Shown: one piece after another, positions 1 through 64,000 of the stretch | Layout of the letters: each line of letters opens with the position of its first letter | Position numbering within the stretch: position 1 is the stretch's first letter | Source: Cloeon dipterum | Lineage: Eukaryota > Arthropoda > Insecta > Ephemeroptera > Baetidae | NCBI RefSeq assembly: GCF_949628265.1 | Contig: NC_088790.1 | Location: 2,236,545 to 2,300,544 of the forward strand | Direction of reading: 5' to 3' | DNA length: 64,000 nucleotides | Position numbers and translations under genes: made by a program | The notes under the pieces: generated by a model | Database searches by the model: none | Told to the model about the DNA's origin: nothing | What the model saw: the letters and a program-made list of their open reading frames with translations, nothing else

Positions 1-190
1 GGTTGATTGATATCATTCAATTGCCAACAATGCCTGACGGGCTCTGTAGTGGTTCGATTTGCAAGATTTGCACACCGTTGGAACGACAAAGTTAAGAGTT
101 TTCAGAATATGTGCGACTCGACCCTTTTGAAGCCATCAGGATGCTCAGGAAGCGCCCTGATTGTGCTCAAAATTTCGTGCCTGAGATCAA
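1..190. repeat. Dispersed repeat, one arm of the foldback at 24885-25140
   Basis: The stretch around 30-185 shares long near-matching blocks with 24885-25140, where both arms of a foldback are present. Shared words include GCACACC(A/G)TTGGAA and ACTCGACCCTTTTGAA. Only one arm is visible here because the window starts at position 1, so a partner arm may lie to the left. No coding potential was recognised. Confidence 0.6.
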
Positions 191-1279
191 TTTTTTATAC
201 ATTAAATTATTAATTGGTTTTAAATGAAAAAGTTGCGTGCTCTATTGCATTTGCATAACGCCATTAATCAAAATGTCTGCCGCACAATCGCCGTTCTCTT
301 TTTTGTTCAGATTTGCGGTAATGCATTATTCGAGCCGAGGGAATTATGTCGAATACAGTGTTTCGCGTAGGTCAAGGTGTTGACTTCTCTTGCGCAGCAC
401 TTGAGAATGAATGCGGCACCGATACAATTTTTCTTGTCTCACTCAATCCAAGAGCTTAGCGGTCGACAACCTTGTACAAAATAGCTTTTTCGGTCCCTAG
501 TACGTATAAAATATTGTCACACACGGTGGACAGTAGTGCACACACGTGAAGCACGAGTGTCTTTTCATAATATGCTACAATTTTTATCGGCATTGGCCGC
601 AAAAGGCGTTGGACCGCTCGCTAGGGACACATTATTTGTGGTTTGAAAACCAAATTTTTTTAATTATGTGGCTAGCGATCAATTTCATGCACAATAAACA
701 CATTTTAGAGGGGGGTTTAAATTTATTAATGCAAATGACACGTCAATAATCGGGAAATGGCAGCTCAATGTCAAAATAGGAACTGCAGCGGAGCTAGCAG
801 AAAAAATGAGTATGCCCTTAACGCTAGATTGCAGTGTGGAACGTCCATGAATTAATATATAAATCCATTTCCTATTCGTTTTTGTGCGAATATTGCATAG
901 CTAATTTTCAGGAATCTCTTTTTGTGTTTGCATCGAAGTATGTTTCGAAATTCAATTGCAATAAACTGAAGATAAAAAAAACTTTGTTCTATTAATTTCA
1001 AGCGTCTGCCGCAAAGCCCGATGCGGTCGTCTGTCTGCAAAAGCCACAAAATCGTTGACGTAATTCGTGATATATATCTTTATTTTTAGACATGATTATA
1101 TGATTTTTGGATTGGAAAACTACGAATTTTTGGGTTCGCTGTTGGATTTTGATCAAAACCCTCTAATTTTGGTTCAGAATTCCAACAATTGCCTGGTTTA
1201 CAAAGGCTCAAAATTGGCAAATATTTTTAAAAGTAGATTTTTTTTCAGGAAATTTTTGAAGTAATTTTATAAATTAAGT

Positions 1280-1470
1280 GTCTTAAATGATCAACATTAA
1301 ACGCCCAACAACTTTTCCACGTTGACTAACTTCCTAGGTCAAGGTCACTAAAATTGGACCAAAGATTTCAAAAAATGTCTGAACATCGAGGAGAACTAAA
1401 ATTTTGATTTCAGAGATTGTCAAAATGTGTCACTTCATCAGAATATTAATATCAAAAAATGGTGTTACGG
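1280..1470 (-). repeat. Dispersed repeat, reverse copy of 22810-22990
   Basis: The reverse complement of this block reads CACATTTTG, then CAAAATTTTAGTTCT, then AATTTTAGTGACCTTGA, then GTTGGGCGTT. The same words occur in the same order at 22810-22990 inside the first intron of the BTB-BACK gene. It is an old dispersed element of unknown class, and no terminal repeat or target duplication is clear. Confidence 0.6.
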
Positions 1471-2460
1471 TTTATCCGTATTTTAGAGAAATTTTAGTTT
1501 TAAAAAAAAGTGTTTTCACCCAAAAATAAGAATTTAAATGGAATTTACACTAGTTTCACGAATGTGTAGGTCAGATTTGGTCCCTATTTGAACAGTTATG
1601 AGTTTCTAAAGGGAGTATAGTAATCACTCCCAGGGAGTGAGTTTTGGCTAATTATTAAATTTTGACCAATTTTGACCCTCTTTGGAATCGTCCCCTACGT
1701 TTTCCACCCCCCAAAAAGTCAAATTTTAAGTCAATTCTACGTTTAACATGCATATTTCTTGTCTATTTAAAATTTCCCCAACGGATTTTTTTGAACGCAT
1801 TCCAAAACATTGAACATAAGATCAGTGTTCATTTTGCTTTGAACGTTTTCGTTCATTCATCCAACTGCCAATATTTGTTTCCGTATCTAAAAATATAATT
1901 CTGGCGCGGAATTGGGCATAAAGTTTCGATTTGAATACCGGCTCGAAAGTTAACTAATTAGTTGAAAAGAAATTGGAGCAGGAAGCAAGACTGCTTTCAT
2001 CAACGGCGGAAAAAAGTGATCCTTATGCACACACGGCACACAAATTTTGACCTGGCTGCTGCAAAGCGGCGTGTCGTTAAGGGAAAAAGCGCGAGCGCCA
2101 ACTGGATCGGCAAGTCGCAGACGCACGTAGTCCCTTTTTCTCGCTGCGCCTGCAATTCAAACTTTTACGAAATATCACCAAATTGCCCTGCTTCACCGTA
2201 CTTTACTAGGGCATCAAAGCGTTGCTGTGATACAAATTTGCGTGCACTACCGCTTCGTTGCGACATTAACGCAAATTGCGCCGTCAGGCTTATTTTTTCT
2301 TTATTAATCTAAAAATTACAACACGAAATAATTTGATTGGTAATCGATTTTGAGGAGGTAAATCGGTAATAGTTAATATCGGATTTTAATTATTTTTCCT
2401 AAAGCCGCGGCTTGTTTCTTTTCCACTTATTTAATCGATTTCCACGAGTTAACCTTTGAA

Positions 2461-3245
2461 AAATGACCAAAATTTTGGAAAACGAGCTATTCCACCAGAT
2501 TCTCTGTGAACAGCGACCACTGGAAGAGGGCGTATCTTGCGGGAATTTTCAAATCGGGGCGTGGTTCCCAGGAAAATTAAAAAAGAGGATGTGGCACGAG
2601 CTGCAAAGCGCGGGAAAACTGTGAAAATGACTCAGAAGGGAATTAAAAATGCGGAGAATTTGTAAATAAAACCACGGGGAAGTAGTAAATTTTGAGAGGG
2701 CGTGGATATACCGATGCAATTTAAAATAGAAGGCGTGGCATGTGTCACAAAGCGCGGGAAAATCATAAATGTGACAATTTTACTGGAAAAAACCCGGGAC
2801 TTTTGAAATAGGAGGGCGTGGTGTCTGGAATTACTATAAGAGAAGGAGTGTTTAGTGAAAATAGTCACTGGAAAATGGTAAAATATGTTTTTTTTTTGAT
2901 AATTTGCTGACATTTTGAATTAAGGGCGTGTTTCCCTGGAAATGTAGAGTAAAGAGGAGTGACAAATGTCTTAAAGCGCGGGAAAATAGTCAAATTTCAC
3001 GACTAGCTTTTCGGAACACCAAAAAAGAAGACGTGACAGGTGTTGCAAAAGCGCAGGAAAATCTTGAATTTGACTTTTCCAGCATAACTGTAATATAAGG
3101 CGTGGCTAGTGGAACGATTCGCTGGAAATGTGGGAAATTTTTGATAATTTGCTAAAATTTTGAATTAGGGGCATGGTTCCTTAAAAATTAAGAGTAAAAA
3201 GGCCTGACACGTGTCTCACATCGCGGGGAAAAAGTAATTTGATGA
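2461..3245 (+). repeat. Cluster of GGGCGTGG / GCGCGGGAAAA repeats
   Basis: Degenerate units follow one another. A typical unit carries GGGCGTGGTTCC, a purine-rich spacer with AAAAGAGG, GTGGCACGTGT, AAAGCGCGGGAAAAT, and TTTACTGG ahead of CGCGGGAATTTTGAAAT. Copies of the GCGCGGGAAAA core start near 2607, 2750, 2973, 3047 and 3215, so spacing is irregular. The same family recurs at 6436, 7020, 11478, 47995, 51945, 56690 and 60680. Confidence 0.75.
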
Positions 3246-4072
3246 ATTTCTGAATTAAAATATGAGCTAAAATCCTGATTTTGAAACCAAAATGCCGGTT
3301 TTGCAAAAATAATCTATCCTCAAAATGCCATTTATCGTGCTTAATCGGTCAAAAGAAAATTAACTGATTCCTGGGTTTTCATTGAAACTTGCCAGGGAGA
3401 AGAAAATTAAGATTTTTTTATAGTTTACTCATAACCACCTACAATATTTAATTTGAATCAAACGGAACACCCAAAAAATATTTCATCGCTTCAACGCGTG
3501 CAAATTGCCAAGGTAATAATTAATATGTATAATTATTTCATTCATTGAACAATGAATAATAGAACGCTAGAAACGAATTAGGCAACTTCGATTCAGGCAT
3601 GTCACGCAGGTTGCATATCCGTCTTCCGAGAGGAGATTTTGTTTTTACACTATACAATATTAATAGAAAAAAAATAAATGAAATGAATCAATTTAATAAA
3701 TTTAAAACAAAATAAAATGTGATTTTCTAAGAGGATAAAATCGGAGGAATGATCATTAGTTAAAAAACAAAGCACTGCACGAGAAGGAATAATTTTTTAA
3801 ATTAAGAATTAAGAGGTTTAAGTGTCAAACTGGGCATAAGATGGTCTTCCCCAAGTACAAAAATTTCTCCTCGCGTTTTTGCAAAGTCACGTTTCCCTTT
3901 CTACACGTACGTTCATTCGGATCGGCGGCGGCGGCGGCGAATTATGAAAATAAATGTCCAAGTCAAAGATTAAAATTCAAACGCCGCGTTCGCCGATCCG
4001 CGGCTAGAGGTTGACTTTCTTTGCGAGGCATTCCTTGGGCTGGCCTGGCAGAGCGCGGCCCTATTATCTCAC

Positions 4073-4101
4073 TCACACACACACTCACACTCACACACAC
4101 T
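4073..4101. repeat. CA/TCACA microsatellite
   Basis: A short run of ACACAC and CTCACA units lies about 80 bp upstream of the TATA box of the adjacent cuticle-like gene. It is probably a simple repeat in the promoter-proximal region. Confidence 0.8.
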
Positions 4102-4182
4102 CGGAGACGGAGAGGAAAGCCGCGAAATGCTCTCACTCTCGATTGCATTGGCAAAAGGTGGGAGGACAGCCTCCATCTCTAC

Positions 4183-4218
4183 ATATAAGACCGACGACCG
4201 GCTAAAATGGTCTCAGTT
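4183..4218 (+). promoter_or_regulatory. TATA box plus initiator of the cuticle-like gene
   Basis: A TATA box (ATATAAG, 4183-4189) is followed by an arthropod initiator TCAGTT at 4213-4218, placing +1 at A4215. The 31 bp spacing from TATAAG to +1 is canonical. It gives a 108-nt leader before the ATG at 4323. Strong TATA/Inr promoters are typical of stage-specific, highly expressed cuticle genes. Confidence 0.8.
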
Positions 4219-4322
4219 TGCCTCTTCGCTGCCTCAAAGAAAGGAAGAAAAGTGAAAATCACAGCAGCGGATTTGTGCTTCCGACCTACACGTACGCAGA
4301 CGACTGATCGAGTTTGCTCAAA

Positions 4323-7300
4323 ATGAAGGTTAGTCAGCTCGTTGCATTAATTTGTGCCCTCGGGCAGAGTTAAATTTCAGTTTGCTTTCACCCTGGATGT
4401 GTGATTAGCATCACTTTCAATTTATTTACTCGGCATACGCTCTGAAAATTGCGAATTAAATTTCTGAGCTCAGGCTCCTAACAGTAAAATCACGATTTAA
4501 TTCATAATTTAGGGATTTTTCCTAAACACTCACTCATCGTTGGATTGGTCGCGACGATCGGGATCCAAATGAAGCCAAAAATCATTTAATTCATCACGAA
4601 ATCGGGAAAAATCTGGAGTATAATTAATATTCGGTGATCCTGATTTTGATTATTACACACTGTAAAGTTAACTTCTCAAAGTAACAATTTTTTAAATTAA
4701 ATAAATTGATCTTGGGAACAGTTACGAGCATTGGTTCTACCAAATTTTCAGAAACAAATTAAAATTCACCTGCGTTTGAAGCCACCAACAGGTGGCGTCA
4801 CCGTATATTTTGGATTTTAATGCACTTGCGCTGCGATTTCAGACTCAAATCCTGCCACTGTGCATTCTTCAGCAGGATTGAGTTTGAAATTGCAGTGGAA
4901 GTTAATTAAAATCGAAATAAACCACTGGCGCCATCTATTGGTCAATTAGAACACTGGACAATTAGCTATTTTCTGTTGCTTGAGATCTGCCACAGGCCTT
5001 GCAAAATTAATATTGATATTCATATAGATATTAACTTACAGAATTCACAAGACTTCAAATAACTTATTCATTAACTTTTAACAATTCCGTATAAGGAAAA
5101 AATCAGTTATCAAAGCTCTAGTCTATTACAATTACATATGTGCGGCTTTGATTACTTTATATTTATACACCTCTCTCGAATCGGCAAAAAGAGTTATAAA
5201 ACTTTCCACGTACGTCTAATAATTTTATTGCCAGCAAAAGTCTTTTAATTTTATTTTCCTGTTTGTGCAATCTTAATCAAGCAGAGCAATAATAATTGTA
5301 AATATGCCTGTGCAAATTTTCAAGTTGGTATTATTAAATTGATTTTTCTCCTTATGGCGAATATTACGAGTCAGAGTGGAACTAATTTCGTTATTCCCTC
5401 AAATTGACGCACTCTAAATTTGGGTAACGATCACGAAGGTGACTAATTGGCCACTCCACCGCAGAAAGGACAGAGAACTTATAAAGGTGAGTTAGCCACG
5501 CATGTAGGCACCGAAATCGAGAGCATTACACTTTGGGCGCGGTGAAAGGAAGCCGCTGACCGGCGAGCAAAACGTGTTATATCATACCCATACACTCTCT
5601 TGTTTAATAGAAATGCACGCGTTGTTGCGCAAAAAGCGAGCAGCAGGTGAGCAAAAAGCAGGCTAAAGAGACAAAAAAGCTGCGATTGATATGTTTGCGA
5701 CCTTGTGCCAGATGTCGGCTCATTTTTTCGGGTGCTGTTCGAAAATTTCATTAAAAGCAATACTCAATTTTCCTTTCTTTCCGGAACGAATGCAATCAGG
5801 TGCATGCCGATCGGAAATCCGTGAGCTCTTGAACCTTTTACTTGCGGTGCGCCGAGCCGACAATTAAATAACGCCTTTCTCGCATTGAAAGTAAAAAGCA
5901 GCGCGGCTTGTGTATCCAGTTGCATCCTCATCCTTTCAAACTTTTACTGTGCACTAGCTGCTCTCGGTGTAACGTAAATGCGTCAATCATCTGCGCGGCG
6001 GCTACTTCCGAGTGCAGGCAAAAATCGACCCAGTTTCTGCAAGTAATTCGATTTAATCGGACTGACGAGCCTATTTGAAATGAGAGATTTAATGCAGTCG
6101 AGCGTGCGAGTGAATGCAATGCGGGATTATAAATTCGATTCCTCTCTGTATGTTGTGTAATTCCGTCGGGAAGTGGGATTACTTATACACCGAGCGAGTT
6201 GCTATATTCGAGAATTTGTCTCAAGGTTGTTTGCATGTCCACCCGACTAATTGCTTTCACGTATTTCTCAAACGCCTTGCTCCCATAACTGCATGTCCCT
6301 CCGTTTCTTACAATCAGAAAACCTTCCAAGAATTTCCGGCAATTTCATCAAATTACCTGAAAAAAATAGTAAATTTATAAATTAGCTGAATATCTCGGTT
6401 ATTACGTTAAATTTAACGATTTCCTGCGCATTTGTGATAGGTGCCACGCCATCTTTAGTAATTATCCGTTGAACCACAATTCCAAAATTCCCGCAAACAA
6501 ATTTCATGATTTCCCGCCACGCTTTGCAACTCATTTTCGGGGAACCACGCCCCCTTTTCATAGAGCATTAAACCAATTATTCTCCTTAAAATCGATTAAC
6601 TTTTCTAAATTATGCTTATTCTAGTCCATGACAAAATATTAACTGCATTTTGTGTTCACAACAAAGCAATTTTGCAGAAAAAAAACTTAAACGCACATCC
6701 TGAGTTTTTACAAATGGTTGCACGCGCAATGAGCACGAGCACAATGCAGCTTTCTTTCGTGTTGGCAATGGCATTGACTGCAGTTAAGTGAGCAGCGCAA
6801 TAAATGACAGTTTGAATGTCGTAGCAAAGCACGAATTGAGCCGCGGCCGGTGCAGCATCAAAACAAATTAAACCGCGATTCCACGGATTGCACGCTCTGC
6901 TTCGTGACCCAAGGAAAGATGCGATTTAATACAAATTGAGAGAAATCAAACTGGGTTTCTCCTTATGGCTCCTCTCAAAAAGTCTCATTGTTCAAATAAA
7001 CAATTTATTTATTTCGCGAAATTTAAATGAAGGCGTTGCAAAGAATCGCAAAAAATGCGGGAAAATCGTAAAATATGACGTTATTTACTTTGGGTTCACT
7101 GAAAAATGTAATAAGAGGGTGTCGCTCGGGAAAATCGTAGAACTCGTCCTATTAGCTGGGTAACTTTGAAATGGGGGGTTGGTTACCTGGAGAATATGAA
7201 AAAAGAGGCATGGAGAGTGTTCCAAAGCGCGTGAAGTCGTTAATTTGACGTTATTACTGAGATTTTCAGCTTGAAATCGGTTTAAATGATATGTAGAAAA

Positions 7301-10300
7301 CTCATTAACATCCGAAAAATAATCGATAATCGGTCTTCATATTGCACATTCAAAATGAAATATTATAAATTAGAGCATTTTAAGTTTTGCAAGACTAACG
7401 TTGAATGATTTTCTAGGTATGAAATTAAGATTATTTTTCACCACACTGCTCCAATTAAAAACTCATTTGGGGCAAAAAGTGCAATTAAATTCCAATGCCA
7501 AAAGTTGCAGCAGGTATCGCGCAGATGTGTTTATCCGCTTATCTTGCAAAACGGACTATGATAATTGGGCCAAATCCTCCGCCGGACAGACCGGATTTCC
7601 ACACTTCAGGGCCTTGACCAAAACTGACCATGAACGTGGTGGACAAATCCAAAAGATTTCCAAAGAAGCAGACTTCTGGGAGGGATCCCAATTATTAGTT
7701 TTCCCTACCAAGAATAATTGGCAAGCGTCGTCAGGTGGCCGGGCACGTGCGTGTGCGATAATCAATTTCTGCTGATCGGGTTGCGCTGGAATCTGAATGA
7801 AAAACGCCTGCAGATATTGGGCAATTCACACGGGAGAGAGAGAAAGACGCCCAACCGACCGAACGACCGACCGGCTCTTGGACAACAGGTTACACTCCGG
7901 AGAACTAGTTATATGGAGCGCTGACGAAATTTCCATCCGAGCTTTAGAAATTGTGCGGCGCTCGTAACTTATCAGTGCATGCAGATTTTCATTTGCACAC
8001 AAATCCAATATACAAACAAGCCTGCAGGGGACAAAATGGATTTGTGTCAACGCTGCAACTGCAAACAAAAGGCAGTTTCGCCAAATTAAGATCTCGTCCA
8101 ACCGGCTGGTTTATTACTAGGCCAAATATTGTTTTTTAATTTCAATTTATTTGTCACATCAGTCATTCATCCGACCGAGAATACCACTAGCCATTAACCG
8201 CGTTTGGCAAGGTGAGCTGGGCTGGGTCAAGAGTGCGTGTAAAAGTTGATACAATTTTCGCACGCAGCAGACACTTTCACCGGCGCACGCACTTTTTCGG
8301 CGTTGGCGCAAAGTCAAGGCTCCGCCGGCCACACCGCAAAACGATTATCCTCAATTTTCAAGCATACAGTACCTTTTTTTCGCTTGCAGTGGGTCACAAA
8401 TCATGAACATTTAAATTCTATAAGCAATATTGACAAGGCTCTTTCAAAATGTGCATAACAGTTTTTTTAAAGAAGCATTATGCGTGTGTTGTTTTAATAA
8501 TCTGGCGGCGGCGTTTTCTAAAATGGTGCTAACAGCCTCTGCACACCTTGGCACTCGATCAACACACACTTTTGAATTGGCAAAACGAAATGTGCGTGTC
8601 ATCAGCTTGGTAATGACTCCAGCTGGAACCAGCCACACTAATTGTGAAACTCGCACGAATCAGCCGCTGCCAACTGCGATCACTCAAGCCGTTTAACTCG
8701 CGATTTTCAATTGGAAATTTGTTTCATACCTTTGCGAAGGTATGAAAATGGTAAATCATTCAATTCGTCTCGCCGAGCACATTCCAAAATTGTAAAATTT
8801 ATTGAAATCCGAACCCTATAATTTTTTCCTTTCCCAAACTTTCCGGAAAAGTTGTTCTAAAATTTGATCCGTACATATTAAAACTTAAATAGCTAAAATG
8901 AAGCTTGATATTGTGAAAAACATCTAAGAAAAAGTTTAAATCGTCGCAATTTTCTGCACATGATTTTCCCAGAACACTTTCCTGCTGGAAAATTCTACTA
9001 TTTTGGAAAATCATTTAATTCTCCAAAAGTATGAGCATGGCACATCATTCGATTCGTCTCGACGAGCAGATTGCAAATTATAATCTTTTATCAAACTCTA
9101 AACATACCCAAAAATGTGACATTTTAATTTTTGTGTTTCAGTTTTTGACTGTGACTGTTTTGTGCACGGTGGCGGCGGCCGCGATGGGCGCCAGTCTGCA
9201 GCCCCGCGACGAGGCTGCTGAGCTGCTGCTGGAGACGGCGCAGCTGGACGCCTCCTTCAACAAGGAGCAGCAAGCCGAGCAGCACAACAAGAGGAGTTTC
9301 GGCAGCTCGTACAACAGCTACAGCCCCGCCTACGCTTACGAAGAGCCCCACGTTCCCGTGAGTTGAATCTGTTTTTAATTTTAAAAAAATTCGAAATTGT
9401 CTCAATCAGGAGCACTCGACCGGCTCGGACCTTTGGGGCTTCAAGAGGGCCATCCTGGGTGCTCTGAGCACCGCCATCAGAGCCATCGCAGGAGGCTCCA
9501 TCGCCGTCAAGGGACAGGTCATTAAGGGCGCCGGAAACCTGGTCGCCACCCAGGGCAAGCTGATCGCCAACGGCGGACAGGCCGTGTCTGAGTACGGCCG
9601 CGGCGTCGCTGCCAGGGCCCTCCACTCCGCCCCCAAGATCGCCTCGGTAAGAACTCATTTTCAAAGTTGTAAGGGTGGGGAGGGATCTTTGAGAAAAGCT
9701 GTGCGAAAATTTTGAAATTGCAATTTACCCCTTTTTGTTCGGTAAACTTGGAAAAATTGATTTTAAATTCCAATTGGCCATGTTTATATTCCATAAATTC
9801 GATTTCATCCCTTTAAAACCCACCCCTTTTGATATAGTTTCTTATTATTTGTGCATTTTGGTAAAGTTTTTTTGTTATTCTTGAAAATTAAACATAGCAA
9901 AGCAGTTTTTAATCATTAAGTGAAATCAGTATTCAATATCAATACATCATCCCCTTAGAACGAATTTCTGGTTATTATTTTTTTCATCACGATTTTAGCC
10001 GTTTTTTTTCGCACAAAATGTTCCATCGGTATCCTGGACTTATTTTATTAAACCATTTGTTATTTCAGCCCGAAAACCACGCCCTGAGCATTTTTCAATG
10101 ATTATCTCTAGTTTTTCAGATCAATGATATTATGCATATGGGGTGGTTTAAAGGGGTGGAATTATACGTATTGCTATAAATTATCTCCTACAAATTTCCC
10201 AAATTGCACATCTTTGCGCAAATCTAGAGATCTAATATCAATTTCAACGACAGTTTAGCAACGCAAACCTATTTGAAAAAATTTTAAATCTAATTTTTTT

Positions 10301-12468
10301 ATATTTAAGTAGATTTTATCAAAATTTTTAATAAAATAAATAATCAATTCCAAGTATTCCGAGACAAATTAATGTTTTTAGGCTCTAAAATACATTAACA
10401 TATATTTTAATTCATTTTTAATGTTCTTAAAAATAAAATGAAGGGCGTCTCACCCTATCAAAGCCAGAATATATGATTAAATATAACGTTGTACTCCAGT
10501 TGAATTTTATTTTGGAATTTTCAGGGTATTTTTTAAATAAATTAATAGCAAATGACCCAATTTCAGACAATTATCCAACACGTTCAGTCAAAAATCCCGT
10601 CTTTCCAGTACCACCCCGCTCCCGTCGCGTACGCCACCCCCGCGTACGCCAGTCCCGCGTACGCCTCCCCCGCGCCCGCCGCCTACGTGTCCCACGCCCC
10701 CGCCTCGTACGTGTCGAGCGGCCCCGCCGCCGTGTACGCCGCCCCCGCATACCACAGACAGCAGGACGGCGTCATCAGCGCTCTGACCAAGGCCAAACTG
10801 GCCAAGATCAACGCCGCCACCACCGTCGGCAGCGCCGTCGGACACGCCGTCACCGGCGCCGCCGGCGCCGTCGCCGGAGCCGTCGGAAGCGCCGTCGGAA
10901 GTGCCGTCGGCGCAGGAGCCAGACTCGCCGCTGGCGCCGCCTACGGAGCCGCCAACATCGTCACCGGAGCCGCTCACGGCGCCGCCAACCTCGCCGTCGG
11001 CGCCGCCGACGCCGTCAGCAACCACGTCGCCCACAAGGTCAACGCGATCGCCCCTGCTCACGGCCACGCCCACGCCGTCGGCCCGTCTGCCGGCTACAAC
11101 GCTGCTTGTGAGATTTTTCCCTTTTTTTCAGCATTTTTTCTGTGTGTTCTTAATCTTTCGGACTTGGAGAGTTTTCAGGAAGGGCTGTATCCTGAAAATA
11201 TCCGGAAATCGGGCGTTAAAATCACCAGTTTTAATTTTCTATTGCTAAATTAAATAGAAATTCGTAATTATTGTTCAGTTACTCGCGCCCTTCCTCGATT
11301 ATATTCGACGTTAGAAATGATCACAAAAATTATCGATTTTTGCATAAGAGGAGAATAATCGGGTTTAGAATATTTCAATTTTTTATTTTGCCAATTACCA
11401 TCAGTAAAAATTGCCATTTGTTTTTCATTAATTAATTTAGAAATTATTTGTCTCAATTTTTCGAAAGGTTTGCAAAAAAACGTAACTTGGGGGAATTTTG
11501 AAACGGGGGCGCGGTTTCCCGGAAAAATTAATACGAGGCGGTGAATACGGTCTTTAAATTTAACGTTGATTTACTGACAAATTGTGGAAATGTCTTTATG
11601 GGGGCGTGACTCCCCCAACAAATTAAATAAGAAGGCGCGGGAAAATCGAAATTTCGCTTGCTGGAATTTTGAAATGGGGTTGTGGTCCCTTAAAACTGGT
11701 TAAAGAAGGCGCGCCACTTGTCTTTCAAGGCGGGAAAATAGTAAAATTTGACGTTGTAACTAAGAGCTCGCGGTAATTTTTAATTCGGGCGTGGTTTCCC
11801 GTAAACTAGTAAAAAAAAACTGTGACCCATGTTGTAAAGCGCGGGAAAATTGAAATATTTGACGAATTTACTGAGATTTTCAGCTAAAATCCTGATGAAA
11901 TTTTCAATTCACGGGTTCAAATGAAAAACTCAAGATTTGTTCTACAAAACATTATAGCGATCACAGAAAAAAAATTCTAGTCATGCCGGAATTTCAGGAA
12001 CAATCCCAATTTCCCATCCTGGAATACTCGCTAATTTCGGACTGGCGAATCATAAAAACCTTCTCATTTTATTTGGTTGGTCTAAATTTTACACAGCAAT
12101 GTGCGCATGCTAAGAGAAACCTTTATTTTATTGTTTTAATCACTCTCATCTTCAACTCTCACGCTTCTCCATCAGAACGGTGCTGGAATAATCACACTAA
12201 AAAATAATCAAATCGACTTCCGACTGTGACTAAAAAAATGCATGACTGATTCTATGTGATTAAAATCCAAAAATCTTATCTGTTTGCACGAGTTTAAAAT
12301 TAATCAATTTGAAAAAGACGAGACGAAAAATCACAAATGGCTCCCACAGATGCTGTTCCGAGTTATGCCGGATCCCTGGAAGACAGCTTCGGCGATTTCG
12401 ACGATTCCTACAAGCTGGCCCAGCCCCAGATCAATTTCCAGCCGTCGATCAGCTACGAACTCCACTAA
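4323..12468 (+). CDS. Secreted Ala/Pro-rich cuticle-like structural protein, 5 exons
   Basis: Exons are 4323-4328, 9142-9357, 9410-9646, 10609-11107 and 12350-12468, all with GT-AG introns and matching phases (0,0,0,1), giving 358 aa. Exon 1 codes only Met-Lys; exon 2 supplies the rest of a signal peptide (about residues 1-19). A KR site at residues 52-53 precedes SFGSSYNSYSPAYAYEE, suggesting propeptide removal. Exon 3 codes an amphipathic, charged and Gly-rich stretch. Exon 4 begins with AYATP/AYASP repeats, as in low-complexity insect cuticle proteins, followed by a long Ala/Gly/Val repeat rich in GAAxGA and VGSAVG steps, then a His/Ala segment. The last exon codes an acidic tail ending SYELH. 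Intron 1 is 4.8 kb. The exon 4 start is uncertain: three AG acceptors (after 10566, 10587 and 10608) all keep the frame. Family assignment rests on composition only; the chain of exons is well supported by phase. Confidence 0.75.
4786..4955. mobile_element. Short hairpin MITE, deleted form
   Basis: The left end reads CAACAGGTGGCGTCACCG and the right end CCACTGGCGCCATCTATTGG, which is an imperfect inverted repeat. Inner arms match too: TCAAATCCTGCCACTGTGCA on one side, CAGCAGGATTGAGTTTGAA on the other. Longer relatives with an extra hairpin core lie at 22350-22715 and 56822-57160, so this one looks like an internal-deletion derivative. There is no coding capacity. Confidence 0.75.
6436..6560 (-). 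repeat. GCGCGGGAAAA-family repeat, reverse orientation
   Basis: The block reads GGTGCCACGCC, CCCGCCACGCTTTGCAAC and GGAACCACGCCCCCTTTT, which is the reverse complement of the repeat unit seen at 2461-3245. It lies in intron 1 of the cuticle-like gene. Confidence 0.65.
7020..7262 (+). repeat. GCGCGGGAAAA-family repeat cluster
   Basis: The units GGCGTTGCAAAG, ATGCGGGAAAATCGTAAAAT, CTCGGGAAAATCGTAGAA and GAGGCATGGAGAGTGTTCC follow the same unit plan as 2461-3245. The cluster lies in intron 1 of the cuticle-like gene. Confidence 0.65.
8742..9075 (+). repeat. Two TCTCGCYGAGCA repeat units
   Basis: The signature TCAATTCGTCTCGCCGAGCA lies at about 8759-8778 and recurs as TCGATTCGTCTCGACGAGCA at about 9049-9068. 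Both are followed by ATT(C/G)CAAA. They are about 290 bp apart, and between them are words shared with 32960-33610, such as TTTCCGGAAAA and GCTAAAATGAAGCTTGAT. The second unit ends about 70 bp before the exon 2 acceptor. Confidence 0.7.
9647..10608 (+). other. Intron 3 of the cuticle-like gene
   Basis: An AT-rich intron of just under 1 kb. Its 3' end carries three in-frame acceptors, after 10566, 10587 and 10608, so the 5' edge of exon 4 could vary by 14 codons without a frame change. No other feature was seen. Confidence 0.6.
11478..11905 (+). repeat. GCGCGGGAAAA-family repeat cluster
   Basis: Several units lie in the last intron of the cuticle-like gene. Each has a GGGGGCGCGGTTTCCCGG or GGGCGTGGTTTCCC element, then GCGCGGGAAAAT and TTTGACG. 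Spacing is roughly 60-120 bp and the copies are degenerate. Confidence 0.7.
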
Positions 12469-13059
12469 TCAATACAAAGATTGAGCATTGTGAGTAATGA
12501 GACGCCCGCCGAACCAATCCGAGACACAGCATATATACGCAAAACTCACTCTTTCATTCGCAGAAAACTCACTGCTTTCGTGTAGCGTAGACGACGGACA
12601 GACTGGCTGCAATCTCCACAGACTTATAAAAAATATATACGGTCTCCCTTCTCTAAAATTACACCCATCCCATCACTTTATATATACACAACTGACCAAC
12701 AACTTTCACCCAATGCCTAAATCATCTCCCCTTTTTTTACGATGAGTCGTTCACCTTTGGACAATCGACCCCAAAGTTTATAAATATGTAGAATACTTTT
12801 TAAACATTTTTATTTCCAGGAAAATTCAATTTTGATTATCATAGAAGAATTTTGCTAATTGATTTTTGTCTTTCGCAGAACGCAGAGTCATGCACGCTAT
12901 TTAAGAGGCCAGAGAAGAAAACATCCTAGGAAAAGAATCAGAAATCAGAAAATCAGTGGCGTTCTCCTGCGTTGATGCTGCAACTCTCAGTTTTATTGTA
13001 GTCTTGCGCATCCATTGTAACCACCCCCATTTACGCCATTATTTCTTTTTGTAATTAAA
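12469..13059 (+). other. 3' UTR of the cuticle-like gene with an ATTAAA signal
   Basis: After the stop at 12466-12468 the sequence stays non-coding. A GTGAGT at 12490 and TTTCGCAG near 12878 could form an intron inside the 3' UTR. ATTAAA at 13054-13059 is the first plausible polyadenylation hexamer, with further ATTAAA-like sequence near 13125. The extent is inferred, not proven. Confidence 0.45.
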
Positions 13060-14640
13060 CACATGCAGCCATCGTTTTCACTCACATCTCTTTTGTACTT
13101 TGCATATTGTAATTATATTGTATATTAAATTCACACACAACTATTTATTGAAACCTCCAAAAGTTGAATGCATTTCGGACGAGTCGCGGTGAAAGTAAAT
13201 TTCGGCTAATGTTATTTTTTAAATAAAAAATACTCTGTATAAGAAAAGAACTTGTAGTTTCCCTTTCATTGATGAACAAAAAATTGGTGCGGAAAATAAG
13301 TGCAAATGTCACTCGACCGGTTTTCGAAATGATCTCAGCGAGGCATTCAGGAAATAATCGAGGAGAGTGCATGGGTGTCAGCAGCAGCAGCAGCAGCGCA
13401 CTTTCTTCCATTCTCGCCTCGAGCCCCGCTTATTACGCAATTTGTACATGATTCCACGTAACAATTAAAATATGCAATATAGCAGGGCAATCGACCTTTT
13501 CGCATGACAAATATGTTTTTATATTTAAATGGGGATTTTACTGCCGCAGTTGAAAGAAATGTGTCTGTACTTACACTTGCGTCACAGCCGACAGCATTTA
13601 TTCAGCTTTCCCTTTATTTGATGCACCTGAAAGCAAGATTTATTTTTAAAGTGGATTGAAAATAAGTTGAATTGTTTATTCTACAATTTGTTACAGTAAA
13701 AAAAGACCTCTTGCTACAGTTATTTTTTTCTAAAATTTACGGCGCTGATGCCTTTTTGACTTGCACCTCCGGCACATCTAAAACAGATTTTGACGCGAGG
13801 ACAGCTTTTGGCCGAAGTGCAAGCCCTGGAACGACCTGCCATAACCTGACGCGTCAAATTTGAAAATTTTTAAGTGGTGTTTGGAATGTAATTTGAATTT
13901 ATTAACTATTACACGGCACGTGACAACGTCGATTCAACTTTTAGTTGATGCAGTTTCCTGCTTGTCATTTTGTGTCTTTGTTCGTGTAGTTTGATGATTG
14001 AATTTTATGACAATGAATGTAAGAATCATGAACAATAGACAACAACACGAACCTTTTAGGGAATCTCTTTGTTGTGAAATAAAATAGGATGTCAAGTAAG
14101 GAGACTGTCCTCACCAGTTGAAAATCATGCCACTGTTCTAAAAAAATTACACTGCTACTTTGCTCAATTTTGGCTTCAACTGAACTTAATTGCTTCACTG
14201 TAACGCGGAATTGTAAGAAATAGTAAAGCTAAATTTTATAAGAGATAAGAGGCGCCAAAGAGCTAGCAAACGCAACCGAAAAAGTGCGTGCAGTTTATAA
14301 ACACCAAGCTAGCTAATGATTGTTTCAATTTTTTTAGTTATAAATTCTATAAATCGAAAATAATTATCAGCCTTATATTCACAAGAAAATCAAGGAACAT
14401 ATGGGAGTAAAAATCAGAAAGATATAAATTTCAGTGTTGTATTTCAGGAGAACAAAATAAGCTTGCTGTTCGTTCAGGCACAGTTTCATATAAATCAGTC
14501 CAAAAACATTGTGAACACGCGGCCTTGGACTTTCCCGCTCGCACGACGCATTTCCGTCCATCCTCCCATATTTCCCGGCTTCGTCATTTGCATCAAACTA
14601 TTGGCAAAACCATATTCTGCATTTCAACTTGGGATATTCG
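13060..14640. other. Intergenic spacer
   Basis: No gene was recognised between the cuticle-like gene and the OBP gene. It holds a short AGC run at 13379-13397 and, at 14040-14200, a member of the AAGTAAGGAGACA dispersed repeat. No clear TATA box was found for the OBP gene. Confidence 0.55.
14040..14200 (+). repeat. AAGTAAGGAGACA dispersed repeat
   Basis: The block carries TTGTTGTGAAATAAAAT, then GTCAAGTAAGGAGACTGTCC, then ACACTGCTACTTTG and CAATTTTGGCTTCAACTGAA. The same order of words appears at 42345-42650, at 54650-54990 and, in part, at 58440-58530. The element class is unknown. Confidence 0.75.
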
Positions 14641-14649
14641 AGAAGCGAA

Positions 14650-17334
14650 ATGTTAAAACGGATTGCGCTAACGCTTGCCTGCGTAGCTGCGATCTTGGCA
14701 GTCTATCAGGTCCGTTGTAATCTTTTAATTTATCTTCATGTAAATTTTTTCATTGCAGTGCGCGGTGGTAACAAAAAGCAGGACAAGCACCAAATGCTCA
14801 GTCAATGAGAATTTCAGGGTGAGCGTTATTTAAAATAAAAAACATTGATATTTAATTTGTCAATTTTTAGCTGCTCGAAAATTGCTGCAATTCTTCACCA
14901 GGGGACATTGTTGGGTTCAAAGAGCTGAGAGGGTGCAACAGCATGCGGGGCAGGTCCAATTTCAAAATCATGAACTCGTTCGAGATCAACAAAGCTGACA
15001 CCGGCAACAGAAGCTTCAATCTGGACACCAAGAGAGGACGAAGTATAACTTTTTAATCAGAAATTAAAATTCAAATTCATGAAATTAATTTATTTTCTCA
15101 ACTCGGATAGTGCGACTTGACACGGGACCGATCGTGAGATTTTATCAAAGTGTTAATAAGCTACAAAGTTCTTGATTTTATTCACAGTGCTACGCGGAGT
15201 GTGCTTTCAAGAACCTCAGTTTGGTATGCGTTGCTTTTGACAAAATATGTACCAAGCGTCAAAATGAATTGTGAAGACAGTATATCAGACAGACAATTTT
15301 TTGAAGACAGATAGGGCTGCTATTTTTAGACGGCCTTTTCGAAATTTAATTGGATTTATAGCACAAAAATAAGCGTGTCAAAATTTAGCCATTTTTTTAC
15401 TGAACAATCCCACATTTTAGTCCAAATGTCGGGATATTTATCATTTTTAAGCAGAACCTCTGCCAAATGCATGAACTGAACTGTTTACTCAATTTTGAGA
15501 GTGCTTTTAACCCTTTTTTAATAATAACCTTAACCTTTTTAATTATGATTTTTCAAACTTCTTACATTAAACCACCAAAACGAACGAGACAGGAAGTTTT
15601 CAACGTTGCAAAGATGTTGTGAATAATTTCAAAATGTTAAAATATATTTTAGCTGGAAAATGGAAATGAAAACTTTTTAAAAACTTCGAAAACCAAGATG
15701 AGAACAATTTATGATCTTTTTTATAATGTTTCTCCTACTTCAACATGTGACAAAACTTTATGATTGATAAAATTATAGTAAATTTATTGGAAAGGAAAAA
15801 TCGTACTCGCCATATTTAGTTTACTCTCTCTGACTCTCTCCCACACTTTGTGCTAGTGCGCCCTGTGCTCGTGTGACTTCTCAATGTAGGAGCGGTAGTC
15901 GGATGAAGTAAAACACTCAACTACTGATTTTTAACTTTACTTAACTTGGTTTATTAGACTGAGTGAACAGAGACCGGCCTAAACGGCTGGCCATAAAGTG
16001 CGTCGCGAAGTATAGAGTTTAATTTGAATCATATTTATTGCTGTGCATTACTAATAAGGGTGAAATTGGGTTTGCCTTTATTGTCAGAGTTTATTGTAAA
16101 TTGTAATATCGATGAATTGAGGACACAATTAGTCAGCTAATTAATGTTGTTAATTTAAGTACATTTTGAGATAGGAGATATGGGGGAAACTTCTGGAGGT
16201 TTTCAGCACCATCTTAAGTGGGGGTGAGAAGTCACACGAGCACAGGGCGCACTAGCACAAAGTGTGAGAGAGAGTCAGAGAGAGTCAGAGCCACCACAAG
16301 TTGTTATCAAATTTTAAATGGTTTTATAATCTTTTTAGACGCCTTTTAGCCTCTTTTTAGTGGTTTTGACAATTTTAAATGATCTTAAAGCACAGTATAA
16401 TTTTGTAGGCTTAAAACTGCTTTTGATATATTTGGTCCAGAAGAAAGAAGTCGATCGCCAAAAATTCACAGCCCTCACAGTTTCCTCACCTACAAGAACA
16501 TTTAAAATAAAAATTTGACTGACTAATCCTAAACTTTTACCTATATTTGCATAGATAAAATATAAAACTTCATCTCAATATATATTTCTGCCCAGCGCAA
16601 ACGCCACTTTAGTTTCATATGTTTTTTTATTATGGTTCTACAGGGCTATTTTGCCCCATACATTGCCATATCCAGACAAATAAATTCAATATAGGAACAC
16701 AATTATTAACGGTTCATAATTTGGGCAAAATGATTCGAGGGATAGGTCCAGGATTTTAATTTTGTATGACAATTCTTACGTCTGCTTTTAACCTTTTGAC
16801 AAAAAATTGATTTTATAGTTAATTATTTGAATCACGAAACGAATTTTAGCTTAGCAGTGATACCGAGATGGACTACACGGCGATAGAGACGTACTTCACG
16901 AAAAAGGTGAGCGGCATCAAGGACTGGACCGCAACCATCGCAACGGCATACACGGAGTGCCAAACCTTCACGTCAGGTATTTCTGCGAAAAAGAAGCACA
17001 AAATATGGTAAAACTGAATATTTTCGCCAGCGGTGGAGAACAAAACCATCACCACAAGCAACTTCCGCAAATGCTTGGTTCTGCCGGCCATCTACATGCA
17101 GTGTCTCGTCAGCAAGATCCTTACCGTAAAATTCAATTCTTGCCTATTATCTCTGCTATAATTGAAATTGTTAATCATAAATTAGGGCTGTCCCTCTGGA
17201 AAATTCAAAACAAGTGATACAAATAAAAAGGAATTCAATTTAATATTAACTAATTTGAAATTTCAGGCAAGGCGTGCAAGAATAGATTAGCAAACTTCAA
17301 CAACTGCAATTATTTCAACTCCACCAGTGATTAA
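14650..17334 (+). CDS. Plus-C odorant-binding protein, 9 exons
   Basis: Exons: 14650-14709, 14759-14818, 14871-15042, 15111-15133, 15188-15223, 16850-16976, 17031-17125, 17186-17213, 17267-17334; phases agree throughout and give 222 aa. Residues 1-20 form a hydrophobic signal peptide. The cysteines fit the plus-C OBP pattern as I recall it: C106-x3-C110, x43, C154, x19, C174, x9, C184, x8, C193 followed directly by Pro194, x9, C204, with extra cysteines at 21, 33, 45, 46, 62 and 214. Only the gap C62 to C106 (43 residues) is slightly long for the pattern. Plus-C OBPs are small secreted carriers of hydrophobic ligands, in sensillum lymph or other tissues. Exons 4 and 8 are only 23 and 28 nt. 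The first donor (GTCCGT) is weak; the in-frame GTCTAT 12 nt earlier is the alternative. AATAAA follows at 17421-17426. Intron 5 contains a foldback element. Confidence 0.85.
15224..16849 (+). other. Intron 5 of the OBP gene
   Basis: A 1.6 kb AT-rich intron between the exon coding the CxxxC pair and the next helix-coding exon. It contains the terminal inverted repeat element at 15820-16292. No other feature was recognised. Confidence 0.65.
15820..16292. mobile_element. Terminal inverted repeat element (MITE-like), about 470 bp
   Basis: The left end (about 15823-15884) carries CTCTCTCTGACTCTCTC, then ACACTTTGTGCTAGTGCGCC, then CTCGTGTGACTTCTCA. The right end (16226-16290) is its near-perfect reverse complement. 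That gives inverted repeats of about 60 bp around a non-coding AT-rich core. Target-site duplications are not obvious. The high identity of the arms suggests a fairly young insertion in the OBP intron. Confidence 0.85.
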
Positions 17335-17420
17335 ACTCTCAAATATGAGTTTCTTTATATTTTTTTACTTTCTGGCTTTGTAACAAATTTTTTCCTTTTG
17401 AATGTGGCAAAAGCATTATA

Positions 17421-17426
17421 AATAAA
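17421..17426 (+). terminator. Polyadenylation signal AATAAA of the OBP gene
   Basis: AATAAA lies 87 nt after the OBP stop codon, a usual distance for a short insect 3' UTR. Confidence 0.65.
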
Positions 17427-18415
17427 ATAGATAATCAAATTGATTTATTTCTTTCAACGAGTCCTAAACTCCCTGATGCTTGCATTATGCACCTGACATG
17501 GAGGTAATTTTAAATTTCTCAAATTGGATTGATGATAAAAAAAACCTAAGCTCGCTCTTCTTTCAGCTGAGAGTTTACAACACCAAAAACAAACGAGTTA
17601 TGGCTAAGAGTTGGCTAATAGGAAAAAAATAAAAAAATGGCCACGAGGAATGGATATGGATAGGCAACCATCAAGAAATTATGTTACTGAATTAAAAATT
17701 TCGCTCTACAACGACCGTATAAATTTACTAAAAAAATATTTTCCAGGTGGCAAGAAAATTGTGTCAGGACACGAGAATATCTCATATATTTATACGTTTC
17801 CAGATAAATACAAGACGGGTGCTTTTTATTATTATTGTTTATTCTTGCCAAAGTCATAACATAAGACACAAAAAATATAAAAATTACAGCAAGAAATGGC
17901 ATACAATGCTAGCAGAATACTGTAAAAACGATCAGATACATTATATAAAATCACGCCGCACTTTCGAATTGGAATTGAACGAATACAACAAAATCAGGTT
18001 GACACAACCGGAAATTGAGGTCGACAACCCAATTCTCTTTAAGTTTAATCATGATGGTTGCGTATACATTGTGCAATCGGTAGGAATTAAATTTTATTAC
18101 GTGGTTCATTAATTTATCAATCAATAATTCAATTCATTTTATTTACTTGTTAATTGCATGGTCAATACAAAGAACAGCAGCTGGTTACACTTCGTTATAA
18201 TGAAATAACCATCTATTTGTAAATACACACACAAAAAAGAAAGAAAGAAACAAATAACGGCCAATTCAGGCATAATTATCACAAATTGTTTACAAACGCA
18301 AAATAGGCCTCCGCATCATACAACTTATTCAGGTACACAAATTTATGCAGCAAAACACTGACGAATTCAGTTCAGAACATCTTGGCACTAGGCCAAGCGA
18401 TACAGGCAAGGCGTT

Positions 18416-19140
18416 TTACAAAGTAGCAATTGCGATCAAAGGAATTTGGCGAGAGAACTGGCTGATTTGAACAGGCACATACAGCTCCTGTTTCGAACGC
18501 GTGTTGTGAGTGTGGACGTCACTCATCTTTTTTAAAATATTTAGGCTATTTTTTAACAAATTTTCACGCCTCGAACAAGTAAATTGAGAGCACTGGCAAC
18601 AGATCAAATTTACCGAACAAAGGCTTCGCTGAGCAAAGTGGTATAGTGTCGACCCCGGCCAGTACCTCTCGCCCGCTAGTGCCCGAATGACGCGCTTCTG
18701 AGCCACGAAAACAGAATTCAACGCGTCTTTTTCGCACGCCCAACTGACAATCCCGTACGAAATTATTGAACAAGCATGAGCGGTCAATTTTACCATTTGC
18801 GTCCGGTCCGTTAGCGAGGACTTGAGCCAGTCAAGTTCGACGCCTCGCACACATGTTTCGAATTTGCGCAGCAAAATTGGCAAGCAAACCGTGCCGAACG
18901 CATTCGTTATATCGTAGTACACCGCCGCTACTTTTAATGACACTCCCATTTTCTCGTGAAACTGGCCAAAAATTCAAAAAGGGCACTTCCCTCTTACAAA
19001 TCCGTGCTGAGTGGACGGCAGCAAATTGTTCTCACCGTATAAATTCGTGAGACGGGCAAGAAAACAATTTTCAATTACTTTGGAAAGTGTAGGTAATACG
19101 GAAATGGGAAATGGGCCGATCATTTTACTAAACGCAATTT
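18416..19140 (-). mobile_element. Degenerate non-LTR retrotransposon reverse-transcriptase fragment
   Basis: On the minus strand, the part nearest 19140 reads as PISVLPTLSKVIE followed by NNLLPSTQHGFVRGKC, a reverse-transcriptase fingers region with a stop soon after. Downstream, 18949-18416 is open and reads VYYDITNAFGTV (a YxD-type core with Asp), then LKSSLTDRTQMV, then YGIVSWA, FVAQKRVIRALAGERYW and THNTRSK, the usual order in insect LINE ORF2 C-termini. The segment holding the FADD-like catalytic motif is missing, so the copy is internally deleted and dead. It sits in an intron of the broken BTB-gene copy. Confidence 0.82.
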
Positions 19141-19649
19141 GCATGCAACACTTAATCTACACAGTTAATCAGTCATTATTTTTCTTGCTGTACTCTTTTT
19201 AATAAGATATTTCACAAGTCAGGCCACATAAATTACATCTACAATCTTTATTAGGTTCATAATAAAATTTATTACTAAACCAATTCATAAAAAATATGAT
19301 ACAATTTTACAGTTCAGACGAGCGAGAATTTTAAGTTATTTCAAGTATTTTTTAATTTTAAATAAACTCAGAGAGTTTATTCTCTCAGAAATTGTTTTTT
19401 ACATGGAATTTATTTTTTGACTGAGTGAGAATAATATAAATAATTGTCAGCGGCGCGGGGCAGGGGGCGCCGAAAGAGTGCAATCGGCCCTGCCGGCGCG
19501 CCTTCTCTCTATCACGAAGTCGGAGCCTGATCTTTAACCCGTGGTTGACTTTAAAAGGTGCGGGGTGGACAAAAAGTAAAAATGCCTGGTTACTATACCA
19601 TACCAGTTTATTGTTGATAGCGGCGATAGTACAGCTTGGCTAACCAGAG

Positions 19650-19730
19650 GGACGGGGGGGGGGGGGGGAGCGAGAGAATTACCCTCTCGCTCGCGAATGT
19701 GTGTGTGCGTGCGTGCGCGAGCAGGTTGTG
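19650..19730. repeat. Poly-G tract and GTGCGTGC simple repeat
   Basis: An uninterrupted G run (about 19655-19668) is followed by GAGCGAGAG and then a GTGTGTGTGCGTGCGTGCGC stretch. It is a local low-complexity patch inside an intron of the broken BTB-gene copy. Confidence 0.8.
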
Positions 19731-20142
19731 TGCTCGCGAAAGGGAGGCTCTTGCGGTGCCTTTATTGATACCTGAGTTTCTCCCTCCGTTCTCCCCTGTG
19801 GGCGCCCGAAAATTCACGTCATTACATTGATGCACAACATTATTAATGCGCTTGTAATATCTTCAGGTAAAACCCTGACAATAAATAAATGTTAGCTTAA
19901 TTGCTTTTAAAGTTTAATTCATTTGGTTTCAGTTCAACGAGCTGGGGAAAAACCGATACAAGTTGAAACAAATTGCCTCAGCATCCAGAAGTAATTTGAA
20001 CCCCACACCCTCCGATCTGGGTGACTTGGATTTGCTGATCAAAGAAAAGCTATCCAGCCATTTCAACGACTCCGACGGCAACACTTTGAAGATCAAACCG
20101 CACAAAAAGTTTAAGCTTGTCAACTCAGCCTGGGTTGTGTAA

Positions 20143-20780
20143 ACCCTTTTAGATTCTGCAGAGAGTAGCAGATGAATTTTTAGATTACATTATTTTACTC
20201 GCATTTATTCATCAGTACAGCAATTAAAGCTGACTACGAGTATTTACAAATAAGGCGATTCAAAACACAAAGAAATAGAAATAAAATAATAGCATGTTAA
20301 ATTAAGTTTCATACACTTATGAGGAAATTTTTTACTCCATTGCGGATGCGGATGCGGAGCCAAGCTCCTACTCCTTTTCATTTTTGGTTCAGGGTATTGA
20401 TAGTTTTTATTAAATAATTATTGTTAGAAATTCGTAAAGCAACAAAGAGAGAAATTTAATTTAATCAGATTTCGCCGGACTCGCGATTGATGAAGTAACA
20501 TAAAATATTAACAAATGTTTTCAGCAACTTTTCCAACTCTGGATAGCTTCATTTCACACCTTAATTCAAAAATACCTTTCGAATCGTATATTAAACTTGT
20601 AATTTTATTATTCTTTAGATGATTTAATAAAATATATTTTTTAATACGAATTTAACTGCTTTTTCTTTCACAATCAACTTAAATGTTTTAAATCTCACAT
20701 CAAACTAAATTAAGAATTAGAATTTATAGCAATTAATTACTCCTCTGTAATCGAATTATTTTAAAATTTTCTAATCCTTG
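20143..20780 (+). repeat. Duplicated downstream flank of the BTB-gene copy
   Basis: This block matches 27351-28010 over nearly its full length, including ACCCTTTTAGATTCTGCAGA, CTCCTACTCCTTTT, GCCGGACTCGCGATTGATGA and ACTCCTCTGTAATCG. It shows that the tandem duplication extends beyond the stop codon by about 640 bp. Confidence 0.85.
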
Positions 20781-20851
20781 CGAAAGTTCTAGAGAATAAG
20801 TAATGCAATAAGGAAAGGGAAATATTTGTAAAGAGACGACGCAGTGTGGGA

Positions 20852-20860
20852 TTTATATAC
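20852..20860 (+). promoter_or_regulatory. TATA-like box upstream of the BTB-BACK gene
   Basis: TTTATATAC lies about 130 bp before the ATG at 20990. It starts just after the duplicated flank ends at about 20780. No strong initiator is evident at the expected spacing, so the call is tentative. Confidence 0.4.
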
Positions 20861-20989
20861 TCCAAGGTAGCATTGTCGGCCTGTAGGTGGAGGGGCTATG
20901 GGCCCGAAAGTGTTCAAAATCCCCACGGACCTCAATAGCAGCAGCAAGAGCCGCGAGAGCAGTCGAAATCGTGCAGTACTTACACAAAC

Positions 20990-23900
20990 ATGGCCTTACA
21001 AACCGATTCCGTTCCTGGAACGTCGCATGGTGAGTTTTAGCATTTTAATAGAGGGTTAAAACTTAAAACAGGAGGAAACTTAGACATTTCAGATGAATTA
21101 AAAATTAAGCAACACCGAATGACCAAAATGTAGATTTTTAGTTGCATTTAACAAAGGGTGTTATTAAAAGCACACACCGTTTTGTGCAGATGATTAATCT
21201 ACTTGGCGGATCGTAAATGTAACAAAAATTTTGTGTATTCTGTATTATTATTATTAATTTAATTTCTCTTTATTTGCGTATTTGGCATGTGCATAAATCA
21301 ATATAAAAAATACACTGAGTCAAATGCATACATCATTATAATTCATTTATTGGACACCGTCGGTGTACGACGAAATTACAATTTTGTTTCTTATAACAGG
21401 ATGCTTGGGGTTAAAGGTTTTTTGACACAATCGAGAAAATGGAACATGTTAGTAAAAGCGAAGAATCACAATAAATAGATACATCACAAATTGACAGTAG
21501 CATCGAGGTGGCTGGATTTGTATTTCCTATCAAATTTAGACATATAGCAGAAGGGGTTTCAACAAATTTGGGGTCAACGGATTGTCGTTTAGTAATCACA
21601 TTGTTGAAAAACTTTTCTTATGTGCAGTTGTGGACGGTAGAGTGTTTGGATCTAAATTTCAGGTCACTTACAAAAAAACTCTGTTGCAATCGCCTCTAAA
21701 GCGGCAAACCATTGGTTTTGTGCTTTCTAATTTGGCGCGGATCTTGAATCTATAAAATAATGTTAATTTCAGAGATATGGGCTGCTCGTTGTGCATTAAA
21801 CCATAACATATAATTCGTAACCAGAAATGCATGCACGCAACATAATTAGTGTCGGGGTTCTCACGAATATATAGGTCATCATGTAATACTTAATACACAA
21901 AAAGGATAACTCTTCCAAATGATTCTCAAGTAAGATCGTTTTGCGGACATATAACCTAGAAAAAAGTGTTGGCTGCATATATTAGCTGCCACGCTGTGTT
22001 GCACATTTTCGCTTGGCCATGGCGAAAGCTGCAACAATTTTACCGTTGAAAGAGAAGCACATTTTTACTCCTTTCCATTTTGAGGAAACCGGGAGAGTTT
22101 GGGATTGAGCAGATGAAGCGACTATAATAACTCCCACCGACTAAAGCCCGTAAGAGACATTGTGCAATGAACAAATTTACCGAAAGTAACCTCCTGAATT
22201 CACGGTTATTTGAATGCCACGATTTCCTGAGCATGTTGGCTCGCAATTCGTTTGACCACAGCAGATATAAACTATTTTGGCATAATTTATTCAGTTTTTA
22301 GCGACCAGGCGGGATATAAGCCAAACACAATTCACCAGTAGTTGTAAAAGCCACCAACAGATGGTGCCAGCGTAAACTTGCGAATTTAATAAGGCACTCT
22401 CGCTGTGATTTCAGACTCAATCCTGCCTCTGTGCATTCTTCACTTTATATAATTTCTTTTGAAGTGCTGAAAACCAAAATCGGTTAAGCCAATCGCCGTA
22501 CAATCAAGAAAACCGCCGTTTTTTGTAAATAAATACCTTTTCCGACAATTCTACGGCGAAAAGCTGGACTCTTATTTTGGTTTTAAGCACTCCAAAATAA
22601 ATAATCCTAGAGGCAGAATGCACAGCAGCAGGATTGAGTTTGAAATCGCAGTTGCAATTCATTAAAATCGAAAGAAAAATAATACGACAAATAGATAGAA
22701 CACCAACAAAGGGTGGCGAGACAATTTGGCAGGAAAAATGATAAGAACAAACACGTTCCTCAAAATTCGAATATCAAAATATCCGGAAAACTGTAAAATC
22801 ATTTTGTATTTGTATTTTTCTTTTATTGAATGAAGCACATTTTGGCAGTCTCAGAAATAAAAATTTTCGTTCTGCTCAAAATGCAGAAATTTATTAAAAA
22901 CGTCGAATTTTAGTGACCTTGAGCTTCGACCTTCGCCGAACGTTTGTCAGCGTGACATAAAGTGGTTGGGCGTTGATCAGTGATCACCTTATCAATTTAT
23001 TTCTATACTCTAACTATTGTTCAACAATTCCTTGAAAAAATTGGTTTTCTTTGAGACCCTATGGAGTAGGCAATTTTTGGAATTCTCAGGTTGAATTGAA
23101 GGTTTGACCTTCATATAGGTCTACTAGGGCAACTATACCTAAAAATGAATATTATAATCAAAACCGCGTCTATATTTTCTCTAAAAATCAGAGCGATAAA
23201 ATAAATAAATATTATTTCCTTTATTTTCAGGGTTGGACCTTCCCCCAAAAGTGACGCTGGTTTTCGACGGTGACGATTCATTAGACGAAGAGCCTGCCTT
23301 CCTCATGGAAGTCAGCTCATTTTTCGAAACATTGTTCAGATCTGATCTTTACGATGGGAGCAGGAGCACAATCGACCTCAAGGTACCAGTTCCACTTACT
23401 AGATGAAATTACGAATTTTTATATGAAAATTCCAGAAATTCAACGGAGCTGCCGTGAGGTTAATTTTAGAGACACTGAGACGAGGTAAAAATGCTGGGAT
23501 GACCATCCGAGATTCTGTCGTGCAAATCATGTCATCGGAGATTTTCCAAGATCTCAAGATGTTGTTGGTGCGAATTAAAAATTAAAATAATCAACCGCAC
23601 TTGAAACTTGAATAATTTCAATTACAGATCAAAGCAGATTTGGAGGAGCTTACGATGTTTTGCAAGTTTGAAAGCATCGATCAGATTCATGCTTTCAAGA
23701 CGCTTGCCGAGCACCTCGAGAATAAAGCGCTGAAAATGTGTTGGCTGAGAAAGGTTTGCGGAATTTTCCCCGAGTACCGCAAAACCAAACATTTCAAAAA
23801 CCTGAGCTTCGACGATCTGAAATTAGTTCTGGAAAACCAGTATCTCGACTACCCCAACGAAACCCAGGTTTGCCTCAGGATAATATGTGGGTTTACAAGT

Positions 23901-26900
23901 TCTAGCAATTTTATGAACTGCAGATTCTCAGAGGCGTCCTTGGATGGATCAACAAGGACATAGAAAGGAAAGAAAAGCATTTCATCCGCGCCCTTGCCTT
24001 GATCAACTGGACCAAGGTGTTTCCCAATCAGATCAAATTCTTGCTTTCCAAATCGAAAATTGTCAAGAAGAGCGACAAGCTAAAGAGAACCATAGCAAAA
24101 TTCTCCTTAAGGTTGGCATTACACGTAAAAAAATTGGATAACATTTTCATGGTAATTTGTGCAATTAGCAAAAAGTTGATACTCAGCATCAATGCGGAAA
24201 ATAATGCGAACGGGATGCGGGTCAGAGAAAAATATTCGATCGTGCCAGTAGGAAGAAAGAAAAATTCCATCGCTCTCATCATTCAAATTGATTTCTTCTA
24301 CTTGGACGTGCACTACGTCGGCGCCTTCTTGTACGACTATGCAAGCTTGCAAATCAAAGATGTCGTCTACGCTTCCAAGGAAGACATTACTTTCGAAATG
24401 GAGTTCGACATTTACGGTTAATATTGCGGCTTCTTGGATTTTATAAGAAAACTAATTTTAACTTTATTGCAGATTTCAAGTGGTACTTGTTTGGAAGAAA
24501 CGTGAAAGGGGATGCCCTCTTGCCGCATCCGTGTCAGGTGAAAACGCGCCAAATGCTAGGCAGTGCCGAATGGACGACCATCGGAGGGTATAAAAATTAT
24601 TATTTCTTTTTCTATTTTTGGAAGATATGGAGTCAAAGGTTGAAAAATTTATGGATTTCGCGTAAATTTTGGTTAGCTTTTACTCTCGGAACATGCACCT
24701 GGATTCATATAGGACTATCAGAATAGCCTACTCGCTACTTGCTGGTTTGCACCTTTCCAGCATGCGTGATCTGGCTTCACGGGACGAATGTCTAGCGTTT
24801 CAATGCAGTCCTCGGTGCGGAGGCAAGTGGCCCTTCAGTGCGTTCAGACATCAGGGTAGTCCTTGAGCGATCAGTAGCCATTTTAAAGATGTCTGACGGG
24901 ATCTTTATAGGTTCAATTTGCAAGATATGCACACCATTGGAATGTCCAACTCGACCCTTTTGAAAGGTATCAGAGCACGCTCAGGGTCCTCAGATCGAGA
25001 TCAGGGCGTTTTCTCAGCGCCCTGGTGGCTTTTAAAATGGGTCGAGTTGAACATATTCTGAAAGCTCTCGACTTGGCCAATCCAACGGTGAGCAAATCAT
25101 GTAAATTGGACCAAAACAGTGTCCGTCTGGCGCGTCGTTAAAGATGCTACCGATGGCTTGAAGGCTACCCTGACACCAGGGTTCAATTTAATTTTATCAG
25201 GAGCATGGTTCGAGTGTAAAAATGAACCAATTGTACATATTTGATATTCTCTATAAATATCCCAGTGCGCGCCCTTCCCAGTCTTCGGACAGGGATAAAA
25301 AGAGCTTAAAAAAACATGTTATGTAACTTGGAAACTAAGAAGATACCTAAAAATCCCCAATAAATTTACTCTCGTAGATTCGGACCTGTTTACCGACACC
25401 ACGTGCAAGGCAAAACGAAGGAAGAACTGGCTGAAATGCCCGTCAGCAAGGCGTATAGAGTAGAACGTCCATCGGGATCGAGAAATTCTGGGCTTAACAT
25501 GAATTCCAGGTAATACCTGGCAAATTTGGATCCCGAGCAAAAGTTTAAAGCGCGGTTATATGAGAATTGGGCCGGGATCGGGTATTTTTTTCGGGACAAA
25601 TTCAAATTTATCACAGTAATTCCGATGAGCAATTCCAGACGAATTCGACTTCCAAATTTTGAAGGTCAGTTGGACGGGATTTTTTGGGTAAGACACTTCA
25701 ATGTTTGCTTAAAAGTACTTGTTAAAAGATGGAGGAATTCCAGGTTTGAAGCTCAGGAATAGGGGACGCAGTCAAGAGTCCACTTCATTCGCAGAACTCG
25801 ATTTTCGGGGGGATATTTTAGACAGTGAATAAATAGGGAACGCTCCCATTCCACAGCTTCAAACTTGGAATTTCACCATCTTTATTAACAAGCATCAATT
25901 TTTGTAAGAAAATATAAACAGTACGTAAAAATTTAAACGCAAAAAATCCCGTCCAATGTCCAAAATCGCCTGAAACTGCTTCGCTGGTAAAATTTGATAA
26001 CATGCTCCAGGGAAGGGAAAGAAGAAAAAGATGATTAATTTTAGTTTAAAATCAAAATTTGACATCTTTTACTCCAAATTAGAAATTTTGAAACACTTTT
26101 GAATGTATTGACAAGCAAGCCGAGATTTTCTAGGAAGTTAATTTCCCGAAAATAATTAGTACATTGTCCCGGGAAATAGTAAAATCGGGACAAAAAATAA
26201 TCCAGATGCACGCTCTATTATAGAGAGGTGCCAAATTCCGGGATAAAAACCGCAGAAGAACTGGCCAACGACGAGGATGAAAGCAACCAAGACGCTCCGA
26301 TCAATGTGCAGAGGAGTGGCCGCCACTTCTACGTCTTCAGCGTTGGATGCGACGTCTTTGACACAGGCAAAAGTACTGCTCTTTAATGTTATTGATTCAA
26401 TTTAATAAAAAAAAACTGTTTTCAATAGACTCATCAGAAGTGCTTTGGCCGAAAGACGGTTGCGACTCGTCCCACGTGAAGTTCCCTTTTATATACAGTG
26501 CATGCAGATCACCCCAAATGAAGGTAATTTAAAATTACTCAATTGATGTTCAAAAAAACTTTTAAGTTCGCTCTTCTTTCAGGTGATAGCTTTCAACATC
26601 GAAAACAAACAAGTTACGAGTAATACATGGCAACGAGAACCAGGTATAACATTTTGGCCACGACGAAGAGTTAGGCAACCAAGAAGAGTAAATCATGTAC
26701 CCCGAATTGATTATTGCAATTTCATTACAACAGCCATACCAAGTTTCTTTCTGGCTGGTAAGAAAATTGTCTCAGGACATGAGAAGATTTCTTACAATTA
26801 AATATATGTTTCCAGAAAAATACAAGACAAACCTTATCGAAATGGAATTTATTAAAGAATACAACGAAATTACGATGACACAACCGAAAATTATGGTCGA

Positions 26901-27350
26901 CAACCCAATCCTCCATCTGTTTGATCATGAAGATTGCATATACATTGTGCAATCGGTAGGGATTTAATTTTATTACGCGGATCATGAATTTATCAATCAA
27001 TGATTTACTAAACGCGGAATATGCATGCAACATTAAATCTATTTTCGTATATTTTTCTTGCTGCAATCTTTTTCTGTTTAGGATTCTCCATTCGTTTTAA
27101 AAGCATGAATATTTTTAAAGTTTAATTTATTTTGTTTCAGTTCGACGAGCTGGGGAAAAACCGATACAAGTTGAAACAAATTGTCTCAGCATCCACAAAA
27201 AATATTAACTCCACTACCACCGATTTGGGTGACTTGGATTTGCTGATCAAAGAAAAGCTTTCCAGCCATTTCAACGACTCCGACGGCAAGACTTTGAAGA
27301 TCAAGTCGCACAAAAAGTTTAAGCTTGTCAACTCAGCCTGGGTTGTGTAA
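20990..27350 (+). CDS. BTB-BACK domain protein with an unrecognised C-terminal half, 11 exons
   Basis: Exons: 20990-21029, 23231-23382, 23436-23567, 23628-23867, 23924-24416, 24473-24587, 26224-26372, 26429-26523, 26583-26757, 26816-26955, 27141-27350; all phases agree, giving 646 aa. Residues about 17-105 form a BTB/POZ fold: VTLVFDGDD, FLMEVSSFFETLFRSDLY, then KFNGAAVRLILETLRRG. Residues about 110-220 fit a BACK domain: HFKNLSFDDLKLVLEN followed by LRGVLGWINKDIERKE and HFIRALALINW. Such proteins commonly act as Cullin-3 substrate adaptors, but no Kelch repeats follow. Residues 230-646 contain two similar-looking beta-rich blocks ending in short IYDFKWYLFG-type and SACRSP segments that I do not recognise. 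Exon 9 is uncertain: GAACCAG|GTATAA inside it is an equally phased donor. The Met1 exon is short, separated by a 2.2 kb intron. AATAAA is at 27451. A 3' partial copy lies upstream at 17465-20142. Confidence 0.83.
22350..22715. mobile_element. Hairpin MITE, long form
   Basis: The element runs from CCAACAGATGGTGCCAGCG to about GACAAATAGATAGAACACC. Inner arms pair: AACCAAAATCGGTTAAGCC and CAATCGCCGTA against TCTACGGCGAAAAGCTGG and TTATTTTGGTTTTAAG. Outer arms pair TCAATCCTGCCTCTGTGCAT with CAGCAGGATTGAG. It shares this plan with 56822-57160 and, in part, 39822-39985. The right terminus is degenerate. Confidence 0.8.
22810..22990 (+). repeat. Dispersed repeat matching 1280-1470
   Basis: The block includes AGCACATTTTGGCAGTCTC, AAAAATTTTCGTTCTGCTC, GAATTTTAGTGACCTTGAG and TGGTTGGGCGTTGATC. 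It corresponds in reverse complement to 1280-1470. Confidence 0.6.
24885..25140. mobile_element. Foldback element
   Basis: The left arm carries TCAATTTGCAAGATATGCAC and CCAACTCGACCCTTTTGAAA. The right arm carries their reverse complements (AAAATGGGTCGAGTTGAACA, CCAACGGTGAGCAAATCATG). The loop holds AGATCAGGGCG and CAGCGCCCTG. A single arm of the same family is at 1-190. Confidence 0.75.
25262..25320 (+). repeat. GTGCGCGCCCTTCCC short dispersed repeat
   Basis: CAGTGCGCGCCCTTCCCAGT, then CTTCGGACAGGGATAAAAAG, also occurs at 35505-35555 with few differences and with the same A-rich tail. An A-rich end suggests a retroposed fragment, possibly a SINE, but only about 60 bp are shared. Confidence 0.6.
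25655..25975. mobile_element. Foldback element
   Basis: The left arm carries TTGGACGGGATTTTTTGGGT, TTGTTAAAAGATGGAGGAAT and CCAGGTTTGAAGCT. The right arm is its imperfect reverse complement (AGCTTCAAACTTGGAATTTC, CCATCTTTATTAACAAG, AAAAAATCCCGTCCAATGTC). Arms are about 100 bp around a short loop. No coding capacity. Confidence 0.75.
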
Positions 27351-27450
27351 ACCCTTTTAGATTCTGCAGAGTAGCAGATGATTATTTACATTACATTATT
27401 TTACTTGCATTTATTCAGTCGATTTATAAGTCGATTCAGAACACACAAAG

Positions 27451-27456
27451 AATAAA
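27451..27456 (+). terminator. Polyadenylation signal AATAAA of the BTB-BACK gene
   Basis: AATAAAAATAAAATAATAG begins about 100 nt after the stop codon. The broken upstream copy has an equivalent run near 20280. Confidence 0.6.
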
Positions 27457-28389
27457 AATAAAATAATAGCATATTATATTGCGTTTCATCCACTTGTGAG
27501 GAACTTTTTTGCTCCATTGTTTTTGTGAAATCGAGAAATTCTTCAGAGAATTTGTTAGAATGTGTAGCGGACGCGGAGCCAAACTCCTACTCCTTTTTCA
27601 TTTTTGGTTCAGGGTAACAGGGTATTGATAGTTTGTATTAAATAATTATTGTTAGAAATTCCAAAAGCAACAGAGAGAATTTTAATTTTAATCAGATTTT
27701 GCCGGACTCGCGATTGATGAAGTAACATAAAATATATAAACAAATGTTTTCAGAAACTTCTCAAACTCTGGTTACTCTGAGCTTCATTTCACAACCTTAA
27801 TTCAAGAATATATTTCGAATTGTTAGTTAAACTTGTAATTTTTCTTTAGATGATATAATAAAATAGAATTTTTAATACGAATTAAACTGCTTTTTCTTTC
27901 CAACTCAATTTTAAATGTTTTAAATCATGTCAAACTAATTTAAGAATTAGAATTGATAGCAATTAACTACTCCTCTGTAATCGCAAAATTTTAAAATTTT
28001 CTCATCCTTCTAACTGTCGTGCACCAAATATTGAGCAAATTGAAATGCTTGAAATTTAAATACGAAGACAAAAAACCAGTCTTTTTATTATTCAGCGGCA
28101 ATCAGCCAATTCTCGGAGTCTGCGGAATTTAGTGGAGCAGGATTTGAACTCGCTTTCACAAACTGGGCCAGGGAGCAAGTTTAATCGCACCAATGTGGCA
28201 GCTACGTGCAGACGATCATGTATTGATCATACTCCGGTCCAATAATTACACAGGCGGAGACCGGCTGTGAGTGAGGAAATTTATTGGTTCTATCTGCTCT
28301 TTTTACCGTCGCGGGGTCGGAATTCTCTCCAACAGCAGCAGTGACACCAAAGGGGACATTATAGGAAAAATACATGAATTTTTTTTCAT

Positions 28390-29010
28390 TTAAATTTGAA
28401 ATTTAGAAAATGTGCTTGTCTCATATGACATGTGTGAAATTTGTAGAAACATTCATAGAGATGGATTTTTGGTTTCAATTGATTCCACTTCAAAACTCGA
28501 AAAAAAATAGGAATTGTTCCAATTTTATGCAACTCCAAATTTTGGGTTCTAAGCATCAGAATCGCCATAACTATCCACCGATGGACTCGTCTCAACCTCC
28601 CATGACCAGCTGAAGGGTTTACGGGGGCTTTACCTCCACCCCGAAGTTGCTATTTCAACCCCGTTCCAAAAAAGTAAACAAATTTATAGCTTCTAGATGC
28701 GACACATGCTAAAAATTTTCTATCAAAATTTTAGCAATGTGGTTGAATGGGGATGGGGGAAAGCACCCCCTAAACACTTAAGCTGGTTAGTGGAGGTCGA
28801 GACGAGTTTAACGGTGCGTATTTTTTGCAATTCTGATAATTGGAACCCGAGATTTGGATGTGCAAAGAACCCAAAAAGTCGAAAATTTATTTTCATTTTT
28901 TTTAAATTTTAACTGGAATTTCTCGAAAATTAAAACTTAACACCTCTCTGAAACTTTCAAACGAGTTAAATCATGTCATGACAAGACAACTAACACATTT
29001 TTAAAATTCC
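28390..29010. mobile_element. Long-armed foldback element, about 620 bp
   Basis: The arms are roughly 230-260 bp (28390-28650 and 28750-29010). Left-arm words such as CCACCGATGGACTCGTCTCA and CCAGCTGAAGGGTTTACGGG return in reverse complement on the right as TGAGACGAGTTTAACGGTG-like and CCCTAAACACTTAAGCTGG. Farther out, TTTTGGGTTCTAAGC pairs with GCAAAGAACCCAAAA. The central loop is about 100 bp. No protein is encoded, so it would be mobilised in trans if at all. Confidence 0.82.
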
Positions 29011-29289
29011 AAAATCCTGAGCTCTTAACAAATTTGAATGAAAAACTAAAATTAACAGCCTTTTACCATGACCTATCAAATTCGGTGTCAGTTCGATCGG
29101 GATCGGTGAGAGGAATCCAAATCACGAGTTATTTTTTAAATTGCACTACAGGGGTATGAGATACTGAGCTCTCAAAGGTTTTTAAAGTATCCGTAATATG
29201 ATTTTTATAAATATTTTTCTTGAAATTGCATAACTTTCGAATTGCAGTTAAGATGCACTGACCAATCCAATACGGGCAATTTAATTTTA

Positions 29290-29520
29290 CGACTCTCTCG
29301 CACCTCCAATTAATATTAAACGGCGAGAAACGAGCAAAGTGCGTATTTTACTACGAGTTCACGCCGCGCGTGCAGCCTCTCTCTCTCTCTCCCTCTCTCT
29401 TCTCTCTCTCTCTATGCAGATGAGGAGCAGACGGCGGCGACGGCGGCGATGAGTAGCTGTTTGTCGCTGCCCGCGTGCGAGTTTCGTAAACACGCAAGCG
29501 CGTCTCGCACCGTTAGCTAA
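29290..29520. promoter_or_regulatory. CpG-rich patch with CT/GAGA microsatellite
   Basis: The patch combines a CTCTCT run (about 29372-29414), which would read GAGAG on the other strand, with GGCGGCGACGGCGGCGATG and several CpG-rich words (CACGCCGCGCGTG, GCGAGTTTCG). Such patches stand out against AT-rich surroundings and can be promoters or Polycomb/GAGA-type elements. No ORF or splice chain was found from it. Confidence 0.3.
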
Positions 29521-32500
29521 CCTACTGTTGGGCCAAATTCAATTAACCCATTCATGTGTGTTGCCAGTGAATATTTACGCGTCCGATAGATGCACCTGCT
29601 GCTGTTGACAATGGATTAATTGATCGTCCAGCAACCAAGCAAGCAAGCAGCTCTTTACAAAATTAATATTTGTACAAGGCTTTGAGGACACTTACTTGAC
29701 TTGCACAAATAAAATGGGTTAGATTTGTCACGAAGGAGCTAAAATAATTCATTGCAAATTTGCTTTTATTTTTGTTCAACAGGAATAAAATTAATGCAAT
29801 ATTTTTACATCAAATTTAAATATTTTTGCTGGTTTTAAGGGAAGAAAATGCACAGTTTATGACTTATAGCTGGACTTTTCGCGTTCACCACGAGTGTATT
29901 TATTTTTGCCTTGAACGGAAAATAATGTGTTTGCAATGCTTGAACGCATAATAATGCATATATATTTCATTCGTTTGCATGCACTCTATCAATACCGGTT
30001 GAGATCCCTTTATACTTATCAAGCTCGTTAATTAAATAAGAGCCGCGCCAGTTGGCCGTGAAAGAAATTCTTCTGATTATTCCACCTCTCGGCACCCGTC
30101 CATAATCATACGCATCTGTACATTTAATCACATCGTTAACACCCAAGTATTTTAATTATTTCAATAAAAAAGTCACAAAACTCTGATTGGTTTGATTTAA
30201 TAAACATTGTTTTTTAAAAGGTGATTTTTTGGGATGGATTTCGAAAATCCATATAATAGCCAAAATGTGGCCCATACACATTGCGACTAGATAACAAAAA
30301 TGAGAGAATTTGATTTTTCAAATAAATATATCATTAAAATATATTATTTATTCTTTTTCGAGAAAATCAAAGTTGATAATTAAAAACGTTTTTTTACCCT
30401 GGGACAATGTCGTGCAGATTTTTGAGTGAATTTGATCCCAATTTGATTGAATATAATTAATATTGACTTATCGATATTCGGGGACTAAAATCCACCATCT
30501 GCCCCCTATAAATCAAATAAAGATTATTATTATTATTTTTATAGGGACGGAGTTTTGGAGTTAAATTAACTTTCAGTCAGATATTAGTGTTTTTTTTTCA
30601 TTGTCGTTTAATCTGGACTTGTTTTCATCGCAATAGTACCTTAAGTAAAAGCCATCCTCTTGTTTCAACCGCATAGGTGCACGAAGACGACGTTAGCAAT
30701 TGCCAAAGGTTAATATTTCAATTTTAATTTCGATTGCTAGCACCTACAAAGCGAATTTCTTTGAAGATTATGTCAACGCGGTCACAAGATAATCTGGACT
30801 ACAAAATTATACCTTTGTAATGATCGAGTTAAAATTTTTCTGTCTTACCTGCAAAAGTCCTGCGGATTATGAGCATCGGCATTTCCCTCCACTTTCCACT
30901 GAATCAGCAAGCACTATGTATGCAACCACGGATATGCGCACTTAGCAATCTCTGGAAATTCAAATGTTTGGTCGTGCGAAATATTTTCATTCACTGGCAC
31001 GTAACAAAGGACATCGCATATCACTAGATTATCAAAGCCTATGCCTGGGATTATCACACTGTGTTTTTGACTGTTTTCCATGCTATTCACATTCACAGCT
31101 GTTTTGAGTTTATTCTCCCTTGGCTTTTTGTTGTTGAGACTGCGAGTCAAGGGGCGGTAGCTCAAGCAGCACCAGAGCAGCACTGATGCACCACCTAGCT
31201 TATGGCCGAAAAAATCAAAACAATAAACGACCACATTCCTGTGGAGATTTTTAACTTGTCGGTAGTCCCTATCCCTAATTCATATTATTATTCCTTCCTT
31301 TGTGCAGAAAAAAATGAGTTGCGAACATGGTGGTGGTATGTATTATGTATGATACTCTAAATCATTTTGTTATTCTGTTTAAGTTTATTCGTTTAACTTT
31401 TCAACCATCCGTCAGTCCTAGGTTTGATTATTTTTCATTTTTAAATATAAAAAGCTCCTCGAATTGAGCGATTCATGGCGCCATTTTCATTATTTCTTAA
31501 ATTAATCGCTTGGCTTGAGTTTTAGAAAACCATTATTGCTTATTATTGAAAATACTCACAAAAATCGTCGTCAAACGATCAATTCCGGAGGCCTTTATTC
31601 TGCATTTGCGCTTATTTTTTGGCTCATTTTGGGTTTAAACTAATAAAAAAATGCGTGCATCATCTAAGAAAATTCCTGCAACCTCATAATTTCTGCAGGA
31701 TCAAAAAGAAATTCGTTTTGTGATATAATTGCAAAGGTTCTCCAGCCAAGTTTGATACAAATGCGCTGATAGGTTAAATGGATACATAAGTTAAAATTAC
31801 AATCTCAACAAAAGAAAGGAAAATAGAGATCTCTGGTTTTGAGAGCAGAGCTGAAATCAAAGGTGCCGAATGTGGTCAGCAAAATGAAATTGACCTATTT
31901 AAGAGCTTCTCTGCTTAATAATTAATATTCCCAGTTGGTTAACTGCAAGTTGCACCGGTCCTTTGGCGTATTGGAGAAGCAACCTGGCCACCTTTTGCAC
32001 CTTGCTGCTCCACATATTATAGCCAAGTCCTGATCTCAATTACAATGTGATGTCTTTTGATTGTTACTTTATAAAGTAAAACATTATAAATAATGTTTTA
32101 CTTTCCAACCACGAAAGTGAGAACGACATTATTTGATATATGCCGACGAGAGAGGCTGTTAACGGAGGTACCATGCAGACGAAAATATATAAATTGCTCT
32201 GCATGCGTTGTCGGTGAAAAGGTTGGGGAAGGAAGGCAAAGGCAGCCAAGCGTGCATAATATGCCGCGCCAACAATCACAGAGAGCCAAGGCCGTAAATT
32301 ATTATTTGTCTGTGTGTGTGTGATCCTCCTTATTGTGCTATGACCGCATTGCTTTCTCCTTAAACTGTCATTTCCAGCCTGACACATAGTAATTCAATTC
32401 TAATTCGTTACAATTTCGTGTAAGTAGTCATTTTATGGTCTGAAAATATAATTATGTCCAATTGAGTTACGCTCTCTTACTTTTTTACGATTTTTCTAAT

Positions 32501-32959
32501 ATATTTTCAAGTTCAGAAATATGTTATACTATTTTTCAAGGCTTGCGAAAAATACTTTTTGCTATTTTTTAAATTTGCTGAAATAACTTTTTCCGTTATT
32601 TTGCGGACGATCAAATCTCGAATTTTACAGTTTCTTCGCCTGATGTCAATTCTATTAAAGCGTATAGTTAAAAGTCTTGAAAACTGGAATCTGAATTGAC
32701 AATGTTTTTCTAATTTGAAATTAAAAAAAAATCAAAGGGTTATGAGTTTGTGGCTTTATAATAATGTGGCTGTGAGTGCTAAAGCTAAAATCTTATCAAA
32801 ATTTAGAAAGCTGAGATCTATTTTGCAATTTTTTATTATATAAAATTCTACAAAAACCCCTCTATTTTTTTTTAATTTCGCAGAAAAATGAACACAAATA
32901 TACCAGCTAAAAAATTTGAATTACTAAATTGCAGCTTTGGAAAACATTTAAACTTTCCT

Positions 32960-33610
32960 ACATATCAGGCTGTTACATTTTTGCACGCGATTTTCCAAGA
33001 CTAATTTTCAGTTGGAACATTTCTGAACTTTTCCTAAAGATACATCATTCGATTCGTCTCGCTGAGCAGATTCCAAAAATGTAAATTTTATTGAAATCCG
33101 ACTACTTTGGTGTTTTCTTTTGCCTAATTTTCCGGAAAAAAACCCAATTGGAAAATATTGCCAAAAGATGAAAATATTTGAAATAGCCAAAATTAAGCTT
33201 GATTTAATGGAAACTATCCAAGCAAAAATTAGAGACAAGCTTTGGGAAATTTTGGAATAATCGCGAAAAGTGCCACCTAATTCGATTCGTACGTTTCGCT
33301 GAGCAAATTTTAAAGTATGTTTTATAGAAATCCGACCACTGAAGTTCTATTTTCTTTACTTAATTTCCCAAAAAAGTGACACATATTTTCCAACAAGAAC
33401 AAATTTTGAGATAGCAGAATTGTAAAATAATTTAAACTCTGCTACAAACCATTCCATTTCTGCACGTGATTTCCCCACAGCTCTTTTCTGATGGAAAACA
33501 CTTCGGAAAAATCACGAAAATTGAAGAAATGGCACATCATTTTGATTCGTATCGCTGAGCAAATGCCAAAAATGCAAAGTTTAGTGAAATCTGATCACAA
33601 TTTCTGAAAT
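32960..33610 (+). repeat. Three tandem TCTCGCYGAGCA repeat units
   Basis: The signatures lie near 33045 (ATTCGATTCGTCTCGCTGAGCA split over the line), 33285 and 33537, a period of about 245 bp. Each is followed by a GAAATC(C/T)GA(C/T)CAC word about 40 bp later. Between units are TTTCCGGAAAA-like and GCACG(C/T)GATTTTCC words. The family also occurs at 8742-9075, and a short reverse copy lies near 41008-41050. Confidence 0.75.
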
Positions 33611-34358
33611 TGTGGCCTTTGCAAATTTGTCAAAATTTAAATAATTTTCGGAATAAAATGTACACTTTTTTCTAGAGCGACTGTTAAAAATAGTGTTGAG
33701 CTAAAAGTGATTTCGAGAGAAAAACTTAGGAACTTACATCATTGGTAAATTACTCACAAAAGGGGACATTATTATTAATATTCTAAAATGATATTCTGAA
33801 TATTTAAAACTAAATAGCAAACACTGAAATTTTCGAATCTTGACGATTAAAGATACACAATTTATAGTATCAATAAAATTCATATTAAATTCATTTAATG
33901 CCAGAACGTCGAGATGAAAATATTTATGAAACAACTTTCGATTTAATTTATTTTCTCATTTATAAATGCAGTTCAATAATCACATTCCAGTTCTTGAGGA
34001 TGTTATGATCTATAAAATTGTATATTTGTAAACAATTATGCATAACTATATTATTAAAACCCATCATCGCTGCAGGAACGTAGATTGAGATTGCGAAACA
34101 ACTTCTGGAGAATAATTCTCAAAACGAGTTGAAATTCCCGTTGGTCAGTGCGCACAAATGGCGTAATTAAAATAAGGTCTGGTCTGTGGTGCTGGGCCAA
34201 CTTCCAAATTGTCGAAGGCAATAAAATCGAGAGCAAGTCGAGGAAAAATTTGGCCGCGCGGTGACCACGGTGCGGATTGCGCGCATCCCGCGGCTCGGAG
34301 CGACCGACCGCTCCGCTACTCGTCTGCCGCTCAGCTGTGGCACTGGCTCTGGCTGACC

Positions 34359-34396
34359 CATAAAAGGCTGTGATGCTGCACAACTCGAGCTCACTC
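34359..34396 (+). promoter_or_regulatory. TATA box plus initiator of the Osiris gene
   Basis: CATAAAAG at 34359-34366 is followed by TCACTC at 34391-34396, with +1 at A34393, 32 bp after the first T of the box. The leader to the ATG at 34502 would be 109 nt. This is the same architecture as the cuticle-like gene at 4183-4323. Confidence 0.75.
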
Positions 34397-34501
34397 CTCA
34401 GGTGGATTCCGACCGACGTGCACGCGCGCATCATGAAAATAATGTACCGGTGATCGGCGCCGAGCACTTCTTTGCAAACGCTGTGGGCAATTTCATTCGA
34501 A

Positions 34502-37500
34502 ATGAGGCCGATTTTTGTGCTGTTTGTGGTGTCCGTGGTGGCGTGTGCTGCTTGGGAATCGAGGGAGGACGCCCTTGTGGACGACATCATCGTCGACTGC
34601 ACCAAGAAGGCCGACCTCAGCTGCATCAGCGGCAACGCGGAAAAGTGAGTAAATTTATTTACAGTTTTATTTCATGCGCGACTCGCGATTTACCGATGCA
34701 ACGGTCGATTTTCTTAAAATTGATTTCTATTAATTTTTATAAAAATTCACCTCCTGAATTGCCTCGTCAGGTACTTCCTCGGGACCTTCGAGAGCGACAA
34801 ATCCAACTGGGACGTGACGGACGACGTCGGCTTCAAACGCAACGAGCAGCAAGTTTCGCCGCGTCAGAGCCGCGTGCTCGGCGAGGAGTCGCTTTACGAG
34901 AGGGCCAAGCAGTACGTGGAGACGCACGACTTCACCCTGGCGCTGCCCGAAACCATCTTCAACGGTGCCGTGCTCAGGGTCAAGGCTCCTGGACAGGGTG
35001 CAACCAAGCGCACCCTTTTCTCGGTGGAGCTAGAGGCGCCGGAGGGTGCAGTTGACGCCGACGACGAAGAGGCAAGCCAGGAGGCGGAAAAGAGAAGCTT
35101 GGAGACTGGACGCTTCTTCATCAAGAAAATCTTCAGTGAGTACAACAAATTATTTTTTATTTTATTTTTTAAACGCCGCTGTTTTTAAAATTCGTAAAGA
35201 TTTACACTGGAAGGAGGATTTTCATTTTTATACGGAAAATTTACTGCGATAAACAAAATTTTTGCACCAACAAATTGAAGAATCTCAGCTGAGATCCCAA
35301 TTTTGATCTCATTTTGAGATAAATCTTTAAAATCTCAGCTGATATCCAACTCTCAATCTCATTTTTGACACGAAATCTTAAAAATCTCAGAAGAGAGATA
35401 TGAATTTTAATCTCATATTTGTAACGAAAGCTCAAAAATCTTATCTTGAGACGATTCTTTTATTTTTTGATCAAATGATCAAAAGGTTTCAGCATTCGTG
35501 CTAGTGCAGTGCGCGCCCTTCCCGGTCCTCCGTCCTCGGACAGGGAGAAAAAGAGCAAAAAAAAATGATGCGATATATATTGTTTCGTATAAACATTTAA
35601 ATTTTTTAAATACATAATTACGTCTGTAGACAATTTCACGGATGGTTGCTAATCAAAGTGCCCATCCCAAATGCACACACGCTTAATGGCGCAGAAATTC
35701 AGAGATAATTATTAATTGCAAAAAGCAGAGTATGAGAGTATGCGCCGTAAATTTTTGGTGTGTTATCTAACAAAGTTCTGAATTAGACCTGAGCCGTCAC
35801 GCGCCGAGTCTTCTCGCTCATCTCACTTTAAAGTTTTGTTTCTGTGCTGATGTAACTGTTCTCGCCGCGCTGCCTATTTAAAAATCCTGCTCGAGTGTTA
35901 CGTTTTCGCTTGCTGAATTTGTACTCGCGGGAATTCGCCGGTTTGCGATTAGTTTGGCGTAATCAGCAGCAGGAGGTCTCTTTGCACGAAGTGTCCCACG
36001 CCGTTATATTTATCTTTCGCTGATAATTTGCAGTATCAACAAAGACGCATTCCGCGGAATGCGAAATTTGAATAATCGCCCTAATGGCTGTGCTAAAATC
36101 CTAAATTTTTACACTGGAGGCGACAAGTTTCCGCTCGCTTCGCAGATGAGATCCTGTTTGTCCGAATTCTCTGCTCCTCTCGCCGCACCTCTCTTCGCGG
36201 TCCATCCGTAACTGTAAAAAAATAATATTCCCGTCCTTTTGCCGAAGTGTGCACGCATCATTTACCTACTTTTGCAGCCATGAATCTTCTAGGCGGGCAC
36301 GCGCACTTTTATTGTTTTAACAAATCGTGATTTGAAATAATTCATTTCTGTCAGCACCTTTGATTTTTATGTAGAAACATTCCTAACTGTTTTCGCTGTG
36401 GTTTTTCTACAAAATCGCGCATAACTTGAGGAGGTAAAACGGCATCTGCGACTGTAATTAGCAGATTTTGACAGTACAGCTTATTGTGACCTTTTCGGTT
36501 CATCTCTGACAAGTAATTGCTGTGAACTACAGATTCTCATGAGAACTTTACGGCGTATTTCTGCGGTAAAAATGAATTAGGATGATATACAAACACGATT
36601 AAATTTAAGTGACGTGAAAATGTTTCATTCAAAATTGTTTTTAACTAAATAAAAGGTAAAATTCCACCGTCAGAAGTAATTTTGAGGATCTTTGTTTAAA
36701 CGAAAATTAACTCTCGTCACCGATGAGATCGATATTTTTTAGTCTCAGCTAATATCCCTTTTTCCGCATCTCTTACAACAATTAAGGAAGTCGAACATCA
36801 GTACACGGTCGTATTGTCAATTTCGCTCGATCGTGAAAAGCGAAAAAACCCGTATACATTGACGTCGTGGATCAGGGGCGACGGATGAATATAATCGTTT
36901 GCTTTTCAGCGAGCGCCGGTCAGACCTACTTTCCTACATTTCTGCTGACTAACAATCAGAGAGTAAAACAGAATGAATCAGAGAGGTTGCGTGTGTAGGA
37001 GTGGACACAGGAGCGGAAGCAAACATTCGAAATACGGAGAAAGAGTAAAATGTGTGTGTGTGTGCGCGTCTGCTGGCCTCGATTTTCCTCGGGCTGTGCG
37101 ATACAGGCTAGCCGGACCCGTTTTTATTTTTTATCTCAATGGCATGCTAATGAAATGCGTGATCATGAACGCGTCGGCACCTCTGAAGCGGACGGAATTC
37201 AGGGAGGAGACGAAATTATGTTTTCAAATTTCAAAATCGTGTAACAACATAATTAAACTTGACGTCTTTTTCCGATCCTTTGTTTGTTTTAAAGATGCAT
37301 AACAGTATTATTTAAAGACTTGAGCACGCAGAGTGTTACGTGTAAACAGGAATATTTGCTTTTGAGATTAGTTCGGACTCTCACACACCTTTCGTGCAAG
37401 TCATCTATTAATTTTTTGAAATTTATTCGAGATTGTGCAACTCATTTGATAATTTGGAATCCACACCACCTGCTATGCAATCACGAGAAGTAATTTCCTT

Positions 37501-40500
37501 GTTACTTTCAGCCTTCAGCCGTCCAACACATGTGCTATACATTTCTTATTTCTTCTCATCGCGAGTTCGTTCACTTTTGCTCGACAGCCTGAGGAGGCAG
37601 AATTTTCGCTCTCGCGAGTTATGCCTCAACCGTATTGTTTGTTGATTTCGTTGATCGACCACCAGGTCAGCCGTAAAGAACCTTTTTAATTCGCGCCCAG
37701 CCGAATCCTTTTGTATAACTGTTTGTTCTGGCTTGCAGGTAGTTGACTTCAATGCGCTTTGTTTCTTTAATTTAATCGCGAGCAAAACCAAACTTTAAAG
37801 TAGTCGAAAAATAGTTGTCTATTTCTCGTAAATCGCAATTAAATTTTTGTTAGGTTCAAATACCCGTTTTTAACCGTGTGAACGCGCGAATCTGGATCTT
37901 TATAACTTGGAAGTCAACAAACACATCGTAATTAAGACTATGCTCTCGCGGTGACAAGAAGATGCTCATCAAAATAATTTACGTCGCCTGCAAAACAATT
38001 AGGACCGTTTAATTCCCAATGTTCAACATTCTCTCACGCTTACATAACACACAATTAAACGAAACAATCTGCGTGATTAAGTACTTTATATAGCCACTTC
38101 CTCTGCGAAATACAACTCAGGTGTGAATTGGTAATGAGAATTAGGGTAGACTACAAAAATCATCATTAAATTTTGGGGTTACTGAGCCAATTTCTCACAA
38201 CCGCAAAAATTCTGTCTGCCTTGTGCCTGGACTTCCTGCCACCGCAAAAATTTCTCCAAATAAAGCCAGCAGTATCTATAATTACTTGGCGCGTGTTTCA
38301 GGTCAAAAAATCAAGAAGAAGTTGCTGTTCGGCTTCTTCGCTCTGCTGCTCATCATCAAGTTGATCAAGATCAAACTTTTCTTCCTGCTGCCTCTGATTC
38401 TGGGCGTGGGCACCGTCAAGAAACTGGCCATCAAGTTCCTCTTCTTCGTCTTCCCGGCGCTGGCCTCGTTGTTCAAGACGTGCCACCAGCACCACCACCA
38501 CGGCCCGGTCAAGCAGTACCACATTCACCACCTGAAGCACCATGGCGGCGGCCACCACCACCACGACGACTACCACGGACCCCCTGACTACTGGAAGAGG
38601 CAGGACGCGTCCGAGTCTCCGGCTGACTATCTCGTCGACCCGGCTGAACCGTCAAAGTATGTCCAATTAATTTTATTCAATTAATTGTCTCATGATAAGG
38701 GGAGAAAATTCGACAAAACTCACGGTAAATTGACGCGAAATTTATCTGGACACATTTTGAGATCAAATACGAGCCGATCCGATCAAAAGCCTAAATAAAC
38801 GTTAAACGTGATTCGGGAAATGGAAAGTTCGTGATTTTTTTCCAAACGGAGGAAATTTAAAGATTTCTGCCGACTTAACCGCACGTAAAAGACCACCACT
38901 GGTCTAGGAACCAATTTTCAGATTTTTCGCGCCCAAAGAAAAATTAAAAATAATTTTTTCAGTATTTTCTCTTTGCGCAACGCAAATGCGCAAAAAGGTT
39001 TTTTTTTCTTTAAATTCATCCTTTCGTCGTATCGTCGACTACGACCCCTCATCGGACACGTCTTGAAAGGAGCTTTTACCTTCGATACCCTAACGACCTT
39101 TTTCAGGGTACCTCGTGACCTGAGACCCGCTCTGAGACCGGGTTTTTTATGCTTTTTCAATAATTTCGTGCAAATTTGGAGATAATCGGTGAATATTTTT
39201 CTCCCTTGCCCGTCACCGACCTTCCACAGGTCGCGTTACCTGAGGACAGTTTTTTCTGTGGTTTTTGGTCAATTTTCATTTGTGAGTTTTTTTTAACAAT
39301 TTTGCTTTCTCTCGGTGTTGTCCAGGTTTTCTTCTTCGTACTCGCAGCCCTCTCCGGTCGCCCAGTCCCCTTACTCGGGCCATCAGCAGTTGTTCTCCGA
39401 CGACAGGGAAGAGGAGAGGAAGAAGAGCAAACTAGCGTACGAGCTGGACATGCAAAAGCGGCTGGCCAGCATCAACCAGAACAATGTGCACAGCGCCGTC
39501 AGCGTGTTCAGGCCAAACGTGTCGCCGGCGATGAGAAGAGGCCAGCAGGTGCAAGTTCACAAGAGCATCGCCTCGGAGGTGGTCGCCTCCACCGAAGAAT
39601 ACGACCCTTTCTACTCGCCAATCCTCAGCAGGATCGACGACATCTTCAGGGCGATGGGCCTCGGGGACAGCGTCTCCAATGTCGAGGTCTGCAGGGAGCT
39701 GGCCGTGTGCAAAATGTACCAGTCGCCGGAAAAGTACGCGCCGAATAGCAACCTCATTTCTGCCGAGCTCAGCAGGTCAGTGCTTTTATTTGTTTTTTTT
39801 AATTCACCTTTGTTTTTTTTCTTTTGACGGGCTGAAAACCAAAATCGGTTGAGCCAATCGCCGTAGAATCGTGAAAACCACAATTTTTTAATGAAAAATC
39901 TTTTCCAACGTGTCTACGTCCAAAACACGCCTAAAGAAATAATTCTGGAAGCAGGATGCACAGCAGCAGCAATAAATCAGTTGATGCTCGACGCTTTTGA
40001 GTCGAATAATATCTCAGAAATAAGCTGTTCCCCAATTTACGGAGATTTTTAAGGTGGTTTTTGATGTTTTATCTTTCTACGGAGAATGCGACGAGATATA
40101 GCTTTAATTTGGACGTTTTTAGGCTAACGGCGATTTTGCTGATTGCAAGCGTGGAAAGCAAAGCAAAAGTCCGAATCATGCTAGCAAACTAGCTCTTTGA
40201 AACAAGGAAGCTTAAATTATCAACGAAGATTAGAGTCGCTCGCGACGGTCATTCTCGGAGAAGCACGATCCGCGCGGCTCCGAATAAATCGTTCCATTTA
40301 CTGCGGCACGCGGGCATAAAAAACTTTACTTTGCTCTCTGCTGCAATGAATGACCAGCTAACCTGCTTCCAATTCACTCTCTGACATAAGGCCCATTAAA
40401 TTTGATGACATCCTGGAAAGCACCAAAATTTCCGCAACTTTTGTTTCCTTAAATTAGAAAATTGGATGCATTTTACTAGATATGTGGTTTTCTCGGAGCA

Positions 40501-41997
40501 AATATAATAATATGCCCATTGACCATGAAAACTCTCACGACCGGGCCAAAAACAAACGTATCGGGCGCGGCGGACGGTAATAGACGTTACTCAGGTCATG
40601 ATTTTGCGCTTTCCCCTTTCTCTCCAGCGCTTTATTTCTTTCGGCGTCCCACATGATGGCTGCAAGCGGATAAGAAGAGAAAGAAAGAACAGAACCGAGA
40701 CACAAAGACGAAGGTCGCGATGCTTAACCGCGCACGTTCGCGCCCGTCTATTCAAGTGCGACACGATTTATCCGCAAATTGCCGCGTAATCGAAAGGTTA
40801 CACGGGCTTTAAAACCGATGCTAATTAAAATTTAGCTGTCTGGAAGGAAAAAATTTAAAAGTAGGACCTTTATTGTTCTCCCGGATGCTTAAAAAAGTCA
40901 TGACGGAACCTTTTCATTCAATTCCAGTCAAAAGGTGACTCCGTAGAGTCCGTAAATTATTTAAACAATGTTCAAACTGCTTTTATTTTTTGGAAAGTGC
41001 ATTTTTTGAGTCTGCTCAACGAGGTGAATTGAATGACGTGCCATTTTCATAATTCTAGCAATTGTTCGAACTAGGGAAATCCGTTTCAAGGCAGAAATCC
41101 CTAAAAAAAATTATTCTGCCTGCGAGAATGTGAGAAATGTCTAAAGTTCCTCCTCTATCAGAATCAATTTTTGCTCTTAATTGAGCGCACCTTGTCATAG
41201 AGTTCCGCGATCGTTGAAACCGCAGTCCATAGAACGCTCACCGCGCACAATGATGGACATTTCTATCCCATTATCTCCGGCAGAGCGCGACGCACAAGTC
41301 GCGAATTGAGGCAAAAAGTATCAATATAGATAAAGACTCGAGACTATGGTCATGGGAAGCAATTTCATTCAGTGATTTGAACGACGCCCGTAGCAACTCA
41401 GAGACAGGTTCACGCAAATAAGGTCGCGCGCGGGTTTTGCCAAGATCCGCAACCGGTTTTGAAAATATTTGAGATGCTCTATAGCGGCACTTCCGTGAGC
41501 GAGAGCAACACACAAAAAATAATCCACTTGATTTTGGGTCAAGCCTGCCAATCAAAAGCGCGTTATGATAATCGAGAACAATCTTAATTGCTATCTAATT
41601 GTCTCTAAATTGGCACTCCGGGCAGGGTCACCAGCCTACTGACTTTTTTGTTGTTTTTCCGGCGTAATTTGAAAGACCGCTAACCCAATTTTGAGGCTCA
41701 CTTATCCGAAATTTCCCACTAAGTGAGGTGTGCACCCAGAATAATTTACCAATCATCTCGAGAGGCGTAAAGATGATCCAGATAATGACTCAATTTGGGA
41801 AACAAGCCTGATTTTCCCGCCTTGGATCGGAATTAAAGCCTAATTTTGTAATCGACAGGGAGCCGGAAGAGCTGCAGAAGCCGCAGACGGCCAACGAGGC
41901 GGTGCGTCGCTTCTTCGTGTACGTGCAGGCGGCCAAGGATGGTCAGGACCAGAAGAACTGCGACCAGCATTACCCAGGGTGCCCCGTAAGCGTGTAG
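34502..41997 (+). CDS. Osiris family (DUF1676) protein with His-rich insert and C-terminal extension
   Basis: Exons: 34502-34644, 34771-35135, 38302-38656, 39326-39775, 41859-41997; phases agree, giving 483 aa. Residues 1-17 are a signal peptide. A two-Cys region follows (C33 and C41, in DIIVDCTKKADLSCI), then a DUF1676-type region with ETIFNGAVLRVK. Exon 3 codes a long hydrophobic stretch (about residues 176-230) starting KKKLLFGFFALLLIIKLIKI and containing the GVGTVKKLAIKF transition, typical of Osiris proteins, which act in cuticle and endolysosomal or apical secretory compartments. A His-rich segment (about 230-265, with four-His runs) follows. Exon 4 is Ser/Gln/Arg-rich, with a C-terminal region holding CRELAVCKMY, SPEKYAPNSNL and a final Cys pair ending GCPVSV. 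The His-rich insert and this extension make it longer than the usual 200-300 aa Osiris protein. The exon chain is well supported; the orthology group is not determined. Confidence 0.83.
35279..35452 (+). repeat. Tandem repeat of about 60 bp, three copies
   Basis: Each unit runs AATCTCAG(C/A), then a short GAGAT or GATAT word, then AATTTTGATCTCAT or AATCTCATTTTTG, then CGAAATCTTAAAA. Three degenerate copies follow one another in the Osiris intron. The core CTCAGCTGAGAT is itself palindromic. Confidence 0.65.
35505..35555 (+). repeat. GTGCGCGCCCTTCCC short dispersed repeat
   Basis: GCAGTGCGCGCCCTTCCCGG, then CCTCGGACAGGGAGAAAAAG and an A run, matches 25262-25320. Confidence 0.6.
38657..39325 (+). 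other. Intron 3 of the Osiris gene
   Basis: An AT-rich intron of about 670 bp. No repeat or motif of note was seen. Confidence 0.55.
39776..41858 (+). other. Intron 4 of the Osiris gene
   Basis: A 2.1 kb intron with a partial hairpin MITE near its start (39822-39985). A short reverse copy of the TCTCGCYGAGCA repeat lies near 41008-41050. No exon was recognised; the ORF at 40598-40789 lacks conserved motifs. Confidence 0.6.
39822..39985. mobile_element. Partial hairpin MITE
   Basis: AACCAAAATCGGTTGAGCC, AATCGCCGTAGAATCG, GTCTACGTCC, then TAAAGAAATAATTCTGGAAG and GCACAGCAGCAG match the core and right part of 56822-57160. The outer ends are missing. Confidence 0.75.
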
Positions 41998-44430
41998 AAA
42001 ACGGAAAACCGTAATCACACGCTCGCCGCCAGATGGGAATGGAATTAGCGGCGATTCGGCCCGGTGTTGCGATCATCACGTCGCTTTAAATAATAATAAG
42101 AGTGGACTCGAAACGAGACGAGCAACGGACAAGCAAGTGCGTGATTCAGTTTTGTTCGTGGACGCCTTCAAATTAGTAATTTATTTATCGTATATTTATT
42201 GAAATGCATGTGCGCGCGGCCTAGTTCTTTTTTATTCTGCTTCTACTAGCTCAGGGGAGAGAACTTCCTCTTAAACACTATTTATTTCTTTTCTTGTGCA
42301 GGATCCAAAACGGGGCAAGAGGATTGAAACAGGGCAACAATTGAAAATAATTAAAATTGTTGGATGCAGTAAACAATTTGTTCTAATCAAAAAAGAACCT
42401 TTTTTCAAAGTAAAATTTAAAAAATTCAAATTTTCTCCAAAATTTGCAGTGCTTGACCACATTTCCTTGGCAGATTTTGATTCCTCTCGTCCAGATCTGT
42501 CCAGAAACCGTTTGGGGAAACCATATTTTGTGAAATAAAATGAGAATTCAAATAAGGAGACAGTTCTAATAAGGAGACAGCCCCTTTTCAAAAAAATTTA
42601 CACTGCTACTTAGGTCAATTTTGGCTTCAACTGAATCCTGAGGGATGAGTTCATGCATTACCAACAAGCATTTTCCAGGAATTTGCAGTATCAATCCTCT
42701 TGAAAAAAAAATCTTGGAATTTCTGGGACACCGGGCATTAGTTTTAACTCAAAATTTGCGGTAGAAGATGCGAAACAGAATATTGCTCAATCAAACCAAA
42801 ATTTTGTCGTATTTATTTATTTATATCGGAGAAAATCACCGTTGTGTAAATAATAGCAAGAGAGGAATTCCATTAGTATGTGGCTTATGGGATAAACATT
42901 TCCGCGCTCCGCCTCATTCTACAGATGGCTCGTCTTTTTCTGCACTCAAGTGGAGCGCAGCAGCACTCACAAACTCCCAGGTGACTTTGCCGAATGTGTG
43001 CTCCTTCTTCTAAAGAAATAAGAGGAACACTGTCGGTTTCAATTAGCAACTTTATGCCGGGAAAGAAAATTCGCGGAAAATCCAGGCCATTGGCTGTGCG
43101 CATTCACGGCGCAGCGAGTGTGTGCAATGTTTCTTTTGTCACAGTACAGTAATCCCTCGACGTGAGACACGCTGATTATTCAAATGACCAAGCACTTCCT
43201 TCATGCACCGCATGCGACAATCGAGCCAATGACTCAAATATTTAATATGCAAAACCGTACGACTGAAATGAGAATGGATGCGTGGAAATTCTTGTTATAT
43301 GTAAAAAGCTGGTTTGCCATTAACTTATTGTTTTCTTAAACGTGTGTTGTATTGGATACAAATAATAAAAGCATGACATTTATGAGTTGTTTTTAATTTG
43401 TTGACCATTTTGTCGGGGTTTTTTCCACAAAGCTGTGCCTAAAATAGGCCAAACCATAAGTTTTTGAGATAGAGATAGAGCCAAAAGTTATCCGATTTCA
43501 GGGGTGACCCTAAGCATGTACCGAGGCTAAAAACCTCCTGATCGTGCAATTTAGATGAATTAAAGATTTACCCTGAGCTCAAAAATAGCCTTTTACCCTC
43601 TTTATCTAAAAAACTGCAGGTATCACTGCTTTGAAATTTTTTAGGTTTGTTACACACAGTCAGGGAAAAATTTCATCTCATAATGTGTATAAAATCAAAT
43701 CGCCCTTTTGTGAGATATTTGAGATTGAACAATAAACTCAAAAACTGCTCAAATTTGAAAAATTTGAAAAGTAATTTTGCTAGTATAAAAATTGTCACCC
43801 ATTTAATTAGGCATCATTTGGCACAAAGTTTGCTTTTCTATAGCTTCATCAGAACTCGAGATATTCTCAAATTTGTAAGCTCCCTGATTTTACCCTGATT
43901 TTCAAGGAAATAACATTTTCCCGTCAAATACCATACTAAAATCAAAATGGTGCTAAAAAAATGCAAAAGAGTAAATTTTTTTTAGAAAAAAAATATTTCA
44001 TTGTATGAGTTGTAAGGCTGCCAAAGGAATTCATTGACCTTTATGCAGATCGACGCCACGCATTCCAGACGCAGAATGAATAAACACACTCAATCCATCT
44101 GGTAGAATAAACGACGATGCGCAGGGTCAAGGTCAAGTAGCTGGATCAACGTCAACGCGCAGGCAGCATGTGAATTTTCGGTTGCGCAACAAAGAATCTA
44201 TCCATTTGCCTTTTGCCGGCCGCATAGTGAAAAAAACTTGCCACACCAGTTGAATAAGTTGAAGCCGCGCAGTGCCAGCCGGGGACGAGGAAAGGGTTAC
44301 TGGGCCATCTCGGAAAGATGACGTCACGTGGCAGCCAACACCTTAGCGCCGTGTAGCGGCATATTTGCACGCGCCCATCCACAGCCTGGCAGAGAACCAA
44401 AATATCAGTAGAATAAATAAAAAAGTAAAT
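41998..44430. other. Intergenic region between the Osiris gene and the tRNA pair
   Basis: No gene was supported. It includes the 3' flank of the Osiris gene and an AAGTAAGGAGACA repeat (42345-42650). The remainder is AT-rich. Confidence 0.55.
42345..42650 (+). repeat. AAGTAAGGAGACA dispersed repeat
   Basis: The words are TTGTTGGATGCAGTAAACAA, GATTTTGATTCCTCTCGTCC, TTTTGTGAAATAAAATGAGA, AAATAAGGAGACAG, ACTGCTACTTAGG and TTTTGGCTTCAACTGAATCC. They appear in the same order at 54650-54990 and, in part, at 14040-14200. Confidence 0.75.
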
Positions 44431-44431
44431 T

Positions 44432-44503
44432 TGACCCCGACGTGACTCGAACACGCAGCCTTCGGAACTGGAGTCCGACGCGCTACCATTGCGCCACGGA
44501 GTC
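44432..44503 (-). tRNA. tRNA-Trp (anticodon CCA)
   Basis: Read on the minus strand, the 72-nt gene begins GACTCCG and ends CGGGGTC plus A, giving a 7-bp acceptor stem with one G-T pair. The anticodon stem TCGGA/TCCGA closes the loop CTCCAGT, anticodon CCA. The T-arm carries GTTCGAGTC. No intron. A T run downstream on the minus strand fits a Pol III terminator. An identical gene lies at 53831-53902. Confidence 0.97.
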
Positions 44504-44584
44504 TTAAAATAATGACAAAACAAAATTACAAATTACATTAAGGTCTATTTCTAGTTAACGAAAATAAAAATAAACCAAAAAAGA

Positions 44585-44655
44585 TGCATCGGCCGGGAAT
44601 CGAACCCGGGCCGCCCGCGTGGCAGGCGAGCATTCTACCACTGAACCACCGATGC
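44585..44655 (-). tRNA. tRNA-Gly (anticodon GCC)
   Basis: On the minus strand the 71-nt sequence starts GCATCGGTGG, has the A box TTCAGTGGTAGAAT, an anticodon loop with GCC (CGCCTGCCACGCGGG) and the B box GGTTCGATTCC, and ends CGATGC plus A. The acceptor arms are fully paired. It lies about 80 bp from the tRNA-Trp gene on the same strand. Confidence 0.97.
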
Positions 44656-44659
44656 TTCG

Positions 44660-46150
44660 ATGTAGAAACTGAGGAATCAAGCCGTATACTATATTCCAAA
44701 TAAGGCTTGCGCTACAGCCCAAACTGTAAGGACCCCTTTGGTTTTTCGGATTAAGAGAAAGAAAAGAACTGTTTTCCATTTCATATGAACTCCATATCCT
44801 TGGAAGTTTATTTTGTGTATCATAAAATATACATAAAAAGCAAATACTTCGATCATAATTTCTGATAGAATAATATTATGCGTATTATTTTAACGAAACC
44901 TGTGCATTTTAAAGGTGCATGTAGATTATAGGTGATAATATATAATATATATGCTACATTTATGCAATAAATAATATAAAGAACACAATCGTAATACACG
45001 CCTGGAAAATGCTCACATAAAAAACCAAGTCTTTGTAAAAATTATTGTCAAAAATAAACAACTTCAATGATTAGAGAGAACTTTTTATCTGGAATTAGAA
45101 AAAACCTGACGGCGACCAGATTTCCAACAGAATGCTTTTTGGAATGCACGCCAAATTATATGACATTTTGCTTCTAATTAATAAGTTTGTGACATTAGTT
45201 TAGACGTTCTTATGTGACATCAGTGAACCGAAATGTAAAGCTTCAACTAGCGCACAGAGCACACAAAAATCGTTCGTAAATTACCATTCGTCGCGGGAAG
45301 CCCCGCCACCATTTATTTTAAGTTTTCCAGAATTTCATTTTTTCGATAATGCCGGTCAATTACTGAGAATGGGCAGCCGAAAATAAACAGAATCGTACAA
45401 AAATACCTTTTGTTCCGAAAATAGCTAAAAAGTTCCTTAAGAATTTCAGCAACCAATCAGAAAAAAGAGCGACTCCTCAGTACCGGTCCAACTCTTCAGA
45501 TCGAGACAGCAGCGCCACAGTGACAGCCAGCGTAAGCTACGGGCGTCGTGTTGTATTACACAAGTACCAAACACGCCCACTATCAAAGTCATTCACAGAA
45601 CCTTTCTCAGTTTGGTCGCTGGAGATATTTTCAAACCAAAATTCGCAGAAGAATTTTTACGTTTTCCCTGATTTTCGCGTCGAATTGGGCTTGCCCGAAT
45701 TCTTCCCTCAGGAATCGATTGGCACTGTCGAATATAATGAATTTCCCGAGTATGGTGATACCTCCGCCTGATAGCGGCTGCAAATTCGATGGGCTTCCAC
45801 AAAAATGGCGAATTTCGCTAAAACTATCAACTCAGGTGCAGTAGGAATGTGTTTACACAAATAGATTAAGTTACCGCACACATTATCACAGTCCCGGCTC
45901 CCGCGGAAATACCAGATGTCAGGAGCGTCGCAGTGTAATAACATGAGATAATAATGTAAACTTGCCCAAATTAGCAAATAATTATGACCGATTCTGCTCG
46001 ATTGCACAGCCGAACCAACTGATAAAAAGAGGTTTGAAACAAAAGCACGTGATCCGCATATTTCCTCCCAGACTTCACCTTACAAAACGTTTGTGTATTG
46101 AGCCTTTGAATGTGGAAAGAACAGAAATACAGCTCGCTGGACCTAAAATA
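44660..46150. other. Intergenic region between tRNA-Gly and the PPM1H 3' end
   Basis: No gene was supported. AT-rich sequence up to about 45440 is followed by a copy of the GACAGCCAGCG repeat (45445-45540). The 3' UTR of the minus-strand phosphatase gene must begin at 46157 and run leftward, but no clear polyadenylation hexamer was found close by. Confidence 0.5.
45445..45540. repeat. GACAGCCAGCG / GCGCCACAG dispersed repeat
   Basis: CAACCAATCAGAAAAAAGAG, GATCGAGACAGCAGCGCCAC and AGTGACAGCCAGCG recur at 54345-54510, where both strands are present as a hairpin, and at 59705-59795. Confidence 0.65.
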
Positions 46151-46157
46151 AACGCAT

Positions 46158-49100
46158 TCATTGCAGCTCGAGTCTGAGCGGGGCCGAGGTATCGATTTCG
46201 TCGTCTCCGTTCATCACACTCTCGAGAGACACTTCCTCCTCTTCGTCCTGCGGGTGTCCGTTGTGGACGGCCCTATCGACCACCACGTTGCTGTTGATGC
46301 TGTTCATGTTAGCACTGATTTGCTCGCGCAGGGCTTTGTTTTGTTCCAGCCAGGCCGAGTGATCCCGTTTGTAGTCCACGATCGGGATTACAAACACAGA
46401 AATGTCGTCGATCGTGGCCGACTTGCCCTCCGAGGTGCGCCAGTTGCGCTCTGTCAACTTGCCCCTCGAGGACATCACCAAGTCCTGAGCTGCAGATGTG
46501 TACCTGAAATTCAATTGTTTTTAATGTCAGTGGAAAATCTATAACCAAATTAAATTAGTCCGATTTAAGGCTCGTTTGAAGATAAATAATACCTATATTT
46601 GTTGCGATTCTCGTCCTGAGGAAACTGTTTGAAGCTTTTTGTGATGATTTCAGCGACCCGTTCGTTACTGGTCACGTCCCACAAACCATCAGTGCCCATA
46701 ATTAAGACATCTTCTTCGCTCCACTCTTCTTCATTATCAACATGCAGTACCTTCACCTACGTTTTCAAATTATATTTACGAAGAAGGCAACTTTTATGGA
46801 TGCAGTACCTCTGGCTGGCATAGTAGGAATGGCTTGATAGGAATATTTGAGTAGAGAGCCTTCAGTTCGTGGTCACCAAATCCTCTGGTGACACCGATTG
46901 TGGCCAAAACTCGGCTCTGCAAAATAAAAATACCAGATTAAGAGAGAAAGAAGAAATTGGGAAACAGCTGCTTGTAGAACTTTGTTTATTGATTCCCTAC
47001 GTTATGCGACACCGTCAATTTTTATTTTTCAGGAAAACCCGCCCCCAGTTAAAAACTACAGTCTGATGTAGACATTCCCCAAAATCAAGTCATTTTTAAA
47101 CAATTAACTTGAAGAAATTGATCATTAACCGATTACAAAACTGATTATTAAAAATAAATCGTTGATGCTTACCCTTTTGCCCTCGCCATGGACAACAGGC
47201 AGCTTGAGATCACTTGGCGTGACGGTTTTGTATCCCCAGCCAGTCATGTACCAGTCCCTGTAGAGGATCCTTTTGCCGATGTCCTTCTGCACCGGTCTCT
47301 GGCAGTAGTCTAGGTGCGTGTACTCGTTGCCCAGCAGCTCCGGTTGCAAGGCAGCCTGAAATTTCCGTAAAATAAATAATCCTGATCAGAATTTAATTAA
47401 AAATAGCTCCTCACAAGTCTGCGGACGCGCTGTCGCTCCGACTCTGGCGTAAAGTCGTACGACATGGGTTGCGAGCGGCTGTGGCGCACAAGCACGGCTC
47501 GCGAGTCTCCAGCGTTGGCCACGTACAACTTTCCGTCAATGAAGAGAGCTGCCAAGGCCGTGCAGCCGCCGTTCACTTTGTATTTCAGTTTGTCCTCTCC
47601 TATTAGTTGATCCTGTTGATGGTTTTATATCAGATAGCGCATCCAGAGTGGAATGTAGGAGATTACCATGTCCCAAAATGCTGACTCCAAGGCACCGGTT
47701 ATCAGAGATTCCTTGCTCACTTCTTTGCCGGGAAAGAAGAAGGATAAGCCGCTCCTCGACGACTTTTCCATCTGCACGACTGGAGGGATCAAGTGGTCGA
47801 TTATGTCCACCAGCTTTTCCTAAAATTTAAATTAAATTTTCAACTATCCATTTTCATGAATCCTATAACCTCTCTTTTCTAGATAAAACGATAAATAATT
47901 ATTGATTTCTTAATATTAAACATTGGAAAAAATGGAACTGTTTAGATTTATTTTTTACTATAGAATAACCAGAGTGGGAGTCTCCATTAAACATGGTAAA
48001 TCGCGGGAGTTTCAAAAAGGGGGCGTGGTTCCCTTGAAAATAAAGGTAAAAATTTACCTATTCACTGAGAAATTGTAAAATGGGGGTATGGATATTTCAT
48101 AAAGAAGGGGTGGCATGTCTCATGAAGCGCGGGCAAAAATTATTATTACTGGACAATCTAGGGGGTTTTGAAATGGGGGCGTGGTACCTAACAATTCATA
48201 AAGGCGTGGCCCATATAAAAAATGCACCGAAAAGTAACAAAAGTGAACGATTTAACTAAAATTTACGCAAAATATTGAAACGGGGACGTGGGAAAATCGT
48301 ATAAATCGAGGTTTTCTCGGGAAATTGAAATGTGGGCGTGGTTCAATGCAAATTTCATCAAGTAGGCTTAACATTTTTGTATCATATATAGAACGCGGGA
48401 AAATCGTTACATTTATGAAGTTTTTAGTGAGAACTCGCGGGAATTTAAAAATAGGGCGAGGTTTCCTGGTAAAACAAAAAGAGGGCGTGGCACATGTTCC
48501 CTTCTCGAAGCAGGGAGGAATAGCAAAACTCACGATTTAATTGGAATCTCGCAGGAAATTGCAGCGGGGCGAGGTTCACCGTAAAGTTGAAATAGGAGGC
48601 GTAGCTTAAGTCGAAAAGCGCGGGAATTTGAAAAAGGGGGCGTGCTTTAAAGTTAAATTAAAAAAGAAGGCGTGGTGCGAGTCGTGAAGGACAGGAAAAT
48701 CGTAATATTTTTTATCGTTTAAATTACCGAGATTAAAAGCCAAAATAAACAATAACCTATTTTCAAAACAAACTTAAATAATTTTTTTAAAAAGCCATAA
48801 GGTTTGAGAAACTAATTACATGAATGATATGGTGCAGTTGGTTTGCAGCAGCCACCGCAGCGCCAGATCCAGCATGTCCATCGAAGATGCCAAAGTAAAC
48901 ATACGGCAGACTTGGTGCTTTGTGGCTGTCCGACGAGTTGCGATCTTGTCTGGTCAGCAAGCCTCGATGGATGCAAGCCTGGTCTTCGTTCAGCATTGAC
49001 TTTCCCGCATTCACAGCCCTGCGAGAGCACACAATATTGATTAAAATTAAAAACTGTTACGTAAATTACGTAAAAGCCTGAAAAACATAATCAATATTTA

Positions 49101-49629
49101 ATTTAATGGCCTGTAAATGAGTCTGTCCCGTTAAGGGCGTATGTACTTTTTATTCTTTTTTTGTTAGGCATGAATAGACTCGTTTTGGCCGTTGAAATTT
49201 TTTTATTGCAACTCATTGCGTTTTTGGGCTCAAACTGAAATGGAGAGATGACGTTTCCCTGGATAAATATTCCTAGTTGTAACAACTGTAAATCATTGCA
49301 AGTGGAAAAAATCTCTAAAGAGTAATTTCACCACAATACAATTTCGCCGATTTGCCGTTGCCGAGTCCTTACTCTGCGTATCCAGCACTCCAGGGCATGA
49401 CGTTGATGTCCCTGGGCACGATAATGGGCCGAATGTGGTGGTCCGCGGTCACCGCGATCTCCTCCTCGGTGTGCAGCTGAAGAAAATGCGGTCGCGTGTA
49501 CGGAAACTTGTGAGGCAAGTGTCGGTGTCTGTCCCGCTCGTCGGACGGGCCGTCGACATCCTTCATGCCGACCACGGGCTCGATCCCGCCGACCACGTTC
49601 ATGAAGGCGCTTCGCACGCGGCTGAACAT
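46158..49629 (-). CDS. PPM1H: PPM1H-type PP2C protein phosphatase, 8 exons
   Basis: Exons from the 5' end: 49629-49373, 49018-48820, 47819-47667, 47612-47415, 47355-47173, 46916-46809, 46756-46593, 46503-46158; phases agree, giving 535 aa, close to vertebrate PPM1H. PP2C motifs are intact: RPIIVPRDINVMPWSAGYAE, NEDQA (96-100), FGIFDGHAG with metal-binding Asp132, NAGDSRA with Asp239, GVTRGFGDHE, GTDGLWD with Asp389 and IDDISVFVIP with Asp453/454. The stretch LYRDWYMTGWGYKT (301-314) matches the flap region special to the PPM1H/J/M group. The enzyme is an Mg/Mn-dependent Ser/Thr phosphatase; the mammalian enzyme removes LRRK2-placed phosphates from Rab GTPases. The C-terminal tail is acidic and not recognised. 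Intron 2 holds a GCGCGGGAAAA repeat cluster. It lies head-to-head with the LRRK gene. Confidence 0.94.
47995..48735 (+). repeat. GCGCGGGAAAA-family repeat cluster in PPM1H intron 2
   Basis: At least six units follow one another in the 1 kb intron (48819-47820). They carry GGGGGCGTGGTTCCC, GAAGGGGTGGCATGTCTCAT, GCGCGGG(C/A)AAAA, GGGGGCGTGGTACC, GAACGCGGGAAAATCG and AAAGCGCGGGAATTTG. The orientation is opposite to the gene. Confidence 0.75.
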
Positions 49630-50408
49630 GGCTGCTGCTTCGTTTCACAGGGTTCGGCGGCCGAAAATCGGCATCAATCGGCGCACGTTGCGTGTGACAT
49701 GCAGGAAAAATCCGAAAAGCGAAAAGTGAGCCGTCTCCTTTTTTATCAGTAGGTTGGACGGTCGACACTTGACGGTGATGCAGCTGACAAGGAAACACAC
49801 GGAAACGCGCATGCGCACTGCGCAGTTCGCCGCAATATCGGAATCGATGTTGAAAATTCGGAGAATTCTCTTTGAAACTTTTATGATTTAAGAAGGAAAT
49901 TTATATGATGATGCTATGAAGCTGAATAAAAATAATAGAGCTGTTTATTTACACCAAATTAGTGAACGTTTACATTTTAAAAGAGGAAATTGATCGATTC
50001 CATAAGTCCGCAGAGCAGATCATAAGAGACTCCGCCTTTTTTTTAGCGTTATTACTGTAAAATTAATCGGTTATGTTAGCAGTATTTGAAGAACCGGTAC
50101 AAATGTACAGTGACCAACGTAACCAACGACCAGCGACCTCAAGTCCGGTTACTACCGTCTCTTTCATTTAAACCGGTATGATATTAGAGGGGAGAGCCCT
50201 TTAAGCCAAACCATATGACTAAAAAGGTCGAGTGGGACCTCTGGTGGCGCCTACGGAACCAGTTATAACAACAACCATGGTGCAAAGAGACCGCAGAATT
50301 TTGAGGTCCTGATTTCCGCACGTTAATCAGGTAATTAACCGGCGCCAATGTTCCAAATTTATTGTGACACTTTCTGATGGAAAATTGCGTTTTTCCCCAT
50401 GCGGCAGA
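49630..50408. promoter_or_regulatory. Bidirectional promoter region between PPM1H and LRRK
   Basis: The two ATGs are 780 bp apart on opposite strands. The region holds an NRF1-type palindrome (49806-49817), an ATCGAT core (49843-49848) and CpG-rich sequence on the PPM1H side. A GGTGGCGCC word lies near 50243. No TATA box was seen for either gene, as expected for broadly expressed genes. Transcript starts were not determined, so each 5' UTR is unknown. Confidence 0.7.
49806..49817. promoter_or_regulatory. NRF1 / Ewg-type site CGCGCATGCGCA
   Basis: The 12 bp fit the NRF1 consensus YGCGCAYGCGCR exactly, with a palindromic GCGCATGCGC core. NRF1 sites are common in TATA-less bidirectional promoters. 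A second partial word, CTGCGCAG, follows directly. Confidence 0.65.
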
Positions 50409-53400
50409 ATGGCAGCTACTTTGACTCCGGAGGAAGAAGACTTTCCCGGCCGACTTCTCCACCAGGTGGGTGTTCATTGACCATGAATTCGTGAGTAGGA
50501 CGCGGTGTCAGGTTATCGGGAAACCGCACCAAAAGGTTTCTGGTGCGTCGCTCTTTTCGACCCACACTGATGAGATGAACTCGCAAAATTCTCTAATGCG
50601 CAGAAAGAAAAATTTAAAATTATAATTTTTGCTTGCAAAAGATGAATAATTGATGCGTACATTCCAAGAGTTGCCCCATACATATCTCTGTCCTTGCGTA
50701 AAAAATATAAAATGCACGGCACAATTTGATAAAAAAAAAATAATTAAAATTCCAATGTCATTTTGATTAGGCTGCTTTGTGGGACAATGCCGAACTGTTG
50801 GAGGACCTGCTTCGGGGGGAGCAGAAAGCCTACATCGACAGCCGCGACTCGTGGGGTCGGACCCCTCTGCACGCTGCAGCTTTGACAGAGAATTCGCGCT
50901 GTTTAAAAGTCCTCTTGGCAGCGGGAGGTAATTCGAGCGGCAGCAATTCGACACCACAAATATGCTAATCCGAATCTGATTCACAGCCAACCCAAACTTG
51001 TCGTGTGGCCCGCGAGGAGAAAATAAGGTATTTAATTGCCAAAGATTTTAATAAAAAATGAATTAATATAAAATTATTGTAGACTCCCCTTCACGTAAGC
51101 AGCGAACACGGGTGTGCGAGCAACGTGCAAGCTTTGCTGGAGCACGGGGCGAATCTGACAGCAAAAGACGTGAATGGGATGACCGCTCTGGACGTGGCCG
51201 AGGCTGGCGAGCACTCGATAACCCTGCGACAGCTCAAAGAGGCAGCTGGTGAGTACCATTAACATTTCTCTCGGCAGGGATGTGTTTATCTCAATCGCGC
51301 GCGCGGATATTCCATTTCAAGTCAGACGGGTAAGATGCGGTTTCGGGCAAATGTCATTCGAGACACTCTGCAGCGTGACACGTAAAAAGAGAAAAACGAG
51401 CAAAAACTGGGTTACCCGTGGTTGAACTTTGCTCCGTGTGCCAGTGAAAGTCTCTTTCTTCTCGGTTGCCTTTGGATCGATCGTGATTGATGTGAGATGC
51501 TGCCTCGACTTTTTTATTTCATGAATCAGCAGACTCACGGTCAGCCATCTGGACCTTTCCTAACAGTAGCACGATCGATTTTTAGTGGAGGTTCCATTCG
51601 TTACACGTTCTAGATATGGATTAGAGCAAAATCAAATTTAAATTAAATAAACATCATTTTGATTTACTTGAACGTTTCAAACATAAGTCACAACTCATTT
51701 CATTCAAATAATAGCAATTTAAATATTGATTTTAAATATTTACGAAATAAAATGTTTGTGTGAAAAACCGATTACAAATAAACGAAAATAGTTTAAAAAT
51801 TGGCATTTGAGCATTCTTAATTATAACGCATTCTTTAAATTAATTTTTTCGGACCATTTGACCAGTAAATTTAATCAATCATTTAATCAGGGCTTTGCAT
51901 GAAAACATCAGTAAACACTGTTAACGCCTTATTTTTTATTTTTCTGGGTAACCAAGCCCCCGTTTCCACATTCCCGTGAAAAAAAGTCAAATTTAATAGC
52001 TTTCCCGCCTTATACAACACGTGCCACGCTTTCTTTTTTAAATAATCTGGTGAACGACACCCTCATTTTCCCGTCAGTTTACGGCAATAAAGTCAAATTA
52101 TCTTGATTTTCCCGCGCTCTCCGACACGTGCCAAGCCTTTAATTACATTTTCCGAGAAAAACGCCCCCGTTTCAAAACTCCCGCGAGTTACGCCCCCTTC
52201 CAGTGGTTACTTTTCCTACAGAGATTCCAATGGACAGTAAAATAAGTGCGTTTAAATTAAAAATATAATATTTTCTAACACTTTTAGCACGAAATAAATG
52301 ACTTTATATGGTCTTGTTCTGTTAATTATTTTTTATCTGCAGTCCAGCTTAAATTTGACGAAATGATTTGAACCGAATTTCTTATTGTAATTTGTTAGTT
52401 AAAATAATTGTTAACTTGAGATAATTATGAAATAAATTTCTGCTTTCTATTCTGAACTAAAATTGCTATGAATCTTCTGACGAGAAAGAGGCTATTAATT
52501 TTATAATTTCTAAATTCACTACAGAGTGAAATGATAGCTTGATGTAACAATAAATAAGTAAGTTGAAGGCTTTGTAGGAACACACTAAACAAAATAAACA
52601 TACTGGTTTCTCTTTTGGAGCATGGCCATGAAGAGAGTCAGTGCCACTCGGCGAATTCGACGCAATTTGACAACAGTATATCTTTTGTCCCTTTCCCGGC
52701 GTTTACGAGGCAGCCGTGCGTGGAATTCGCGATTATGCTTTCTGCAAGATAAAAATAAACAATTTATATACACACCTGTGGTTCTGCATGAGAAATAATT
52801 TCAGCTCCATTTCAAAAAGTGTAAACGGTCGTGACAATTTAATTATGCGTCTAGTAAGATATCGCTGCAGGTCGGGCGGGAATCACGTGACTCCTTTCTT
52901 GGATTATTTACACATATTATATGTATCATTTCCGTGAGCGGATAACAAACTGAGTTGTGCGAGCATAAGTGTTTATTTTATAAACAGAGACCGCTGTAAT
53001 CAGATGGATGTGGTGTTCATTAAGTGAGACCATATAAGAAAACCGCATAAATTGTTGACAATCAATTTTTCCGTCAGTGGCTAGAGTCGGAAATTTGAGA
53101 CAATTTCAAAAGATACACGTGGAGGAGCAAGATTAAAAAATAAAATTATCTAACTGCAAGGAATACGCGATTTCAAGATTTTAAATGCCTTTAAAAGTCG
53201 TGAAGTTTTATTTTATTTTTTCAAAACATTAGGCTTAAATTTAGCTATTTAAATTTTTAAATACAAGTACTTGAAATTTTTGAAACTGCATTTCCGGGAA
53301 ATTGGGGAGGTAACAATATTTTTCCACTATTTAAAATTTCATCAATCTGCTCTCTGAAGTTGCCAAGATTTATGCTCTAGAACTAGCACTCATGGCAACT

Positions 53401-56400
53401 GAATTATAAAGCCATGGCTAACTCGTATCGCTTTTATTCAATTCGAGTTTAAAAAAATTAATTTTGCTGCTCATGAAACCAAATGCCGTGTTGGCCGGAA
53501 GAGCTAGCTAACCAACCGTTGAACTTGAAAGCACTGCTATTTTAAACTTTTCATTCGACTACAACTTTCTGATTGTGCAAACGTTTAGAAGCTCTTTCAG
53601 TGCTTTCTTAAGTTTGCATAATCTTTCGCCTCAACAAGTCAGTATACTGAAATCATTTTGTTTAGAAAAGATAAACATACTACGTTACGAATGATAAGGC
53701 AAGAAAATTATGGTTTCACAACTTTCTGGACAGTTTTACGACTCATTGTTTTCTTAACTTGTTTTTTCAATGCGATTGACGATTAATTTGAGCTTTTTTC
53801 GGCACTAATTTTAGCAAAAACACACTTTTTTGACCCCGACGTGACTCGAACACGCAGCCTTCGGAACTGGAGTCCGACGCGCTACCATTGCGCCACGGAG
53901 TCGTGATATCTCAAATTTTTACTTAAGTCAATTAGACTTCACCTGTTTGTCAAATTGAAGAAAAATTGTGAAGCTTTATTTTTGTTCTGTAGGAAATTAA
54001 AAAAATAGCTATAATTATTTCAGACTGAGAGGCACTGGATAATCTTGAAAAAGTAAGAAGAAAAAATTGGTCATTTTCGTTTTGCTGAATTTAAAAGACG
54101 CTCAAGATCATTAAAACATTTTTGATTTATCCCTTTGGACAATAATTATTTATCTACGATTTTAATTTAGGTTAAAATTATTAAAATTTATGTATTGTTT
54201 TGAGGAAAAAACGTCTTATAGTAAAATTTTGAACCACACTCCTACAAGTATATCATATTTGACCGTTCCAATCGATTCCTGAGATCCTGAGGGTCAAACT
54301 AGGTAACATTGACTGTTTTTGGTTTGAACCTAGCATAATAAATCCGGCAACCAATCAGAAAAGGGAGTGATCGAGACGTTAGCGTTAGCATCACAGCGAC
54401 AGCCAGCGGAAGCGACAAGGCAGGTCAGTTAGCAGTTAAGTTGCTGCTGGCTGTCGCTGTGGCGCTGCTGTCTCGATGTTGCTCGTTGCTGATTGGTCGC
54501 AGGCACTTTTTGCTAGGTTCTCAGACGGTTTTTACGTTTCCACCAAATTGGAACCTCAGAAATTGACTGTTACTGTCAAAAATGCTCTGGAATTTTGATT
54601 TTGTTTCAGAGCTGTCGGTTTCAAGTGGATGGATAAAGGGTGACAATAGAAAATTGTTGGATGAAATGAGCAATTTGTCCTAAAATTTGCAATAATCAAA
54701 ATAGCGCCTTGCTATAAACGCTATGTATACAGTAAAATTTCAAATTTTGTCCAAATCTTGGCAAATTTCGATTCCTCTCGTCGAGATCTGTCCAACAGTG
54801 TTTTAGGGAAATTCTTTGTTGTGAAATAAAATGGGATTTCAAGTAAGGAGATAATTGAAAAGCATGCTTAATTTACAGCCACTTTTCTCAAAACTTTTTA
54901 CACTTAATTTTCGCTTCTACTGAATCCTAAGGTTCATGCATTTTACAGGTTTTTCCAGGATTATTCCTCTTTAAATAAAGGGGACATCGTCGTGAAAAAC
55001 TCCAATCGGTGGTCAAGAATGATAAATTCAAATTCAGACACGTTCGGCCTGAATGGTACGGATGAAAATCGATTTCGGCGTTAAAATCACGCTATAGTTC
55101 TGGCCGAGATAGAGATGCAAATGAGAATTAAAGAGCATGAAAATATTCTCTTTCGCGGCTGGCGCGACTCGATTCACTTGACGGAGCGGGGGAAGTCGGG
55201 AGACAAGTTTGTAGTGTGGCTTCCTCGCGGTGCGGACTGCTTATGCTTAGTCAGTTGCTTGTTTTGGCGCGCGAGAAGAGTGCGAGGACAGATCGCGAGG
55301 AGCGGCAGCCACAAGTGCGCGGCGTGCGGCCTGCCCGGCCATGCAGAACCTGATGCACCGTCTGTGGCTGTCCAGCTTGGGCGAGGTGGTCGACACCATC
55401 AACGCCGAGAACGCGTACGACGCCTGCAACTACTTCATCGACGACCTCACCTCCTCGGCGACCCACGCACGTCCAGGTTGCACCACATTTCTCTACATCT
55501 CGATCTATAACGGCCGTAATTCATGTTTTATCGTGCCTTCATCCGAGTAAATTGGATTAATTAGTCGCTTCAATTGAGCCAAGACGTTGGAAACAGCCAT
55601 TTTTTTCTCTGAAGAATTTGCAAAACTTAATAAAGTTATTTTAAAGAAAGTTTAGATATAAGAGCTTCCGGAAAGGTTCATAGTCACCTTTGAAAGCTTT
55701 TGCAAGGTCAATATGCGAGAGCAACTCATCACAACTTGTACATACTTGCCTTCGGATTCTTCGGAAGCTGTCTGTTGGGAAAAACATCCTTGAAAAGTTA
55801 TCATTGTGTTTAATCAAGCGATCGAAAAATAAGGATATTTATTTCAAAAAGAAAAATAACATTTCTTCATACAGAAAAATAGCGTTTTGACATTGTGTCA
55901 GGAAATCGTTTTAATTAACGTAATTCGGTAATGCCAACCACTTTAAGACTCTTAAAAAGCTAATAATTTGAAGTGTATTTGAGCGTGTTTGTTACATAAT
56001 CAAAAGAATCAGGTTTTAACCAAATTATAACCTCAACTATAAGTATAATGCAACTTGTGGTCGGTGGTTTTTACTCGTTCCCTACACCTCTCGCTCTCGC
56101 TAGCGCTGCTTTTTGAGGTTCCTTTCTGAATGATTAAGAGCTTAGCGAACGAGTTATATAATCGCGTAGGGAAATCAGGTTTTCGCTTGAAGAATGTTAA
56201 TAAATTCCGCGTCCAAGTCGTCGCTGCGCAAAGAAGTTCTCAGCTGCGCAAAGAAGTTCTCAAGGCGTTCAAGCAAGAAACTTTTGCGCCTTCATTTTAA
56301 CTGCGAGCAAAATGGCAAAATTGGCACCACCACGATTTATTTGTGTACTCATCGCAACCGTCTGCGTTTCAAGTTCAAGTCCTTTGTCCGCTTTGGGACG

Positions 56401-59400
56401 TCTGCAGAAATGCATAATCCTGAATTAATGCTGTAATATGTGAGCTGTGCTGCTGAGTTTTTAAATATTCAACCAAGTCTTGGCTTCGGCTTGTATGGTT
56501 TCTCTTTGACAGTTGATATTGTGCTATTTTTTTCACATTTTATCACGAGGGATATCGAATATTTTGTGGTTTTTCACGAGAATCACGAGGAAAGTTACGT
56601 AAAATGTGCATTTTATTTTTTAAGCATTCCGATGATTCATTTTTCATATCATTAAGTTTTAAATTTATTATTTATTCAAGGTTTTAGCTAAAATTTGAAA
56701 CAAAATCATAAAATTTCACGATATTTCCACGCTCTACAACTTGCGCCAGGTTTTTTATTTCTGTGAAACAACGCCTATTTTAAATTTTCCCGTTTTCTGT
56801 TAGCGCCAAATTTTAAAAATCCAAACAGATGGCGCCACCGTATAGTTTGGATTTTAAGTCATTTTCGCAGCGATTTCGGACTGAATCCTGCCACTGTGCA
56901 CTTTCACTTGATTATGTTTTCTTTTAACGTGCTGAATACCAAAATCGGTTAAGCCAATCGCCGTAGAATCGTCAAAACTACTATTTTTAAATAGAAATAT
57001 ATTTTCCGACGTTTCTACGGCGAATGGCTGGACTGATTTTTGTTTCCAGCACGTCTAAAGAAATAATTCTAGAAGCAGAATGTACAGCAGCAGGATTAAG
57101 TCTTAAATCATTAAAATTAAAAGTAACCACTGGCGTCATCTATTGCTCAATTTGAACACTTAAGGGCTTACGCAACTGGTGAATTTCCCGTGTTTAGTGA
57201 ACCACGCCCTCATTGTAAAATTCCAGTTCCAGTGATCAACAAATAAATTATAAACTTTAATACTTTTAAGTAAAACATATTTAAAAATAAAGATCTAAAA
57301 ATTCGATTCTGCAACTCTCTAGCTCGGGCCAAAAGTCATAAATTTTTAGAGCCTCTCATGAATAATTCACCACTCATTACCCCTTGGTTCTCACGCTTCA
57401 TTGAGCATGCTCAAGGTACAAAGTACAAAGCAGTGCGTAAATAAGGCAAGCTATACAGTTCATGATTGAAATAATCAAACTATGCATCCGTCCGCGAGTG
57501 GAGCAGAGGCAGTGCGTGCAGGGGATTTGTTTTGCAGCCTTCGCCTCGTGGAGATTATAATACACGTGAAAAGGAACGGGCACGGCACCTGCCCGCGTGT
57601 ATCCACCGGAGCAAAGAATCGAATTATTGCGCACATGAAATGACACATATGTGTTCAAGAGGCTGGCTGACATTAATCGCGTACGGTGTTCCAGATACTA
57701 TCGCTTTCAGTCTTCAGCCGGCTTTTGCGTATTCCAATAATTGCATTTGCGATTTGTACGCTGTTTTTTTCGGTTGAGCCGGGAAATTGAGACGGCTTCT
57801 TTTTTTTAAGTGTGGTTTTGTCTGCTGATTTAAATTTCACGGTTTAATTTTTTCGCATAAAAATCGATTTTTTTTTTAAATAAAAGTTTGCTTCTAAAAC
57901 GATCGGCCAGAGTTGACTGGCGACACATTTAAGCGCGTTTAAGAACTCATAGAGTGGTTCTGCGTTGTTTTTATGCTTTTATTTGGCAGGCCTATTGGCT
58001 TCAAGTGAGAAAAACCTGTTAGCAAAAGCGTGTCGCGCTTTCGTGAGTTGATTTTTGGCCTTATTGGTGCGTGTGTTGGCCGACAATTCACTTTTAAGGG
58101 TTGCCGTGGAATGTGTCTGATTATTTAAGCAATTATATTTCGTTTTCGTGCTAGCATAGAAGAAAAAAGTCACGTTAATTTTCACGGGCTGGAAGATAAG
58201 CATAAAATCGACACCCAAGGGCTGCTTGACAGTTAACTCGCGAAAGATAACCGAAGGACAGGTGGGACTCGTTCTAGCAGCGAAAAACGAGAACGAGTTC
58301 TTATTTTCGCAGGTGGAAGATTAGCATATAATGCAAACTTCATGTTGTTGGAGACAGTTGAGAATTTTTTCAACGTCCTCTTGGCTAATTGCCACATTCA
58401 GGTCCATAAATTTATCGAAAAATCTAACAGTTCAATTTATAAATTATTTTTTGGCCTTGATTTCGACTCCTCCCGAGGGAAAGTTCCCGAAATTGTGAAA
58501 GGAGACAATCTCACTTGAATCAGAATACAATAAAAAATACCTATTCTTTTTAATTCAATGCGCACCTCCTTTTGTTTCAGATGAGAAAGAACAGAAAAAG
58601 CACGAGCATCACAGCGCCCTGCGAGAGGCGTGCAGCCGCGGCGACACAGATGCGGTCCGGCGAATTGTCGAAAGCATCGGCGAAGAAGCAGAACTCGTGA
58701 TTAACATGGCACCGAGCGGCAGCAACACTCTTTTGTTCACGTGAGTGTAAAAACCGGCTGTCTATTAGCAGACGATCATTATTTTAAAGATCTGCTGGGC
58801 TTAACAGGGCGTGTGAAGTTGGCCAAAAAGAGATTGTCAAAATCTTGCTAGAAAACGAGGCAGACGGTCGAATCCATCCCGTGACCAAGTACTCGCCACT
58901 CTACATCGCATGTTACTATGGCAGAAAAGACATCGTCGAGCTGCTTCTCAAGGTATTAATATATGTCCGCAGCCTCATTAACAATACACAGTCAAGAGTG
59001 AAGGTCTTACATGTCAAAACTTGTCACATATATATTTTTAATTCACTTGAGTGGCTTAAAAGCGTGCACAGAAACACAGAAATTCATTTTTTAAACTGTC
59101 AATCGATTCCTCAGGTTAGCCTAGAGTCCTTATATTATGCAGAGTCGCGTGGATTAGTGACTGACGCGCATTCGCCCTGCGCAGATCCACGTCCATATCT
59201 TTTCCCATGTTAAAGACCGCGTCTTTAACGAATTTTCTGAGCCCACCGATTGATTGCTGAGGGTCGAATTAGGTAAAGTGGATATATTTTCCGACCAAAA
59301 AGTGCAGCGCGACGTGCGTAGCACAGGTATAGAATTTTTTCCCGCCAAAACAATTTGAATGCGAGGACTGCGCATGCGTCAGAGCTGGTTTGAACACCTC

Positions 59401-62400
59401 TTGCAGAGAGACCACCAACTGTTAGAATGAATTCTTTGTCAATCCAGCCAGCTCTGACGCATGTGCACTTCTCGCATTCATATTGTTTTCGGCGGGAAAA
59501 AAGTTCGTCGCGCTGGACTTTTTGGTCGGAAAAAATGTTTACTTTATCTAATTCGGCCCTCAAGAATCGATTGGTGTGCTCAGAAACTTCGTCAAATACG
59601 GTCTTTAAATGACTTTTCATTATTGGCTCTGATAGGAACGTGGATCTGCACAAGGCGAATTCACGTCGGACCTGCGGGACTCTGAATAAAAGCAAGGGCG
59701 GCTGCTAGTTGACCTGCTTTGTCACTGTGGCGCTGCTGTCTCGATCCGGTCAATCAGAGAGAACCACTCCCTTCTCTGATTGGTCGATGGCGTTCTTGTT
59801 CAAACCAAACACCGCCACTTTAGATTAATAAAAAATTCTGTACGGATTGCAACCATTCTCTTCTCTATCACAGGAACATTTTTGTTTTAATTTCCGCAGA
59901 AATTCCCGGAACTAGTCCAGCAGCAAACTGTGGAAAAATGGCTACCGGTGCATGCGTGCTGCATCAACGGCCACGTCGCTGTGTTGGAGCTGTTGCTGAA
60001 GTTTGCGTACCCGCCGAGAGTGATGTGCACCCTGAGAGACAAGTCTGGAGAGTGGGCGTACGACATGCCCTTTGACCTGAACGCGCGGGACGTGACTGGA
60101 CAGAGTGTCCTCTATTTGGCGTGCTACGTCGGTAACCAGAAACTGGTCGACTGCCTGCTCAAGTTCAGGGTCAAAGCGAACAGAATCAATGTGAGTAATT
60201 AATCCTTTTTGTGGTTTTCGCGGGCGGGGCGGGGCGGGGGGCTGATGCACCTCTCGAGTAATGAGAGACTGCTTTAAATGGCTTGTCTCACATGCCTCTG
60301 GTTGCAAAATGCAATAAATATTTATATTTCCTTTCCGCGTGATTATGATTCGTGTCAGTAGATTGTAGGTTATGAAACCATCACTTTCTTCCTAGTGTCG
60401 CATTTGTGAAAACGAATCTCATTTCAACCGCAGTAGAATGTATTTCTGAGGATGTGCATGTGATTATATTTAGTAGGATAAAATGTCTAGCATTTATTTT
60501 GTTTCCCACTGGAAACAAAATGGATCCCCATTAAATTTAATGTGAATGAAATATTTATTAGACTCCACGGGTGTACAACAACAGACATATACAATAATTA
60601 AATCACAGGTTCATTGTTTTTGCTTTGGCGGCTTGGCACAGTATTTCATTCATTCATTAAATTTAAGAGAAATTCGTGTCACACGTGTCTCAAAATGTCA
60701 AAATGCGTGAGGTTGGACGATTTTTTCCTGAGAATTCGCAGGAATTTTGAGATGTAGGCGTGGTTTGCTCGAAAATTAAGAAAAGTTGTGGCACGTGTCA
60801 GAAAACGCGGAAATTCGTTAAATTTTTTAATTGTTACATTTTTTAAGGGGGCAAATTTATAACACGAAATATCGAATATCGCGGGGATATAATATATCGT
60901 TTTAATTAGATATTCATACAAAAACATAGAGATAAAATAATAAGATAATAATACATAATCCACGTCACAACTTGTTATGCACAGATAAATGGAATGCCTT
61001 TTTCCGCCTTTTTCAATCAGTATAAACGAAAAAACATTCCCTTTTTTCATATTATAATACTCAGAAATTCACTATTCTAATAATAACTGTCTCGAGACCT
61101 TTAATTCTATTCTAATTGTCTCGAATTTCTGCATGGACAGGCGTTGCGTATCAAGAAGGAGGACGAGGAGCAAAAAGCCAACGACATACTGAGTCCAACT
61201 CGAAGGAGAATATCGAACGGAATCCAGTCGATAATGTCCAAACTGAATCTGAGCAAGCAGGAGCCGACCGTTTCCAACGAAACGGAGCTGAGCCCTCTGT
61301 TGCTCGATTTGTACTGCAACAACAACACGGAGACGGCCCTGCACGTGGCGGTCAAGTGCAAGCACCACAACATCATCTCGGCGCTGCTGATGGGCGGCGC
61401 CAACCCCAACCTGCCGATCCTGGCCAACGAGGAGGAGCTGAGCCGCGACGAGGGCCTCGGCTCGGCCAGCGGCTCCACCAGCCTGGTGGAGGCGTGCAGG
61501 AACCGCGACCTGACGGCGCTGGACCTGCTGCTCAAGTACGGCGCCAGGGACGACGAGTGCAGGGCCCTGGAGGTGGCCTACCGCGACGAGATCATGTGCG
61601 CCAAGCTGTTGGCCACCAAGGCCCACACGGACCCTGAGTACAAGATCAACAAGAAGGCCATGTCGGAGGTGAGTCCTTCGCAGTTCGCGTCGGCCTCCAG
61701 CCTCGGCAGCCTCACCTACGGCTCCCTCTTCCCCAACACGGCGGTCATGATCAACTGGCACGGCCAGAACTGCCTCAGCCACGTCAAGCCGCAGTGGCTG
61801 GTGGACGCCGCTCTGACGGTCAATCCGCGCCTCAGACTCAACCCCAAACACCAGGACGTCGTCCTCTACTCCATCACCAGGCTGGACATCTCCAGGAACT
61901 CGCTCACCTCGGTTCCCATCGCGGTCTTCCAGCTGCAGAGCCTGAGATATTTGAATTTATCTCAGAACAAACTGGAAAGGCTGCCGTCGAACGAGGAAAA
62001 GTCAACAGTTCCTCTCAGTAAAAGCGGAAGGAACAGAGTAATGGCCGAGGCAATCGGATACATCGCTCCGGTCTTGGAGGAAATCCATCTGCAGTTCAAC
62101 CGACTCGAGCAAATCCCCGAGGAAATTTTCCAGCTGCCCGCCTTGGTCAGTCTGGACGTGTCCAACAACAAACTCCAGTCCCTGCCTTACCTCATGTGGA
62201 AAGCATCCAAGCTCAAAGAGCTGAACGCGTCGTTCAACCTTCTTAGAGAGCTGCCGACGCACCAACAAGGCATCACAGTCGGCATCGACGTCACCAGCTT
62301 GACCAGCGAGCAAATCATGGTCAGATCCGACAGCTTTTCCAGCCAAACTTCCCTGGGGGTAAGTACAATTTGTTTTGAATTTGTTGCGTATTTTTTTCGG

Positions 62401-64000
62401 GAAGCGATCTGTTTTCGTGCGGTGGAGGACCTATAACGTTCTGATTGGCCAACAACGAAATGCATACCGCCACAAATAACAAAATGTGATTTCTAGAGAG
62501 GACAGGAGGATAAAAATTCGTCCTGCAATGACGTGTCTGAGCTAACGGACGATTCTTTGCAAGACGCGCAAACCTTGAACTCGTGCGTCAACAAAAGCAA
62601 ATTTGTTCAGTGAGTTTTCGAAGCGTGCTCCAAATTCCCAACTAACTTCAGTAATTTCCGTAGAAATATGGACTTGAAACATTTGAATATATGGAGCAAA
62701 AACGTGGAAGTGAATGACCAAATCCTGCACGCGGACGAAGACAGTTTAGAAAACTGTTCGCAACTGTCGGCGCTGAATCTGGCGCACAACGCGTTTTCCT
62801 GCATTCCTTCCGCTCTGCCCTGCTTGGCTGTGAACCTAACCAGACTGAATCTCAGTTACAACAAGTAATAAAATGCAATAATAATTTCAAGCTGTCAAAC
62901 TAATTCTGGTTGTCCAGCCTGAGGAGCATGGGACACGTAACGTCGTATCCGAGCACCCTGAAGCAGCTCGATTTGTCACACAATCAGATCTGCTGCTGGC
63001 CGAGCTTGCCTCAACTCGAAGCCCTGGACGCCGCAGGTGACATGTCCCATCTCAACTGCTACTGCCCTTCTGAGAACACAAAACCAAAGAAAACGCCTAT
63101 TCTATCCGGTATCCGAGTAGAATTTTATTTTGGTTTCTTAATTTATAACGTTTCGTTAATTTGCAAGGTCGGCTTTCGAGCAGCAAATCTTTGAGAAGTA
63201 TGATTCTCAATTCAGTTTGCACACATAGGCGCCACCTGAAGCTCGATTCTATGCGCACTCTTATTTTGGCCGATAACTGTTTGGAGAGAATCCAGCTTTC
63301 GACTGACGACGACGGTGGCTCCATCGCTGAAGAGGACGAAGCCGAAGATTTGGTAAATTCCAACTTTCAGGTTTCAAAACACGAAATATCGAGTTTAGTA
63401 TCATTTATTTCAGAGATTTTCAACGCTGGGGAGTTCAAATTTAGTGGTAAATTGTTAATTTGATCTGCTCAGGGTCTAAAACAAATAGTTTTTCGTGTTT
63501 TAAAACTCAGGGTCACGTCAGGGTTAGTTAATGTTTGTTATATTAACACGTATATCTGCTGACAGGATCCTTCAAATCCAGTGGTGACGGGCAAATCAAA
63601 ACTAATGTTCCCCAACATGAGCATGCTGGACATCAGCAACAACAACCTCCACGAAATTCCTAGAAACATCAACGAACTGAACAATTTGTCCGTTTTGAAC
63701 ATCAGCGGCAATCCTGGTAAGCCCATAACCAATTAAAACTGCAATAATTTTTTAAAAAAATTTCATTTCCTCAGACATAAATGAGCTGCCGCCTCAAATG
63801 GGTTTGCTTTCGAGGCTGTGGAATCTGAACACGAACGGCTGCAGCTTGCAAGAGCCGCTCAAGTCGATGATCGAATCAAAAAAGTACAAAACCATGGATG
63901 TGATTGGCTACTTGAAATCCGTGCTTGAGGATGCAAAGCCGTACGCCAGGATCAAGCTCATGATCGTTGGCGTCCAGGGAATTGGAAAAACGTCTCTCCT
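50409..64000 (+). CDS. LRRK: LRRK-family kinase (ankyrin-LRR-Roc), 5' part; runs off the window
   Basis: Exons: 50409-50465, 50771-50927, 50987-51027, 51083-51248, 58581-58740, 58808-58952, 59900-60190, 61141-62358, 62497-62609, 62664-62864, 62918-63108, 63168-63352, 63566-63716, 63775-64000 (open); phases agree at every junction, giving 1100 aa so far. Residues about 20-460 are ankyrin repeats (GRTPLHAAAL, KTPLHVSSEHG, YSPLYIACYYG, QSVLYLACYVG, ETALHVAVKCK). Residues about 560-1070 are leucine-rich repeats (ITRLDISRNSLTSVP, LRYLNLSQNKLERLP, LVSLDVSNNKLQSLP, MLDISNNNLHEIP). The window ends in the Roc GTPase: RIKLMIVGVQGIGKTSLL, with P-loop Lys about 1097. COR, kinase and WD40 parts must lie downstream. 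There is no armadillo region, so the plan is LRRK1-like, as in invertebrate Lrrk. It starts 780 bp from the divergent PPM1H gene. Confidence 0.95.
51945..52235 (-). repeat. GCGCGGGAAAA-family repeat cluster, reverse orientation
   Basis: GTAACCAAGCCCCCGTTTCC, TTTCCCGCCTTATACAACAC, GTGCCACGCTTTC, TTTTCCCGCGCTCTCCGACA and CGTGCCAAGCC are reverse complements of the family unit. Location: LRRK intron 4. Confidence 0.7.
53831..53902 (-). tRNA. tRNA-Trp (anticodon CCA), inside LRRK intron 4
   Basis: The 72 nt are identical to the tRNA gene at 44432-44503, read on the minus strand: GACTCCG acceptor arm, CTCCAGT loop with anticodon CCA, GTTCGAGTC T-arm. It is antisense to LRRK, and its T-rich end (plus-strand CACTTTTT precedes it; the minus-strand side reads A-rich) leaves the terminator less clear than for the first copy. 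Confidence 0.96.
54345..54510. repeat. Hairpin repeat with GACAGCCAGCG arms
   Basis: CAACCAATCAGAAAAGGGAG, GATCGAGACG, AGCGACAGCCAGCGGAAGCG on the left pairs with CTGGCTGTCGCTGTGGCGCT, GTCTCGATG and CTGATTGGTCG on the right, an inverted repeat of about 70 bp arms. Single arms of the family occur at 45445-45540 and 59705-59795. Confidence 0.75.
54650..54990 (+). repeat. AAGTAAGGAGACA dispersed repeat
   Basis: TTGTTGGATGAAATGAGCAA, GATTCCTCTCGTCGAGATCT, TTGTTGTGAAATAAAATGGG, TTCAAGTAAGGAGATAATT and CTTCTACTGAATCCTAAGG line up with 42345-42650. Confidence 0.75.
55341..55476 (+). CDS. LRRK: Candidate alternative first exon of LRRK
   Basis: An ATG at 55341 opens 45 codons (starting MQNLMHRLWLSSLGE, then VVDTINAENAYDACNYF) up to a CCAG|GTTGCA donor at 55476. 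It ends in phase 1, which is exactly what LRRK exon 5 (58581) needs. It is CpG-rich, unlike the surrounding AT-rich intron, and has GCC before the ATG. Read as an internal exon from the nearest upstream acceptor it would hit a stop, so a first exon is the better reading. The product would lack the first 140 residues with their ankyrin repeats. No conserved domain is recognised in it; it could alternatively be a separate small gene. Confidence 0.5.
56690..56815 (-). repeat. GCGCGGGAAAA-family repeat, reverse orientation
   Basis: CACGATATTTCCACGCTCTA, ACTTGCGCCAGG, GAAACAACGCC and TTCCCGTTTTC are reverse-orientation remnants of the family unit, directly beside the MITE at 56822. Confidence 0.5.
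56822..57160. mobile_element. Hairpin MITE, most complete copy
   Basis: The left end is CAAACAGATGGCGCCACCGT; the right end CCACTGGCGTCATCTATTG is its imperfect reverse complement. Internal pairs: ACTGAATCCTGCCACTGTGC with CAGCAGGATTAAGTC, and AAATCGGTTAAGCCAATCGC, GTAGAATCG with TTTCTACGGCGAATGGCTGG. So the whole 340 bp can fold into one hairpin. No ORF. Relatives: 4786-4955, 22350-22715, 39822-39985. Confidence 0.82.
58440..58530 (+). repeat. Partial AAGTAAGGAGACA-family repeat
   Basis: CCTTGATTTCGACTCCTCCC, then GTGAAAGGAGACAATCTCAC, resemble the central part of 42345-42650. The copy is short and diverged, just upstream of LRRK exon 5. Confidence 0.5.
58953..59899 (+). other. Intron 6 of LRRK, filled by a foldback element
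   Basis: This intron of about 950 bp is largely taken up by the inverted-repeat element at 59150-59690 and by a GACAGCCAGCG-family fragment at 59705-59795. No exon was seen inside. Confidence 0.65.
59150..59690. mobile_element. Long-armed foldback element, about 540 bp
   Basis: The left arm (59150-59395) contains GTGACTGACGCGCATTCGCC, CTGCGCAGATCCACGTCC, GACCAAAAAGTGCAGCGCGA and CAAAACAATTTGAATGCGAG. The right arm (59448-59690) is its reverse complement: CTCGCATTCATATTGTTTTC, TCGCGCTGGACTTTTTGGTC and ACGTGGATCTGCACAAGGCG. Arms are about 240 bp with a 50 bp loop. No coding capacity is seen. Confidence 0.82.
60191..61140 (+). other. Intron 7 of LRRK
   Basis: About 950 bp. It begins with a GGGGCGGGGCGGGGGGC run (near 60223-60241), which could form a G-rich structure in the transcript. 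It also has GCGCGGGAAAA-family units at 60680-60850 and is otherwise AT-rich. Confidence 0.6.
60680..60850 (+). repeat. GCGCGGGAAAA-family repeat
   Basis: ACACGTGTCTCAAAATGTC, AGAATTCGCAGGAATTTTGA, TAGGCGTGGTTTGC, GTTGTGGCACGTGTC and AAAACGCGGAAATTCGTTAA follow the unit plan of the family. Confidence 0.65.

Follow-up and report, generated by a model that had tools for sequence, protein, structure and literature searches.

A divergent pair of an LRRK-family kinase gene and a PPM1H-type phosphatase gene in the genome of Cloeon dipterum

In the genome of Cloeon dipterum (Ephemeroptera), a gene of the LRRK family and a gene of a PPM1H-type phosphatase lie head to head as a genuine divergent pair, and each of the two is the sole gene of its own kind that was found in this genome. 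The reading preferred here, which is regarded as probable, is that of a real divergent pair of the sole LRRK and the sole PPM1H gene found, possibly with a shared promoter region. The LRRK family includes a Parkinson's disease protein, and the way in which LRRK activity is balanced against its reversal is a central question of Parkinson's research. Most work has been done in mammals, with their two LRRK kinases and their three phosphatases of the PPM1H subfamily. A genome in which one LRRK gene adjoins one PPM1H gene is a simple setting, in which one short stretch of DNA may control both. The window, by which the whole analysed stretch of 64,000 nucleotides is meant, corresponds to C5:2236545-2300544 in a genome assembly of 190.1 Mb and 10 contigs, and the features of the locus are listed in Table 1.

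Table 1. Modelled and predicted features of the LRRK/PPM1H locus, in window positions
Feature	Position	Strand	Remarks
PPM1H-type PP2C phosphatase gene, 8 coding exons, 535 aa	46158..49629	-	gene model; PDB match; sole such gene found
PPM1H exon 1, encoding the predicted N-terminal helix MFSRVRSAFMNVVGGI	49373..49629	-	gene model; residues F2, F9, I16
Intergenic gap, candidate divergent promoter region	49630..50408	.	779 bp; no other match in the genome search
Perfect palindromic NRF1/EWG core GCGCATGCGC	49807..49816	.	full YGCGCAYGCGCR match at 49806-49817
Possible LRRK 5' UTR intron	50331..50407	+	donor 4.25, acceptor 2.7 on an own simple scale
LRRK coding exon 1, 19 codons	50409..50465	+	donor score 4.7; in-frame stop 99 bases upstream
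LRRK gene (ankyrin, LRR, start of Roc)	50409..64000	+	continues past the end of the window
LRRK exon 14, P-loop GVQGIGKTS (by eye), start of the Roc GTPase	63775..64000	+	exon end at 64052

The first-pass annotation of this DNA had placed 780 bp between the two start codons and nothing else between the genes, and the spacing is right. The 780 bp are counted from the first base of one ATG to the first base of the other, with 779 bp left for the gap itself, and as these figures describe the spacing of start codons, the spacing of the start sites may differ. The possibility that the gap contains a repeat or a mobile element was rejected, because the gap DNA found only itself in a search of the whole genome from which simple repeats and very frequent words are excluded, and an RNA gene inside the gap was rejected as well, as there was no Rfam match at the gathering level. 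The uniqueness of the gap also argues against a false joining of the two genes in the assembly, which is very improbable, given that there is not a single N across 46158-64000 and that one 33.2-Mb contig carries both genes. Elsewhere in the window, two tRNA-Trp(CCA) genes and one tRNA-Gly(GCC) gene were noticed at 44432-44503, 44585-44655 and 53831-53902 (minus); both tRNA-Trp score 66.1 bits, and the second of them lies antisense within the 4-kb intron 4 of LRRK.

The phosphatase had been annotated on the minus strand with its ATG at 49629, and it is found there as an intact model of eight exons that ends with a stop at 46158. All 7 modelled introns begin with GT and end with AG, whereby AG was obligatory and GT was preferred by the script. 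Residues 37-464 match the crystal chains of human PPM1H (7l4j) with 430.6 bits (E 8.5e-128), and 217 of the 428 query residues are identical according to an own count from the printed midline, whereas the best PP2C enzyme of the PDB that is not PPM1H reaches 63.9 bits. The PP2C metal-site motifs and the flap motif YRDWYMTGW are both present (NEDQ at residue 96, FDGHAGSG at 131, YRDWYMTGW at 301, TDGLWDV at 388 and DDISVFVIP at 453), and the functional roles that are given here to these motifs are in part presumed.

The 49 sequences listed in the PDB comparison include no chains of PPM1J or PPM1M, and since there was thus no such structure to compare, the choice of PPM1H over PPM1J and PPM1M rests on the N-terminal helix. 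The hydrophobic residues F2, F9 and I16 of the phosphatase stand where human PPM1H has L2, V9 and I16, which lie centrally on the hydrophobic side of its membrane-attaching N-terminal helix (PMC10622911), and PPM1M is described as being without this helix (PMC12462683). The hydrophobic moment of residues 1-18 is 0.44, a value that is reached in 158 of 10000 shuffles and in 17 of the 518 windows of 18 residues in the phosphatase, the N-terminal window included. The predicted amphipathic helix at the N-terminus would place the phosphatase with PPM1H and not with PPM1M. The likeness to human PPM1H therefore extends over the PP2C domain, the flap word YRDxxMTGWxYKT and the hydrophobic positions 2, 9 and 16, as far as these are described in PMC6850886, PMC10622911 and PMC12462683, whereas the phosphatase differs in being several residues shorter after the NEDQ motif and in ending in a tail outside the aligned part. 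A degenerate repeat, GCGGGAA-TTT-AAA-GGGGGCGTGG, occurs at 47994-48698 in intron 2 of the PPM1H gene in four 39-nt copies that are 69-79% like the first, and inverted relatives of this repeat are found at 52001-52191 in intron 4 of LRRK (73% and 83% complementary).

The neighbour on the plus strand with its ATG at 50409 had been described as an LRRK gene with ankyrin, LRR and Roc parts, and this description can be extended. The gene was modelled as 20 exons up to 65834, in extended coordinates for which the next stretch of the contig was added, with splice junctions that are uncertain in part, chiefly after exons 5, 9 and 11, and with exon 7 shortened by hand. In the joined protein, Pfam reports ankyrin, LRR, Roc (63.6 bits) and COR-A, which is the domain order of Roco kinases. 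Kinase pieces follow outside the window at 67831-70206 (extended coordinates), and open frames that reach to about 72.9 kb may be the C-terminal part of LRRK; joined pieces of these C-terminal frames, the candidate WD40 part, had no hit at all in the PDB, even with E values as high as 10. An armadillo family was not reported by Pfam within the modelled N-terminal 1508 aa. When the kinase pieces, taken as such and not as a spliced model, are compared with the PDB, three LRRK1 chains are best with 145.9 to 145.8 bits, and LRRK2 follows with 102.2 bits, with the EGFR entry 9p9u in between (125.5 bits), whereas in the Roc-COR part LRRK2 is best with 171.8 bits and LRRK1 has 159.1 bits. Judged by these scores, the kinase domain is closer to human LRRK1 and Roc-COR is slightly closer to LRRK2. 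The gene thus shares ankyrin, LRR, Roc, COR and a kinase with the DYG word with human LRRK1 and LRRK2, and it differs from them in the armadillo part, as far as the modelled 1508 aa go, and in its mixed nearness to the two. In intron 5 of LRRK, at 56223-56262, a 20-bp unit is present in two exact tandem copies.

Second copies of either gene, which would weaken the pairing, were looked for in the 190.1-Mb genome and none were found. With the kinase pieces as query, in scrambled order, the top three of 13 matching places were all in the LRRK gene itself (293.6, 175.2 and 90.5 bits), and the next-best match elsewhere had 37.8 bits as compared to 293.6. In the case of the phosphatase, 7 of 8 matches belonged to the PPM1H gene, and the eighth had 26.4 bits as compared to 236.2. 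These searches go exon by exon with the best candidates scored, so that a very divergent copy could escape. Pfam PP2C was detected at 18 places of the genome, one of which is inside the PPM1H gene; the genome thus appears to hold further PP2C enzymes, and a second PPM1H-like copy was not found among them. Viral contigs were searched with the phosphatase in case they contained DNA of animal origin; a pattern was matched by one stretch, and none encoded a relative.

Candidate substrates are encoded in the same genome. There are 128 Ras-family matches, 30 loci of which were scanned with a pattern (5 of the 30 had no pattern match), and among these are Rab genes that encode the phosphorylatable residue of switch II. 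Four loci (L026, L032, L036 and L045) have the word T-(I/L)-T-T-(A/S)-YYRGAMG in switch II, which we take to be typical of Rab10, Rab3, Rab8 and a related Rab; the word QSLGVAFYRGAD at L042 is presumably that of Rab7. With words of the Rab10/3/8 type and of the Rab7 type, the genome therefore offers candidate sites to an LRRK of either kind.

The first-pass annotation had argued from mammals that PPM1H and LRRK2 oppose each other at Rab GTPases. For the human homologues this is correct, as PPM1H reverses the phosphorylation of Rabs by LRRK2 (PMC6850886), but the LRRK2 analogy could not be kept at face value for the gene described here and was dropped in that form, the kinase having 145.9 bits with LRRK1 and 102.2 with LRRK2; even though Roc-COR is slightly nearer to LRRK2, the nearness of the kinase domain to LRRK1 calls for care. 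LRRK1 phosphorylates Rab7A at Ser72, and Rab8A and Rab10 are not its targets in cells (PMC12076734). The antagonism as such was retained because overexpressed PPM1H, in contrast to PPM1J or PPM1M, also removes the LRRK1-made phosphate from Rab7A, as reported in 2021 (PMC7886321); a correction listed for that paper deals with a GFP (LRRK1) blot that was repeated in the figure concerned (PMC12224886). By analogy, it is plausible that LRRK and PPM1H oppose each other in C. dipterum even with a kinase that is LRRK1-like. Judging from the human homologues, the LRRK protein would phosphorylate the switch-II region of some Rabs, and PPM1H, held at membranes by its N-terminal helix, would remove this phosphate.

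The gap, in or near which transcription of both genes may start, has a GC content of 0.434 (window: 0.40) and a CpG ratio of 1.31 (window: 1.15). GC peaks with 0.62 at 49400-49599, in exon 1 of PPM1H, amounts to 0.535 at 49600-49799, and falls to 0.345 in the AT-rich stretch 49800-49999. The gap was scanned with 24 motif patterns, and presence or absence was read for all of them but DPE and TCT. Six were present, namely the NRF1 core, GGTGGCGC, CAGCTG, CCAAT, CGATA and one TCAKTY initiator, and 16 were absent from the gap, including TATA, DRE, three Ohler motifs, CACGTG, GAGA, ETS, CRE and FOXO. CAGCTG, CCAAT, CGATA and TCAKTY occur at ordinary rates, whereas the NRF1 core and GGTGGCGC are rare in the window, the latter, which we take to be a CTCF-like core, with three occurrences on both strands together. 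The start sites cannot be placed by initiator-like words, as these are too common on both strands.

The NRF1 core occurs only once in the whole window, and its position in the gap is 178 bp from the ATG of PPM1H and 593 bp from that of LRRK. Its sequence GCGCATGCGC is the one that NRF1 prefers, and Erect wing is the homologue of NRF1 in the fly (PMC10810270). In the 190.1 Mb of the genome, the consensus is matched 245 times forward and 243 times in reverse, many of these matches being the same palindromic place, and a control pattern that reads the consensus backwards has 81 and 76. For a gap of 779 bp, 0.001-0.002 matches are expected and one is observed, but as 24 patterns had been tried, a single rare match is less striking than the raw rate suggests. 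The background is also uneven, since among 100 matches listed, all of them on C1, 70 fall within 37.2-43 Mb; this crowding of NRF1-consensus matches may stem from a repeat, from the base composition or from the density of genes. A gene of the NRF1 type is present elsewhere in the genome, at C1:28.67 Mb.

It can be expected that the PPM1H promoter is CpG-rich and carries an NRF1/Erect-wing site, whereas LRRK may have a start of its own. The possible UTR intron at 50331-50407 allows for an LRRK start site upstream of 50331, and candidate 5' UTR introns could, as predicted from the sequence, shift the start sites in either direction. Both the GC peak and the NRF1 site are located towards PPM1H, and 49800-49999 is AT-rich, a layout that would suit two separate promoters. 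Like most divergent pairs of the fly, the two genes likely have a partly correlated expression via a common open region. How the pair arose and whether it is under selection are finer questions within the preferred reading of a real divergent pair.

The skew of promoter-like features toward PPM1H agrees with the view that the two genes are neighbours by chance, i.e. that a rearrangement in this lineage brought them together with two independent promoters, the functional link being coincidental. This view is given a probability somewhat below even, and chance is a serious rival because many meaningful pairs could have drawn notice, among them numerous combinations of a kinase and a phosphatase. 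The geometry alone and some co-expression would be ordinary, since divergent pairs are so common in the fly and mostly correlated: 2,199 such pairs with a distance of less than 1 kb cover 31.6% of the genes, and 84.8% of them show significantly correlated expression (PMC2670823). The same source describes these pairs as remarkably conserved given the gene density, yet as more dynamic than those of vertebrates, and as having arisen independently in different lineages. They resemble the pair described here in orientation and in a spacing of less than 1 kb, but are defined there by start sites (PMC2670823), whereas the pair in C. dipterum is defined by start codons alone. What is notable is therefore the identity of the partners and not the geometry. 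Against a chance arrangement it counts that a named pair is expected to be divergent in only about 2 in 100,000 cases, by an own estimate from the 2,199 pairs and 13,678 genes of the fly, that LRRK and PPM1H are each the sole member of their kind found, and that insects keep divergent pairs more often than random pairs (PMC2670823).

Selection may also have kept the two genes together as a unit of a writer and an eraser, with one bidirectional promoter, possibly driven by NRF1/Erect wing, that fixes the ratio of kinase to phosphatase, so that the turnover of Rab phosphate would be fast and without drift. In favour of this are the spacing of the start codons below 1 kb, the perfect and rarely expected NRF1 site together with an NRF1-family gene in the genome, the Rab switch-II sites, and the finding that PPM1H removes Rab phosphates made by LRRK1 and by LRRK2 alike (PMC7886321, PMC6850886). 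The distance of the NRF1 site to the start codon of LRRK speaks against it, and this explanation is considered unlikely, if clearly less so than an artefact of the assembly. More doubtful still is its most specific form, according to which the Rab switch is a single locus of the sole LRRK writer and the sole PPM1H eraser under one NRF1/Erect-wing-responsive bidirectional promoter, by which the energy or neuronal state would alter the rate of Rab phosphate turnover and not its balance. A dedicated control unit for the balance of kinase and phosphatase is thus possible, and it is not the default for the divergent pair.

A linkage of LRRK and PPM1H is, to our knowledge, not present in human or fly, and no report of it was found among the open-licence papers listed, as judged by titles and the beginnings of abstracts; two of these papers name both in passing. 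The two partners presumably catalyse opposite reactions, which we take not to be the case with Parkin and PACRG. Parkin-PACRG is otherwise comparable as a Parkinson-related gene that is divergent from a close partner, with start sites about 200 bp apart, and the shared promoter is stated there as known (PMC5951884), whereas here it is a candidate. A comparison of arthropods would reveal whether the linkage is selected. If the pair proves to be old, the linkage would mark LRRK and PPM1H as partners that predate the split of LRRK1 and LRRK2, and if it is merely a local accident, it is of modest interest, the evidence so far coming from one genome. Apart from the pair, the window contains open frames at 9019-11250 (plus) for alanine-rich, cuticle-like small proteins that are possibly secreted and that show, by eye, repeats of the PAY type.
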